DNA of 64,000 nt. Source: Phallus indusiatus (lineage: Eukaryota; Basidiomycota; Agaricomycetes; Phallales; Phallaceae). How positions within the stretch are numbered: position 1 is the first letter of the stretch; every line of letters starts with the position of its first letter. The stretch lies in assembly GCA_027605045.1 (NCBI GenBank), contig JAQFWX010000042.1:62001-126000 (forward strand), written 5' to 3'. The position numbers and the translations under genes are program-made. Below the pieces are notes generated by a model. The model worked only from the letters and a program-made list of their open reading frames with translations, was not told where the DNA came from and ran no database searches. This document shows, in pieces, positions 1 to 64,000 of the stretch.

Positions 1-2
1 GA

Positions 3-977
3 TACATTTTAGACGAAAACATGGAGGAAGCGCTCATGGCACCAGCTCTCAAAGAACTGGAGTATCTGAAACAGTTTGGTCGACCGCTGCTACCATTTCA
101 ACGTGAAAGAAGAGAGTCTTACGATTACAAGGAGCAGTCCCCGTTGGACCACGTCCAGAATCTTAAACGCTACCTTCTCATCGCGTCCTCGCTCGTCCCC
201 AGGAACACAGCTCTTCATCAGTTCTGTATCCGCCATCCCTATCTCCAGATGAGCAACATTATCGTGTCGGAGTCGTCAAACTCCGAATCTCACAGGGTGA
301 AAATTGTGGGACTGCTTGACTGGCAACACGCTTCGATCCTACCCGCGTTTCTCCTCGCCGGTATACCGGATCGCTTGCAGAACTACGATGACCCAGTCTC
401 CGAGGCTCTCATCCCTCCCTCGTTGCCGGAAAATTTAAAAGAGCTGGATCGATCTGAACTGAGTGTTGTTATGGAACTCCATGTCCGCCGTCTCGTCCAC
501 TTTTACTACGTCAAGAGCACGGAGGAGTACAATAAGCTTCATCATGATGCGTTGTCCGACCCTGGGTCTATGTTCATGAGCGACCTGTTCGACCGAGCCG
601 GTTGGCCCTGGGAAGGTGAAACTCACGAGCTGAAGGCCTTTTTAATAGCGGCAGCAGAAATTTGGTGGAAAAAGAGTCGTGTAGGGGAGAAAGGGGATGT
701 GCGGTGTCCAATCGCGTTTGATCCCGAGGACATACGCCAGACAAAAGAGCTGAGCGCAAGGTTGAAAGTAGCTGACGAGAATTTTGAGAGGTGCCGCAGC
801 ATTATTGGATTTGAGACCGTGGAGACTTGGGTTTTCAACGAAAACTACGAAAGGGCCTCTGAGCTTGCTAGGCTGATGAAGGCGAAGGTGTTGACCGCGA
901 TCCCGGAGAAGGAAGTCCGGGCTAAGGTTGAGGCGAATTGGTTCTTGGACGATATGGACGAAACGCCTTACATGTAA
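3..977 (+). CDS. FMP29/AIM9-like phosphotransferase (APH-fold), 3' part
   Basis: This is the C-terminal part of a fungal aminoglycoside-phosphotransferase/protein-kinase-like protein of the FMP29 (AIM9) group, known in yeast as mitochondrial. The frame is open to the left edge of the window (from base 3), so the gene is cut by the window and the ATG at base 21 is probably an internal Met. Visible family marks are the catalytic-loop-like RHPYLQMSNI segment (His-x-x-x-x-x-x-Asn) and the following metal-site-like LLDWQH segment, then the PDRLQNYDDP stretch and a long helical C-terminus ending in WFLDDMDE. No intron is seen in this last exon. The substrate is unknown for the family. The family call is firm; the mitochondrial location is inferred only from the family. 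Confidence 0.85.
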   Translation, partial: YILDENMEEALMAPALKELEYLKQFGRPLLPFQRERRESYDYKEQSPLDHVQNLKRYLLIASSLVPRNTALHQFCIRHPYLQMSNIIVSESSNSESHRVKIVGLLDWQHASILPAFLLAGIPDRLQNYDDPVSEALIPPSLPENLKELDRSELSVVMELHVRRLVHFYYVKSTEEYNKLHHDALSDPGSMFMSDLFDRAGWPWEGETHELKAFLIAAAEIWWKKSRVGEKGDVRCPIAFDPEDIRQTKELSARLKVADENFERCRSIIGFETVETWVFNENYERASELARLMKAKVLTAIPEKEVRAKVEANWFLDDMDETPYM

Positions 978-3949
978 TGAAAATTAGATCTACTGAAAAG
1001 TATTTTACAGCGGAGTTTTGTTGTTATTTTGTTGTGCTTTTTATACATTGACCTCTTTGCTGGCAATGCCACTGTATGCCAGCGCGCGGTTTATTCTTCA
1101 GGACGTCTTACGCTCGACGCGGAACGAAACGGAAGGGACTCCTGTTCGAGCCTCATGTATAGGTAAATAACGCCACATAGGTTATGCATTATGATTGCCG
1201 CTAATTGACATTCCCTATGATTTACAAGTTCTGAATCATCAAGAATATTTACAATGTGGATTAATCATCGGCCCACATGCCCATTTCAAATTGTTTCATC
1301 CATGGCGCGTTTCGAATTTGCTAGGAATATATAAAATCCAATTCTTCTCAAAATCAGTGGCACTTCCGGCAATCTTTGAAAAAAAAAGTCAATGGGCACT
1401 CCAATTATTCTATGACGATTTTATGATAATCAACGACGATGTCATTAAGAAGACGGAAGACATGTCATGAAAATCTTCAGCGCGTACTTCAGCAAACTTC
1501 AAATTCATATATTCAGTATCAATAACGAGTGACTTCTTTTGATCTGATGTGCCAGGGATGTTTCATGCTCCGGCCGTTCCATCTGTGAGCCAGTCAAGTT
1601 GCGAGCTTAACGAAGATCTGTAGTATCCATGGTCAAAACCAAAGACTAAAACCAAAAAATAAAACTTTATCGTCAGTATCTGCTTGGTTATTTCTCCGAT
1701 TTGCTGTGTTGAAGATTTCATCACGCAGGCACATTTGGGGTATGTGCATCCTCTCCGTTACATAACTTAAGCTCTGACATATGGAATGTTGCACTGGCAC
1801 CCTGAGTCTGAGTCCCTGACCGGTACGTACCATCATATCGCATCCTCTGACTCACATACATAAAAGAAGGCGATCACTTCAAGTTATACTTTGACGATTT
1901 GACGTCGTTATCAATCTGAATGTATAGGGTTTATATGGGGAAAGGTGTTCTTTTAATTTGTTACCAAGTATGTCAGATACAATTACAAGGGAGACTCTCT
2001 ATGACGTGTAATATTGAGAATGTGGTACAGTTCGACCAGAAGTTTGACCTGGGCCTTCCTGAGAACTCATCGTACGACCGGACGCCTCAATTCAATACAC
2101 ATCCTGGAGAGACATGAATCTCGGACGTAAGTGGTTCAAGCTCATACGTATACATGTTCTGTGATTTAGGTTGCGCGTTTGAGTATACATAAATAGCGCA
2201 AGCCGCATCACAGGTATTTGAACACTGCCAAGTCTTTGGCTGGGTAATAGAAGTCGACGTCAGAAAGAGCCTTTCAAAGAACCTCTCCAGTAAAAATGAT
2301 GACGATCCCTCTTCGTGTCCCGGGGATTATACTCTTAGGCTCATAGGAACGTCCGCCATTTTAAGTTTCCGTTTCGCGTTCCCTATCTTAGGATCAGGAA
2401 ACACCACTATTTCATGAGAGTACTTCCAAAAACATCCGAGGAGAATGCCACAGGCGATCATCAAGTTGTTCTGCGGTTGTTGGCTGTATTTGTAATAGGA
2501 ACCCTGCCGGTTCGGTATACATACCTCGAAATGCTGTTGTGAGAATTGGGGAAGGTCGACTTACTTCGACGTAGTATGAGAGCTGGTGGCGAGAGCGTTG
2601 TGAAATCCAAGGTATTTACTAAAAACGCACGGCCGAATGCGAAATTTGGGTCCGTAATGAAGGAAGTTGCTGTAGAAACGTCTAGTATTGTTTAGACTCA
2701 GCAAGAGTCAGATGAAACGCTGCCGAGCACACCCCCTTAATCGCGACGAAGGTGAAGTTTAGAGCGCATTATTACTTCACATCCCTTTCATAAAGAAATT
2801 TCTAGAAAGTTGGCTTATATGTACATATGAACACTTAATACGAGAACTCATGACTTGTAATTACGGGTGCATATATGCTGCTCTTAAACGTACAAAGCGG
2901 TGACTAGCCTAGTCGCACTGAACAACCTTGCGTGCACTTCACATCTAATCAGCCAGTCAGATCTTTTGCTATTACGTACTCATGCATACCTAAGATTTGA
3001 CAGCATTGATGAAGTTAGATCGCTGTATTGCGAACTTTCTAGAAAAAGAACTGAAGAATAATGAAGAATGTTCAGTTGTTATGTAAAATCTCAGTCTGGC
3101 ATGATCGGTTTGTTTCTCTCGTTGAGATGTGACTTATGTAAATGAGCATGGTTACTAGCCCCCAAATGAGCGAACCAACGCCGGTACCGCGAGGCTCCCA
3201 AAACTGTCTTTTTAACGTTTATTAAATTTTGATACATCAAGTGACAGAACCTTGCTTGTAGTACATATAATAAAACACGTGGGAAGATTCACATTCATTC
3301 GTTCAAGGTTTTGTTCTAATGTACATAATATTAGCCTATGGTCCTTTTTTACCAGCCCAGTATTCAGTCGCGCGAGAGTAATATGCGAAGCGGATCACGC
3401 ACGTAAGGTTCCCCAAAATTTAGGCGATATTTCGGGGTGGGGAGACGTCTCCGCGGGTCATGCGGGCTGCGCGCATTGGGCCGGCCTGGCACTGGCACTG
3501 TAAAAGACATGTACATGCACGCATCTTCGGTGCGTTTTAGGCCCAATAGGGGTAAAGTCCGTAGGAAAAACGAGTCATCGGGGTCAAACCTTAGTTTTTA
3601 TTTAATTTTTTTTCTTAACATTTATGAAGCGAGGTGAGGCGTATGAATGAAGGAGGAACGCCCGAGTCAGCTTGAAACGTCTTGTCTGTTCAGCCTAGCC
3701 TCTACTTCTTTTATCTACTTCTTCTGCTCCTTTGAAGTATTTCTATTGTCTTTCCCCGCACCGTAACTCTTCAATACGTCACTAAATATCGTGGCTGGCC
3801 TGAATACGTAGATTCATCCATTGCCACCCGCTATTGTCATCCACCGATCTTCGACCTCGATCTAGCTATCAGGATCGTTTTTTTTTTCAAAATCTTGTTG
3901 ATCTATTTTACCCCGTCCAAAATCTTCCAAACTGTTTTATAATCATCGT
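978..3949. other. intergenic, no gene recognised
   Basis: About 3 kb without a supportable gene. Short open frames exist (for example 1195-1470 and 3252-3503), but none shows a recognisable motif, a convincing start with neighbouring splice sites, or similarity to the other genes here. The sequence is AT-rich with many stops in all frames. The last part (about 3700-3949) is the 5' flank of the next gene. Confidence 0.6.
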
Positions 3950-4913
3950 TTGTTTTCTCACTGCTTGTCTCAATCTTTGAATCTGAGCCAATCCGAAAAT
4001 CTGGGGACATCGGAGAAGTGGGATCAAAAGACGACTACAGAGACGACAATGACGATGGGGCATGATGGCGTACGGATACAGTTCAATCCGGATAACCGGG
4101 TTTTCTGGGCACATCGGACTACGCTGAATTTAATGGAAGACGGAGAGCTAGATGAGGCATATCAAAGGGCGTACAGATTTCTCACTGAGCGGATCAAGGT
4201 TCTGGTGCAGGAGCATAATTGGAAGGAGATTGATTTTGGTAGTAGACAAGTGAGTGATCGTTTTGGACTATAATGTTAGGACCCGGGCTGTCGTGATTAA
4301 CGAATTGGGCATTTTTTGTTTGGTTGTCCAGTTGCTCCTGTCGATGACCAAAGCTGGTTTTATCAACCGGTTTACCCTTCCGCACACGTTCTATCCGTTC
4401 CTGAACCTATCGGAGTACTCGGAATGGAAAAAGCAGTTCGAAAACGGGATTTTCGCTAATGAGACACACCGATCATCGACAGATCCGAAAGATATTTATA
4501 TTGGAGGTCCGAAGCCCGTTTCTGATATTTTTTACATGCTGCAGTGTATTGCTCCTGGAATGCTGGTGTTGACTTGTAGAATGGGGGAGGACGATTTGGG
4601 AGAATTAGAGTGGACGAGAGCTTTGCCGCCGTACACATGGTTGGAGAATCATGATTTGATGTTGCGATATATTCTTGGATCGAATAAGGCATATGACGAT
4701 TTGTTGATGATCTCACGGGACGAAAATAAGGCCTTCAGTTTGTCGTGGACAGAGGAAGACGTTGATGATCGCAGTTCGACATGCTCGACGGTGGTAGAAG
4801 ACGATTGGGATGAGACGGCTTCAAAGCAAGAATGGTCCAAGGTTCCTGCGATTGACGGGCGGATGTGTGGCACATCATGTGGAGGTTGTCCAAGATGTGA
4901 TATTCTGATATGA
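3950..4913 (+). CDS. uncharacterised protein with cysteine-rich C-terminus
   Basis: The model has two exons, 3950-4249 and 4332-4913, joined across an 82-nt GT-AG intron that keeps the frame and removes an upstream stop. It gives 293 residues. The ATG at 4049 is an equally good start and would remove the first 33 residues, which look like untranslated leader. I do not recognise the family. The middle of the protein (from about LLLSMTKAGF on) looks globular with many aromatic residues. It is followed by an acidic serine-rich stretch (about 244-268) and a short tail with the pattern C-x3-C-x2-C-x2-C (CGTSCGGCPRC) that could bind a metal. No signal peptide or membrane segment is seen. It stands alone between the phosphotransferase and the SNF2 gene, on the same strand as both. 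Confidence 0.6.
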
Positions 4914-5877
4914 TACGACTATCATTTGACTTTGCGGGGTTTGAAGTTTTTTCTTTCCCTTTTTTTTCCTTCTGATATTTTCCAGGAAGGAGAGCCTGGC
5001 AGCGCGGTGTACTATAGCCTGGCTCGAACTGTCTGAGCAAACCTTCCTGATTTTGGCAGATTGCTTCCATTCTGGTAGTGTGGCATGCTGTTCTGTTTTA
5101 TGTTTCTGTTTGGTTAAATTTCCACAAGATGGGTTTTATTATTAAAAATGTTGGCACTTTTGTATTGATATGTGTACATACCGTCATCTGGTTTGATAAA
5201 AGAAAAAGAATTGAGAACCTGGGTCAAAACGTTGCCCGGCGATGCTGGGATTCATTAGGCGTCCAGGATTTGACTCTTGAGGAGTCTTGCATTAAGGACA
5301 ACCATGGTTAGTTGGCACCATGGGTTCTTTTCGGCGCCGCAGCGAACTTCCGATAGTTGCCGGAATTCTGTGCCCACGCCGTTTTAGATTAAGGTTGATG
5401 TATAGATATACAGTGAGAAAAAGCATGTTATTACTGTCGTTCTTTAGTTTCAGGAAAGTGTGCCAATTGAAAGAATGGTTTGTCCTCGGCGCGTCATCGA
5501 TCTGCTATCGTGAGTACGTATCTTGACTTTTCGGTGATAGTTGATATGAAATAATAGGGGCTTTGCAATTCAAGAGAAAAAAAAATCAATTGATTGACTG
5601 ATAATGATATCTTACACTTTGATTAGCCTATAACCCTGGAAATTGCGGTGAAAAAAAATCTGTGCTTCTGGACGGACACAGTGTTTTGTTCACCGCAAAC
5701 GTCGACAGATGGACAGCTTTGCCATGGCGTGAGGCGCTGGACCACCGGTTTCGATTTCCAAACTCAGACTGTCACACAACGCGGTATAATTGACTCGGAC
5801 GCGTCACGCGTCACTTCACCGCACTTTCTGACACACATCTCGCTAATTGAGCCATCTTCTATCTTGACAATTACAAG
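4914..5877. other. intergenic, 5' flank of the SNF2 gene
   Basis: Contains a pyrimidine-rich tract (about 4945-4970) likely belonging to the 3' end of the preceding gene, and then the upstream region of the ULS1-like gene. Short open frames here (5078-5526) have no support. No RNA gene was recognised. Confidence 0.5.
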
Positions 5878-8800
5878 ATGGCTGACGGAACTTTACCTTC
5901 CGTGCATGAAATAACCAAATTGGCTAGAAAAACACTTAGTCGAGACGAATCAGACCCTCGCCCCGTTCCTTCAAAGTACTTAGAACTCTTGATCCAACAC
6001 TTGCGAGTTTATCCCAACGAAACCCATTTTTTGATGGATTGGGACGATCGTGGCGGTGCAATCACCTGTCTGTATTGCTTCAAGGACGCGCTGGTTGGCT
6101 TTGGAGATCAACCACCGTCTTTTCGGCCATTTTGGGTGAGCCCTAATCTCAGCAGCGGCTAAGCACTTTTAGAGTTTGACGCTCTTGTATCTCTAGGACC
6201 ATTTGGAAACCCAGGAGCATAAAACCTTTGCTGCTGCTGCGACTACTCAGGAAGAGGATATGCCAGGCACACGCGATGATCCAATGGACGTAGACGCTTT
6301 CACCCCCAACTTCAACGACTTCAACGATTTCAGCACAGATTTTGCTCCTCTACCGCCTTTGAAACCAGTTAGTCATCGGAAACGTATCAAGCGAAATGTT
6401 CTCATGTCGGATGGCGAAGTTATCGAGTACTCCACCGAAGAGGAGGTGTTCGAAAATCCTCACCATCAACAACCGACTTCTTTAGCCGGCCAACATTATC
6501 AGAATCAGTTTGCCTCTTCGTCTCGTTCGCAAATTATACCCTCGGATTTCGGACCCGCGCCACCCATAAACAATACCGCTACCACTCGCGCTTTGTCGTT
6601 CAGTCCCAATAAACGACCTCATCGTGGATTCAGAAGGCACGAGTTTGGCGATGGCGAGGTTTTCTACCTCTCCACGGACGATGAGACAGTTGATGAACGT
6701 CCGCCACAGAGACAAGGAAAGCACCCTAGACTGGGCGGCGCGCTAGTGAAGAAGTCTCAAGATGGAATTATACCCCTAGGAATCAATCAAGCCCCGCCAG
6801 CTCAAACTTCTCAACTCCCGCCCGCACCGATTCCACAGACACAAGGGGAGACTCCTGTTATCTCTCAATGGAGCAGTCTATCGAACTGGAATAATCCTCG
6901 ACAATTCAATGCTCAATCAGCTTCATCCGTCAATTTCCCGTCATCCGGGAACCCCTATCCTCAGGTCTCTCCGGTTGTCCCCAGCTTTTCATCGAGAGGT
7001 TTCTCGACTCCATTGGCCGGGCCTTCGACATCCAGACCAAGTCCGTGGCAGTCTTTTAATAACGCCCCAAATCGCTTCCCATCATCACCCGGTTTCACAA
7101 CATCTCGTCCGTCCATCACGCCTCAATATCTTTCAGCTCGACCGCTGGGCGTCGGATCTGAGAACTCTAATTTAGCTCACGTTAATGAACCCCCATTCGG
7201 TGTCGGCATGCCAGGAGGGTTTCCTGATATGGATGCCCCAGCTCTTCCAGTATTTGGGCATGGCGGTGGGCAGCTGGATCCACATGATATACCAAGTCGT
7301 AAGTGCATTTTTTTAAGCTTGCGGCTGTAGATCTGTCCTTATTAGTTTATATGCGCCGTTCAGCAAATCAACCGCCCTTTATTGATAGCACTCAGAAGTA
7401 AGCTTCTTTTCCGCTCCACGCACCCCCACCAGTGTTCACCTCCGTTCTTTTTCTCTCTTTTCAATAGGTTCAAAGATTTCTTTCTGACGGCTATGGAAGA
7501 TTTTCAAGAAGCACCAAAAGTTATGGATGCAGCTAAGGCACTCGATATGGAGAACACAAGCAGTTTCTTGCCAGGTTTGGAAGTGAAGCTCATGCCACAT
7601 CAATTGATTGGGATCAGTTGGATGCTTGAGCAGGAGAGGAAAGCCGCAAAAGGAGGTATTCTCGCGTATGTTCATTTATTAAGCTGCTACATGAGTCGAT
7701 GCTCAATCTTCTTTTGTCCCCGCAGTGATGATATGGGGCTCGGGTATGCGATGTCGATTGCGTTTTTTGATCAAAAGCTTGTCTAACGATGTTTCTTTTT
7801 AGCAAAACCTTACAATGTATAGCAACTTGCGTGAAGAACCGCCCTCCGCCTGGCGCTGAACACCGATCTACTTTGGTCGTCGCACCTGCTGCCCTTCTTC
7901 AACAGGTATGAGACCAATCCACTTCTCTATTCTCTAAAGCATTGTCTCACTAATGAGAATCATTTTCAAGTGGAAAACAGAGATCCTCCAGCGTACCAAT
8001 TCGGGACTGTTTACGGTCCACATACATCATAGCAAGGATAAGCTTCACACTGTTGCCGAAGTGAAACAATATGATTTTGTAATAACGACGTATCAAACGC
8101 TGTGCCTCGAGTTTCCGAAGAAAAAGAAAATAGGACCGAATGGGGAAGAAATGGAAGCGCTTTCTTCGGACGATTCCTGGGATGAAACCAACCAGCGTAC
8201 TTCCAGGCAAGTGTTGCAAGACATTACTCTGGGGTTGTGCACCTTGTTTCTCATGTTCTTAACAGAGGCCCTTTGGCACAAACGGAGTGGTATCGTATTA
8301 TTCTGGATGAAGCTCAGTTCATCCGCAACAGGTGGGTGGCATGCGCCCCAGAGAAGCGCTTGCATTGACCGTCTCCTGTCTCCTATAGAAAAACGAGGTC
8401 TAGTAAATGCGTAGCACGATTGAAAAGCACGTATAGGTGGACCTTAACTGGTATGCTTTCTTTCTAAAAACCCTGCGCTTGTCTTCTCTTCTCACGTTTG
8501 AGATAAGGTACACCTGTGGTTAATTCATTGTACGTATCGTTATTCGGTATGCATCTGCAGTCTAGTTTGCTAACTCTCTGTTATAGGGAAGATCTTTATT
8601 CTCCAATCCGCTTTCTCCGAATGGATCCGTTTGATGATTGGCGCGAATTTAAACAAAGAATCGTGAGTCAACTAACTTTGTTACATATCTAGGACGATAT
8701 CGTACTGACTACTTGATTTCCTATGATATCCAGCTTAGTGTGCAGAAGAACCCCAAGCTTGCTGGTACGGCGATACTCATCTCATTTTCCTTTATTATAA

Positions 8801-11302
8801 CACCATCTGAGTTTTGAACTGCTCTAGGTGACCGCGCCCAGGCGATGCTAAAGAAATGTTTGCTCCGACGAACGAAAGATACCAAATTGGAAGGCAAACC
8901 TATCTTGCAGCTTCCTCCTAAAGATATTGAGATTATCCGAATTGAGTTTTCGCCTGACGAAAGACAGGTACGTTGCTGTCTTTCCTTGAGTTTTTATTGC
9001 GTTATTGGATGAATGAATGAATGTTTCTTTTTCTTAAGATCTATGATAGAATAGAAAAACGTGAACAACAGAGAATGACAAAGTATCTTAAAGCTGGCAC
9101 TGTGCTGAAAAAGTGTGTCGTGTTTCTTTCCAAGTTATATCTTTTCTGACCTTTCCTGTCTAGTTATATGGTTATCTTGGTAAGATGTTTCTTTCTTAAA
9201 AAAGGTTGCTCAGGAACCTAACGATGTTCTAGGTCATGTTGCTACGATTACGCCAAGCTTGCAAGTAAGTCTTAAACATTCATCCTTTCCCCAAGCTGTT
9301 CCTTAGCATTCTATCCTCAGTCATCCCTTGTTAATCGCTTCTGTACGTGCCATATCTATGATTGCCTTTTAGGATGTCGATATTAATAGCGTGTTTAGGA
9401 GTCGGAAGATCCCGACGGATTCAACACTGTCTTGGACGAAGCTGATGCCCGATTCCATGGAAAGGCTGCTTCTATAAATGATGTAGATCGCGCGGAAAAA
9501 CTGATAAGTGCCACTTTTGTCAAAGAGGTAAAGTACTATCGTGATGGGTTTGGCCATGTTTATGGTTCTCACTTGTATCGTGTTTTCGTAGGTCAAGGCG
9601 AAGTATGTGTGCTTCATAATGACACCTTCTGTCGATTGACGCATATTTAGATTGTTGGAGCAAGCCGAAGCAAGGATTAAGACCGAATGTCGAGGTCTCG
9701 GTCTTGAGGAAGACGATGCGGAATGTCCGATCTGCTACGATTGTATGTTTGCGCCAGATCTCATGCTATCTTGAATCTTATGATTTAATCTTCTCTTTCT
9801 TTCCTTATTCCTTAGCTTACATAAATAACTGCTGTATTACGGTGCGTGGTTTGTCGCTATGCTGACTATCTCTGTCTGACATTTCATAATCAGAAATGCA
9901 AACATATGTTTTGTGCTGGTGAGACATTGACCATCACCTCATTTTCTCGAGCATAAGAGTTGCTTACTCGTGTTCCCAGACTGTCTCAATGACCTCTTTA
10001 AGAGCCCGCCCAACAAGTACGTCGTCGTTCTTCTACCGAGGCTTATACTTACCTTTCGCCACAGTTTACAAGCTCAAGACGCGGAGTACGCACGAGCTGT
10101 TAAATCGGGTATTCGACCATGTCCTGTTTGTCGTAACAACATACACCCGGACTTTATCTTCAGGACCAAGTTCTTTGAGCCGACAGAGGCGGAGTTGAAT
10201 GTGCTAAGAGGGATTCATCCGAATGCGTCGTCATCCTCGGGGGGGACTACACCTGTCGATACTAAAGGGAAAGGAAAGGCTGTCGATGATCTTGCTGAAC
10301 TGGACGATATTCTTGCCGATATGCATAATGAAACTCTCGAGCCTAGCGCGAAGATGATCAAGATGATTAGTCTGCTGAAACAATGTAAGGCTATAACTTT
10401 GTTTTCTATCGTATGAATGACGTTGTTGACTGTTGGTTGATGTACAGGGAATGAGGAAGCACCTGATGATAAGATTATATGTTATTCTCAATGTGAGTTT
10501 CTGGTGTTGTGTTTCTGGTGACGGCGTGGCATGATCTAACCTTCGTTCTGGATATTCAGGGACATCGATGCTCGATCGTACGTATACTTCGGTTTAAACT
10601 GAGCTACTTGATTGCTGAAAACATGAATCGAACATAGTTGTCGAACAATTGCTGAGAAAGGATGGTATCGATACTGTCCGGTATGACGGGAAAATGTCCA
10701 GGTTGGAACGTGATGCCGCCGTTGTCGAGTTCAAGAAACAATCTGGCCCACCTATTATGTTAATAAGGTGAATTTGATTTAATTTTCTTCTTGTATAGGA
10801 GACCGAAGCTGAATGTGGGTCAACTTAGCCTCAAATGCGGTGGCGTGGGCTTGAATCTTGTAGAAGCAAATAGAGTCATTTGCCTAGACCTTGCTTGGAA
10901 TGCAGCTACAGAGAATCAGGCATTTGACAGAGTACATAGAATGGGTCAGTACCATGGAATGGAGAGTATGTGCAATAGCTTACCACTGCGGTTTCTTAGG
11001 GCAACAGAAGAGCGTGCATGTCAAGCGTTTGATCGTTGAAAATACAGTGGAAGACAGGTGGGATCATAAGTTTCTTTTCTTCTCGATATTTTCTTTCGTA
11101 TTGACCGGGTATGAATCATCTAGGATTTTGAAACTCCAAGCTACTAAGCAAGCTTTGTCTGATGCGGCCCTAGGAGAGGGAAAGGCTGGCAAGCTCAAGA
11201 AATTGACTGTGAATGAACTAAAGACTGTGCGTATTAAGGCCTGTTCTTCTTACATTAGACTCATAACAATATCATTTTTCATAGCTGTTTGGGTTATCTT
11301 AA
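5878..11302 (+). CDS. ULS1/RAD5/RAD16-like SNF2 ATPase with inserted RING finger
   Basis: Hand splicing gives 31 exons and an uninterrupted 1205-residue protein: 5878-6135, 6197-7298, 7364-7397, 7468-7665, 7726-7743, 7803-7905, 7971-8206, 8266-8331, 8389-8450, 8508-8529, 8587-8662, 8734-8764, 8828-8967, 9039-9112, 9164-9179, 9233-9264, 9321-9342, 9399-9527, 9592-9602, 9651-9742, 9816-9841, 9894-9918, 9980-10016, 10065-10384, 10448-10492, 10560-10577, 10638-10767, 10829-10944, 11000-11057, 11124-11226, 11285-11302. A disordered Pro/Ser-rich N-terminus (to about 450) precedes the ATPase. Motif I DDMGLGKT lies at about 531, the DEAQ box at about 664, a C3HC4-type RING (CPIC...CPVC) at 902-959, and the second RecA lobe ends with [12 protein letters not shown] near 1148. 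Such proteins are nuclear DNA translocases, often SUMO-targeted ubiquitin ligases. ULS1 is the closest match by architecture; RAD16 is the alternative. Intron 7 (8207-8265) is GC-AG. Confidence 0.93.
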
Positions 11303-13341
11303 TGCATTCTTATTGGGGTATTCGTGTTTGAGAGTTGCTGACCGGTCGGCCTCTCGATTTTGATTGATTAAGGCTTACTTCTGACGCTTTTTTTGTCGTC
11401 CTACCGTCTTATTTCTGTTTCTTAATTTTATTCTATTGATTAATCACGTCGTGTTATGCTCCAGATATGTATTCTTTTAGTACTTGTGCTATTTCTCGAG
11501 ATGTATCGAACAAAGAACTCAGTTTAAATTTGGTGTAAAACTCTACTTTATTCGTTATATGTAGCCGGTAAGATTAATAGTTGATATGTTTCTCAAGTTT
11601 TATATAAAAATATAATCTACGTTTAGCCTTATACGATGCACTAAGTGATCTCCGTAACTTGAAATAGGGTAGTGGGCCTGGAACTTAAGCGCCGTCGCCA
11701 TGGCTTGCTCCCTACCACACCGACACAAATTCATACATTCCTTTCTCCCATCCTTGAAACATAGCAGGACTAACGAAAATAGCAGAGGAATGTGAAAGGA
11801 TACCAGGGAATATCAGTCAGGCTCAGACTAATTAGAATCACGTCAAAGCAAGGACGCGGCGACCTGAAGAGAATTGACATGCTGTATCACGTATGTGTGA
11901 ATATGGGATAGTTTTTATTCATGAATTTATGAGTTTATATTTATCCGGCCATCCGAAGACCGCGCCCGCGACCCCTTGTTGAAGAAATGAATCTCGTCGC
12001 CTTTTTGAACTTCTGTCGTTCTCGCTGGATTGACTGTTCATGGAGCATTCAAAGAATCACATACCAGACTATCTGGATAATCTTACTTATCTAGAGAACA
12101 AAAAGAGTAACGAAGAGGAACCATAGTGGGCTGAAAGCCACCTCCCGGGTGAAACTGGAAAGTCAGTAAATTAATTAAGTCTTCGGACATTCTTTTATCA
12201 GCTTTTCTTTTTATTCGATCCTCATTCTCATAGTGCTTACCTATGTTTAATTAGACAATAATATAAAGTTCAAGCCAATTTGAATCGTTGGTGATCCTGA
12301 AAGCAATCGTCATACGTGTCACATGAAAACCTCGAAATGTATATACTCTACGACAGGAACACATCGTTGCCAAATATCAATATCCGACTGTAGGGATACT
12401 GGCTGCGACGCCTATACTCTTTGAACCTTTGTCACGACTGGTTTGTTTAGACACTAGAGGCGAGCTTCAATTATGAAGTGGTCCTTCATTACCACTGACA
12501 GCGAGGGGTATGGACTAAAACGATAATCCATTAAATCGAGGCCTCCGGAATTGTCATTTTATCACAGCGTTGACAAAAGAACCTCAATGTGAGTGAGACT
12601 TTTCATTCGATTACTGAAGTCATGGCACTAACACGTATCTGGACAGAATATTCAGTATTTCTTAACATATGGGATGTAGGAGGAATTTCTCCAGAGACTT
12701 CGAGAACTTAATTTCTGCTTATCAGAACGTTGGCACAGGATGCCTCGTGGGTTCTCCGGTTAATCTTCAGCATGGACGAGTTGCTTCCTCAATTCCTGTA
12801 TTTGGGACTCTGGCTTTGAATTCTTAATCTGTTCTAAATGAAAAACTTGTGATCAGAATGAAATTAATATGCTTTCAATAGATGATGAGCGCATATCTCC
12901 AGTCACCAATCTCCATGTGGTCATCCTTCGGCGGATCCTCATCTTGATCCCCCTAAGTGTAGATTGACATTTGAAACTTAAAAATTTATGTGATGGTAAG
13001 CAACATACATAAAGATTATTAGGAGAGTATTAGACAAGGAGTTCCAATTAGTCAATTCAAACTCGACGATGGGATAAGCCAGCGGATAGTGGAAATTTTT
13101 GCCAGTGAGTTTAGCAGGCACACGCCTCGAGTTCTATGTCCGTCGTCGCTCTTGTGAAATTCAACACACGTATTACAACCGGCTTTGGCAAGGTATGGAG
13201 GTGTTTGTACCGCAGAAGTAATCCTTGCAATTCTTGCGAGAGTTTGATTTTTTTTTCCTGGTACACGCCAGTGAACGATATATATAAATATATGTATATA
13301 TATCCTCACAAGTAACCGGTAAGATTCCTTGACGTCAAATC
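11303..13341. other. intergenic, no gene recognised
   Basis: Two kilobases between the SNF2 gene and the antiporter gene. No frame longer than about 85 codons carries a motif or plausible splice sites. The last 100 bases before the antiporter ATG contain an AT-rich run of TATA repeats (about 13279-13301), a plausible core promoter for that gene. Confidence 0.55.
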
Positions 13342-15589
13342 ATGGGTCTCAACTTTTACCCCATCGATGTAGGCCTTTCGAGACCTGATTTTTTAGTTTG
13401 CTCTCTGAAAAACTGTTTTCTCCCCTTTCTCACTTTAGGTTGCAATCCCAGCATTAATTTACATTCTCTTCGGAAGCTTCGCTGTTTTTTTCACCATAAT
13501 AGCTCATTATGCAAAACAAAAAGTGCGCTTAGTAGTTGAACTATACTTTTTATCCCTAGACTCATTTGTTAAAGCTTTACATTGGTGAAGCAATTCTAGC
13601 CACTGCGTTCGGTATCATTATTGGCCCACATGGTGCGGGCATGCTTGATCCCCAGAAGTGGGGAAACGGCTCTACAACGAATGTCACACATATTACTCTC
13701 GAAGTCATGCGAATTACTCTTGCAATAGGTCTCTTTGCTATCGGAGTTGATCTACCCAAACGATACCTTGCGGCTCATTGGAAGAGTCTTGCTATTGTAG
13801 TTATTCCTACCATGGCATTCGGATGGCTCGCCTCCGCTGGCTTCATGTATTGGTTATTTCCCGGGTTGACCTATATTTCAGCCCTTTGCATATCTGCCTG
13901 CCTTACTCCTACAGATCCTGCATGTTCTCCTTTCATTCTATCTGTCCGCAGCAGTTCATTGAAAAATTTATTAGGTGTTGTCTGTAGCTATCACAACGGG
14001 AGCATTCGCCGTTCAATATGTGCCGGAGAACATTCGGAATCGTAAGTGATGCAAGAACAAGACCCATTGATTTATTGACGAATCCGTTTCTCAGTTATTG
14101 CCGCCGAGTCCGCTGCAAACGATGGTTTAGCATATCCCTTTCTCAGGTACGCATTTTTTATGCTCGTATACAATATACATCTGAGACTTGCCAGTATATC
14201 TGTATACCTTTCCATAGAAGCTTCTAAGGGACTAGCAATAGGCGAAGCCTTTCTTCTTGGCTGGCTATGTAAGTTTTAAACAGGTTGTACGCCTCGTGGT
14301 TCACAGGCATTGACTCCTTATCTTCCAAGACCAAGTCGTTTGTGGCACAGTGCTCGGTGCAGTTTTGGGCTACTGTTTTTCCTATCTTTTGAAATTTGCA
14401 AATCGAAGGGAGTTTATCAACCGTGAAACATACATCGCGCAGTACATTGCAATGTCATTTTTGACCATCGGTATAGCGAATGTAGTAGGCATGGATGATT
14501 TATTAGCTGCTTTCGCAGCTGGTGAGACATCACTCATTTTTTCCCTCCCCGACGTGTGCGTTCTAATCATACTTCAATTAATCAAGGTTCAGCAATTTCA
14601 TGGGATGGAGAATTTAAAATTGAAGCCGGAGATGGAACTTTTGCAACAGTCATAGACTCGCTATTGAATATTGCTGCATTCATATATATCGGAGCTTGGT
14701 TACCTTTTCAGAGCTATAACACACCGGAAGTAAGCATATATACCTTCATTAAGTCAATATATTACCGTATCGATTTGACATGTCACCTTGCATATATACA
14801 GCTTAGCATTGAACCGTGGCGACTCGTGGTCCTGTTCTTGCTTATTGCATTATTCCGCCGGCTTCCGTTCTTGTTAATGGTATACAAATGGGTTCCTGAT
14901 ATAAAAAATTGGAAAGAAGCAGCCTTTGCTGGACATTTTGGTGCGGTTTTAATTCGTCGTCTTTTCCGATTGTCCGATATTGTGGCTAAATATGATTTTA
15001 GGTCCAATGGGTAACCTTTTCCTCCATGAGAAATTATTCAATCATCTCTAATATAATGCATATATTAGGTGTCAGTGCAATCTTTATATCCACTCTCGCC
15101 TTAACGAGATTATCAGAGCCACACATTCCACCACGCAATCAAGAAGAAAGACTAGCAGCGAGCTTGTATCCCCTTGTATCCTTCGTAGTTCTAGGTTCTA
15201 TCATCACTCGTCAGTATTTATTCTCCTATCCTCCCATTTATTGAGTCAATGATCGTATCATCAATCTATTAGACGGTTTCTCTATACCGTGTTACAAACT
15301 TGGACAAAAAGTAGTCTCATTATCTTCTGTTTGTCTCAAGCCTGCCAAAGAAAAATACGACTGGGAATCTAATTTGTCGGGACGCGGCAGTGCTTCCGGC
15401 TCCGAGAAACCGAAGGATGAAATAGTTATTATGGAAGGTGGAATGATTGTTCCATCGAAGTCCCATAGCAAATCGGTAGAAGAAGTGACCTCTACGATGG
15501 TGTATCCCGTCGATTCGAGGTCAGGTAGTTCCCAGTCTGGCACAGGGACACCATCATCTACTTTTCAACACGGTTCATCTCGTTTATGA
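13342..15589 (+). CDS. NHA1: plasma-membrane Na+(K+)/H+ antiporter, NHA1/SOD2 type
   Basis: Twelve exons give a 529-residue protein in one frame: 13342-13368, 13439-13522, 13575-13919, 13975-14041, 14095-14146, 14195-14268, 14330-14521, 14587-14729, 14802-14940, 15002-15010, 15069-15209, 15273-15589. Family marks are IGEAILATAFGIIIGPHGAG near the N-terminus, LTPTDP at 147-152, IAAESAANDG (about 176-185) in place of the usual ESGCNDG, and FGPMGVSAIF near the last membrane segments. The multiple hydrophobic segments fit the usual 12-13 helices of CPA-type antiporters. The cytosolic tail is short (about 100 residues) compared with the several hundred residues of yeast Nha1. The protein would expel alkali cations in exchange for protons. 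Exon 10 is only 9 nt, and intron 3 (13920-13974) is GC-AG. Both are needed to keep the frame and the family motifs. Confidence 0.93.
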
Positions 15590-16755
15590 TGCATGATTGC
15601 AGCATCGAAATAATGTATATTTCAAGCGGTGTGGGTGCCATGGCGCATTCTTTCACTTTTCGGTCCGTATAACAGATAATTTAATCCGTCCCGATTCCGA
15701 AATCAAACCCCATATTTATGATTTATCGCAAAGCAGAAACGGCCTGGAACTATAGTTCCGAATCTCGGAATCGTCCAGCATAAAAGGAAATAGCAACAAC
15801 AGATATATACATACTCGTGTGTACAACAGGTTCAAGTTATGAGCAGGGACGAGTTTGAAAATAAATGACACATGTGCTCGAAATTCGAAGTAGCATTCGC
15901 CGAAATCACCGTGACACGAGCACTGCCACTAGTGGGGGGAAGCGAGAGGTTACGCTCTCTACGTGACTTCTGTTTTCTTTTTACCCCTTTTTTTCTTTTT
16001 AATTTGTTTATTGTTTCGTCCTACCCAAATTCCTATATTTATTAGTAGTGTATATTACATTATCTCGGCACGTCTTTTTACCCTTAAACTTTGTCACAGG
16101 CACGGCTTTGCATTTGAATAGTGCCTCTCTTTTTAGATATTACCGTTATTCTTTTAGTTTATTTATCTTTTTAGAGCCTTTCCTGTTTCGGGGACATGTC
16201 AGCGCCTCCGAAGAAACTCGGAGAGCACAACTCTACTAATTCTGCGCACGTTCCAAGTTATTTTGCAATTGCTACTATCAATTTAAATTTCTTTCGCCTC
16301 AATGCGTATTATGTTCTAAGCCTGTGGTTGGTGAAAGACCAGAGTGTCTATATTGTAATGACGACATTCATGGAGCCAGCTCTGAAGTTCCGGGGTCTGT
16401 TCTGCCTTATCTCAGAACCCAAATTAAATACTAGAATTTTGCCCATGCGGGCAAAGCGCATTACATAAATATATCCTACTTGAAATCATTATAAAGTAAT
16501 TACGTACAAGTCGGACAATTCACCGGTGACTCTTACGTTTGAACTTGAGAAAGCGTAGGGGACGAAAGGCTTAAATAATAATAAGCGTACATGTTATGAT
16601 TCCAATAAATACATTAAGTGAGTAAGCTATATGGTACTAAATTCCGTGCCCTCACGAATGACTCGATGAATGAAAGATTAAAAGATTAAGCAGCAGCGTC
16701 AACTGAAGTGTCCTCTAGAACGTTCCGGTGGCTACCCTATGACCTAGTACTTTGA
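15590..16755. other. convergent intergenic region
   Basis: Holds the 3' ends of the antiporter gene (plus) and the ADAM gene (minus). A T-rich stretch around 15970-16020 could serve 3'-end formation. Open frames at 16048-16468 show no recognisable feature. Confidence 0.5.
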
Positions 16756-19700
16756 TCAAAGCAATGCTACTCTACATGTTATCTTGTTATTATGCATTCG
16801 TAAAACGGGAAAAAAAGGCGGAATAACTAACTCATCACTAAATCTTATAGACGGTTTAACATTCATCTTTGAAAGAGACGTTTGCTGTGGCTTTCGCTGT
16901 CTTTCCTGCATCACAACGGCGGGAGGGGGCCTCGGAGCCGATAATGAGGGATCTCGCGAAGCGACAAGTGTTTGTTCAGAAGGTGATGGTCCGATATGAC
17001 TGATCGAAGGCTGTGCTACCAAAGCGGAGGGCACGATTTTTCCTTTCTTGGGATATCTTCGGCAACACCAATCTCGGCGCAAGACACCTTGATAAACAAT
17101 TGTCAGCCTAAAAAAAAAAAAGAAACGAAAAAATGCAGCTGAGATAAATTACAGCGTATTGAAGTCCAAAGAATAATGATAATTAATATGCCTCCTAGGA
17201 TGGTGATTGGAATGGCAATTTGAGGGTTTTGCTTGTACCATGACTTAACAAGAAAAAGAGAGAATTAGGAAAGTGTCATACATTATACATGAAACTCGTA
17301 CCTTGACTGCTTCAGCAAAAGAGCCTGGTATACATGCTCCATTTGAACACGAGCCTCCATATCCTAGCGAGGAAAAGAAATGCGAGTCAGCCCCATGTGT
17401 AACATGTTTATTTTTCAAAATGTGTAGAAAAGAATGGAAAACTAACCACAGGGGGAGCCATCGATAAGCTGGGCTTGTAACTCGGTACATTCCGCGGGGT
17501 TACCGGGTGTCTGGCAATTTACTTGGCAACTGGTATCTCCCTTGCTTTCACAAGCCTGCTGAAGGCCTAGCGAAGCCCCAACATTTTGACACTGTTCTGT
17601 AATTCAAGCCATAATTCAATTAGAGAAACACGCCAAGAAGTGATACAAAAAAGGGGTGGAGGTACTTACGGTTCAGGGATGTGCATTGTCCACTCGCGCA
17701 GGCTAAACCGTTACCACAAGACAAGCCTGAAAAGATGAAACAACCAGAAGTAAATTAGCAAAAGTTGTGCCATGAATGCAATAAAGTGTCAAAACAAAAA
17801 AAAAACCTAACCGTTTGGTTGAGTTCTATCCCAGGGGCACTGTGCCGACGTTCCATTACACATTTCCGGAAAATCGCATTGGGAGTCCAGAGCCGCCCGA
17901 CATACTTGTGTGCTTGGCGCGAATTGGCATTGTGATGTGCAACAACCTCCATTCGATGGATCACATATTGCTCCTGAAGTGAATTTACATGTCTTTTGAT
18001 CGCAGCATGTTGAGTTGACTCCTATGCCTGGATCGCACTCTTCGCCATCCTCGACGATACCGTTCCCGCACATGCCAAGGGATATCGTTTGAATGGCTTC
18101 TTCCGGTGGCTTGAGACATGTGGCGTTAACCGTTTTGGATTGCATAAGAGAACCTGATGAACCCAGTAGGGCTGTGTTTTAGTGCACGAAGACGGGAAAA
18201 GAAATAAAAAGGATAGAGTTCGTACAGATGTTTCCGACTGAGCATGGGGAGAAGGCAACCTGGCCAGGCTGAGAGTTCGGACTCATTATGAACTTTTCGT
18301 TGCTGTTGCATTGGGAGGTTGAAAGTGGACAGCACGAGGTGGTTGAGTTACATCCGTCGATACACTATAAAGGAGTCATGAGCGAAAAATTGAAATAAGT
18401 TGAAAGTCGAGAAAGGTGTGCATACGTCGTGCTAAGAAAAATAATGAGCCCTGTCTGTAACGATGAACGGAATAGGTGGTGGATACTTACAATAGCACCG
18501 AAATTGTGTCCAATTTCGTGAGCAACGACTTGCCACTCATTCCTGTTTGCCGTCGTCAAGGCCGTCCCGGATATAAATTCTCCCGGGCTTCCTGTAGTGG
18601 TCGTTTGGCACAATGTGTTAATCCAGGCAACCCCGATTTCAGTGCCAGTTGGACAGCCGCTCATCAAGTGCCATAGACCGGCTTGATCATTAGATTGCGT
18701 GCCTCGCCATTGAGAGAATATTGATAATCGGCTATTAAGATCGGTCCCTGGGCTACATTCAGTATTCCAAGGAAATGCTGGATCGGGGGATACGGGACAT
18801 GTCGGGTCGTGAATGCTGAGCTCTACAATTGCAAGATTGACATTAAATGTTTTCTAAGAAAGAAGTGTCAGTATATTCCAAATTGTTATTACATATAATC
18901 AGACCTGGTATACCGCACTTGCCATGTTCCAATCGTTTATAATGGCTTTAGTGGCATTTTCTTGCGATCCGTATTTCTGGACGTAATTGCAATCGGCCGC
19001 GACACCCATGTAGAGCTACAGGCCATATTATAATGGATAAGATGATGGATAGAATTGGGGAAACTTACAGTCACGGGACTCGTCGGACACCCAGTGGTTT
19101 GCCCGATATGTGACTCAAAGCTGGGAAAAATATGAATCGGAACGATGTAAAACTTTGAGAGATAATTTCTTACTTTCCGTCAACGTTATTCCCAACAACA
19201 TCATCTCGTCTCCACATACTTCGGTTCGGGTCGACCTTTGTCCATGTATTACCGTATGCCAGCTCATCCAACCATGTAGGCAATTTTGGTTGTCTAAAAA
19301 CGGGATTCGGACCGGGGTTTTTGTTCCAGCTCAAAGTGTCATGAGAACAAAAATGTGAATGTTCATTCGATGGTGGATGTTGAGCACCGGTGGAATCCTG
19401 GTGCGAGTCAGCGATATCAGAATCCCTGAAGACAACAAGAGATTGATCGTCCTGCGTGTCAGGAACAGGATCTTGCGTGTGCTTCAATCGCATATACTTG
19501 TCGCGAGTCATAACGTGGTAGGGAATGCCGTTGACAGTGAAAGCACCTTCCAGATTAGGAGAAACTCCGAGTCGAGGGCTTCCTTCATTATATATTATGA
19601 TACGCGCCCAGCCAAGAGAAGAATATTTTGAGTTCACCACCCCGCCTGCCAAATCCTCTTGCAGTCGACCATCAGAATGGTCAGGGTGTATGACATCGCC

Positions 19701-20173
19701 CAAGTACGCCTTGACTTGATTCCTGACCACAGGCTCTGTTCGATCCAACGTGATTTGTCCATTATCGTCGGCTTTGAAATATTTGACGCGAGCAGATGGA
19801 TGTAATAAATAATCGTTAGGTATCAAATGTAAAACATATTTCTCGCCGTAAACTGACACTGTCAGCCTTAGCGTATCTGAATGAACTGTCGTCCGAGAAG
19901 TATCAGAGTAATAAGACGATGATATGGACTTGCGCCACAGGTGTTGAGTCCTAGGATACCGTTCCAATGTTAGCGACGGTTTTGTGATATGACTCAAAGG
20001 TCGAAGAGCTGAACTGGTGGCTGCGTCATGACCAAAAGTGTAAGTCTATGATTAGAATTGATATTCGTGTTTGACTTACCCTCGACGGATGGAGTACATT
20101 CCAAAAGAAATAAAAACAATGATATTAAAGGGAGTAGTTGCACATAAGGTAGGAAAGACAGAGCAATATACAT
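16756..20173 (-). CDS. fungal ADAM-type membrane metalloprotease with disintegrin domain
   Basis: Thirteen minus-strand exons give 881 residues: 20173-20080, 20020-19174, 19120-19069, 19015-18905, 18853-18491, 18431-18426, 18364-18226, 18153-17812, 17726-17670, 17596-17447, 17363-17302, 17243-17153, 17087-16756. Order of parts: hydrophobic signal peptide (1 to about 25); prodomain (to about 310); metzincin catalytic domain with HEIGHNFGAIHD at 480-491; disintegrin domain starting near CGNGIVEDGEECDPG (about 566); Cys-rich region; one membrane helix (about 749-767); and a basic, Pro/Ser-rich cytosolic tail of about 110 residues. The zinc site's third His and following Asp come from a 6-nt micro-exon (18431-18426). 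The start is the ATG just ahead of the hydrophobic stretch. ADAMs shed or process surface proteins; the substrate is unknown. The neighbouring gene downstream converges on it. Confidence 0.94.
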
Positions 20174-22032
20174 GTGGCTGAGAACGCCTCTGGGTCTCTT
20201 TTGTGTCAGGTCTGAAAAAAGGATGCCACACCGCACATTTAATGAGAAAAAGAATAGAATGAAGAATGAAACACCGCCTGCGGTGATGCAAGAGAATCAA
20301 GAGAATCAAGAGAAAGGAATGAAATGACCGTGTTCTTGTGTTCTTGTCACTGTTGCGGTGAGTGTGACGGTCGGCGTGTGACAGCCATGCGAAGCGGTTG
20401 GGAGGGCTTGTGACAGGCAACGCGGCATGAGTTGCGCTGTTTCGTCAGCTCGGGAGGACAGGTTTAGGCTTTTGGAGACCTTTGGAGACCTCGTGCTCAC
20501 CGCCGCAGTCAAATCAATGGGAAAACAGATCTACTCAAGGAGCGTATCTAGATTATCATATTAATAACACTGGCCTATCACACTTTATCTTGCGCTCATG
20601 TTCTGATCAGGCCGTCCGAACCACCCCGAGCTCGGGATCAAGTCTCTGGGATTCGCACAAGTTCAGACCATTTTAAGCCTTTGTTGTCGTGTGCCCTATT
20701 TGCGCAATAGTTTCAGACTCGTTATGCAACGTCATGGCCTCGGGCTTGCCGTAACTGGTCAACAACAACCAACAGCATCGCCGGCACAGCAAAACAGATC
20801 CGAGATCTAAGAATACTTTGGGGAAAGGGGCTGAATAAGACTGATAGTAGGCATTTTGAGGCTCAACTTAGAGCCTAGGGGATTGTACATTCAGCGGTCT
20901 TCGAGTTGCGTTGAACGGGGGAGTCATCAATTTCAATTGACAATAACTTTCCCGGCGTCGATCGAAGCCGGAAAGGACGACGCAGGGTATTTACACCCCT
21001 TGAGTTATTCGAAACCGTCGTGTTCTATCAGTTTAATGATTCTGTTTGTTGACTGCCAACGTTATTACTTGGTTATGACCGTGTCGCTTGGGAAAAATTC
21101 GATGCGACTCGATGAATTCAATCCCTATGCTCTGGGCTTCCCCCCCCACAATGCGCTATCAACTTTAGTGCGAAGCTATAGAAAAAGAATTTAGGATCAA
21201 GAGAACCTCTTACAAGTGCGATGATGAATCGTTCCTGTCGAGCATCACAGTAGAATATGAACTACGTCGTATTTAGAGCTCCTTAAAGTTTGACCCGATG
21301 AAAAGTCTGAATACTTGAGCTCAGATAAGTTTGAAGGCGATCAATAAGCTTGAACAGCTGTATTTCAGGTGAGATTCCCAGATTGTATATACATTTCTAT
21401 TCATATTCATATGCACTTCAAAAGGCGAGTCGTCAGTTTTGCATGGCTAGCGCTATTTACTCTTGTGGGGTATCTCGGTATGGCAAGTATTATATTGATG
21501 AGCAAACCTCGAGTGGCGGACTATGATGGAATCAGGAATGGCCCGCGACGAAACCTGAATTCACGCGTAGGAGGACTCCGAGCCGACGAGTTTGTTGCAA
21601 GTTTGTAATTGTGGTCAAGCATCGCGATTCACCAGCTCTTTCGCCAGACGCGTACTGCCTTCTCTTACGTGTTTACCTCACGTTGCTGTTACTTCTCATT
21701 CCTCCGGCCTACAAAATTACTTCATGGAGAGCCGCTCGGCAAGTGCAAAACGTGGAACGCACTGAGGCGTTAAGGAGCTCGTATAAGTCGAGGACGGTGA
21801 TTGGCGATCACATAGACTAAGGACCCAACAGTTTGGTCCGGAATAGAAGTCAAGAGGGATCGGTTTGATTGGCTGGGAAACAGGCAGACAAAGAAGTACC
21901 AGCGCTTTAAAAATCTATGGGCTCTATGGAATTATGCTATATATAATGCAAAAGCGTTGTCGATTATAAATCATGTTGTAGTTAGACAGAGTAAAAGTCC
22001 CGATACATAGGGCTATGCCCTCAGGGACTTAT
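20174..22032. other. intergenic between ADAM gene and retrotransposon block
   Basis: The first few hundred bases are the 5' flank of the minus-strand ADAM gene. Open frames at 20856-21820 lack motifs and coherent splice sites. At the right end, 21995-22028 can fold into a hairpin (AGTCCC/GGGACT outer stem and GGGC/GCCC inner stem) that ends exactly where element A inserted. Confidence 0.5.
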
Positions 22033-22898
22033 TGTCAAGTACCGATATCCGGGAACGGTAATAGATACTGTAATGTATTTTAGTCGCTGAGTATAACACC
22101 AATAACTGTCACCGTTGGTTGACGACAATCAGGACTTGGCCTCAACCTATAAGAGGTTGTGCCGCGACAGTCTTCTTCAGGGTTTGTCCTGACGTTCGTC
22201 ACGAGCGTCGAGTTCGTCAAGGACGTTACGGATATGTGCGTTCCGAGCTTCGAGAGTCGCGAGCTGTATCTCGTATTGAATGATATCAAGCTCAACGATA
22301 ATGAAGAAAGCTTTGAGATGTAACTCTCGACAACGACGGATGGCTTCCGTCGTTGCAAGTCTCGAGGAACGATCTCGACGTTCAATGATGAAGAGAGTAA
22401 GAGAAAAGAGAGTTTTATAGAGATATCGAACTACGTTCGATATTAAGTCTGAAGAACTATCTACGTGTATGCTAGGGTTTATATATACGTCAGATAAATA
22501 ATTCTAGCTCAGTTCGAAATAGATTCGAACTAGAGAAATGTAAACAAGTCGTGAGATTCGTAAGTTACATCAATATATGCAGGGTATGATGTCTCATGTG
22601 ATGAACATGAGGTGTGCAGGGATAAGAGCTGTGCATACATGGACCTACGTTCGTCATCTATGATCTCATAACCGGAACGTGCGTGGAATATTCTAGAAAG
22701 GCCTTTCCGCGGGTGTTCCAGGAGTTAAGAGAGACGGGTACGTCTCTATTCGAGTTGCGAGGTAAATTGAGATGACTGAACGCGAAGGTCATATCGTGAG
22801 TGACATAAGCGAGATAAGATTACGGAGATAAACGGTAAATGATCGGATATGAATTATGTAACGTTACCGGAAGTGATGTCATGAATCGGATCATGACA
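22033..22898 (-). repeat. element A 3' LTR
   Basis: 866 bp, TGTCA...TGACA ends. It matches the 5' LTR at 43036-43902 throughout, except for a missing C near 22530 and a T/C difference near 22857. Confidence 0.95.
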
Positions 22899-22912
22899 GT
22901 ATCCCCTCTTTA
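22899..22912 (-). other. element A polypurine tract
   Basis: Read on the minus strand, the bases directly ahead of the 3' LTR are purine-rich (TAAAGAGGGGATAC), the expected plus-strand DNA primer site of an LTR retrotransposon. Confidence 0.7.
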
Positions 22913-22961
22913 GGGACGAGCCCCCGAGTCCATTACGTAGTTCCGAGTTTAAACGAGTGAT

Positions 22962-23042
22962 CACGTGAGTTTGAGCACGTGACAGAAAAAAATAATGTGA
23001 TCACGTGTGTTGACGCGTGATAAATTTAGATAAGTGACGCGT
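22962..23042 (+). promoter_or_regulatory. E-box and ACGCGT cluster ahead of the antisense gene
   Basis: Three CACGTG palindromes (22962-22967, 22976-22981, 23002-23007) and two ACGCGT motifs (23012-23017, 23037-23042) lie within 81 bp. The cluster is between the 3' LTR of element A and the antisense gene's ATG at 23195. CACGTG is the classic bHLH site and ACGCGT the MluI cell-cycle box of fungi. That these act as the antisense gene's promoter is inference from position. Confidence 0.45.
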
Positions 23043-23341
23043 TACGCGAGACGCGAGTTATCGATCACAAGTGACTGTGACATATCGTGACAACCTGAAA
23101 CGCACTTGGTGAAAAAAGTGCGGTCTTCTTCTTTTCGCGACCACAACCCAGCATAAACCTCTTATCTTTAACGGCTTTTGTCTATATTCTATCCATGTCT
23201 TCCTCCCGCGACTTTACAATCGATCCCAGCCTCCTCGACGCCGTCCCAAAATCCTTCGAGGAACGAGTTCAGTGGGCGCTCAAAAATAAGCGTCTGTATA
23301 CTTTGCCGGATCAAGAAGAGGTCCAAGCACGCGTTCGAAAC

Positions 23342-23738
23342 TGTCAGGGTACGCTACCGCGTCCCCTCATTTTTCCTTATTTATTATCATCGGTATATAT
23401 CTATTTCTACCTTATTTATATTTCCCGTGCATTACCTCTACCTTCCGTTTATTCTCTCCGTCCATATTTCACCTTCTCTACTCGCGCGCGTTGCGCGCTC
23501 GTACACGGCGTGATGCCCGTGACATCACGTCGCTTAGGCTCGGCTTGGGCGCCTGGCACTTAGCTGTGTCAGGGCCGCACGCCGCGTCGTCGTTTTATGT
23601 ATATAGTAGCTGTACCTAGAGTGAGGGTCCCTAAGCTTGTTCTCTTAGGATCCCCTCCCTCTAGGTGAGTAGTATAGTTATCCTCCAATATATTACTTAG
23701 GATCCCCTCCCTCTAGTGTGAGCTGAGTAGCCCTAACA
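23342..23738 (+). repeat. element B1 5' LTR
   Basis: 397 bp, starts TGTCAGGG and ends CCCTAACA (imperfect inverted ends). By eye it is identical to the 3' copy at 35395-35791. It contains a 21-bp direct repeat beginning CTTAGGATCC at 23644 and again at 23696. Confidence 0.96.
23600..23643 (+). promoter_or_regulatory. element B1 TATA box and predicted RNA 5' end
   Basis: TATATA at 23600-23605 lies 33 nt upstream of AAGCTTGTTCT (23633-23643). Those 11 nt are the exact reverse complement of the site just past the LTR (23741-23751). In Tf1-type elements the first 11 nt of the RNA pair with the primer site, so 23633 is the predicted transcription start and the beginning of R. Confidence 0.7.
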
Positions 23739-23740
23739 GT

Positions 23741-23751
23741 AGAACAAGCTT
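23741..23751 (+). other. element B1 self-primer binding site (Tf1 type)
   Basis: AGAACAAGCTT, 2 nt (GT) past the 5' LTR, is perfectly complementary to 11 nt inside the LTR. Complementarity stops after 11 nt on both sides. No tRNA 3'-end complement starting TGG is present at the LTR border. Confidence 0.75.
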
Positions 23752-23903
23752 CTACTCGCAGACTGGTCGTTTCTATCGACACTCGTTATTGAAAAATCGC
23801 GCTCGACACCGACTATCGCAGTGTCGTATTTTCCCTTCGAGTCCCGTCTATAACCGACCCCTCTGCTCCGTCCTAAAACCCCTTTTTCCTTTCTCTCTCT
23901 CTC

Positions 23904-25214
23904 ATGGATTCCTCACCCCCACCCTCTGCACCCCAAATCGTCACCCTCGAAGATGTGGCGACTATTATTATGCGGCAATTCGCGGAAATGGATGCCCGCA
24001 TGGCAAGACAGGAATCCCAGGCCTCACAGATGATTGAGGTCCTACGGAGCATCCGAGACGCGGCTAGAGCTGCTCCTACCCAAAACACCCCTGTTGACGA
24101 CGCGTCCTCGTCTGGACAACCACCGGCTCCTGAGCATCACGCCAGTTCACGCTCTTCCCGAAATACCCGACCTGCTGTACCTCCTTCGTTCGACGGAGAT
24201 CGCTCCAAGGGTCGTGCCTTCTGGAACACTGTCGAGTTTTACATGAGTATATGCAGTCGCGACTTCGAGACTGATGAACTCAAGATCGGCTGGGCGATGT
24301 CGTACATGAATGAAGGCCGCGCCCTTACCTTCAGCGAATCCATGCTGAAAAGGTATCAAAGAGGAGAGAAGCCTTTCGCCGACTGGAATGCCTTTCGGGA
24401 ACGGTTCAAGACGGATTTCTTTCCACAATCCGAGCAAGAAGACGCCATCAACACCCTCTATTCCAACCGTTACATCCAAGGCAACAGGACTGTAGAAGAG
24501 TATGTAGACGCCTTCCGTGTGCTCATTGAGCATGCTGGCTTTACGGAAGGTCTCGCCATTAACACGTACTTTCGTAATGGTCTAGACCCGGTAATTGCGT
24601 CTCTGGTAGCGACGATGAAGGACCGACCCGCGCTTCATGACTACGAGGGCTGGATCAGGCAAGCACGCATGTTTGACATGGACAGGCGTTCCAACGAGGC
24701 TTTCACCGCTGCTCGCCGTCGACTCATAGGCTCTGGAACGACTCAGACAAATCCCGCGATAGTCTCCATTAACCGACCTCGTCCCACCCCTTTAACGTCG
24801 TACCAGATTCCCCAGATCCAGAGGAGGCCCCTTGCCCCTTCCTATCAGGCTCCTGCCTACCCCCCTCCCAGACCTATACCCCAGGTCATGCCCGCACTGC
24901 CCCCTAGACCTGCGGTTTCTGCTCCTGCACCCCAGATTAGACATGACCCGATGGACGTTGATGCTGCCCGTCGACGCGTAGGCCCAGAATCGACCAGGTG
25001 TCATCGCTGTGGAGCAACAGGCCACTGGGCTCGCGAATGCCCTCGCGCATATGACATTCGGTATCTTCAACCTGATGAATTGGACGACAATATCGCACAC
25101 CTGTTGGCTCAGAAAGACGCGTTAGAAGCCCAGGCACGCGGCGACTCTGCTCTGACCCAGGGTGAGACTGTAGCTGCAACAGAGGTAGAGGATTTTCAAA
25201 ACGGCGACGAGTGA
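23904..25214 (+). CDS. element B1 gag
   Basis: The 436-residue Gag forms the particle and binds the RNA. It has a short coiled-coil-prone N-terminus, a retrotransposon-gag core (about 85-260), a proline-rich linker, and one CCHC zinc knuckle with C366, C369, H374 and C379. It ends in TGA overlapping the first codons of pol in the -1 frame. This copy looks intact and differs from the B2 copy at only scattered residues. Confidence 0.95.
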   Translation: MDSSPPPSAPQIVTLEDVATIIMRQFAEMDARMARQESQASQMIEVLRSIRDAARAAPTQNTPVDDASSSGQPPAPEHHASSRSSRNTRPAVPPSFDGDRSKGRAFWNTVEFYMSICSRDFETDELKIGWAMSYMNEGRALTFSESMLKRYQRGEKPFADWNAFRERFKTDFFPQSEQEDAINTLYSNRYIQGNRTVEEYVDAFRVLIEHAGFTEGLAINTYFRNGLDPVIASLVATMKDRPALHDYEGWIRQARMFDMDRRSNEAFTAARRRLIGSGTTQTNPAIVSINRPRPTPLTSYQIPQIQRRPLAPSYQAPAYPPPRPIPQVMPALPPRPAVSAPAPQIRHDPMDVDAARRRVGPESTRCHRCGATGHWARECPRAYDIRYLQPDELDDNIAHLLAQKDALEAQARGDSALTQGETVAATEVEDFQNGDE

Positions 25215-26580
25215 CAGATGCACCCTCGTTGCCGACATCTAATAGATTCGACATTTTGTACATAGATCGCGAACAAAATGACATTTCTGATTCGAATCTA
25301 ACTACCCCTGCTGCATCCCCTGATAAACCCAAGGAACCGCCTCCACCTGCTACACGCTCTGTTTCCATTCCATGTATGCTGTCGCCTTCTCAACGTCGCG
25401 CATTGCCAAGCGAATACCGACTTGCAGCTACCGCTGGTACGCAGAAGCTGGAGATCCCGGTAGAACTACAGAGTGTTGACACTGGAGCCCTGCTGCACAG
25501 CAAGGCCATGCTAGACACTGGGGCTAGCGGTATGTTCCTCGATCGCGACTTTGTCGACAAACATCGGCTTCCCTCCGTACGTCTTGCAAAACCAATTCCC
25601 GTGTTTAATGTCGACGGTACGCCCAACCATGCTGGCTCTATCACCCACGTCGTCGACCTGGTTGTTCGCTTTCGGGATCACTCTGAACGCACCTTGTTCG
25701 CCGTTACCTCGCTCAAGTATCCCGTCTTGTTTGGACTGCCGTGGTTCAAGGCCCACAATCCCATCATAGATTACACGACTGGCCAAGTAGAATTTATGCG
25801 CTGCAGCCCTAGTTGCTGATCCTGCGCTCCACGCTGGCCAGCGGGTAAGCTCTCTAAACGTGCGTTCCAACAGATCCGACGCGCACCTCTACCAGAGCTC
25901 GACAACACTGAAGCCGATGACCCCGACATACCAGACCTGGTCGACGTCGAGTCTGAAATTGAGGAAGGTGATCGACTGTTCGCGATATCAATGTTGCCCG
26001 ACGAGCCCGACACTTACCGCATATATGCCACCGAGACCATCTCTCAACGACTGGCCCAGGCCCATGCCAACAACACGGACGCACCAACTCCTAAGGGTTT
26101 TCGGGATATCGTGCCAGAGATGTTCCACGACTTTGCCGATATTTTCTCGAAGGAGTCGTTCGACTCGTTGCCGCAGTCGAAGAAGTGGGATCACCCAATA
26201 GAGCTTGTGCCAGGTTCTGAACCCAAGTCGTGCAAGATCTACCCGTTGTCGCCCAACGAGCAAGCCGAGTTAGATGCGTTTCTGGAAGAAAACCTCGCGT
26301 CTGGACGAATCCGGCCTTCCAAGTCACCAATGGCGTCCCCGGTCTTCTTCATCAAGAAGAAGGATGGTTCTCTCCGTCTCATCCAAGATTATCGCGCGCT
26401 GAATGCTATGACGATTAAGAACCGCTACCCGCTGCCTCTGATCTCAGAGCTCATCAACAAGCTGCAAGGTGCCCGGTACTTCACCAAGCTAGACGTGCGC
26501 TGGGGCTACAACAATGTGCGGATAAAGGAAGGAGACGAGTGGAAGGCTGCTTTCCGCACCAATCGGGGCCTTTTCGAGCC

Positions 26581-26977
26581 TGTTAGGGCTACTCAGCTCA
26601 CACTAGAGGGAGGGGATCCTAAGAGATATATATTGGGAAAAATACTAACTACTCACCTAGAGGGAGGGGATCCTAAGAGAACAAGCTTAGGGACCCTCAC
26701 TCTAGGTACAGCTACTATATACATAAAACGACGACGCGGCGTGCGGCCCTGACACAGCTAAGTGCCAGGCGCCCAAACCGAACCTAAGCGACGTGATGTC
26801 ACGGGCATCACGCCGGGTACGAGCGCGCAACGCGCGCGAGTAGAGAAAGTGAAATAGGGACAGAACAAGGAAACGGAGAGTGAAAGCAAAATATGGAAAT
26901 GATAAATAAAATAGAGAGGAAGTGATGCCGATGATAATAAATAAGAAAATGAGAGACGGCGGTAGCGTACCCTGACA
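26581..26977 (-). repeat. element B2 3' LTR
   Basis: 397 bp, by eye identical to 32406-32802. The polypurine tract (minus strand GAAGGGGGGATGG, about 26978-26990) lies directly ahead of it. Confidence 0.96.
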
Positions 26978-26988
26978 CCATCCCCCCT

Positions 26989-29900
26989 TCAACGAGGCGG
27001 CGTCCCGACGCCTGTAGCTTCGACTAATGACGCCTGTAACTTTGAGAAGTCGAACCGAGGGCGACGATGGAAAAGAAGACCATTTATCGAGCGTGGCGCA
27101 CTCGGATGTTCGCGGTGGAATTCCTTAATGAGATCCGGGGCTGCAATATTTGACTCGGGTTCCCACTGATCGTGCTCGGGACCATAGCCTTCCCAACGCA
27201 CCTTATACTCGAGTCGTCTCCGGAAGACACGACTGTCTAAGATCCGTTCCACGACATAGTGTTCACCATCGTCTCTGACCTCAGGAGGGGGGGGGGCCTT
27301 GACGCGACGACCCGGGATTGTATCTTCAACCTTTGGACGCAACTTCCCGACGTGGAACACTGGGTGAAGCCTTGACATCGACAGTGGTAAACGCAGCCTA
27401 TATGCGTGCGATCCGACCTTGCTGACTATCGGGAAAGGCCCCAGGTACCGATGCGATAACTTGGCGGAGGGCCTGGTGGTACGAATGTCGCTCGAATCGA
27501 GGTATACCTTGTCGCCAACCTTGTATTCAGGTGCCGGGATGTGTTTCCGATCGTAGTACTTGGCCATCTCGTCCTTCGACTTGGCTATGGCGGCCTTGGC
27601 TTCCTCTATCGTCGACTCCATGCGTGTCTTGAACTCGTTGACAGATTCGATCTTGGAGTCGGCAACCAGCGGTTCGAATCCCATACGAGGATGTCGTCCA
27701 GTGTCGAGCTCAAACGGTGTCGCGCGCGTAGCTGAGTGTACGTGGTTGTTATATGCGAACTCAGCCAAGGGCAGTATCTGGTCCCAGTCGTCCTGTCGCT
27801 CGGAGGTGAAAAGTCGAAGGTACTGTTCGACTTCTGCGTTGACACGCTCTGTCTGACCATCGGTTTGAGGATGATACGCCGTCGAGGGTGCAAGCCGTAT
27901 GCCAAGGAGTCTAGAAAGCTCCTGTGTGAAGCGGGACGCGAACTGGGGGCCCCTGTCAGAGATCACCTTCATGGGGAGACCATGGAGCTTCCAGACATGT
28001 TGAAGGTACAGACGGGCCAGACCTGTGGCGTCAAGTGTCGTAAATGTCGGCACGAAATGAACCCGTTTGGTGAGAGAGTCGACGACCGAGAGGATCGCGT
28101 CGAAACCGTTGGATTCCGGTAGTTCCACGATGAAGTCGACTGAGATGTGTTCCCAGGGTCGACTTGGCACTTCTGTGGGTCGGAGAAGGCCATAGGGAGC
28201 ATGACGAGACGGTTTCGTACGTAGACACATGTCGCAGGCCTCGACATAGCGTTGGACATACCTGGAGACACCTGGCCACCAGAAGGTGCGCGAAACGAGT
28301 TCAAGAGTCTTGAAACGACCCGGGTGACCACCGAGTTTGGTGTCGTGGTGTCTGGAAAGGATTTTCCGACGCAACTCGTCCACATTTGGCACGTAAACCT
28401 TGCCGCGATAGTAGAGGAGGTCCTGGTCTTCAAACCATTCCGACGAGTGAGCTGAACGACCACCCAGTGCACGAAGTGTTGCAACGGCTTTAGACACACT
28501 ATCCTCGACCTTGCCTTCCCGATTGGCCTTGCGAATCTGGCGTAAAAGGTCCTCCTCCTCCCCCTTAAGACGGAATGTTTGCAGAGCATTGATTGCAAAC
28601 ATTTCGGGTCGGATTAGAGTGACGCCACGATTGTCGTCTTTTCCCGAGCCATGATCTGGGCGACGGGATAAGCCATCAGGTTTACCCATCGACTTACCCG
28701 GTATATGCTGCAGAGTAAAGTCGAATCGTGAGAGATATACTGACCATCTAGCTTGACGACGATTTAGGTTGCGCGCGGACATGAAATATTCAAGATTCTT
28801 GTGATCAGTCCGTATGTCGATAGGGTGGGATGCGCCTTCGAGAAAGTGTCGCCATTCCTCTAAGGACCGTATGATAGCCAGCATCTCCTTGTCGTGAATC
28901 TCGTAATTGCGTTCAACGGGACTGAGGGCCTTCGAGAAGAACGCAACAGGATGCCATTTGCCGTCCTCGTTCGACAACTGTGAAAGAACCGCGCCTGTTG
29001 CAAAGTCGGAGCTGTCTGCTTCAACCCGGTAAGGATTAGTGGGGTTGGGAATGAGAAGAATGGGAGCAGAGGTAATCGACGACTTCAGAGTATCGAAAGC
29101 ATGCTGACAAGTGTCGGACCAGACGAAGGGTGTATCCTTCTTGGTTAACCCGAACATGGGATTGGCAATACGCGCGAAATCCTTGATAAACCGACGGTAG
29201 AAGTTGGCGAAGCCCAGGAAGGACTGGACCTCAGTGACGTTCTTCGGGATGGGCCAGTCTCTGACACCCGAGACTTTCGCGGGATCCATCTCGACTGTGT
29301 TCTCGGAAATGACGACACCTAAGTATTCGATCTTAGTCCGACGGAACTCACATTTCTCTGCCTTGAGATAAAGCTTGTGCTCACGAAGACGTTCGAGAAC
29401 GCGTCGAGTGACCTGGTCGTGCTGTTCCCGATCCCGAGTGTAGATGAGGATGTCGTCGATATAGACGGCAACGACACCCTCTGAGATCATGTCTTCAAAG
29501 ATCTCGTTCATCATCGTCTGGAAGGTGGCAGGACTGTTAGTGAGACCAAAGAACATCACCAAGGGCTCGAAAAGGCCGCGGTTGGTGCGGAAAGCAGCCT
29601 TCCACTCATCTCCTTCCTTTATCCGCACGTTGTTGTAACCCCAGCGCACGTCCAGCTTGGTAAAGTATCGGGCACCTTGCAATTTGTTGATGAGCTCTGA
29701 GATCAGGGGCAGCGGGTAACGGTTCTTAATCGTCATAGCATTCAATGCCCGATAGTCCTGGATGAGACGAAGAGAGCCATCTTTCTTCTTAATGAAGAAT
29801 ACCGGGGACGCCATGGGCGACTTGGAGGGTCGGATTCGTCCAGACGCAAGGTTCTCTTCTAGAAACGCGTCCAACTCGGCCTGCTCGTTGGGTGACAACG

Positions 29901-30933
29901 GGTAGATCTTGCACGACTTGGGCTCAGAACCTGGCACAAGCTCTATCGGGTGATCCCATTTCTTCGATTGCGGCAACGAGTCAAATGACTCCTTCGAAAA
30001 GATGTCGGCAAAGTCGTGGAACATCTCTGGCACGATATCCCGAAAGCCCTTGGGAGCTGGTGTGTCTGCGTTGTTGGCGTGGGCCTGAGCCAGTCGCTGG
30101 GAGATGGTCTCGGTGGCATATATGCGGTGAGTGTCGGGCTCGTCGGGTAGCATGGATATCGCGAACAGTCGATCACCCTCTTCAATCTCAGACTCGACGT
30201 CGACCAGGTCTGGTATGTCAGGATCATCGGCCTCAGTGTCGTCGAGCTCTGGCAGAGGTGCGCGTCGGATCTGTTGGAACGCGCGCTTAGAGAGCTTACC
30301 CGCTGGCCAGCGTGGGGCACAAGACCGACAACTGGGGCTGCAGCGCATGAACTCTACTTGACCAGTTGTGTAGTCTATGACGGGATTGTGAGCCTTGAAC
30401 CACGGTAGTCCAAACAGGACGGGATACTTGAGTGAGGTAACGGCGAACAAGGTGCGTTCCGAGTGTTCCCGAAAGCGAACAACGAGGTCGACAACGTGGG
30501 TGATAGAGCCAGCGTGGTTGGGCGTACCGTCGACATTAAACACGGGAATGGGTTTGGCAAGACGTACGGAGGGAAGCCGATGTTTGTCGACAAAGTCGCG
30601 GTCGAGGAACATACCGCTAGCCCCGGTGTCCAGCATGGCCTTGCTGTGCAGCAGGGCCCCGGTGTCAACACTCTGTAGCTCTACTGGAATCTCTAGCTTC
30701 TGCGTGCCTGCGGTAGCTGCGAGTCGGTATTCCTTTGGCAATGCACGACGTTGAGAAGGCGACAGCATACATGGGGTAGAAACAGAACGTGTGGCAGGTG
30801 GAGGCGATTCTTTGGGTTTGTCAGGGGATGCAGCAGGGGTAGTTAGATTCGAATCAGAAGTGTCATTTTGTTCGCGATCTATGTACAAAATGTCGAATCT
30901 ATTAGATGTCGGCAACGAGGGTGCATCTATCAC
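26989..30933 (-). CDS. element B2 pol: protease, RT, RNase H, integrase, chromodomain
   Basis: 1314 residues without a stop. Domains in order: aspartic protease with DTGAS near residue 102; reverse transcriptase with YIDD near 490; RNase H (TDHKNLEYF); integrase with an HHCC zinc region (HHDTKLGGH...CDMC) and a DDE core (VDFIVELP, SDRGPQFASRF, and the Glu of GQTERVNAEVEQ); and a C-terminal chromodomain (about 1220-1280, YKVRWEGYGPEHDQWEPESN). Chromodomains steer integration to marked chromatin in chromovirus lineages. The frame opens at a GTG overlapping the gag stop in the -1 frame, so a frameshift or reinitiation is needed. I see no canonical slippery heptamer there. Confidence 0.97.
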   Translation of the reverse strand: MIDAPSLPTSNRFDILYIDREQNDTSDSNLTTPAASPDKPKESPPPATRSVSTPCMLSPSQRRALPKEYRLAATAGTQKLEIPVELQSVDTGALLHSKAMLDTGASGMFLDRDFVDKHRLPSVRLAKPIPVFNVDGTPNHAGSITHVVDLVVRFREHSERTLFAVTSLKYPVLFGLPWFKAHNPVIDYTTGQVEFMRCSPSCRSCAPRWPAGKLSKRAFQQIRRAPLPELDDTEADDPDIPDLVDVESEIEEGDRLFAISMLPDEPDTHRIYATETISQRLAQAHANNADTPAPKGFRDIVPEMFHDFADIFSKESFDSLPQSKKWDHPIELVPGSEPKSCKIYPLSPNEQAELDAFLEENLASGRIRPSKSPMASPVFFIKKKDGSLRLIQDYRALNAMTIKNRYPLPLISELINKLQGARYFTKLDVRWGYNNVRIKEGDEWKAAFRTNRGLFEPLVMFFGLTNSPATFQTMMNEIFEDMISEGVVAVYIDDILIYTRDREQHDQVTRRVLERLREHKLYLKAEKCEFRRTKIEYLGVVISENTVEMDPAKVSGVRDWPIPKNVTEVQSFLGFANFYRRFIKDFARIANPMFGLTKKDTPFVWSDTCQHAFDTLKSSITSAPILLIPNPTNPYRVEADSSDFATGAVLSQLSNEDGKWHPVAFFSKALSPVERNYEIHDKEMLAIIRSLEEWRHFLEGASHPIDIRTDHKNLEYFMSARNLNRRQARWSVYLSRFDFTLQHIPGKSMGKPDGLSRRPDHGSGKDDNRGVTLIRPEMFAINALQTFRLKGEEEDLLRQIRKANREGKVEDSVSKAVATLRALGGRSAHSSEWFEDQDLLYYRGKVYVPNVDELRRKILSRHHDTKLGGHPGRFKTLELVSRTFWWPGVSRYVQRYVEACDMCLRTKPSRHAPYGLLRPTEVPSRPWEHISVDFIVELPESNGFDAILSVVDSLTKRVHFVPTFTTLDATGLARLYLQHVWKLHGLPMKVISDRGPQFASRFTQELSRLLGIRLAPSTAYHPQTDGQTERVNAEVEQYLRLFTSERQDDWDQILPLAEFAYNNHVHSATRATPFELDTGRHPRMGFEPLVADSKIESVNEFKTRMESTIEEAKAAIAKSKDEMAKYYDRKHIPAPEYKVGDKVYLDSSDIRTTRPSAKLSHRYLGPFPIVSKVGSHAYRLRLPLSMSRLHPVFHVGKLRPKVEDTIPGRRVKAPPPPEVRDDGEHYVVERILDSRVFRRRLEYKVRWEGYGPEHDQWEPESNIAAPDLIKEFHREHPSAPRSINGLLFHRRPRFDFSKLQASLVEATGVGTPPR

Positions 30934-32240
30934 TCGTCGCCGTTTTGAAAATCCTCTACCTCTGTTGCAGCTACAGTCTCACCCTGGGTCAGAGCGGAGT
31001 CGCCACGTGCCTGGGCTTCTAACGCGTCCTTCTGGGCCAACAAATGTGCGATATTGTCGTCCAATTCGTCGGGCTGGAGATACCGAATGTCGTATGCGCG
31101 AGGGCATTCACGAGCCCAATGGCCTGTTGCTCCACAACGATGACATCTGGTCGACTCTGGGCCTAAGCGTCGACGAGCAGCGTCAACGTCCATCGGGTCA
31201 TGTCTAACCTGGGATGTAGGAGCAGAAGCCGCAGGTCTAGGAGGCAACGCGGGCACGAGTTGAGGTGCTGGCCTGGGAGGTGGGTAAGAAGGAGCTTGAT
31301 AGGAAGGGGCAGGGGGCCTCCTCTGGATCTGGAGGGTCTGATACGACGGAAAAGGGTTGGGACGGGGTCGATTAATGGGGACGATCGCGGGATTTGTCTG
31401 AACCGTCCCAGAGCCTACGAGTCGGCGACGAGCGGCAGTGAAGGCCTCGTTAGCACGCCTGTCCATGTCAAACATGCGTGCTTGCCTGATCCAGCCCTCG
31501 TAGTCGTGAAGTGCGGGTCGGTCCTTCATCGTCGCTACCAAAGATGCAATTGTCGGGTCTAAACCATTACGAAAGTACGTGTTAATGGCGAGTCCTTCCG
31601 TAAAGCCAGCGTGCTCAATGAGTACGCGGAAGGCGTCTACATACTCTTCTACAGTCCTGTTGCCTTGGACGTAGCGGTTGGAATAGAGGGTGTTGATGGC
31701 ATCCTCTTGCTCGGATTGTGGAAAGAAATCCGCCTTGAATCGTTCCCGAAAGGCATTCCAGTCCACGAAGGGCTTCTCTCCTCTTTGATACTTTTTCAGC
31801 ATAGATTCGCTGAAGGTAAGGGCGCGGCCTTCATTCATGTACGACATCGCCCAGCCGATCTTGAGTTCATCAGTCTCGAAGTCACGACTGCATATACTCA
31901 TGTAAAACTCGACGGTGTTCCAGAAGGCACGACCCTTGGAGCGATCTCCGTCGAACGAAGGAGGTACAGCAGGTCGGGTATTTCGGGAAGAACGTGAACT
32001 GGCTTGATGCTCAGGAGCCGGTGGTTGTCCAGGTGAGGACGCGTCGTCAACAGGGGTGTTTTGGGTAGGAGCGGCTCTAGCCGCGTCTCGGATGCTCCGT
32101 AGGACCTCAATCATCTGTGAGGCCTGGGATTCCTGTCTTGCCATGCGGGCATCCATTTCCGCGAATTGCCGCATAATAATAGTCGCCACATCTTCGAGGG
32201 TGACGATTTGGGGCGCAGAGGGTGGGGGTGAGGAATCCAT
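30930..32240 (-). CDS. element B2 gag
   Basis: 436-residue Gag, the same layout as in B1: gag core, proline-rich linker and one CCHC knuckle (CHRCGATGHWAREC). It is intact, and its stop overlaps the start of the pol frame by 4 nt. Confidence 0.96.
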   Translation of the reverse strand: MDSSPPPSAPQIVTLEDVATIIMRQFAEMDARMARQESQASQMIEVLRSIRDAARAAPTQNTPVDDASSPGQPPAPEHQASSRSSRNTRPAVPPSFDGDRSKGRAFWNTVEFYMSICSRDFETDELKIGWAMSYMNEGRALTFSESMLKKYQRGEKPFVDWNAFRERFKADFFPQSEQEDAINTLYSNRYVQGNRTVEEYVDAFRVLIEHAGFTEGLAINTYFRNGLDPTIASLVATMKDRPALHDYEGWIRQARMFDMDRRANEAFTAARRRLVGSGTVQTNPAIVPINRPRPNPFPSYQTLQIQRRPPAPSYQAPSYPPPRPAPQLVPALPPRPAASAPTSQVRHDPMDVDAARRRLGPESTRCHRCGATGHWARECPRAYDIRYLQPDELDDNIAHLLAQKDALEAQARGDSALTQGETVAATEVEDFQNGDE

Positions 32241-32392
32241 GAGAGAGAGAGAAAGGAAAAAAGGTTTTTAGGACGGAGCAGAAGGGTCGATTATAGACGG
32301 GACTCGAGGGGAAAATACAACACTGCGATAGTCGGTGTCGAGCGCGATTTTTCAATAACGAGTGTCGATAGAAACGACCAGTCTGCGAGTAG

Positions 32393-32403
32393 AAGCTTGT
32401 TCT
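32393..32403 (-). other. element B2 self-primer binding site
   Basis: On the minus strand AGAACAAGCTT, 2 nt past the 5' LTR, is exactly complementary to AAGCTTGTTCT inside the LTR (minus strand, 32513 to 32503). TATATA begins 33 nt upstream of that segment (minus strand from 32546). The arrangement is the same as in B1. Confidence 0.75.
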
Positions 32404-32405
32404 AC

Positions 32406-32802
32406 TGTTAGGGCTACTCAGCTCACACTAGAGGGAGGGGATCCTAAGAGATATATATTGGGAAAAATACTAACTACTCACCTAGAGGGAGGGGATCCTA
32501 AGAGAACAAGCTTAGGGACCCTCACTCTAGGTACAGCTACTATATACATAAAACGACGACGCGGCGTGCGGCCCTGACACAGCTAAGTGCCAGGCGCCCA
32601 AACCGAACCTAAGCGACGTGATGTCACGGGCATCACGCCGGGTACGAGCGCGCAACGCGCGCGAGTAGAGAAAGTGAAATAGGGACAGAACAAGGAAACG
32701 GAGAGTGAAAGCAAAATATGGAAATGATAAATAAAATAGAGAGGAAGTGATGCCGATGATAATAAATAAGAAAATGAGAGACGGCGGTAGCGTACCCTGA
32801 CA
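32406..32802 (-). repeat. element B2 5' LTR
   Basis: 397 bp, identical to the 3' LTR. Relative to the B1 LTR, the region from about position 20 to 150 (U3) is strongly diverged, whereas the R/U5 half is almost unchanged. Confidence 0.96.
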
Positions 32803-35380
32803 GAGCCTCTGGTAATGTTCTTTGGTCTCACTAACAGCCCTGCGACCTTTCAGACGATGATGAACGAGATCTTCGAGGACATGATCTCGGAAGGTGTTGT
32901 TGCCGTCTACATCGACGACATTCTCATCTACACTCAGAGTCGGGAACAGCATGACCAGGTCACCCGACGCGTTCTCGAACGTCTTCGTGAGCACAAGCTT
33001 TATCTCAAGGCAGAGAAATGTGAGTTTTGTCGGACCAAGATCGAGTACCTAGGCGTCGTCATTTCCGAGAACACAGTTGAGATGGATCCCGCGAAAGTCT
33101 CGGGTGTCAGAGACTGGCCTATCCCGAGGAACGTCACTGAGGTTCAGTCCTTCCTGGGTTTCGCCAACTTTTATCGTCGGTTTATCAAGGACTTTGCATG
33201 TATTGCCAATCCCATGTTCGGGTTAACCAAGAAAGACACTCCCTTCGTCTGGTCCGACACCTGTCAGCATGCCTTCGATACTCTGAAGTCATCAATTACC
33301 TCTGCCCCTATCCTCCTCATTCCCAACCCTGCTAATCCTTACAGAGTCGAGGCAGATAGTTCCGACTTTGCAACAGGTGCGGTTCTCTCACAGTTGTCGA
33401 ACGATGACAGTAAATGGCACCCAGTCGCATTCTTCTCGAAGGCCCTCAGCCCTGTTGAACGCAATTATGAGATCCACGACAAGGAGATGCTCGCTATCAT
33501 ACGATCTTTGGAGGAATGGCGACACTTCCTCGAAGGCGCGTCTCACCCTATCGACATACGGACTGATCACAAGAATCTCGAGTATTTCATGTCCGCGCGT
33601 AACCTCAATCGTCGTCAAGCCAGATGGTCAGTATATCTCTCACGATTCGACTTTACTCTGCAGCATATACCGGGTAAGTCGATGGGTAAACCTGATGGCC
33701 TGTCCCGTCGGTCAGACCATGGCTCGGGAAAGGATGACAATCGTGGCGTCACTCTAATCCGACCCGAAATGTTTGCAATCAATGCTCTGCAAACATTCCG
33801 TCTTAAAGGGGAGGAGGAGGACCTGCTACGCCAGATTCGCAAGGCAAATCGGGAAGGCAAGGTCGAAGACAGCGTTTCCAAAGCCGTTGCAACACTTCGT
33901 GCACTGGGCGGTCGTTCAGCTCACTCGTCGGAATGGTTTGAAGACCAGGACCTCCTCTATTATCGCGGCAAGGTTTACGTGCCAAACGTCGACGAGTTGC
34001 GTCGGAAAATCCTCTCCAGACACCACGACACCAAACTCGGTGGTCACCCGGGTCGTTTCAAGACTCTCGAGCTCGTTTCGCGCACCTTCTGGTGGCCAGG
34101 TGTCTCTAGGTATGTCCAACGCTATGTAGAGGCCTGCGACATGTGTCTACGTACGAAACCGTCTCGTCATGCTCCCTATGGCCTTCTCCGACCCACAGAG
34201 GTGCCAAGTCGACCTTGGGAACACATCTCGGTCGACTTCATCGTGGAGCTGCCAGAATCTAACGGTTTCGACGCGATCCTCTCTGTCGTCGACTCTCTCA
34301 CCAAACGGGTTCATTTCGTGCCGACATTTACGACACTTGACGCGACAGGTCTGGCCCGTCTGTACCTCCAACATGTCTGGAAGCTCCATGGTCTCCCCAT
34401 GAAGGTGATCTCTGACAGAGGCCCCCAGTTTGCGTCCCGCTTCACGCAGGAGCTTTCTAGGCTCCTTGGCATACGGCTTGCACCCTCTACGGCATATCAT
34501 CCTCAAACCGATGGTCAAACAGAGCGCGTCAATGCAGAAGTCGAGCAGTATCTTCGACTTTTCACCTCGGAACGACAGGACGACTGGGACCAGCTGCTGC
34601 CCATGGCTGAGTTCGCATACAACAACCATGTACACTCAGCCACGTGTTCGACACCTTTTGAACTCGACACTGGACGACATCCTCGCATGGGATTCGAACC
34701 GCTGGTTGCCGACTCGAAGATCGAATCTGTCAACGAGTTCAAGACACGTATGGAGTCGACAATAGAGGAAGCCAAGGCCGCTATAGCCAGGTCGAAGGAC
34801 GAGATGGCCAAGTACTACGATCGGAAACACGTCCCGGCACCTGAATACAAGGTTGGCGATAGTGTATATCTCGATTCGAGCGACATTCGTACCACCAGGC
34901 CCTCCGCCAAGTTATCGCATCGGTACTTGGGGCCTTTTCCGATAGTCTGCAAGGTCGGGTCGCACGCATACAAGCTGCGTTTACCACTGTCGATGTCAAG
35001 ACTTCACCCAGTGTTCCATGTCGGGAAGTTACGTCCCAAGGTTGAAGATACAATCCCGGGTCGTCGCGTCAAGGCTCCCCCACCTCCGGAGGTCAGAGAT
35101 GACGGTGAGCACTACGTCGTGGAACGGATTTTGGACAGTCGGGTGTTCCGGAGACGACTCGAATATAAAGTGCGTTGGGAAGGCTATGGTCCCGAGCATG
35201 ATCAGTGGGAACCTGAGTCGAATATTGCAGCCCCAGATCTCATTAGGCAGTTCCACCGTGAACACCCGAGTGCGCCGCACTCGATAAATGGTCTCCTTTT
35301 CCATCGTCGCCCTCGGTTCGATTTCTCCAAGTTGCAAGCATCATTAGTCGAGGCTACAGGCGTCGGGACGCCGCCTCGTT

Positions 35381-35394
35381 GAAGAGGGGGGTGG
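35381..35394 (+). other. element B1 polypurine tract
   Basis: GAAGAGGGGGGTGG directly ahead of the 3' LTR, overlapping the end of pol; the expected plus-strand primer site. Confidence 0.75.
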
Positions 35395-35791
35395 TGTCAG
35401 GGTACGCTACCGCGTCCCCTCATTTTTCCTTATTTATTATCATCGGTATATATCTATTTCTACCTTATTTATATTTCCCGTGCATTACCTCTACCTTCCG
35501 TTTATTCTCTCCGTCCATATTTCACCTTCTCTACTCGCGCGCGTTGCGCGCTCGTACACGGCGTGATGCCCGTGACATCACGTCGCTTAGGCTCGGCTTG
35601 GGCGCCTGGCACTTAGCTGTGTCAGGGCCGCACGCCGCGTCGTCGTTTTATGTATATAGTAGCTGTACCTAGAGTGAGGGTCCCTAAGCTTGTTCTCTTA
35701 GGATCCCCTCCCTCTAGGTGAGTAGTATAGTTATCCTCCAATATATTACTTAGGATCCCCTCCCTCTAGTGTGAGCTGAGTAGCCCTAACA
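35395..35791 (+). repeat. element B1 3' LTR
   Basis: 397 bp, by eye identical to the 5' LTR at 23342-23738. It is followed by the target duplication GAAAC and then the resumed antisense gene of element A. Confidence 0.96.
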
Positions 35792-37038
35792 GAAACGTTG
35801 AAGACGACGCTGACCTGGAGATCGTTGAGATGCTCCAGAAGAAGTACGAGAAAGAGTACGAGGAGAAACGAGCTGCATTGGCGGCAGAGAAGTTGCGGAA
35901 GCAAAAGGAGGAGGAGGAGAGAAAGGCGCGTGAAGCGGAGGAGCAGAGAAAGAAGGAAGAGGAGAAGAAAAGAGTGGAGGAAGAGAAACAACGGGAGATA
36001 GAGCGCGTTCGCGCTAAGATGATGGAGAGGTACAGGAAGGAGAACCCTGAGAAAGCAAAGGTGAGTTTTCTCTAGTTTTTTGATTTCTCGTGATCTGACT
36101 GTCACTAGTCAGTTTCGTCAGTGGGTAAATCGGCCCTAGCGTCGTCCAAACGTCCGCGGGAACCTTCTGACGACGAGAACGGCGACGATTCCGATGAAGA
36201 CGATATTCAGGAGCTCCCGCCTCCTTCCAAAAAGACAAAAACGTCGGGCCCTTCCTCCGCCTCTCGCGACGGGAGCGTCGCTATCATGGGTCTCATTCGC
36301 GAGCCCCCCTGCGAGACCTGTCGCCACAAGGAAAAGCCCTGCCATAACCAGGTTGGGCTTTCCATCAAACATTCGGTCTGTTACGAATGCAAGGTTGGCA
36401 AGATCGCTTGCCCGGACAAGGCCTCGCGAAAGGCGGAAGAGGAGCGACAAAAACAAAAAGAACAGGCCTCCAAACCGAAACCCAAACGGGTATACAGGTC
36501 TAAGGCGCGGAAAGCGTCATCGAGTACGCTGGTGGTCGAATCCGACGATGAAAATGAGGGATCGATTGCCCAGGCCATCCTGGAGGGGTCGAAGCTACTG
36601 GCTAGCGCGATTGAGAGGGCAGGTCGGAATTGCCGCGATGGACTGTCGTCCATCGCAAATGAAATTGCTATTATTGCACGCAATATGCCGTCGCAAGGTG
36701 CGACTCCTCAGCCCGAGTACAAGTCGCCAACGCCCATGAGATGGTCCCCATCGTTGGAGGGCCTTCCAGGACCCAAGACCCTGCAAGTCCATCCAGACGA
36801 TTCGGATCGGTACGTGGCGTACCATTTCGAGAAGGCGCGAATTAGGGACAAGAAGGCGCGATTGGCGAGGGAAGCCGAAGAATCGATGAGAGATGTTGAC
36901 GAAATCGGTGGAATGGGAGTTGGAAGTCCCAACGTTGATAAAGGCAAGGGAAAGGCGAGGGAAGAGAGTGGGGAAAATATAGGAGAAGGCTCCGGGGAAG
37001 AAGAAGAAGAGGGAGGAGAACAAAATCCGCAAGTATAA

Positions 37039-37321
37039 CGGACAAAAGTAGAGTAGAAAAGAAAGGACAATATCTAGTTAATATCTTGTATGTAGAATGA
37101 CCGTTGTAGAACTTAGCCAAAAAATGGCTGTACCAATATAATGTAGTTTTCTTTTGTTTTAAATTTTAACGCGAAGTAACGGAAAATGCAAAGGATAGTG
37201 AAAGAAAAATATTCCGTGAGAGAAAGAGGGAGAAAGAGAAGAAACGAAGTTAAAATCATGAAAACGGTGAAAGAACGAGCGTTGGAGAGCAAACAATCAA
37301 TACCATAACGTATCATACCAA
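37039..37321. other. spacer between the antisense gene and pol of element A
   Basis: AT-rich 283 bp where the plus-strand antisense gene and the minus-strand pol converge. It probably holds both polyadenylation regions; no coding signal is seen. Confidence 0.5.
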
Positions 37322-40300
37322 TTATGTACGGCTTATGACATTCCAATTAGGACCTGGTTTATCCGGATATTTTCTGTGAAAGTCTTCGACTAGTTCGCTA
37401 GCATTTTCGAGTTCTGTAGCGATGAGCCAAGAAGACTCTTCATCAGTTCCGTCATAACCTAGCCATTTTACCAAGTACAGTAACGGTACTGCACGACGTC
37501 GATCGATTTTAGAATCAAGTATCGACTCTATTTCATATTCGAGGTCGCCTTCAATCTCGACAGGAGCTGGAGGGTCTTGAACACGTCCAGGGATAGTATT
37601 CTCTGTATGCGGCTCGAGCATCGACAAGTGAAACACTGAATGAACTGAACGATAATCGTTAGGCAATCTAAGTGTTCTAGTAACGTCATTAGGCTTAGCA
37701 ATAATTTCAAATGGGCCTAAGTATTTTGCTGCGAGCTTTTTAGAAGGTCTTGTTGTCGAGAAGAATTCGGCTTTGACGTAGGCTTTGGTCCCTATATTAA
37801 AAAGAGGTGGTTTAGAACGACGTTCGTCTGCTGGTCCTTGATAGCGTTTTTGAGCTAGTTTGATTTGTTCCTTAAGTTCTTCATGAATTTCTTCGAGCTT
37901 GTTAACAAACGACTCTGCTCGAGAAGATGTTAGTTCAACGTTGTCGCGTATTGTGAGACTAGGGTGATATCCTTTGTTAGCGAAGAATGGAGATATACCC
38001 GTAGTAGCACTAGCTGCGTTGTTGAATGCAAATTCTGCAAGAGGAAGCAAATCGGACCAATCGTCTTGCTGGTAGTTGCAATATATGCGGATGTATTGCT
38101 CCAATGTCTGATTAGTTCTTTCCGTTTGTCCATCACCTTCGGGGTGATATCCGGAAGTGAAATGAAGGTTCATATTAAGGGCTTTGCCCAAAGAGCGAAA
38201 GAAATGAGAGACAAACTCTGAACCTCTGTCTGACGTTACATGGGATGGAACACCATGCTTCGAAAAGACATGTAAAACAAAGAGGCTGGCGAGTTGTTGC
38301 GATGAAATGGTATCGTGAGTTGGAATGAAAATAGCGTATTTCGTTAGCCGGTCAACAACGACAAGAATTGAAGTATAACCACTGGAAGCAGGTAAATGCT
38401 CAATGAAGTCCATAGAGATCGAATCCCAAGGACGTATAGGTACGGGAAGTTGTTTAAGAAATCCGTATGGTTTATGCCGCTGTGATTTACCACGAGGACA
38501 GTCGATACAAGAGCTACAAAACTCTTTAACCATATCACGAAGGTTTGGCCAGACGTATTCGCGACGTATAAGTTCAAGGGTCTTGGTCTGTCCGAAATGT
38601 CCAGATACGGGATGATCATGTTTATACTGAAGGACACGAAGTCTGAGGTCTTCAGCTGCCGGAACGAAGATACGACCATCACATCTAAGGAATCCGCGAT
38701 CATCCACAGTCCAACGAGGATTGGAACGATCGTGTAAATGAAGTTGCGCGACTGGGTCATGAGGAAGCGCAGTGAGAATGTCGTCATGAAGCTTGTTAAT
38801 GTCCATGATAATAGCGCTACGGAGAATAGGAGCATGAAGAATGGTAGCATTTAACGACACCTTTAATTGTTCTGAAGTGAAAATCGGCTTCAAATTTTGC
38901 GGGTTAACGTCGGCGTAGTCGCTTATCCCCTCTTTAAGGTAGACGTCCCATCGTCTAGTGAGAGAATCAGGTTTAGTACCCAAGCGACCAGGACGGAAAT
39001 TAATATTAAGGTTAAATTGAGATAAAAATTCGGACCATCTCGCTTGACGGCGAGTAAGTGTTTTTGTTGTAGAGAAATAAGTGAGATTTTTGTGATCCGT
39101 GAAGACGTCAACAGGAAAAGTAGATCCTTCAAGGTAATGACGCCATTTTTGAAAAGCTTCAAATATCGCGAGTAATTCTTTGTCGTGAACATCGTAATTG
39201 AGTTCTGGAGGTGAAAATGTACGGGAATGAAAAGCGATTGGGTGTAATTCGTTTGTCGCATCGTATTGTGATAATATAGCTGCGAGAGCATAGTCAGACG
39301 CGTCCGTCTCGACTATAATAGGCCGGTCTGGTACCCAGTGAGCTAACACTGGTGCAGTTGTAAAAGACTTTTTCAAAGTGTCGAATGCGCGTTGGCAATC
39401 GTCGGTCCAGTTCCAAGGTGCACCTTTACGCGTAAGTCGAGTGAGAGGTATAGTTATATGCGAGTATTGATCAATAAAACGACGATAGAAGTTTGCAAAT
39501 CCAAGAAATGATTGAATATCCTTAACTTTGCGCGGAATAGGCCAGTCAATAATCTGTTTAACTTTGCCGGTATCCATCGCAAGTCCAGATGAATCCAAAA
39601 CATATCCAAGAAACTCTACACGATCCTTATGAAATTCGCATTTCTTCGGCGACGCATATAGGTTGTGTTGCCGGAGACGTTTGAGAACTTCTTTGACGTG
39701 TTGTTTATGCGAGGAAATGTCGTCTGAGTAAATGAGGATATCATCGAGATAAACGATGACGCAATGATCGAGTAGGTCGCCTAAAATATCGTTCATGAAG
39801 CGTTGGAAAGCAGCGGGAGCGTTGGATAATCCAAACGGCATGACAAGCCATTCAAAAGATCCATAACGGGTTCTGAACGCTGTCTTCCATTCATCACCTT
39901 CCGCGATACGCACAAGGTGATATGCGTGCTTCAAATCGATCTTGGTATATATGCGGGCTTTTCGAGGAGCGTCTAGTAAATCCGAGATAAGTGGTAACGG
40001 GTACTTATCCTTTTTACTAATTTTGTTGAGTCCGCGAAAATCCACACAAAGACGTAAGGAACCATCTTTCTTTTTGACAAATAAGACTGGAGCGCCATGA
40101 GGAGAATTGGAATGGCGAATAAAACCAGTCTTCAAATTATCATCGATAAATTCTCGGAGAGATTCTAATTCAAGGGGTGAAAGAGAATAGATGGGTCCTA
40201 GAGGAGGAGTTTTGCCATCTTCGAGTTCAATCTTCAAATCGTATGATCGATGTGGCGCCAGAGTGTCGGCTTTGACACCACTAAATACGTCTGCAAATTC

Positions 40301-40918
40301 TCGGTAGTCTTCAGGTATAGGCATCTCGTTAAAGTCGGGATCCACAGCTGCGGAATAAGACTTGACTTTTGGATCGGTGACTGTTAACCGAAATACAACA
40401 GAGCCAGAAGCATTGGCTGCGTGAAGAAAAGCTGCGGCGTTAACAAGAGATACTGAAGGACGAGAAGTGGCGGTTGGAATAGCTGAGGCATTTCGCGTGT
40501 TTGATTGAGTAGCGGAAAAGGACGATTCGGCCTTGTCAGAAGATAATCATATGTTGTCTGGGAATTTGATACTGCCCAATACCCAGTTAATCGACGGATT
40601 ATAGCGGGTGAGCCAGTCGTATCCTAAGACGAAATCACAATTAGCTTCCAACTTCGTAACGAGAAAAGAAATCGATAAAGTGTCACTACTAGGAAAAGTT
40701 ACATTTAAAACTATCTTCCGAGTGATAAAAGAATTTGTAGTCCCATCAATAAGAAATAAAGGAATAGGGTCGATGGTCTGAAAAGGAAGGGCATATTTAT
40801 CTACTATTTTTTCATTTATAAAACAGTGCGTCGATCCCGAGTCGACCATGCACTTAAAAGGAGAAGGAGAAAAAGGAACAGAAAGAGGAATCATAAAAGA
40901 ATCAGAAAAAACAGGCAT
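37322..40918 (-). pseudogene. element A pol with one in-frame TGA
   Basis: The frame covers an aspartic protease with DSGSTHCF (from 40918), a TGA at 40547-40549, then an uninterrupted 1007-codon run (40345-37322; the frame is open from 40546). That run holds reverse transcriptase (YLDD), RNase H (TDHKNLTYF), integrase (HVTSDRGSEF, GQTERTNQTLEQ) and a C-terminal chromodomain (YLVKWLGYDGTDEESSW). The frame is the same on both sides of the TGA, so this is a single nonsense change rather than a designed boundary. Upstream, the frame stays open to the end of gag, fitting a Gag-Pol fusion made by -1 frameshifting. An alternative reading, in which the TGA separates two natural proteins, is less likely. 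Confidence 0.9.
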
Positions 40919-40992
40919 AGACCGTAAAACTACTTTACTAGTACCACCGACTACGGCTACGTTGGCGCGTACTGAACCTTCCCGACTATCAT

Positions 40993-41004
40993 CTAGTTTT
41001 TGGA
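40993..41004 (-). promoter_or_regulatory. element A gag/pol -1 frameshift site
   Basis: The last gag codons read TCC AAA AAC TAG on the minus strand. Sliding back one base reads CAA AAA CTA and enters the open pol frame. The run C-AAA-AAC resembles the classic A-AAA-AAC slippery site and lies immediately before the gag stop. Confidence 0.6.
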
Positions 41005-42957
41005 TGCACTAGACCCAGGTTGAGCTGAGTCAGTGACTGTAGGTTGGGACTTAGAGTCCACAGGAGTACGTATGACGGGAGGTGCACTTCGAGACGTGTT
41101 GTTACTGTTCCGACCTCCGCCGTTGTTGAAGGTTCGACGACCACGAGGTTGGTTGGCAGCAGTCGTAGCTGGAGGGTTAGTTCGACGGTTTCTAGGGCAT
41201 TCGCGAGACATATGGCCACGTTGACGACAGATAAAGCACAATTGTTGATCAAGACGACGTTGTCGTTCGGCAGCAGACAAGGGAGTCGAACCAGAGTTCC
41301 TATTGTTGGAGTTGTTGCTGTTAGAGGTACGACTATTGTTACCGAAGCGACTAGGAATGGGAGCCCGATCAGGCCTATAATTTCTAAAGTTCGTGCCACG
41401 CCAAATGTTTCCACGTATCGGACGATTGTTTTGTGAGTTCCGATGGTTGTTGTTTGAGTTGGAGCTCGACGACGAATTGTTGTTACGAGAACGATTGTCG
41501 GAAGAGGACGATGACGATTGTTGGGACTTTTTCCGACCTTCATATTCCCAATAATGTGCGTCAAACTCTTGAACGGCTATCCTCAACGCTGCATAAGTAG
41601 ACGTGTCGCGATCCGAGTTATATATGCGGTCGACAAGACGTCTAGGCAGTTTCTCCCATAAAATCCGACGGAGAGAACTGGCGTTGAAGTTAGTGCGCGT
41701 AGCATACTTGGTGAACTGAACAAAGAAATTGGACGCTTTCATACTGTCGGAAAACGTCAGGCGCATTAACGCCTTTTCAGCATCATCCTCAGGAGAGAAC
41801 GAGCCGAAGGCCTGAGTGAGGGTTTCGATGAAAGATTCCCAATTGGTAAAGAACGGGTAGTCTTGAAGATCTTCATCACCAGACTCAAGGAATGGTTGAA
41901 AGAAACTAAGAGCAGTGCCGCGAAGAAAAGAGAGAGCATAGAAGATACGTTGCCAGTCCAAACTAAAGTCAGCTGGACGAGCACGAAAGACGAGATGACA
42001 TTGAGTAAAAAAGTTAGCAATTTTGTCCGGGTCCGTTCCGTCAAACGTTTCTGGTTCCTTGACGGTAGCACGGGAACGAGAGACGTTGAGTTGAGCAGTC
42101 TGAATCGACTGTTGGCTGGAGAGGAGAGCGGCGATGTTACGAAATACTTCACGAATTTCGTCCATGGAGATGGTGTTGCGACGACGCGGATCAGGAATAA
42201 AATCACCTTCGTCGTCGTTGTCGTCTCCAAAGTCGTCAGGAGGACCACCACCTGGGGGTCCACCATCACCACCACCACCAATACCACCATCACCGGGACC
42301 TGCAGAGGGAATGCCAGGGACAGAGGCATCATGTGGACCATCAGAGTCGTGGTTGTCCGGATCTCCATCGCCTGGAGGGTCTCCACCGTTTCCGCCAGAA
42401 CCAGATGCTTGCGGCAAAGGTGTACGAGGAGGTTCTTCGTCTTTAACTTCTTCAATCTTGGGCATCTGAGAAGTTTGACGACGAACAGGAGGAGGAGGGT
42501 TCTGGACAGGGTTGGCGCTAGGAGGAGGTGTAGCCAACACCGTAGGAGTAGGAGACGCTGAGATGCGAGGTCGAATAGGAGGGGGAGGTAAGGAAGAAGA
42601 ACGAGTCGGACCATAGTACGTAGGAATATTGAGATCAGTAGCAAACGTTTCGATAGGATAAGGCAAGTTAATTATACCGGGAACGTGTGCGCCAGACCTT
42701 GCGCCCATTTCACGTTCGTAAGACAACGAACGTTGACGCTGAGTCGGCATCAAACTGCGCAGAGGAGAGGTTATCACAGAGGGATTGACGATTTCTGCGA
42801 GTTGGTTGAGCTGGGCAGTTCGATTGAGTTGACAACGTTCATTCCGGGATTGCCTATCACGACGTTGATCTTCAATAACCGATTCGCGAGTAGCTGGAGA
42901 CAGCGAGATTAAACGCTGCGCATATACTCGAGTGTGAGATTGTTGTGTAGAAGACAT
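40993..42957 (-). CDS. element A gag
   Basis: 654-residue Gag beginning at an ATG preceded by the leader from the 5' LTR. The N-terminal half is Pro/Ser-rich with a Gly/Asp-rich acidic tract (about 195-270). The gag core follows, then an Asn/Ser/Arg-rich low-complexity stretch (about 480-560) and one CCHC knuckle (CFICRQRGHMSREC, from about 574). It is much longer and of different composition from the gag of the B elements, so the two families are distinct. Confidence 0.95.
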   Translation of the reverse strand: MSSTQQSHTRVYAQRLISLSPATRESVIEDQRRDRQSRNERCQLNRTAQLNQLAEIVNPSVITSPLRSLMPTQRQRSLSYEREMGARSGAHVPGIINLPYPIETFATDLNIPTYYGPTRSSSLPPPPIRPRISASPTPTVLATPPPSANPVQNPPPPVRRQTSQMPKIEEVKDEEPPRTPLPQASGSGGNGGDPPGDGDPDNHDSDGPHDASVPGIPSAGPGDGGIGGGGDGGPPGGGPPDDFGDDNDDEGDFIPDPRRRNTISMDEIREVFRNIAALLSSQQSIQTAQLNVSRSRATVKEPETFDGTDPDKIANFFTQCHLVFRARPADFSLDWQRIFYALSFLRGTALSFFQPFLESGDEDLQDYPFFTNWESFIETLTQAFGSFSPEDDAEKALMRLTFSDSMKASNFFVQFTKYATRTNFNASSLRRILWEKLPRRLVDRIYNSDRDTSTYAALRIAVQEFDAHYWEYEGRKKSQQSSSSSSDNRSRNNNSSSSSNSNNNHRNSQNNRPIRGNIWRGTNFRNYRPDRAPIPSRFGNNSRTSNSNNSNNRNSGSTPLSAAERQRRLDQQLCFICRQRGHMSRECPRNRRTNPPATTAANQPRGRRTFNNGGGRNSNNTSRSAPPVIRTPVDSKSQPTVTDSAQPGSSASKN

Positions 42958-43022
42958 GATGAAAGAAAGAAAAGATATAACCGAGACGTAAAGTGTGCGA
43001 TAAAAAGAAGAGCTGCCGGGTG

Positions 43023-43033
43023 AGACTTAATAT
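43023..43033 (-). other. element A self-primer binding site (Tf1 type)
   Basis: On the minus strand ATATTAAGTCT lies 2 nt (GT) past the 5' LTR. It is the exact reverse complement of AGACTTAATAT inside the LTR (minus strand 43453 to 43443). The match is exactly 11 nt, as in the B elements although the sequence is unrelated. Confidence 0.75.
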
Positions 43034-43035
43034 AC

Positions 43036-43902
43036 TGTCAAGTACCGATATCCGGGAACGGTAATAGATACTGTAATGTATTTTAGTCGCTGAGTATAAC
43101 ACCAATAACTGTCACCGTTGGTTGACGACAATCAGGACTTGGCCTCAACCTATAAGAGGTTGTGCCGCGACAGTCTTCTTCAGGGTTTGTCCTGACGTTC
43201 GTCACGAGCGTCGAGTTCGTCAAGGACGTTACGGATATGTGCGTTCCGAGCTTCGAGAGTCGCGAGCTGTATCTCGTATTGAATGATATCAAGCTCAACG
43301 ATAATGAAGAAAGCTTTGAGATGTAACTCTCGACAACGACGGATGGCTTCCGTCGTTGCAAGTCTCGAGGAACGATCTCGACGTTCAATGATGAAGAGAG
43401 TAAGAGAAAAGAGAGTTTTATAGAGATATCGAACTACGTTCGATATTAAGTCTGAAGAACTATCTACGTGTATGCTAGGGTTTATATATACGTCAGATAA
43501 ATAATTCTAGCTCAGTTCGAAATAGATTCCGAACTAGAGAAATGTAAACAAGTCGTGAGATTCGTAAGTTACATCAATATATGCAGGGTATGATGTCTCA
43601 TGTGATGAACATGAGGTGTGCAGGGATAAGAGCTGTGCATACATGGACCTACGTTCGTCATCTATGATCTCATAACCGGAACGTGCGTGGAATATTCTAG
43701 AAAGGCCTTTCCGCGGGTGTTCCAGGAGTTAAGAGAGACGGGTACGTCTCTATTCGAGTTGCGAGGTAAATTGAGATGACTGAACGCGAAGGTCATATCG
43801 TGAGTGACATAAGCGAGATAAGATTACGGAGATAAACGGTAAATGATCGGATATGAATTACGTAACGTTACCGGAAGTGATGTCATGAATCGGATCATGA
43901 CA
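43036..43902 (-). repeat. element A 5' LTR
   Basis: 867 bp, TGTCA...TGACA ends, pairing with the 3' LTR at 22033-22898 and followed by the target duplication CTTAT (43903-43907). The open frame inside it (about 43388-43083) has no ATG and is not considered a gene. Confidence 0.95.
43443..43490 (-). promoter_or_regulatory. element A TATA box and predicted RNA 5' end
   Basis: On the minus strand TATATATAAA (43490 to 43481) has its TATAAA 33 nt upstream of 43453, where the 11-nt self-primer segment begins. The spacing equals that in the B elements and marks 43453 as the likely transcription start. Confidence 0.65.
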
Positions 43903-43914
43903 CTTATTGGAATA

Positions 43915-43932
43915 ACACACACACACACACAC
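43915..43932. repeat. (AC)9 microsatellite
   Basis: Eighteen bases of alternating AC, 8 bp outside the right-hand target duplication of element A. Confidence 0.9.
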
Positions 43933-44269
43933 TTCTCATTCCATTTTGCCTGTTATCTCACAAAAACGTTCCACCCTGTTCTCAACACCGTCTTCTACCG
44001 GCCTCGCTGTATATAATTCAAAGGAGCCTTTGATACCCTAGAAAACAGCCTTTTTCCCTCTCTCGTGCTGTCTGACTGGGAGACTCAAATTAGCTCAGAC
44101 ACGAAATAAAATTCTCTTTTTCTCCCTCAGATATCCCCATAGACCTTCACATTCGATGACTGGTTCCCTTTTCCTTCCTGGCCCTGCTACACTCCTGGCG
44201 CTCTCGCATCAATATTGCCACCTAATCAAGAGTGAGGAAACCCGCAGAGAATGCTCCTAAGCGTAAATA

Positions 44270-44545
44270 AATAGCCTGAACAAATATCTTTCTTGATCTT
44301 AACGCCCGAAAACCTTTTGGCAAGATGACGACGAAGCACTTAAGGCCTTTGGTGTCTTGGTGATAACCGGTTCTACAATTTATATCTTCTCGTTTGATTG
44401 AGCCTGCTTTCATGATTTTGAAATATGGGGTAGATCCTTTTCCTTGCCAAGCCACACCAGTTTTTTTATCAAAGGTTTCTGGCTCAGGGACTAAGAATGC
44501 CAAACAAATGGAGCTATTATACCGTCTATATCAATAGGCTCACAT
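44270..44545 (+). pseudogene. degenerate relic of an MFS monocarboxylate-transporter-like gene
   Basis: This stretch lines up by eye with exons 3 and 4 of the two intact paralogues (45.4 and 55.7 kb). Examples are the segment reading DEALKAFGVLVITGSTIYIFS (in parts) against DEGYLRPLLLTGSAIYIFS, and LAKPHQFFYQRFLAQG against FAKPHHFYQVFLAQG. Then comes a piece matching the LIYVPAISI region at nucleotide level. It has frameshifts, a shortened intron and no start or flanking exons. It is an old, partial third copy. Element A inserted about 370 bp to its left. Confidence 0.75.
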
Positions 44546-45349
44546 TCAGCTGGTGTCTAGAATGACTCTGAAAAAAGAAGCGTTTGAATTACTAAGAGCC
44601 GTAGTTTTGATCCAATCATCTTCCCACTTCACATTTCTAGGAAACAGAGTTATTCATTGTGAATTAATATTGCTTGTTGTAATCAATTCTTACTCACCCT
44701 TGGTGTAGGGGTCCGCCGTCCAAGACGACCCTAATTATGCAATACATTGTTTCGCAACTTTTAGCATCCGGAAGTATAGGTAGGACCGGGTTAGAAACAA
44801 GTGGGAACCAAGAGACTCCGTGACATGTGACGTGTGGAATGTGACATTGAGTCACACTCCCGTGGCGCGTGGCGCGACCACCATGCGTGCAGCGACGTGA
44901 ATATGGGTTGTGGGCCGTCTCCTCTCACCCAGTTTCGTTTATCTTTGGAAATATGCACGCCTCATCTCATATACACAATATCTCTTTACTGTGGGGTTAT
45001 TATGAGTATATATCAGCCATATTCGAACAAATCATCTCCGACTTCTCGTCGTACCTCCGGATTTCCTCGGTGTTAGGGATATGCCATCACTCAGCCTACC
45101 AGACGGAAAAGGATGCGAAAAGCCATGTGGGAGGTTGGAGGTCAGCAGGCCTTTTCTCCATTAAGATTATATCAAGTATCCTGTTAATACCCTTAAACCT
45201 GTAAGCATGATTCGGTCGACTGAGTCCTATATTTAATGAGCTTTGGATTTGTACAGTGAAACAAAATACATACTACCAAATTATTATTAGTATTCCAAAC
45301 CCAAGAAAAAAGCGCCTCAGAGCTCCACCTATTCAGGGAGTTGACATCT

Positions 45350-45366
45350 ACGGGCTTGTTCGGGCT
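45350..45366 (+). promoter_or_regulatory. 17-bp element shared with the paralogue's 5' flank
   Basis: ACGGGCTTGTTCGGGCT lies 75 bp ahead of the ATG. The identical 17 bp lie 65 bp ahead of the ATG of the second copy (55614-55630), while the flanking sequence has diverged. It is probably a shared promoter or leader element. Confidence 0.5.
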
Positions 45367-45440
45367 TCATTATTAACCGTTTCTTTACTTAAGCCACGAA
45401 TCGAATCTCCGTGCCCCACGTCTACTGAACGACTATTAGC

Positions 45441-47439
45441 ATGGACTACGCCCGATCCCCAGATGAAACCCAAGCCTCTCAGAATGAGGCGCTATCGTTA
45501 GGGAACTATTCCCTTGTAACTTCCGACGAGGCATCTCGAAACGAAGAATCCTCAAAGAGAGAATCACCGAAACAAGATGTTGCTCCCTCCGAGTTGTCGC
45601 TGTTTAAAGTCGAGGACGGTGGAATGAACCCAGATGAGTTCCCAGAAGGAGGAAGAGAGGCATGGACTACTGTCTTTGGCAGGTAGGAAGAGTTAGCTTG
45701 CTTTTCATTTATTATCCCTAACTTGGATCATAAGTGCATGTTTGTTGTTCTTATCTCAAGGTGCCGTTAGTGCTTTCGGTGTCTACCAAGATTATTACAC
45801 AGTGGGTTACTAATCAATGCACATTGCTCAAACTCATAGGCTACTTAGCGGATATTTCTCAATGAGAAAACACCCTCCGAAATAGCGTGGATAGGTAGCA
45901 TGCAGTTGTTCCTGATTTTCGCCTGTGGTCTGCCTATGGGAAAATTGTTCGACGATGGATATATCAGACAGTTGATGTTTGTTGGATCTGCGATTTATAT
46001 CTTCTCGTTCGTGAATTTTCTCTTTTTCCAGCCTAGATTTTTTCGGTTCTCATAAGACTTCATACCATAGGTACTTTATGCTTTCTCTTGCTAAACCGCA
46101 CCATTTTTATGAAGTATTTTTGGCGCAAGGGCTAGGCGTAGGAATAGGGATGGGAATACTATATATCCCGTCTTTATCAATCTGTTTCCATTATTTCAAA
46201 CGTAAAAGAGGTCTAGTCGCAGGAGTTGCTTCGTTAGGTATGTCCTGCTCGCCTTCAGCGTTTTTCTATATATACAATTCTGGAAATTGTGTCCGTATAG
46301 GTGGGGCTGTAGGTGCAATAGTGCAAACCATTGGACTGAACCACCTGATCAATGGACCTGTTGGATTTGCATGGGGTGTGAGGTACGCAACCCCGGGTCG
46401 CATCTGAGTCTTGATAAGATGCTGAAGACGTTGTAGAATCTTCGGATTTATCTTCTTAGCTTTAGCCGTTTTAGGAAACCTTCTCATACGACCACGTCTT
46501 CCTCCCAAAAAATTAAGAAGCAACGTCCAGCCGCCGAATATTAAAAAAATTGTTACCGATATACCTTTCGCCTTAGGCAACGCAGCGTACGTTCAACCTT
46601 ACTGTATTGCTGCTCATGCCAGAATTGATCTTGTTCTCCTTTATTCAAGAGCAAGCCTCTTAACCCTCACCATGTATTTTCCGTGTAGGTACACACACTT
46701 CATTTTATTACTTGCAGTGCTTGATAATGTATCCCAGATTTTTACATTCAACTGTTCGCGATTCTTCATGGACTGTCGCCTAATCTGTCGTTTTACACCG
46801 TATGTTCCTGTTCCTATTGTGGTGTGACCCACATCAACAAGAACTTTTTCCCAGATAACTATCATGAACGGAGCAAATATCTTTGGACGTGTATTATGGG
46901 GATTCATTGCGGACAAAATTGGCCCACTAAATGGTAAATGATATCGAGATTTTTTTAATTTCATCAATTTATGATTATGATAACATTCATGGTACATAGC
47001 TGTTATCTGTACAACCACTTGTATGGGTATCACCAGTTTCACGCTGATTAAGGCAACTACCGTACATGGATTAATCCCTTTCACAATCTTCTATGGCATT
47101 TTCTCAGGGGGATGTATGTGTATTTTTTGGCATTTAAGCTTACTGGTTAAAATTACTTTTTGTAGACTTCGGTATTGCGGGTGCGTCTGTAAGCGCATAT
47201 GTGGATGACATCAACGACTTTGGGTGGGTTTTTACGGTACAACTCACCCGTGAAAGCATACGATTATAACATAAACCAGATTCGCTATTGGATATTCATC
47301 ATTTATATCGAGCTTTTCTATCCTCGTTTCAGAACCGGTTGCAGGGCAACTCTTGGACGTGCCACGATACAGATGGAACAGAGCCATAATATTCGTCAGC
47401 GTGAGAGTTGTATTTTCATGTGTCCTGACACAACTCTAA
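45441..47439 (+). CDS. MFS monocarboxylate-transporter-like protein, copy 1
   Basis: Twelve exons: 45441-45682, 45735-45801, 45849-46006, 46071-46237, 46301-46382, 46437-46586, 46650-46684, 46738-46799, 46855-46933, 47000-47113, 47166-47223, 47280-47439. A charged N-terminus is followed by PEGGREAW, the mark that opens the first membrane segment in fungal MCT-like MFS proteins. Others are AFGVYQDYYT, IAWIGSMQLFL, LAKPHHFYEVFLAQGLGVG, the loop motif RPRLPPKK, FIADKIGPLN and PVAGQLLD. It would move a small organic acid or similar solute by proton coupling; the substrate is not predictable. Exon lengths match copy 2 almost exactly. The end is uncertain: the frame closes 12 codons after the last clear exon, which would drop the final helix unless a further intron is used. 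Confidence 0.85.
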
Positions 47440-48345
47440 TCTACCGAGCTTCAAAATGATCATAGACAATCCTTTTGGGTGCACCTGTTCTGGCTGCTAT
47501 ATCTCGGATGTTGCTGGTGAGACGAAAAAACACATGGAGAACATAAAGTTGAGAAATCGGAGCCAATGCGTGTTGAAGACTTACTAGCTTTCTAAAACCA
47601 TCCTCGAATTTGCTTTTTACTAATTTATTACAAATCATCAATAAAATGAATGAAAAGCCGATATCCGTATCTGATTCCAGGGAACACTGTTCGAATGTTT
47701 GGATCTGCAGATTCAAGAATCAAACCCGCTTTCTTCCGCACTAATCATATGCACTCTGACCAAACGCCTGGATACATAAGTCAATAGCATCGTTTACCAT
47801 GTCATGCATCGTACTATTTTTCTACAATGTCATTGCGCTTATAATGCACCCCAGTCAGCCGAAGTCGAAGGAGTCTTCTTATATAGTACTTTTTTTTTGA
47901 AATCTTACAAAACATACTCATCGCCACAGATCATATGATCTTGAAGAAGCTATGCCAGGAATAAGGGAACCGGCCTCCTCAGACCGGTGCTCTCGGATTT
48001 ATCATATGACTTGAAAGTTGAAGCACTGGTTGAAAGGGAAGCACATGTATTCCTCCTGAGAAAAGGTAAGGGAAAAAAGGAAAGAAAAGGCCAATAAGTT
48101 GGACAAGGCTTGCAATTCTGTGGTTATATGCAGTTTGGAAGATTACTTTCCGTTTCATACACGGGGTTCGTGTGATTTCCGTCGTAATACGCATACACTA
48201 CCGGTACACCGAATCGCTGAACACTTGCACAATTTCAGCTAATTTCAGCCGCAATATATAGATAAATAGAGTTCGTTATAGACTCAGAATACAGAAGAAA
48301 GGGAAGAAAAGAAATGAGAGTCCGAAGAACGGGATGACAAGGGTC
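47440..48345. other. convergent intergenic region
   Basis: Lies between the 3' ends of MFS copy 1 and the CAP gene. The open frame at 47441-47716 on the minus strand has no motif. No gene recognised. Confidence 0.5.
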
Positions 48346-49027
48346 TTAAGCTTGAACATTGGCACTAATTTTTTGTCGGTCAAATAAAGAAGATACACAC
48401 TACGGGAAGAACATACCCGAATTGTCCAATAACATTACCTTGTGGTTGATATTCGCAAACATAATAACGGGCAGGCTAATCAAAGTAGTGAGGAATGTAT
48501 AAAAGAAGGTTTTTTTGGCAGAACGTACCCCAAAGCTACTGGGAAAGATGCCAGAACAATTCTGTTCAGCACATCCTACTTTCGTCGTACTCTTCCATAC
48601 AACTTGCGTGAAATGGGAAGGCTGAGGATTCTTAGCATTGTATTGAGCTGTGAACATAATCAGTAAGTAAAATCCCTTTGGTATTTGATGCGTACGTATA
48701 CTTACAAACTTCATCAGTCCAACTTTTGACCGCGTTAGCAATTCCAAAGTTTCCAGTGCCAGCAGCCAAATTCTCGCCAAACGGTCCCAGCGATCCTCCA
48801 CTATGTTTGAAAACGCAGTGGTTAGCCCATTGCTGAGCTTTAGCGGCAAGGTCTTGAGAATATGTCAGTGGGGCGGCGCCATGTTTGGCTCTGACAGTGT
48901 TGTGTGCCGTCAAGTAGGCCTGAACGTCCCGGGGAGAGGTCTGCTGGATAGAGCCCCTTGCGGCGAGTGGTGAAGATAACGCTAAGACAACACTAAGAAG
49001 TAGAGAAGAGGCAGAAAAGAATAGCAT
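48346..49027 (-). CDS. secreted CAP-domain (SCP/PR-1-like) protein
   Basis: Four exons (49027-48706, 48647-48529, 48475-48417, 48364-48346) give 172 residues. A hydrophobic signal peptide (about 1-20, LLLSVVLALSSPLA) is followed by the CAP fold: the first helix LTAHNTVRAKHGAAPL with the site His, GENLA, HFTQVVWKSTTKVGC with the second site His, and the closing YYVCEYQPQGN. The last 19-nt exon supplies ANVQA before the stop; without it the frame would run into a strong GTATGT donor. Fungal PR-1-like proteins (PRY group) bind sterols or lipids outside the cell; that role is inferred from the family. The size is typical for a minimal CAP protein. Confidence 0.92.
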
Positions 49028-49407
49028 TATAAAGGACAGGTAATATTTCAAAAGTTTGGGAGAAGAAAGATAACAAAAAGCACGCTGTTGAGCAGTCCTT
49101 TTATACCAAAAATCATCCGCAATTTTTTTTTCCGTGTGCACGCATGTGCTCTTCACTGGAACGCTGTATACTGTCAGGAGGCTGCGGGTGACTCGGACTC
49201 GGACTGGAAGGGTCGAAACCTGACGAAACTCTATTACGCTATGCTAATTTTACTTTTGTTAAAAAAACAACAATTATCTTTCCGGCTTTCAACTACCGAA
49301 ACTTACATGATTCGTGTTATTACTCAGTCGGAAAGAGTTGAAGATGGACGCGGTCATACAATTTTATTATACGGAGCTCACATGCTATGTTATGCTACCT
49401 ACTGCAT

Positions 49408-50644
49408 TTATTTGGCGTCTTTTCCATCCCTATCCAATTGTGAATCTGTTTTGTCAGGGGTAGAAGTGGGACGACGTTCCAAAATAGCATCTATTAATCC
49501 AAAGTTTTTCGCCTCATTCGCTACAAAATTTTCATGAACGATTTAATGAACAATGGCAAGACATATTGCAAGATATCATACCTGTCAAAAAGTAGTCACG
49601 CTCTAAAGCGGTATCTGAGGAAACGACGATATCAAAAGTAAGGGAGCGCCCATAGACAGGGGATGAAAGGGGACAAACTGAATCGTTGTAGTGCATCTTC
49701 CTTTTTTTCGTCTTGTCCGAGGCAGTGTCGAGTGTATATCTCTGTTAACGCTTCTCGTACACGTAATATTTCCTTGGCATGAATTGCGATATCGCTAGCT
49801 TGTCCGGAAGCACCGCCCGATGGCTCTTTCAGGGGACGTGTATGTGTTAGATATCTATATGTACAACAAACAGACACATACGATGGATCATTATGCTCGC
49901 ATGAGGAAGACAGTGTCGTTTTCCCGGTGCACCTAATGAATATTTCAGTGACCCACCAACCTTGGGGAAGAAGCAAGAAGTTTGGGCTTACCAGCCGCGA
50001 GTAACAGCGAACCCATTGAACATGCCTGGCCTACACAGTAGGTATGAATAGGTGATGAAACATACTACCGGAAGAGTTACAGACTTTGAAAGCGGATAAA
50101 AAACACTGAATCATCGGCGAACCTGCATCTATAGAACGAAGCTGAGGGGACAGGGTAGTGGACGAATCCAGCGGGACGTACGGTATCGTATATGGCTAAA
50201 CCGGCGGTAACGCTTCCACCTGGAGAGTTGATATAGAGGTGTATGGGTTTTGATTGTTCTTCAGCTTCTAAAAAAAGTAGTTGGGCTACCGTTAAAGCTG
50301 ACTCTGCGTCCCGAATCTGTGGCGAATGAAGAGATGAGGGATTATTCTTTCCGGCATGAGAGACAAGGATAATCACAGGTCCATATATCATTATGACTCT
50401 TTCTCTCAATAGGCGAGAAAAGATATCATATGATCGTTCGCCGCGTCCCTAAATAAAACGAAACTAAGTCCAGAGGACCATCGATAAGCAGAGGGCTACT
50501 TACTGTTTGTTCAATGACGATTGGAACGAGGCCGGAGTTTGATGGAGAATTCCAATTGGAAGCTAAAGGATGAAACCCACAAAATCCTTTTGGAACACTT
50601 CTCTTGAATGCATGTCTTGCCGGAATGTTTCGTAAACCGAGCAT
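49408..50644 (-). CDS. clpP: mitochondrial ATP-dependent Clp protease proteolytic subunit
   Basis: Nine exons (50644-50504, 50448-50377, 50316-50182, 50128-50123, 50064-49992, 49932-49882, 49825-49679, 49614-49582, 49520-49408) give 256 residues. The Arg/Lys-rich, acid-free N-terminus (about 1-30) fits mitochondrial import. The serine-protease triad is visible: Ser134 in GQACSMG, His159 in MIHQPSGG, and Asp in LERDYF (about 211). The 6-nt exon 50128-50123 (ATGCAG) supplies Met-Gln of the conserved YDTMQY segment. Between HCLGQ and ERDYF the model is about 7 residues longer than usual (EDALQR then DTALER-like), so the 49679/49614 junction deserves a check. ClpP forms a barrel that degrades unfolded matrix proteins with ClpX. 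It is divergently paired with BRL1. Confidence 0.94.
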
Positions 50645-50817
50645 ACCAGCGTGGAACACTTTGGACGCCGGACCCGACACCGAGTTTTTTTGGTTGTGAT
50701 TTCTATGTCACGTGTCCGACTTTTGGACTTTCTTAAAATTTACGCGTGCGCCCCGCTGACTCTGACTAGTTGACTCTTTCCTTTCTCTCCTGGTTCCCAC
50801 CCGTTACGAATTCGACC
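50645..50817. promoter_or_regulatory. divergent clpP/BRL1 intergenic region
   Basis: Only 173 bp separate the two ATGs, so both promoters must share this stretch. It contains one CACGTG palindrome at 50709-50714 and pyrimidine-rich tracts (about 50773-50791) near the BRL1 start. No TATA box is obvious. Confidence 0.6.
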
Positions 50818-52280
50818 ATGAATGTACGCTATGAACGACGTTCAACGGAGGCACCCATGGATTTCGAATTCACGAATAAAAACAGAAACGTAATTGGAGA
50901 AGACTCTCCCTTCCGTACGCCAATAAAACGTACGTCACACTTCATTTTTTTAATGCTAGAAATCTTCATTGATGTTTTATTTTCCTGAATCAGCGCCTTT
51001 CAGCAAATTCGCTAGCATGCCTTCGCCTGCTTTTCCACAATCACAATCGCCTTTTCCAGGTCGAGATGCATCGGTCTCGTTTAGTCAACCGTCTCATCTA
51101 GCAAGCCCTTGGTCGCCCCGCTCGCCATTCTCAACCACAGAGATTGACATTCAAGATGTCTCTATGGAAGATGCTTCCCCTTCTAAGATAGACTCGTCTC
51201 CTGTTGCCGTGCTGAAAAAGCCTGAAATGGAGTCTCCAAGTAAACCAAGCAGGTCGCGTAAGCAGAGACGGGACACACCCAGCGACGAAGAGGACGAGGC
51301 AAACCAGAGTGGCGATGAGGATGAAGATGAAGCGGGTGATCAAGTTGGCGCATTAACGACAATCCCAAGACGAAGACGACCTTTTGAAAAGTCGCTCTCG
51401 GAACCTCTTACGACGACCATGAATCACAACCATCACTACACATTCACGGTTCCGAAACCTCAACTGGCACATTCCGAAATACCTTATTTATTACTCGGGT
51501 ATGAACGTTCATCGGTTCACGTTGTCAAAAGCTGAAGCAATTCAACAGATACTTGCAGTTTTTCTTCAATCTTTCGCTGGTTATCGGGCTGTTATACCTC
51601 GCATACGGATTCTTTCGCAATGTGCAGAAAGATGTAGAACATAAAATGTTGGAACATAAGCTAGGTGTGCCCTATTGATTGATACATTTTAATTCAATTT
51701 CTAAACCGGTTTAATCCAGACGTGTTGCAAGAAATCACCATGTGCACTAAACTGTACACCGAGAACTTTTGCGGCGACAGGCCTTCGCCTGTCATCCTCG
51801 AAGATTGCGAAGAATGGAGACGATGCATGTCTAAAGACGCTACGATTGTTAAACGAACGAAACTTTTAGCGGAGTTGATCGGTGAAACGATAGATAGCTT
51901 TATGGAGCCCATCTCTTGGAGAACTATGGTAAGCGCTTAACACTATGCGTAACGCATCCTATTCAAATATGAATTTCTTTTTTTGATAGATGTTCTCATT
52001 GGCGTCTTTAGCAATGGGAATCGTCCTTGTTAACTCTCTTCTGATGTTCTATCGTGCGCGACATGCGCCTAGCGATATTGTCTCGCCACCTGTACCAGCA
52101 CCGATGTTCCACTCGAACTCTCTTCCTTACTGGCCGCCACCTTCACACGCCGTAACGTCGGAATCATTCACACAAGGACATGATCGACGAGCATTAAGTG
52201 TTCCACCGGGAGAAGATTCTTTCCCAAAGACACCTAGCCGACGAAGGAAACCGTCAAGCGATGATTTGCGGGAAAATTAG
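50818..52280 (+). CDS. BRL1: BRL1/BRR6-family nuclear-envelope protein
   Basis: Five exons (50818-50929, 50994-51498, 51549-51664, 51720-51928, 51990-52280) give 410 residues. The N-terminal half is disordered, Ser/Pro-rich, with an acidic stretch near 130-150. A first membrane helix (about 208-226) leads to the lumenal domain with four conserved cysteines (253, 262, 274, 280; CTKLYTENFC...CEEWRRC), which form the disulfide-stabilised core of this family. A second helix (about 316-336) and a short cytosolic tail follow. BRL1/BRR6 proteins assist nuclear pore assembly and envelope lipid balance in organisms with closed mitosis. Motif, topology and length all fit. Confidence 0.93.
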
Positions 52281-52951
52281 TAGTTATTCACCCTTGTAAA
52301 TATAGGTAGCACATATAAACAATATTCATTTGTATCCTATACAATGCACGTGTAAGTGTGATTTGTCTTCTTTTGTATCAACCTTTGAAATTTGAGGATC
52401 CGTTTGCGTATATTACTACCCCCGACTCAACATTGGTCTATTTGGTGGTCATCATACAATCAGTAAAAGATGACACGAGGAAATACGTAGATAAGTATAT
52501 TTGGCGTTGGTGGAGATAAAAAGTTGGCGACAATCGAAAATAAAGAGAAATATGTATGCAGTCCCTCGCCCTCATGTGTATTTCAACTATCAAACAATAA
52601 ATAATGTGCCGATACATTAAAGAGAAATACTTTTATATGTAAATGCATATGAACCCTAAAAATATGTATGCTGGAGGTGTTTGCATAATAACAATTTCGT
52701 CAAGAACCCCATTGTACATTAATAAGTTTGCGCGACCGTCCCGCGAGGAAGATATAGAAGGTAGAGATTAGATATGAATGAAATCTACGAAGAAGGCTCT
52801 GTATTTATATGAGGCTTTAAATAATAAAGAACAAAGCAACGAACAAATAGATAAAACAAGAAAGGAAGAGGGAAACATAAAGGAATATGGAAGTGTGCGC
52901 AAGAAACGAAAATACTTCGAGGGAAACAAACGGAAGGCTGACGTCGTCCTG
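52281..52951. other. convergent intergenic region
   Basis: AT-rich 3' flanks of BRL1 (plus) and the membrane-protein gene (minus). No gene recognised. Confidence 0.5.
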
Positions 52952-54481
52952 CTATGCAAGGGTATCGAGCCTTACACCATGTATTCTTGGATAAGTACCA
53001 GAATGTTCACGTTGATAAGGAGCTCTAGTACTGGCTGCCCTGATTACCGGTATAGAATCCGAGTCTGTTAGTGAACATGGAAGAATTGAACTGCGGGGTA
53101 TTGCCGGGAGAGGCCGCCTCGATCCGCCGCTAGATATTTCACGGTTGGTTTGGTAAGGTAAAATTGGATTGTTTGACGGCGGGACTGAAACATTGTGTGC
53201 AAACACGGCTGGTTGTGAGAAAGGTTGAGTATTAGACAATATTCCTTGACTTCTAAAAGTCTGATTCGAAGTTGGACCCGGCTGTATTGAAAAGGGATTT
53301 AGAACCCTAGGATTTGCGCCTTTTCTGTTGCGAATTCTGAACCAGAAGAATAAGATGACTGAGCATATGACGAATACTCCAATACTTCCCACAACGCCCC
53401 CAACGATGTTTCCAACCTGGATATTTCGATTTTTCCTAGTATCGTTCGATTCCGACGGCGCTGTACTAGTACTGGACGTGGGATTGCCAATTCCTACGCT
53501 AGAGTTCTTGGACACGGGCCAAGTGGTGGAAGGAAAAGAACCGTTTTGGATAACAACATACTCGAACGTGAACGGAGTCTGTCCTGGACCACCAGTATAT
53601 TTGGCGGACAGCACATGGGTTCCCATCTCAAGCATGGGTGTCGTAAAGATAGGTCGATTGAATGGGGTAGCCCGAAACTGCTCTAATCCGGGTATTTGGA
53701 AAGATGTATAGGGTTGACCGTCAATGGAGAACTTTCCCGAAGAGGCATCAGGTGGTTGTTTAAAAGGCGTATATCCATACCAGGAAATTTGGGTCCCTGA
53801 ATTGATATCTCATGTAAATTCCAAACTTCCCAGAGTTTCAGTGAGACAACTTCCGTACCAATAAATGTCACGTCGACCAGACCCTCAGGATCTGTCGTTC
53901 CGTTCAAAATGCCTATAGGTTCCCATCCCGAAACAAAATCTATCGCGGGATCGGTATTTGAATTAATACGTATGAGAGTATTTTCAAGAGAGAGAGTTGG
54001 GGAAGGTTGATATTCAAGTAAGTCAAGATAGAATGGCCTTCCTTTCGAGGTTATATTTACGACGAGTTCATGTGGTCCGTCTGTAATACCCCCTTGACTG
54101 CATAATATTCTAATGTTTTGATTATTGACTGAAATTAGGTTCGGTAAAAGGAGAGGAATTCCGTCAACGGCGCACGCCCAAGAAGGATCCTGGTTAACTT
54201 TCGACACATTTGCGATATTGATTGAGCCAACTACACTTATTGACGAGCCTGGTTTCAAGTAATAGTAAGTAAAAAAACTAATTAGGCTTATGCTACTGAC
54301 CATTGAATGGAAATACAAAACTGCTTGTCGTATTAGTACTGTGCAATATGGGGGAAAACGTTGGGCCATTGATCAAGTTTGTAAGATTGTTGACGGTGGA
54401 TGCCTCCACGGTTGACCACTGGCCAATGTACGCTATACCCTCATTGTCATTTCTGACATCAACCAATCGATTTTGCGACAT
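52952..54481 (-). CDS. single-pass membrane protein with two beta-rich extracellular domains
   Basis: Three exons (54481-54301, 54248-53859, 53796-52952) give 471 residues. The layout is one common in mushroom genomes. A first domain opens with IAYIGQWSTV and contains FPFNGSSISVVGSI. A second contains IDFVSGWEPIG and VTFIGTQISWYGYTPF. Next come a Ser/Thr-rich stalk, one membrane helix (about 316-338, GGVVGSIGVFVICSVILFFW) with a basic stop-transfer, and a Pro/Ser-rich cytosolic tail. No signal peptide is seen at this ATG, so an upstream exon may be missing. The function of the family is unknown; a cell-surface sensor or adhesion role would be a guess. The second intron (53858-53797) is chosen because it restores the GTQISWYGYTP motif. 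Confidence 0.82.
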
Positions 54482-55694
54482 TCATATAATGTGCAGAGGG
54501 AAGATGTTCTGCGCACGTCTGTAAACTTTGTCAGCTAGTGGAGGACGTCAAGAAGGAAAGCCAGCAAGCTGTCGTTTATTGGGCTCTTGTTCCAGTTTAT
54601 CTCCACGAACTACGTGCCAGCTTGAGGAATCGAGATACGTGCTTGATGCAGATTGTATCTTGTGTTGTTTTCAATTGTATAGCTACTGCCTCAGTACCAC
54701 TCATAAGTTTCAATCAACGAGCTCCGAATGGCGTTCCCAAGATAGGCTTGAAGCTAAAGAGCTCTAAAATTCAAATTTGAGTGAGATACGATCCTATGAT
54801 TTAAAAAAAAATTGAAACATAGCCGTAGCCTCGTCAAAGCCATATGGCATCATGATGACTCTGCTCGCAACATAAAGTCATATGCATTACGGACCGCTTA
54901 ACGCAACTCATCCAAATCATCGGGCGACCGTACGCAAGGTGAGCTTGGTTATTGTTGCAACGCTCGAGACTATCAACATATTTTAGTTTATTCACGATCA
55001 TCACATAGTATCTCATCCAGTCGTCTTGAAAACATAAATCTGCTTTGTCCAAATTAGTGGGCTGATGCTGCGAGCTTAGGAACATACCTCGCCACTCGGA
55101 GTGACACGAATCTTTAGCTCGGTTGCTTCAATGAGTGCTGGGTGGGTGTAGTCTATAAGCGCCGTGACTAATACTATATACATTCCAACACTGGGTGCGG
55201 CGGAAAACGCGAAAGAAAGACGTGAAGGCTGAAGAAGACGACGCCGGCCTCAAGCGCGGTGACGATACGCAACGGGCTCCGGCGCCCGCGAGTGAGGATG
55301 CGAGGATGTCGGTCCCGCGGCCGGTCCCGTATCAGTACGCTCGTTTGACATCAGTCCTCTCATCACATTTTCAGATACGACCTCGACAGTGCTTGCTGGA
55401 ATCATGTATCAATATATCACCTACCTCAATCCCGGACGCGTACGAGAGGATGTCCGATGTTGATGTCTGTCTTGTTTTTCTCTAATATGCAATCTCTATG
55501 TATAGTACACTGATAAAGTTTATAGACTATGTGGCCTCCGATGTTCGCGCGCAATTATATAACTCTAGGCCTCCAGATAGCTCCCGAAATTACTTTGAAT
55601 TCTTGACAAATCCACGGGCTTGTTCGGGCTACCCATAATTTATTCACTGCGTGACACCGTGGAATGTACTGACGCCTCGCAAGTCTGCGACAAT
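54482..55694. other. divergent intergenic region
   Basis: 5' flanks of the minus-strand membrane-protein gene and of MFS copy 2. Small open frames (54528-54780, 54834-55085, 55195-55485) lack motifs. Confidence 0.5.
55614..55630 (+). promoter_or_regulatory. 17-bp element shared with the paralogue's 5' flank
   Basis: ACGGGCTTGTTCGGGCT, identical to 45350-45366, 65 bp ahead of the ATG of MFS copy 2. Confidence 0.5.
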
Positions 55695-57749
55695 ATGGAC
55701 TTCGTCCTCTCATCAAGTGAAAGTGGAGCTTTCTTACCTGAGCCGCTAACGTTGGTGACGAGTCTGGAGCCTGTCAGCGAAGAAGCCCAAACTCCAAGTC
55801 AGGTCACGACGTTTCAACCGTTAGTAGCTGGGCAGGAGTATGATTATGCGGATAAGTTTCCGGAAGGAGGCAGACAAGCTTGGGCTACCGTTTTTGCTAG
55901 GTGAGGATACCGTGCTTATGTGGTTGATTTTAAGTTGAGTTAATGGACGAGTAGTTTTTGCATGGTTTTTTTAACGCAAGGGACAATATATTCATTTGGA
56001 GTTTTTCAGGACTATTACACCGTAAGATGTGCTTTTACTTTGTATCAGCCTTTCTCTCCAGCTAATTGTCTCGATTATAGAGAGTATACCTCAACAACCA
56101 CAGTCCTTCCAAAATAGCATGGATAGGCAGCACCCAAGTTTTTTTGGTTTTCTTTCTTGGACTCCCCACTGGCAAAGCTTTCGACGAAGGATATCTAAGG
56201 CCTCTACTCCTCACTGGTTCTGCAATTTACATCTTCTCGTCAGTTTTCCTGGTCATCTTTCGATTTCATTTTTTATTCATAAACACTCAATAGGTATTTT
56301 ATGCTGTCCTTCGCTAAGCCACACCATTTTTATCAAGTCTTCCTTGCACAAGGAGTAGGTGTTGGATTAGGAATGGGGCTGATATATGTACCGGCTATAT
56401 CGATATGTTTTCACTACTTCAAACGTCGAAGAGCTTTGGCAGCAGGGATAGCTTCGCTGGGCAAGTGTTATGCGCTCTATATATATTCATCAGAATCATC
56501 TTGATCATTATTCTAGGTGCAGCCATCGGCGCCATAGTCCAAACAATAGGCTTGAACCAATTTTTCGATGGGCGAGTAGGATTTGCTTGGGGTATCAGGC
56601 ATGGGCTTAATTTGATTGTTAATTATAGATACTAACACACGTTATAGAATCATTTCCTTCATCTCCTTGATCCTATTCATAATTGGAAACCTTTTGATGC
56701 GACCTCGACTTCCTCCTAGGAAATTAAGAAAGTATAACCTTCCAAACCCTGATGTAAAGAAAGTAGCTACAGACGTTCCTTTTCTTGTGGCTATAATGGC
56801 GTATGTTAGCGACCTTCTCATTTTTCACCCCTTTTCCCCATTTTTATCTTCCTCTAGGTCTTCTCTTTTAATCTTTGCCGTATACTTTCCACGTGTGTTT
56901 ATCGTCTGGAATCACTTCATTTATTTTGACCATAACATCCGAATAGTCTTCTACGTTCAGTTATTTGCAGTTCTTCATGGAATATCAACTGATCTAGCTT
57001 TTTACTCGGTAAGTTCGTGTTTTTCTATGTCGAGGAGTCTTTCCTTATTGTTCAATCAGATTACCATTATGAACGGCGCGACTATAATAGGGAGAATTCT
57101 TATGGGGATTCTAGCCGACAAATATGGCGCTTTAAATAGTAAGAGTTCAATCAGAATACTCATAAATCAATTTAAGATGTCTTCGGAAAGTCGTGACTGG
57201 AGGGTCTGCTCTCTTGGGGATCGTCAGTCTTACTATGATAAAAGCGACTGATCAAAAAGGATTGGTGCTTTTTGCATTTTTTTATGGGATTCTCTCGGGC
57301 GGATGTGCGTTCAATGCATCCCAGCTGACATTCACTCATTCTTTGCCCAAATTTACAGGCCTATCTCTTGGTGGACCTACTGTATCTGCCTACGTGGAAA
57401 ATATAAGCGATCTTGGGTAAATCTTTGATCTGATCTAAATATTTTGGCTTACGCTTATTTATGTATGCTATTCGGATCTTTAGGTTTGCCTTTGGCTATT
57501 CATCTTTTCTTCAGAGCTTCTTTACTCTCGTCGCGGCTCCTGTGGCAGGACAAATCCTAGACGCTCCAGAATACAAATGGGACAGAACTACCGTTGTTGT
57601 TAGCGTACGTTTTATCGCTCTCTAAGTCTTCAAATGTTAGGATTGATTCAGTTTCACTTACCATAAAGATCATCATTTTTCTTGGATTCTTCTTCCTTCT
57701 CGTCTCTCGTGCAATGCTTTTGAAACGACGAAGAATTTGGTTAGTGTAA
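55695..57749 (+). CDS. MFS monocarboxylate-transporter-like protein, copy 2
   Basis: Exons: 55695-55900, 55952-56021, 56081-56238, 56294-56460, 56517-56598, 56648-56800, 56858-56892, 56947-57008, 57060-57138, 57191-57304, 57359-57416, 57484-57604, and a last exon ending at 57749. The first twelve close in frame to 435 codons. Marks are PEGGRQAWATVFA, SFGVFQDYYT, KIAWIGSTQVFLV, FAKPHHFYQVFLAQGVGVG, RPRLPPRK, LADKYGALN and APVAGQILD. The last exon encodes a final helix and RRRIWLV. Joining it needs a weak donor at 57609 or an indel, so the C-terminus is provisional. Introns 4 (56461-56516) and 5 (56599-56647) are GC-AG where copy 1 has GT-AG. Same family and presumed proton-coupled solute transport as copy 1. 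Confidence 0.85.
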
Positions 57750-59058
57750 GTTTTGTTGGCGTGAAATTTTATATTTGTTTCGAAAACAGTGTACAATTAG
57801 TCATTTTTCAAATTTATCAAAATGTAAGTCACATTTGGTGTAAGATTTATGCACTCATGGGCCATGAGGCCGACAGGCAATCCTAAGAAAGCACTAAAAT
57901 TGGCAGAATTTTTCTCCTTACTCATAAGTGCTCTGTAGGCGACAAGATGGCCAAATACCTTCTCCCTATCTTTCACATTATGTCCCTAAAAAGCTGCTAC
58001 CCCTTTGCGAGCGCGCTTTTGCTTGCGGAATCTGGATTCTGGGAGTGTACAATACTGTGAGTTCTCAGGCTCAAAAATTTCAGCGCTTGCGTCTGGGCTG
58101 TTGAAGAAGGGGTTTGGTTATATTGGCTCTAACTAAGGTCTAAAATTTAAGCCCCCAGGGAGGGCACTATGAAGCGAGCTCAAGCTGAAGTTTGAGGTGA
58201 GCGTACGCGACTAAGCTTAAAACTACACAGCTACAGGTGTTCACATGCGCTCACACTTCTTGGTGTTGACTCTACTTTCGACATGTTTAAAATGGGATAG
58301 GTCACGGGGAAATGCTCAGGGATGATGTAGATGGCAATGCTACTATTCGTCTTGATATGCGCCATCAGGAGGTAGGCAGAGTAAGTAAGGGAATCAGTGT
58401 TCGTGCGCTCAGAGGGGAATCATAAAGGAGAGCATAAAACTTCTTGCTATTGTAGTAGAAAAGGTGGTTTTTTATATACAGTTTGTAAATGCATGTTCCA
58501 GGAAAATGGAACTAAAAGGTGATTAGCAAGGTAAAAATACAAGAAATGTGAATTCCAAATAAAAGTGAAACGAAAGGGAGACAAAAGGTGAAAATAGAAA
58601 AGATAGCCTATTAGTACTTAGCCTCGGAACCAGTCTATGTATTACGTCACCTCCCATTTTGGACATTCAAAACGGGAGGTTTCTCTATACATATTAGACT
58701 GGTTCCGAGGCTAATTAGTACTCCGAAATCACCTAGCCGTAAGGAACGGCGCATATAGCCTTCGCTTACTAATCTCCTTGTAGCCTGTTCGCGAACTCAA
58801 CAGTCTGTGAACGTGAACGGTGGACCGAGTAATTTCATACTAGCAGTTGATGTTTGATGTGACCGAAATATGAAACTACTTATGTAAACACCTCATTTTT
58901 CACTGGGGTTTTGTAGGGTTTTGTGTGCGCACTTTAGCGTCGTGATTTTTTTTTTTCATTACCCGACATTCGTTTACTCGGCTGTAGCTGAATTTTGGGA
59001 GATACTCCAATAAGCGTTATATTGACAATATATATAATATATGTATATACAAAGAAAA
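57750..59058. other. convergent intergenic region with a MITE-like palindrome
   Basis: Lies between MFS copy 2 and the DUF6535 gene. Apart from the palindromic element at 58619-58713 and an AT-rich run near 59025-59052 (3' end of the DUF6535 gene), no gene or repeat is recognised. Confidence 0.5.
58619..58713. mobile_element. 95-bp palindromic MITE-like element with 9-bp target duplication
   Basis: Perfect 19-bp terminal inverted repeats (TAGCCTCGGAACCAGTCTA at 58619-58637; its reverse complement at 58695-58713) flank an interior that is itself partly palindromic (TGTAT/ATACA and CCTCCCATTTT/AAAACGGGAGG). The element is bordered on both sides by the direct repeat ATTAGTACT (58610-58618 and 58714-58722). 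A 9-bp duplication is characteristic of Mutator-like transposases, so a non-autonomous MULE derivative is the best guess. A foldback structure of other origin is possible. Confidence 0.75.
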
Positions 59059-62000
59059 TTATGATTTGGCCAGGGAAAGATACCCAAGTTTACAGTTTGC
59101 AACTGCTTCCTCTAATAGAACATCTATTTCTGCCAAGCGTTGACGGAGCTTAGATGCCGGAGCGGTTACCTCAATTTGTGCACGCTCTTCAGCGTCATGA
59201 TTCCTTTGAGTGATTTGGTTTCCATCGTTTGACTGAGGCTGGGAATAGGCTATTATTTTTCCAAACCAGCGCACAGATTCCTCAAGTTTCTGACGACGGT
59301 CTAAATGTTGCTCATACTGCGCCTCCTCGTTCATGATACCATGGAGACGATGTAAGTCTTGCGGATCAAGCTTTGACTTCACAGCGACCAGGAACATTCT
59401 GATTTTTGATGGATAAGCCATGAAATATATCCATAGTCTCACCAGGACAGACAGATTGTAGAAAGTCGGAAACAGAGGCGCATTTCGGTTCATTGACGTG
59501 AAGAGATCCCATAAACGCCAATGGATGTTTATCGAACTATCCGACTTGCAATTTCCCAAATTTTTGAGATATGCTGAAAGATTGGTTACAGCCTGAGCGT
59601 GGGGGTCAGCCGAGAGGATTGTGTGTAGACGTGTACAGTTCTTTGGCACGAGCAATAGTGCAAATATGGGAGATGTTAATTGTGAGAGCTTTGCATTGAG
59701 ATCTCGCGAACACCACTTGTATGCGGGAATGAGGTTGTCATATTCCCTGTTAAAGAATGTTTCACGCTCGTAGGCGCCCATTGTAACCCAAATCCTGTCG
59801 AAGCACTCTATTGCTCGATCTCTGATTGGTTCGGACATGATGGACCCGTCCCATGTATCCTTGCAGAAAATTTCGATGAAAAAGGTAAAGTAGTCCAAGC
59901 CTCTTGGTGAGATAGTGGCATTGGATTTGGGATCAAGCCAATCATAGAAGTGGTGAAACAGCAAGTCCAAGGTTTCTCGTCTCTGGTCCTCGTCGCCAAT
60001 GACCGGCTTTTTTGAGGTAAGGTTATAGTAGACAGAGACAAGGAGGTGATAGCGTGTTTCGAAGGGCCTAGAATGGTCAGGGTTGTCATGCCGGAAGTAA
60101 CGAAACAGGTAGTCAAACCTCCATTTCTGGAGTTCACTGGAAGAGACAGCGTGTGCCGGCGTGTCGTTTCTCCAAGAAAATATATTTTCTCCTTTGCAAG
60201 TGATTATGTGTTTGGCTACCTCAGCATCTCCAGACGCCCTTGCGAAAAAACAGCGCCACATGATCAACGGAACCTGGAAATCGACGTCCTTGATGATATC
60301 CCTCAGAACCTGGGTATATCTTTCATTTACGACATTCTCAGCGATGTCGGAATATTTTTTTAATTCCGCTTCATCCATCTGTCCTCTCAACTCCACATCC
60401 CGCACACCTCCTGTTGACGGATCCGGAAGGATTAGAGACCAGCAGTTGTATTCCCGGGACAAGAGATCGAAACACAACTCCTGACGAAAACACGCATTGG
60501 TCTTGCTGTTGGTCTTATTGGTTTCGCTGGCTTCCAAAATCCTCCAAAATTTGTCGATGATGTCAAGTTTGATTCCTTTGGTAACGTCTCGATGTATGAA
60601 TGCACACCGGGCAATAATGCGGTGAACGCTTGTCGCAGAGGAGGTATCATAAAGCCAATGAAGTGCATTCAAATCTAGGGAGGCCGCACTTGCGACAGCG
60701 TCCTTTATTTTCTCCTCTCTCCAGTCTTGGAATTTCGTAACGGTGGAAATGGAGCGCTTAAAGTTTCTTCGCGCCCGACTCCATATGGGGAAATCGCGAA
60801 TTATATAGATTTGTTGCAGTAGAATTAGGAATATAGGCTTCAGGTATGGTGAATCGTATAGGGAATCAAGCGGAATAACCGAGTCTAAAGCTTGACCGAC
60901 CCATAGCAAGAAAAAGAACGGTGCACCGATATAAATCGTGAGCGATGTCGTATATGGGCACCCCGGGAGCCAAATAGGCAATATCGCAGATACGAAATAT
61001 AAAGTATATGTGACGCCGGTAATAGCAACAATCGTCCAGGCAACTCGAATATCTAATGGAAATAACAGGATGATAATGCCTGTGAGGAACAGACCGACAG
61101 CGAGATGCAGGAGGACTGGCAAGAGATCAATGATCGCAGCGACCTTCCACAGTTTGAACCCTTGAAACCGAAACTGTCTGGCCCTCGCCCTTTCTCGTGG
61201 CGTTCCATGAATAGAAGACAGGTAATAATATAGCCATTGTTTGGAGAGGACAGCAAATAGTGCCGTGGACAACGTGATTGCCAAACTAGTGAACCATAAA
61301 CCATTCACTAGAAACGCATTTGTCGTCGGTGTGAATGGGGAAGTAGGGTCCAGGGTTGAACTAGGGATATTACTGATTGGTGTTCCGCTGATCTGTGCTC
61401 TTAGCAATTTTGTTGTTTCGAACAACAAAGATGCAGAAACTAGAGTGTTATCCTGCGCAAGACTTTGCGAAGCCTGGGAAACGAATGTGGTTATAACGCC
61501 AGAGAAAAGACCAGCCTAGTAAACGATAAGATTGAAAAATGATGGCACGCAAAACAAGCGTTCAAACATACAAATACCAGGAGAACATCTGCCGTCTCTT
61601 TCATTCCATCCACTTTTTCACGATCATAGGCAGAAGCTTCGTCGAGGTACGTCGACCAGACTCTGGCATCAGAAGCAAGTTCCTCTCCCGGCGGATCCGC
61701 GGGATATTTCTGTTCATAGTCGAACCGGTTATTTACTTTCATGTCCCAATTAGCGATTGCGATGAATAAAGATACCGACTACAACGTGCGATACTCACCA
61801 TCAGTTTTGGCTTTTTTCAGTCCAAAAAACTTCATCTGCAATGCCTTAATTTCTTCACCGTGTGATGATTTATATTCATTTTCTTATGAAGCACGTATGG
61901 TTAGCATCCATTTGTCTGGAAGATAAAAAAGAAATCTCTCACCAGGCGACTCGTGAGTTAGAAGCCGTAAAAGCTGAAGCTGTATCAGCTCATTTAACTT

Positions 62001-62207
62001 GGTCTCGTCGGGCTGTGATTTTTGCTCAGTCGGAGATAGTGCTGCAGTTTGAGTGGGCGGCGAGTTCTCGTCTTTAGGAACCCCCTCGACTCTTTGGGTG
62101 GCAGTAGAAATATTGGTTGGAGACCCATGCCCAGCACTTTCGCCGTCATTGTTCAAAACGGCTACTGGTTGCACTATGTTTTCATTCGATGTAGCTGATT
62201 CGGACAT
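59059..62207 (-). CDS. DUF6535-domain multi-pass membrane protein
   Basis: Four exons (62207-61943, 61882-61799, 61735-61572, 61515-59059) give 989 residues. An earlier in-frame ATG at 62240 would add 11. After a disordered N-terminus comes the DUF6535 signature: VWSTYLDEASAYDREKVDGM, then AGLFSGVITTFVSQASQSLA crossing the exon 3/4 border, SASLLFETTKLL, LVNGLWFTSLAITLSTALFAVLSKQWL and GTPRERARARQFRFQG. Four membrane helices fall in the N-terminal third; about 600 mostly helical cytosolic residues follow. The family is expanded in Agaricomycetes and has no assigned function. The intron placements are those that join the signature without stops. Confidence 0.93.
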
Positions 62208-64000
62208 AGCTATTCGATCGCAAGTCGGTGATAGCAGCATAGGATAGAATCGACAGAAAATGTTCAGGGAAAGGAGAGCTTGGATGTTGTGAACCAAAAG
62301 AAAATGCACAGCTGAACGCCTTTTATACATATACCCATTCCCATCTCTCTGGAATCGCGTGGACTTGAATTTGTAAGTGCATGTGAACATGCCCTGACTC
62401 GATTCATTACATAAAACAATAAGGAAAAAGTCAAGGATACCAGTTTACCAACACATTGTTCCCGCTCGTTTATTGACACCATTGTCAATTTTGTGTGAGC
62501 TTTTTGGGAGGGGTGACCTCACTTCTGAGAATTGCTGCTGTTCGACAACCACCTCAGGTTGGTACTGAGACAAAGTGACAAGTCAATAAATGAGCACATT
62601 AAATGCTTGCTTCAAACATGATGGTTCAATACGAAGGGAAACAAAATTTACATACCATATTACCATTTGCCAAAACGACGTTCACGGCTGTTTTCTCCTG
62701 AAAATATCGTTGAATTTAATATGCTTAAAAAAAAACTCATCTTCGGATTCTTAAAAATCCTATTCGTTCACGGTTTGTTTGTCGTTCCTGGTTTTAATGA
62801 GACATCCTGTTGGCACAAAAGTTTGAATTGCCAAGCTGTGAAAGAGCTAACTTCTAAGCTGAGCGTGCGGCGCTATAATCCGGTGGCGCTTTGACCGGAC
62901 TACTAGTAGAATAGAAAATCCGGCACGACACAGCTGACTTTACGGATTGCTTTTGTTTCAAAAATTAGACACATCAGAAACTAGACGAATGTTCAATGGA
63001 ATATATATTTACGGAGAGATAGACATAACGATGATCAGCTCTTTCTCAGCTTCATCTTCACCGGTGATTTCCATGTCACGAGAAGAACTAGGTCCAATAT
63101 AAGTATATTCGAACCAGTACCATCGTGATGTTACCTCAACGAAAGAGCAAGTAATTTACCAATACAGTTTGCTGGGCCACCTGAGTCTTGAGAAGGGGCG
63201 AGGATCTCGATGAATAACGTAGAATAACGTACGGAGGAACAATCATTGCCGTTCGAACTTGTGTTTCAAACACAAGGCCAGTAACAAAAATTTTTAAGTT
63301 CTGGAACTCCTACATATCTCCAATTAATTTCCCCTCCGCTATTTTTAGCCAAAGCCTTTTGCAACCTAGTGATAATTGTGAACGCAAAACTTCGTTCCTG
63401 ACACGATATATCAATACCCAAATTTCTGAAAGAACGAACATATGAGAAAATGAATACGAACATTATTGCATTCAACAGCCAGCGAGTAATTCCAGTCGGA
63501 TAGGAACATGCTCCGATGGTGGGAAATTCTTGTCAAACTCTTCTCGTAGGCGTCAAAGTGATCGGGATACAGAAATAATACATGATCTCAAGCATGGTCG
63601 AGGTCGCATTAGATTCCGCGACGATAGCGAGACCCACATTCGAGTTGACGATCTGTATTACTAGTGGTTTATCGTCATTGAGACTCATGCTGGCAGCCTT
63701 GAATTTTCATCAAATGTTTGGGAAGGATAGAGTTAGACGATGTAAGTACCAAGTGATGAATAAATTTCTCTTTGCAGCCATTTATGAGGTACGTTGTTGT
63801 GCTTGCTTTATGGCAAACTTGGTAAATGTTTCCAAATGTCTGTTGATTACGGGAAAGGAACGGGAGAATGTGGTGTCCCCAAGGAATCATTCGGGTAATT
63901 GTCGGTATTCTTTGCTAGGATTTTAGTTTCAAAGTTGGCTTGAAAAATAGTCTCTGACTCGTCTGAAGCCTTCAAGCTATTTATAATAGCTTCTTTGTCG
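62208..64000. other. intergenic to the right edge, no gene recognised
   Basis: The 5' flank of the DUF6535 gene, then 1.5 kb without a supportable gene. A frame at 63582-63926 has possible splice sites nearby (GTAAGTACC at 63738, an acceptor near 63778) but no recognisable motif. It might be an exon of a gene lying beyond the window. Confidence 0.5.

Follow-up and report, generated by a model that had tools for sequence, protein, structure and literature searches.

Element A, a young Ty3/Gypsy chromovirus in the window (the whole 64,000-nucleotide stretch of Phallus indusiatus DNA that was analysed), harbours a two-exon gene, encoded on the opposite strand in the interval from pol to the 3' LTR, that is hypervariable between near-identical elements in at least two families and probably three, the third being represented by few copies. 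The divergent antisense unit is a mosaic that has recombined within the gene. On balance, it may best be regarded as an exchangeable antisense cassette of Zn2Cys6 type, whose old, recombining alleles would be kept by frequency-dependent or arms-race selection.

Element A contains gag, the domain order RT-RNase H-integrase, a C-terminal chromodomain, TG..CA LTRs and a target duplication of 5 bp (CTTAT) at either end, while element B1, which is inserted in exon 1 of the antisense gene, has the target duplication GAAAC on either side. Within-copy LTR identity is 99.65-100% in eight element-A copies, whose flanks have nothing in common. The parts of the element are as follows:

22033..43902, minus strand: element A, LTR to LTR, including the nested B1 and B2 (from LTR ends, target duplication and pol/gag domains)
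22033..22898, minus strand: 3' LTR of element A
43036..43902, minus strand: 5' LTR of element A
40993..43026, minus strand: gag frame with zinc knuckle
40547..41008, minus strand: protease-region frame, assigned by position and sequence rather than by Pfam
37322..40546, minus strand: pol frame (RT, RNase H, integrase, chromodomain)
23342..35791, plus strand: element B1, within exon 1 of the antisense gene and containing B2
about 26580-32800, reverse orientation: element B2, within B1

The antisense gene starts at the ATG at 23195 and comprises 49 + 88 + 309 = 446 codons once B1 is left out, so that the coordinates of the sequence-only reading, including its 48-nt intron, were reproduced:

23195..23341, plus strand: exon 1, first part (ATG to B1)
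35797..36060, plus strand: exon 1, second part (charged helix)
36061..36108, plus strand: GT-AG intron, 48 nt
36109..37038, plus strand: exon 2 with stop codon

A 137-codon exon 1 is likewise found, uninterrupted, in the sister copies L010, L016 and L017. The distance from ATG to donor is 411, 417 or 432 nt and divisible by 3 in all ten copies measured, with an intron of 48, 49, 50 or 51 nt, and the intron is kept in 13/13 element-A gene copies. As the gene holds an intron, its own promoter and transcript are likely. The gene is present at 13 of the 15 loci with element-A pol sequence (40 of 61 candidate loci being scored) and uninterrupted in nine of the 13 copies; its loss from other copies, which would have spoken against the earlier reading, is thus not what was found. 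Exon 2 is a single open frame in 11/13 copies, with protein identity of 54-100%, and evolves under purifying selection (dN/dS about 0.2 in 11/13 copies, L010 and L020 being left out), in agreement with the frame constraint anticipated previously. A captured host fragment without function, its frame open by chance or decaying, is hardly credible: capture is possible because relatives of the gene exist outside the elements, but the open exon 2, its dN/dS, the retained intron and the presence of the gene in three families stand against it, and this explanation was dropped because the way in which substitutions and indels are distributed contradicts it.

In two related element families, F2 and F3, the gene has the position and orientation that it has in element A (family F1), and relatives are also located outside these elements in the same genome, which accords with the proposed accessory gene. 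The F1 gag and pol had no tblastn match at the host-located loci L021-L026, and the blastn matches of L038 and L039, only 3.0 and 2.3 kb long, to F2 and F3 loci were confined to the gene. The host-located relatives were therefore dropped as remnants of F1-F3 elements, no element sequence being found beyond the gene in a test that covered F1, F2 and F3 sequences rather than other or older elements. No homologue was retrieved at E <= 0.001 from a set of 5.8 billion proteins with the window's exon 2, the exon 2 of L028 or alignment A1 (24 rows; without L010, L014, L020, L031-L033, C45, C140 and L024, a duplicate of L025) as queries, and viral contigs scanned with pol gave no match. Because such negatives depend on the fungal share of these collections, they bear little on the distribution of the gene.

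The encoded protein consists of a conserved N-terminal helical motif, a charged helix, NLS-like basic motifs, a six-cysteine cluster and an acidic tail, in this order.

36310..36411, plus strand: six-cysteine, Zn2Cys6-like cluster

The canonical spacing of PF00172 is C-x2-C-x6-C-loop-C-x2-C-x6-C, and the spacing reported earlier for the window, C-x2-C-x6-C-x12-C-x2-C-x6-C, is correct. None of the six cysteines is replaced in any of the 24 family members of A1, where the loop varies from 9 to 13 residues. The best Pfam score for Zn2Cys6 (PF00172), 19.2 bits (cut-off 21; E 0.0014), was obtained with the third-family protein L036, and five further family proteins match at E 0.32-4.6, while the window's own exon 2 has no PF00172 match in Pfam and gave no family of weight in Pfam, NCBIfam or a single-sequence PDB search. 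Another PDB search returned three matches at E up to 10, all of them Zn2Cys6, and 14 of 16 Foldseek rows (E 1.6 or worse; AF2 pLDDT 64) are Zn2Cys6, the other two being yeast kinetochore complexes. These profile and fold matches, weak but one-sided and below the Pfam cut-off, suggest that the cluster is a Zn2Cys6 DNA-binding domain, as had been proposed. It shares the six-cysteine spacing and the weak matches with the fungal regulators GAL4, LAC9, PPR1 and Pho7, but differs from them in lying mid-protein behind a charged helix, in scoring below the cut-off and in being retrotransposon-borne. Database matches of the charged helix are compositional only. Its supposed coiled-coil core consists, in the sister copy L017, of 75% E/K/R and 8% large hydrophobic residues, and a wider L017 segment is hydrophobic at only 6/21 best-register a/d positions, so the segment looks more like a charged single alpha-helix than a coiled coil. 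Thus, of the sequence-only reading, the selected antisense gene with its intron and Zn2Cys6-like cluster stands, the cluster on weak matches, while the long charged coiled coil is not supported.

Divergence is limited to the antisense unit: the block begins roughly 70 bp upstream of the ATG and ends roughly 210 bp downstream of the stop. Mean dS and dN are 0.979 and 0.214 in exon 2 (11 copies, 55 pairs), as against 0.074 and 0.003 in pol (10 copies, without L009, L016, L020 and C195; 45 pairs), and gag dS is 0.099 (6 copies, 15 pairs); dS is larger in exon 2 than in pol in 34/36 matched pairs. In F2, exon-2 dS between alleles is 0.51-0.73 versus 0.011-0.065 in the pol tail, and in F3 it is 0.39-0.42 versus 0.083. 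Exon 1 was compared in 10 copies (without the window, L014 and L020), with dS saturated in some pairs. Since the intron and flanks within the unit have diverged as well as the codons, a fast local clock, by which the unit simply mutates faster under ordinary purifying selection without balancing selection, was considered. The gene and pol distances are weakly correlated (Spearman 0.31, p 0.07, over 36 non-independent pairs), which also favours such a clock, and some shared genealogy may therefore remain. However, two pairs with similar pol dS (0.046 and 0.051) have exon-2 dS of 0.479 and 0.023, respectively, and the mosaic structure of the gene likewise makes a fast clock quite improbable. Identical tracts of at least 40 nt occur within diverged pairs in 27 pair-by-exon comparisons, and under a simple model the longest tract is expected less than 0.01 times in 23 of them, while L017 and L018 have exon 2 in common, yet are only 79% identical in exon 1.

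The recombination test points the same way, as none of 500 shuffles was as low as the observed value in exon 1, or in exon 2, and all four combinations of N-terminal type and C6 type are present. This continuing recombination within the cassette also weighs on another explanation, namely that diverged cassettes entered from other lineages or by horizontal transfer and stayed frozen, while the rest of the element was homogenised by recombination, without selection for diversity. Its premise is that diverged DNA cannot undergo homogenising recombination, and it agrees with the homogeneous flanking element sequence and the fairly sharp edges of the divergent block; it is unlikely, given the recombination inside the block and the same contrast in a second family and, on few copies, in a third.

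The favoured exchangeable cassette would work as follows. Related Ty3/Gypsy chromovirus families share an accessory transcription unit that lies in antisense orientation after pol and before the 3' LTR and would encode a Zn2Cys6-type regulator with putative nuclear location and zinc and DNA binding. Old, diverged alleles occupy near-identical elements and are recombined inside the gene, probably via template switching during reverse transcription, and they are held by purifying selection, as shown for exon 2. The persistence of such a number of old alleles in the young elements of this one genome would best be explained by selection of a negative-frequency-dependent or arms-race kind, acting on the binding partners of the protein; these may be chromatin or silencing factors of the host, or partner subunits supplied by other copies or by the relatives located in the host. 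A more specific reading is offered tentatively, in which several fungal Gypsy families share a recombining, multi-allelic specificity locus in antisense orientation, with ancient alleles under balancing selection because its Zn2Cys6-type protein would mediate recognition among copies of the element, homologues located in the host and the silencing or chromatin factors of the host; by analogy, the elements might thus have their own equivalent of MHC, incompatibility or phage-immunity loci.

It is doubtful that the antisense protein acts as an autorepressor, with each allele recognising the LTR of the element that carries it, in an incompatibility-like copy control. The domain is of DNA-binding type, at least 10 distinct alleles occur among the 13 F1 copies, and the leaders of F1 and F3 contain inverted repeats, that of element A being:

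23101..23122, plus strand: inverted repeat CGCACTT-N8-AAGTGCG, ahead of the start codon of the antisense gene

Both arms are kept in 13/13 element-A copies, with a spacer of 7 or 8. Nevertheless, neither the LTR nor the leader has any fixed difference that separates the two N-terminal classes or the two C6 classes, for which reason a pairing of allele classes with LTR variants was dropped, and the F2 leaders have no inverted repeat with 7-bp arms in the stretch tested. Moreover, one F2 allele occupies four separate insertions, frameshifted in three, so it is not always one allele per copy. Single-base deletions are many in some F2 copies and in part recurrent at identical sites; they are suspected to be long-read errors, a caution that extends to the frameshifts of L014 and L020. 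No inference on F2 expansion is therefore drawn, and an expansion driven by gene loss was dropped, the deletions in three of the four copies of this allele being suspect.

Antisense accessory genes are already known, and the apparently new feature is the hypervariable, recombining cassette: a search that covered open-licence PMC papers showed no hypervariable antisense gene in LTR elements. HTLV-1 HBZ is a spliced antisense retroelement gene encoding a charged regulator of DNA-binding type (bZIP). The present gene may resemble it in working, by analogy, but has a C6 cluster instead of bZIP, and no sequence relation between the two was found. An HTLV antisense promoter is mentioned in PMC7264820. 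The plant elements Grande and Retand carry antisense accessory genes (passages of PMC7264820 and PMC11963269), which they share with element A in position, orientation, presence in most copies and presumed nuclear or DNA-binding product, and Grande gene23 has its own promoter (PMC7264820). According to passages of PMC7264820, such genes have no known function and are conserved similarly to other element proteins, whereas in the element-A gene divergence exceeds that of gag-pol many-fold; its exon 2 in the window has no TRP28 match in Pfam, and it has an intron, while the passages of PMC7264820 and PMC11963269 mention none for Grande/Retand. The gene fits the aORF-3R class (an ORF in antisense orientation that follows pol, precedes the 3' LTR and occurs in most family copies), although the conservation level described for known cases, a non-defining feature, is not matched, as the exon-2 and pol dS and dN values show. 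The Boty elements of Botrytis carry the antisense gene brtn (Zhao et al. 2011, as cited in PMC7264820 and PMC8365987) and by description resemble element A as fungal LTR elements whose antisense gene occupies the corresponding position, the passages of both papers stating nothing on Zn2Cys6 or variability. Strongly diverged variants in one segment are also described for crapaud, a fungal LTR element of Podospora anserina, where in the passages of PMC10787394 the 5' half of the LTRs varies rather than an antisense coding gene.

Element A and its relatives thus provide an antisense accessory gene with a directly testable population-genetic signature, that is, old recombining alleles in young elements of related families within one genome. 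If balancing selection proves true, retrotransposons would carry a specificity locus of their own, and the host-located homologues would be a ready system for the study of element-host or element-element recognition.

The genome around the window comprises 67.2 Mb in 206 contigs. The window looks fungal, since it holds chromoviruses of the Gypsy type and a nearby gene encoding a DUF6535 domain, which is typical of Agaricomycetes. Element A, a Ty3/Gypsy chromovirus of the family designated F1, carries a two-exon antisense gene whose product contains a six-cysteine, Zn2Cys6-like cluster (C6), and is laid out as follows.

22033-22898 and 43036-43902: LTRs of element A, with the target duplication CTTAT
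Minus strand: gag, protease-region frame and pol of element A, with a chromodomain at the pol end
Plus strand, ATG at 23195: antisense gene, between the pol end (37322) and the left LTR
23342-35791: inserted element B1, interrupting exon 1 of the antisense gene, with the target duplication GAAAC
36061-36108: intron of the antisense gene, 48 nt, GT-AG
36109-37038, plus strand: second exon of the antisense gene, stop included

The antisense gene and pol lie tail to tail without overlap, and a separate transcript is implied by this position and by the antisense intron. B1 is also a chromovirus and contains B2, an element of the same kind in reverse orientation (about 26580-32800), with arms that are 92-93% complementary. 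The LTR end of element A (22877-22898) is palindromic (TGTCATGA-N6-TCATGACA) and might serve as a site for integrase or a regulator; a near-identical palindrome occurs at a like place, upstream of the antisense gene, in two loci of a third family (L036 and L037).

A six-frame search of the whole genome with exon 2 returned 21 matches (L010 and L020 each counted as two), none of which has an internal stop. Thirteen gene copies belong to element A (the window and the fetched loci L009-L020). The sequence-only reading had expected the frame to be kept in other copies of the element, and this holds, as the gene is present at 13 of the 15 loci where element-A pol is matched at 93% identity or above (40 of 61 candidates scored; 12 of the loci nearly complete, one divided in two, two fragments), and 9 of the 13 copies have neither exon interrupted. 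The two remaining pol loci are a 361-bp fragment read at the fragment alone (C173:398355) and a pol that another element cuts short close to the 3' end (C195:745904, L029), where no such antisense frame was seen in the 2.8 kb read past the cut. The gene is interrupted by B1 in the window and by an insertion of about 850 bp in L010 exon 2, while the copies of L014 and L020 are frameshifted, perhaps through sequencing errors. The 48-nt intron proposed for the window is confirmed there; introns are 48 to 51 nt in the 10 copies measured, all of which have an ATG-to-donor length divisible by 3. The element-A LTR gave 43 matches over many contigs, among 40 of 209 candidates scored, which exceeds what 15 pol loci can explain, and solo LTRs are therefore probably common.

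Divergence among the element-A copies is concentrated in the antisense unit. By the Nei-Gojobori method with Jukes-Cantor correction, where high dS values are rough, mean dN and dS are 0.003 and 0.074 for pol (10 copies, 45 pairs) and 0.214 and 0.979 for antisense exon 2 (11 copies, 55 pairs), with gag at 0.008 and 0.099 (6 copies, 15 pairs). The exon-2 ratio of 0.22 among sister copies in this genome agrees with the predicted frame conservation (dN/dS below 1). Exon-2 dS exceeds pol dS in 34 of the 36 pairs having both values, the exceptions being L014-L015 (0.005 in both) and L017-L018 (exon 2 0.023, pol 0.051). Averaged across nine colinear copies in windows of 150 bp, identity is 94.7-98.1% for the LTR and 97-99.6% for pol, and it drops to 68-88% over the stretch running from the ATG region to where the antisense unit ends, low gag identity being ascribed to L018, which is partly without gag. 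Stepping by 50 bp through seven distinct copies places the start of the drop about 70 bp upstream of the antisense ATG and its end about 210 bp past the stop, 70 bp before the pol end. The copies are young, as the two LTRs within each are 99.65-100% identical (8 copies measured, one over 600 bp only). The seven of these copies that were read at both ends all have the same 5 bases on either side, and none of the eight shares flanks with another over the few hundred bases read; they are therefore separate insertions.

Two related families also have the gene, at the corresponding site and likewise antisense, with the same split into two frames: F2 (L028, L030-L034 and L040; pol DNA 71% identical) and F3 (L035-L037). 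Six F2 loci compared carry three diverged versions (alleles) of the antisense unit, or cassette: one in L028, one in L030 and one common to L031-L034, which are four separate insertions. F2 exon-2 dS is 0.51-0.73 between alleles and 0.044 for L030 versus L040, and pol-tail dS, from 130-208 codons, is 0.011-0.065; in DNA, pairs of loci are 96-100% identical in the first 600 bp, 99-100% past the gene and down to 59% within it. In F3, exon-2 dS is 0.39-0.42 for L035 versus L036/L037 and 0.057 for L036 versus L037, with a pol-tail dS of 0.083 (L035-L036), a smaller contrast from few copies. Single-base deletions, some shared, occur in the antisense gene of L031, L032 and L033 (three of four, relative to L034), and are either long-read errors or the mark of an inherited broken lineage.

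The cassette is mosaic. For exon 2 (272 sites) and likewise exon 1 (122 sites), a self-written PHI-type statistic (two-state informative sites, 10 neighbours) gives a value below that of every one of 500 shuffles; with pol (84 sites), one shuffle in 200 reaches a value as low, so pol also recombines. Among 27 pair-by-exon comparisons that fall below 93% identity and share a tract of 40 or more identical nt, the longest tract is expected less than 0.01 times in 23 under a simple independence model. All four pairings of N-terminal type (SRDF.. with WALKNKR, or SRHF/SRFS.. with WALANGR or similar) with C6 type (CETCRHKEK or CDSCxRKEK) are found, and L017 and L018 are near-identical in exon 2 and 79% identical in exon 1. 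A locally fast clock in the antisense unit could act alongside allele exchange; this mosaic structure, and an exon-2 dS spanning 0.02 to 0.48 at like pol distance, favour exchange of old cassette alleles over such a clock.

Seven fetched members (L021, L022, L023, L025, L026, L038 and L039) lie outside recognisable copies of these three families in the stretches read, L024 being left out as a duplicate of L025; the start of contig C143 (5.5 kb) matches an internal stretch of C195 at 99.9% identity (L024/L025), either an assembly duplicate or a haplotype remnant. Genes near four of these relatives include ones for P450, FAD-binding, protein kinase, GH43 and BSP-peptidase proteins, and one with a weak F-box match. 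L021 and L022, a duplicated pair with the intron at the same place as that of element A, are probably functional, as their dN/dS is 0.15 for exon 1, on 8 changes, and 0.34 for exon 2. The exon-2 proteins of the F1, F2 and F3 elements end in a K/G/E-rich acidic tail, which L021, L022 and L038 do not have. In a 21-protein tree, whose root is unplaced and whose long branches meet, so that branching order is unsure, F2 groups with L038 (support 98/95), and a split supported at 100/100 sets F1 and the five remaining host-located members apart from L038, L039, F2 and F3, F1 as a single group being supported at just 45/17. This tree demands three changes of host label, forced by its starred branches, so that more than one transfer of such genes between host and elements, in one direction or the other, is probable.

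Antisense accessory genes in a like position are known from plants and from Botrytis Boty elements (PMC7264820, PMC11963269, PMC8365987), and their conservation is, as PMC7264820 describes it, similar to that of other element proteins. Element A shows the opposite pattern to the genes described there, its antisense gene being far more diverged than gag and pol. Searches of open-licence PMC papers found no report of a hypervariable antisense cassette of this kind.

The predicted product should be nuclear and DNA-binding. Upstream of the antisense ATG, CGCACTT..AAGTGCG arms are kept in all 13 F1 copies, the window leader also containing TCACGTG-N8-CACGTGA, and TGAGGAC-N6-GTCCTCA directly precedes the ATG in all three F3 copies; the F2 leaders of L028 and L034 have no 7-bp-arm inverted repeat of such kind. 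Inverted repeats with such spacers would fit dimeric Zn2Cys6 proteins, as putative binding sites. Changing LTR targets do not explain the cassette diversity, because no site in the LTR or leader separates the allele classes. We infer that the diversification is most likely directed at a partner protein or at a target in the host.
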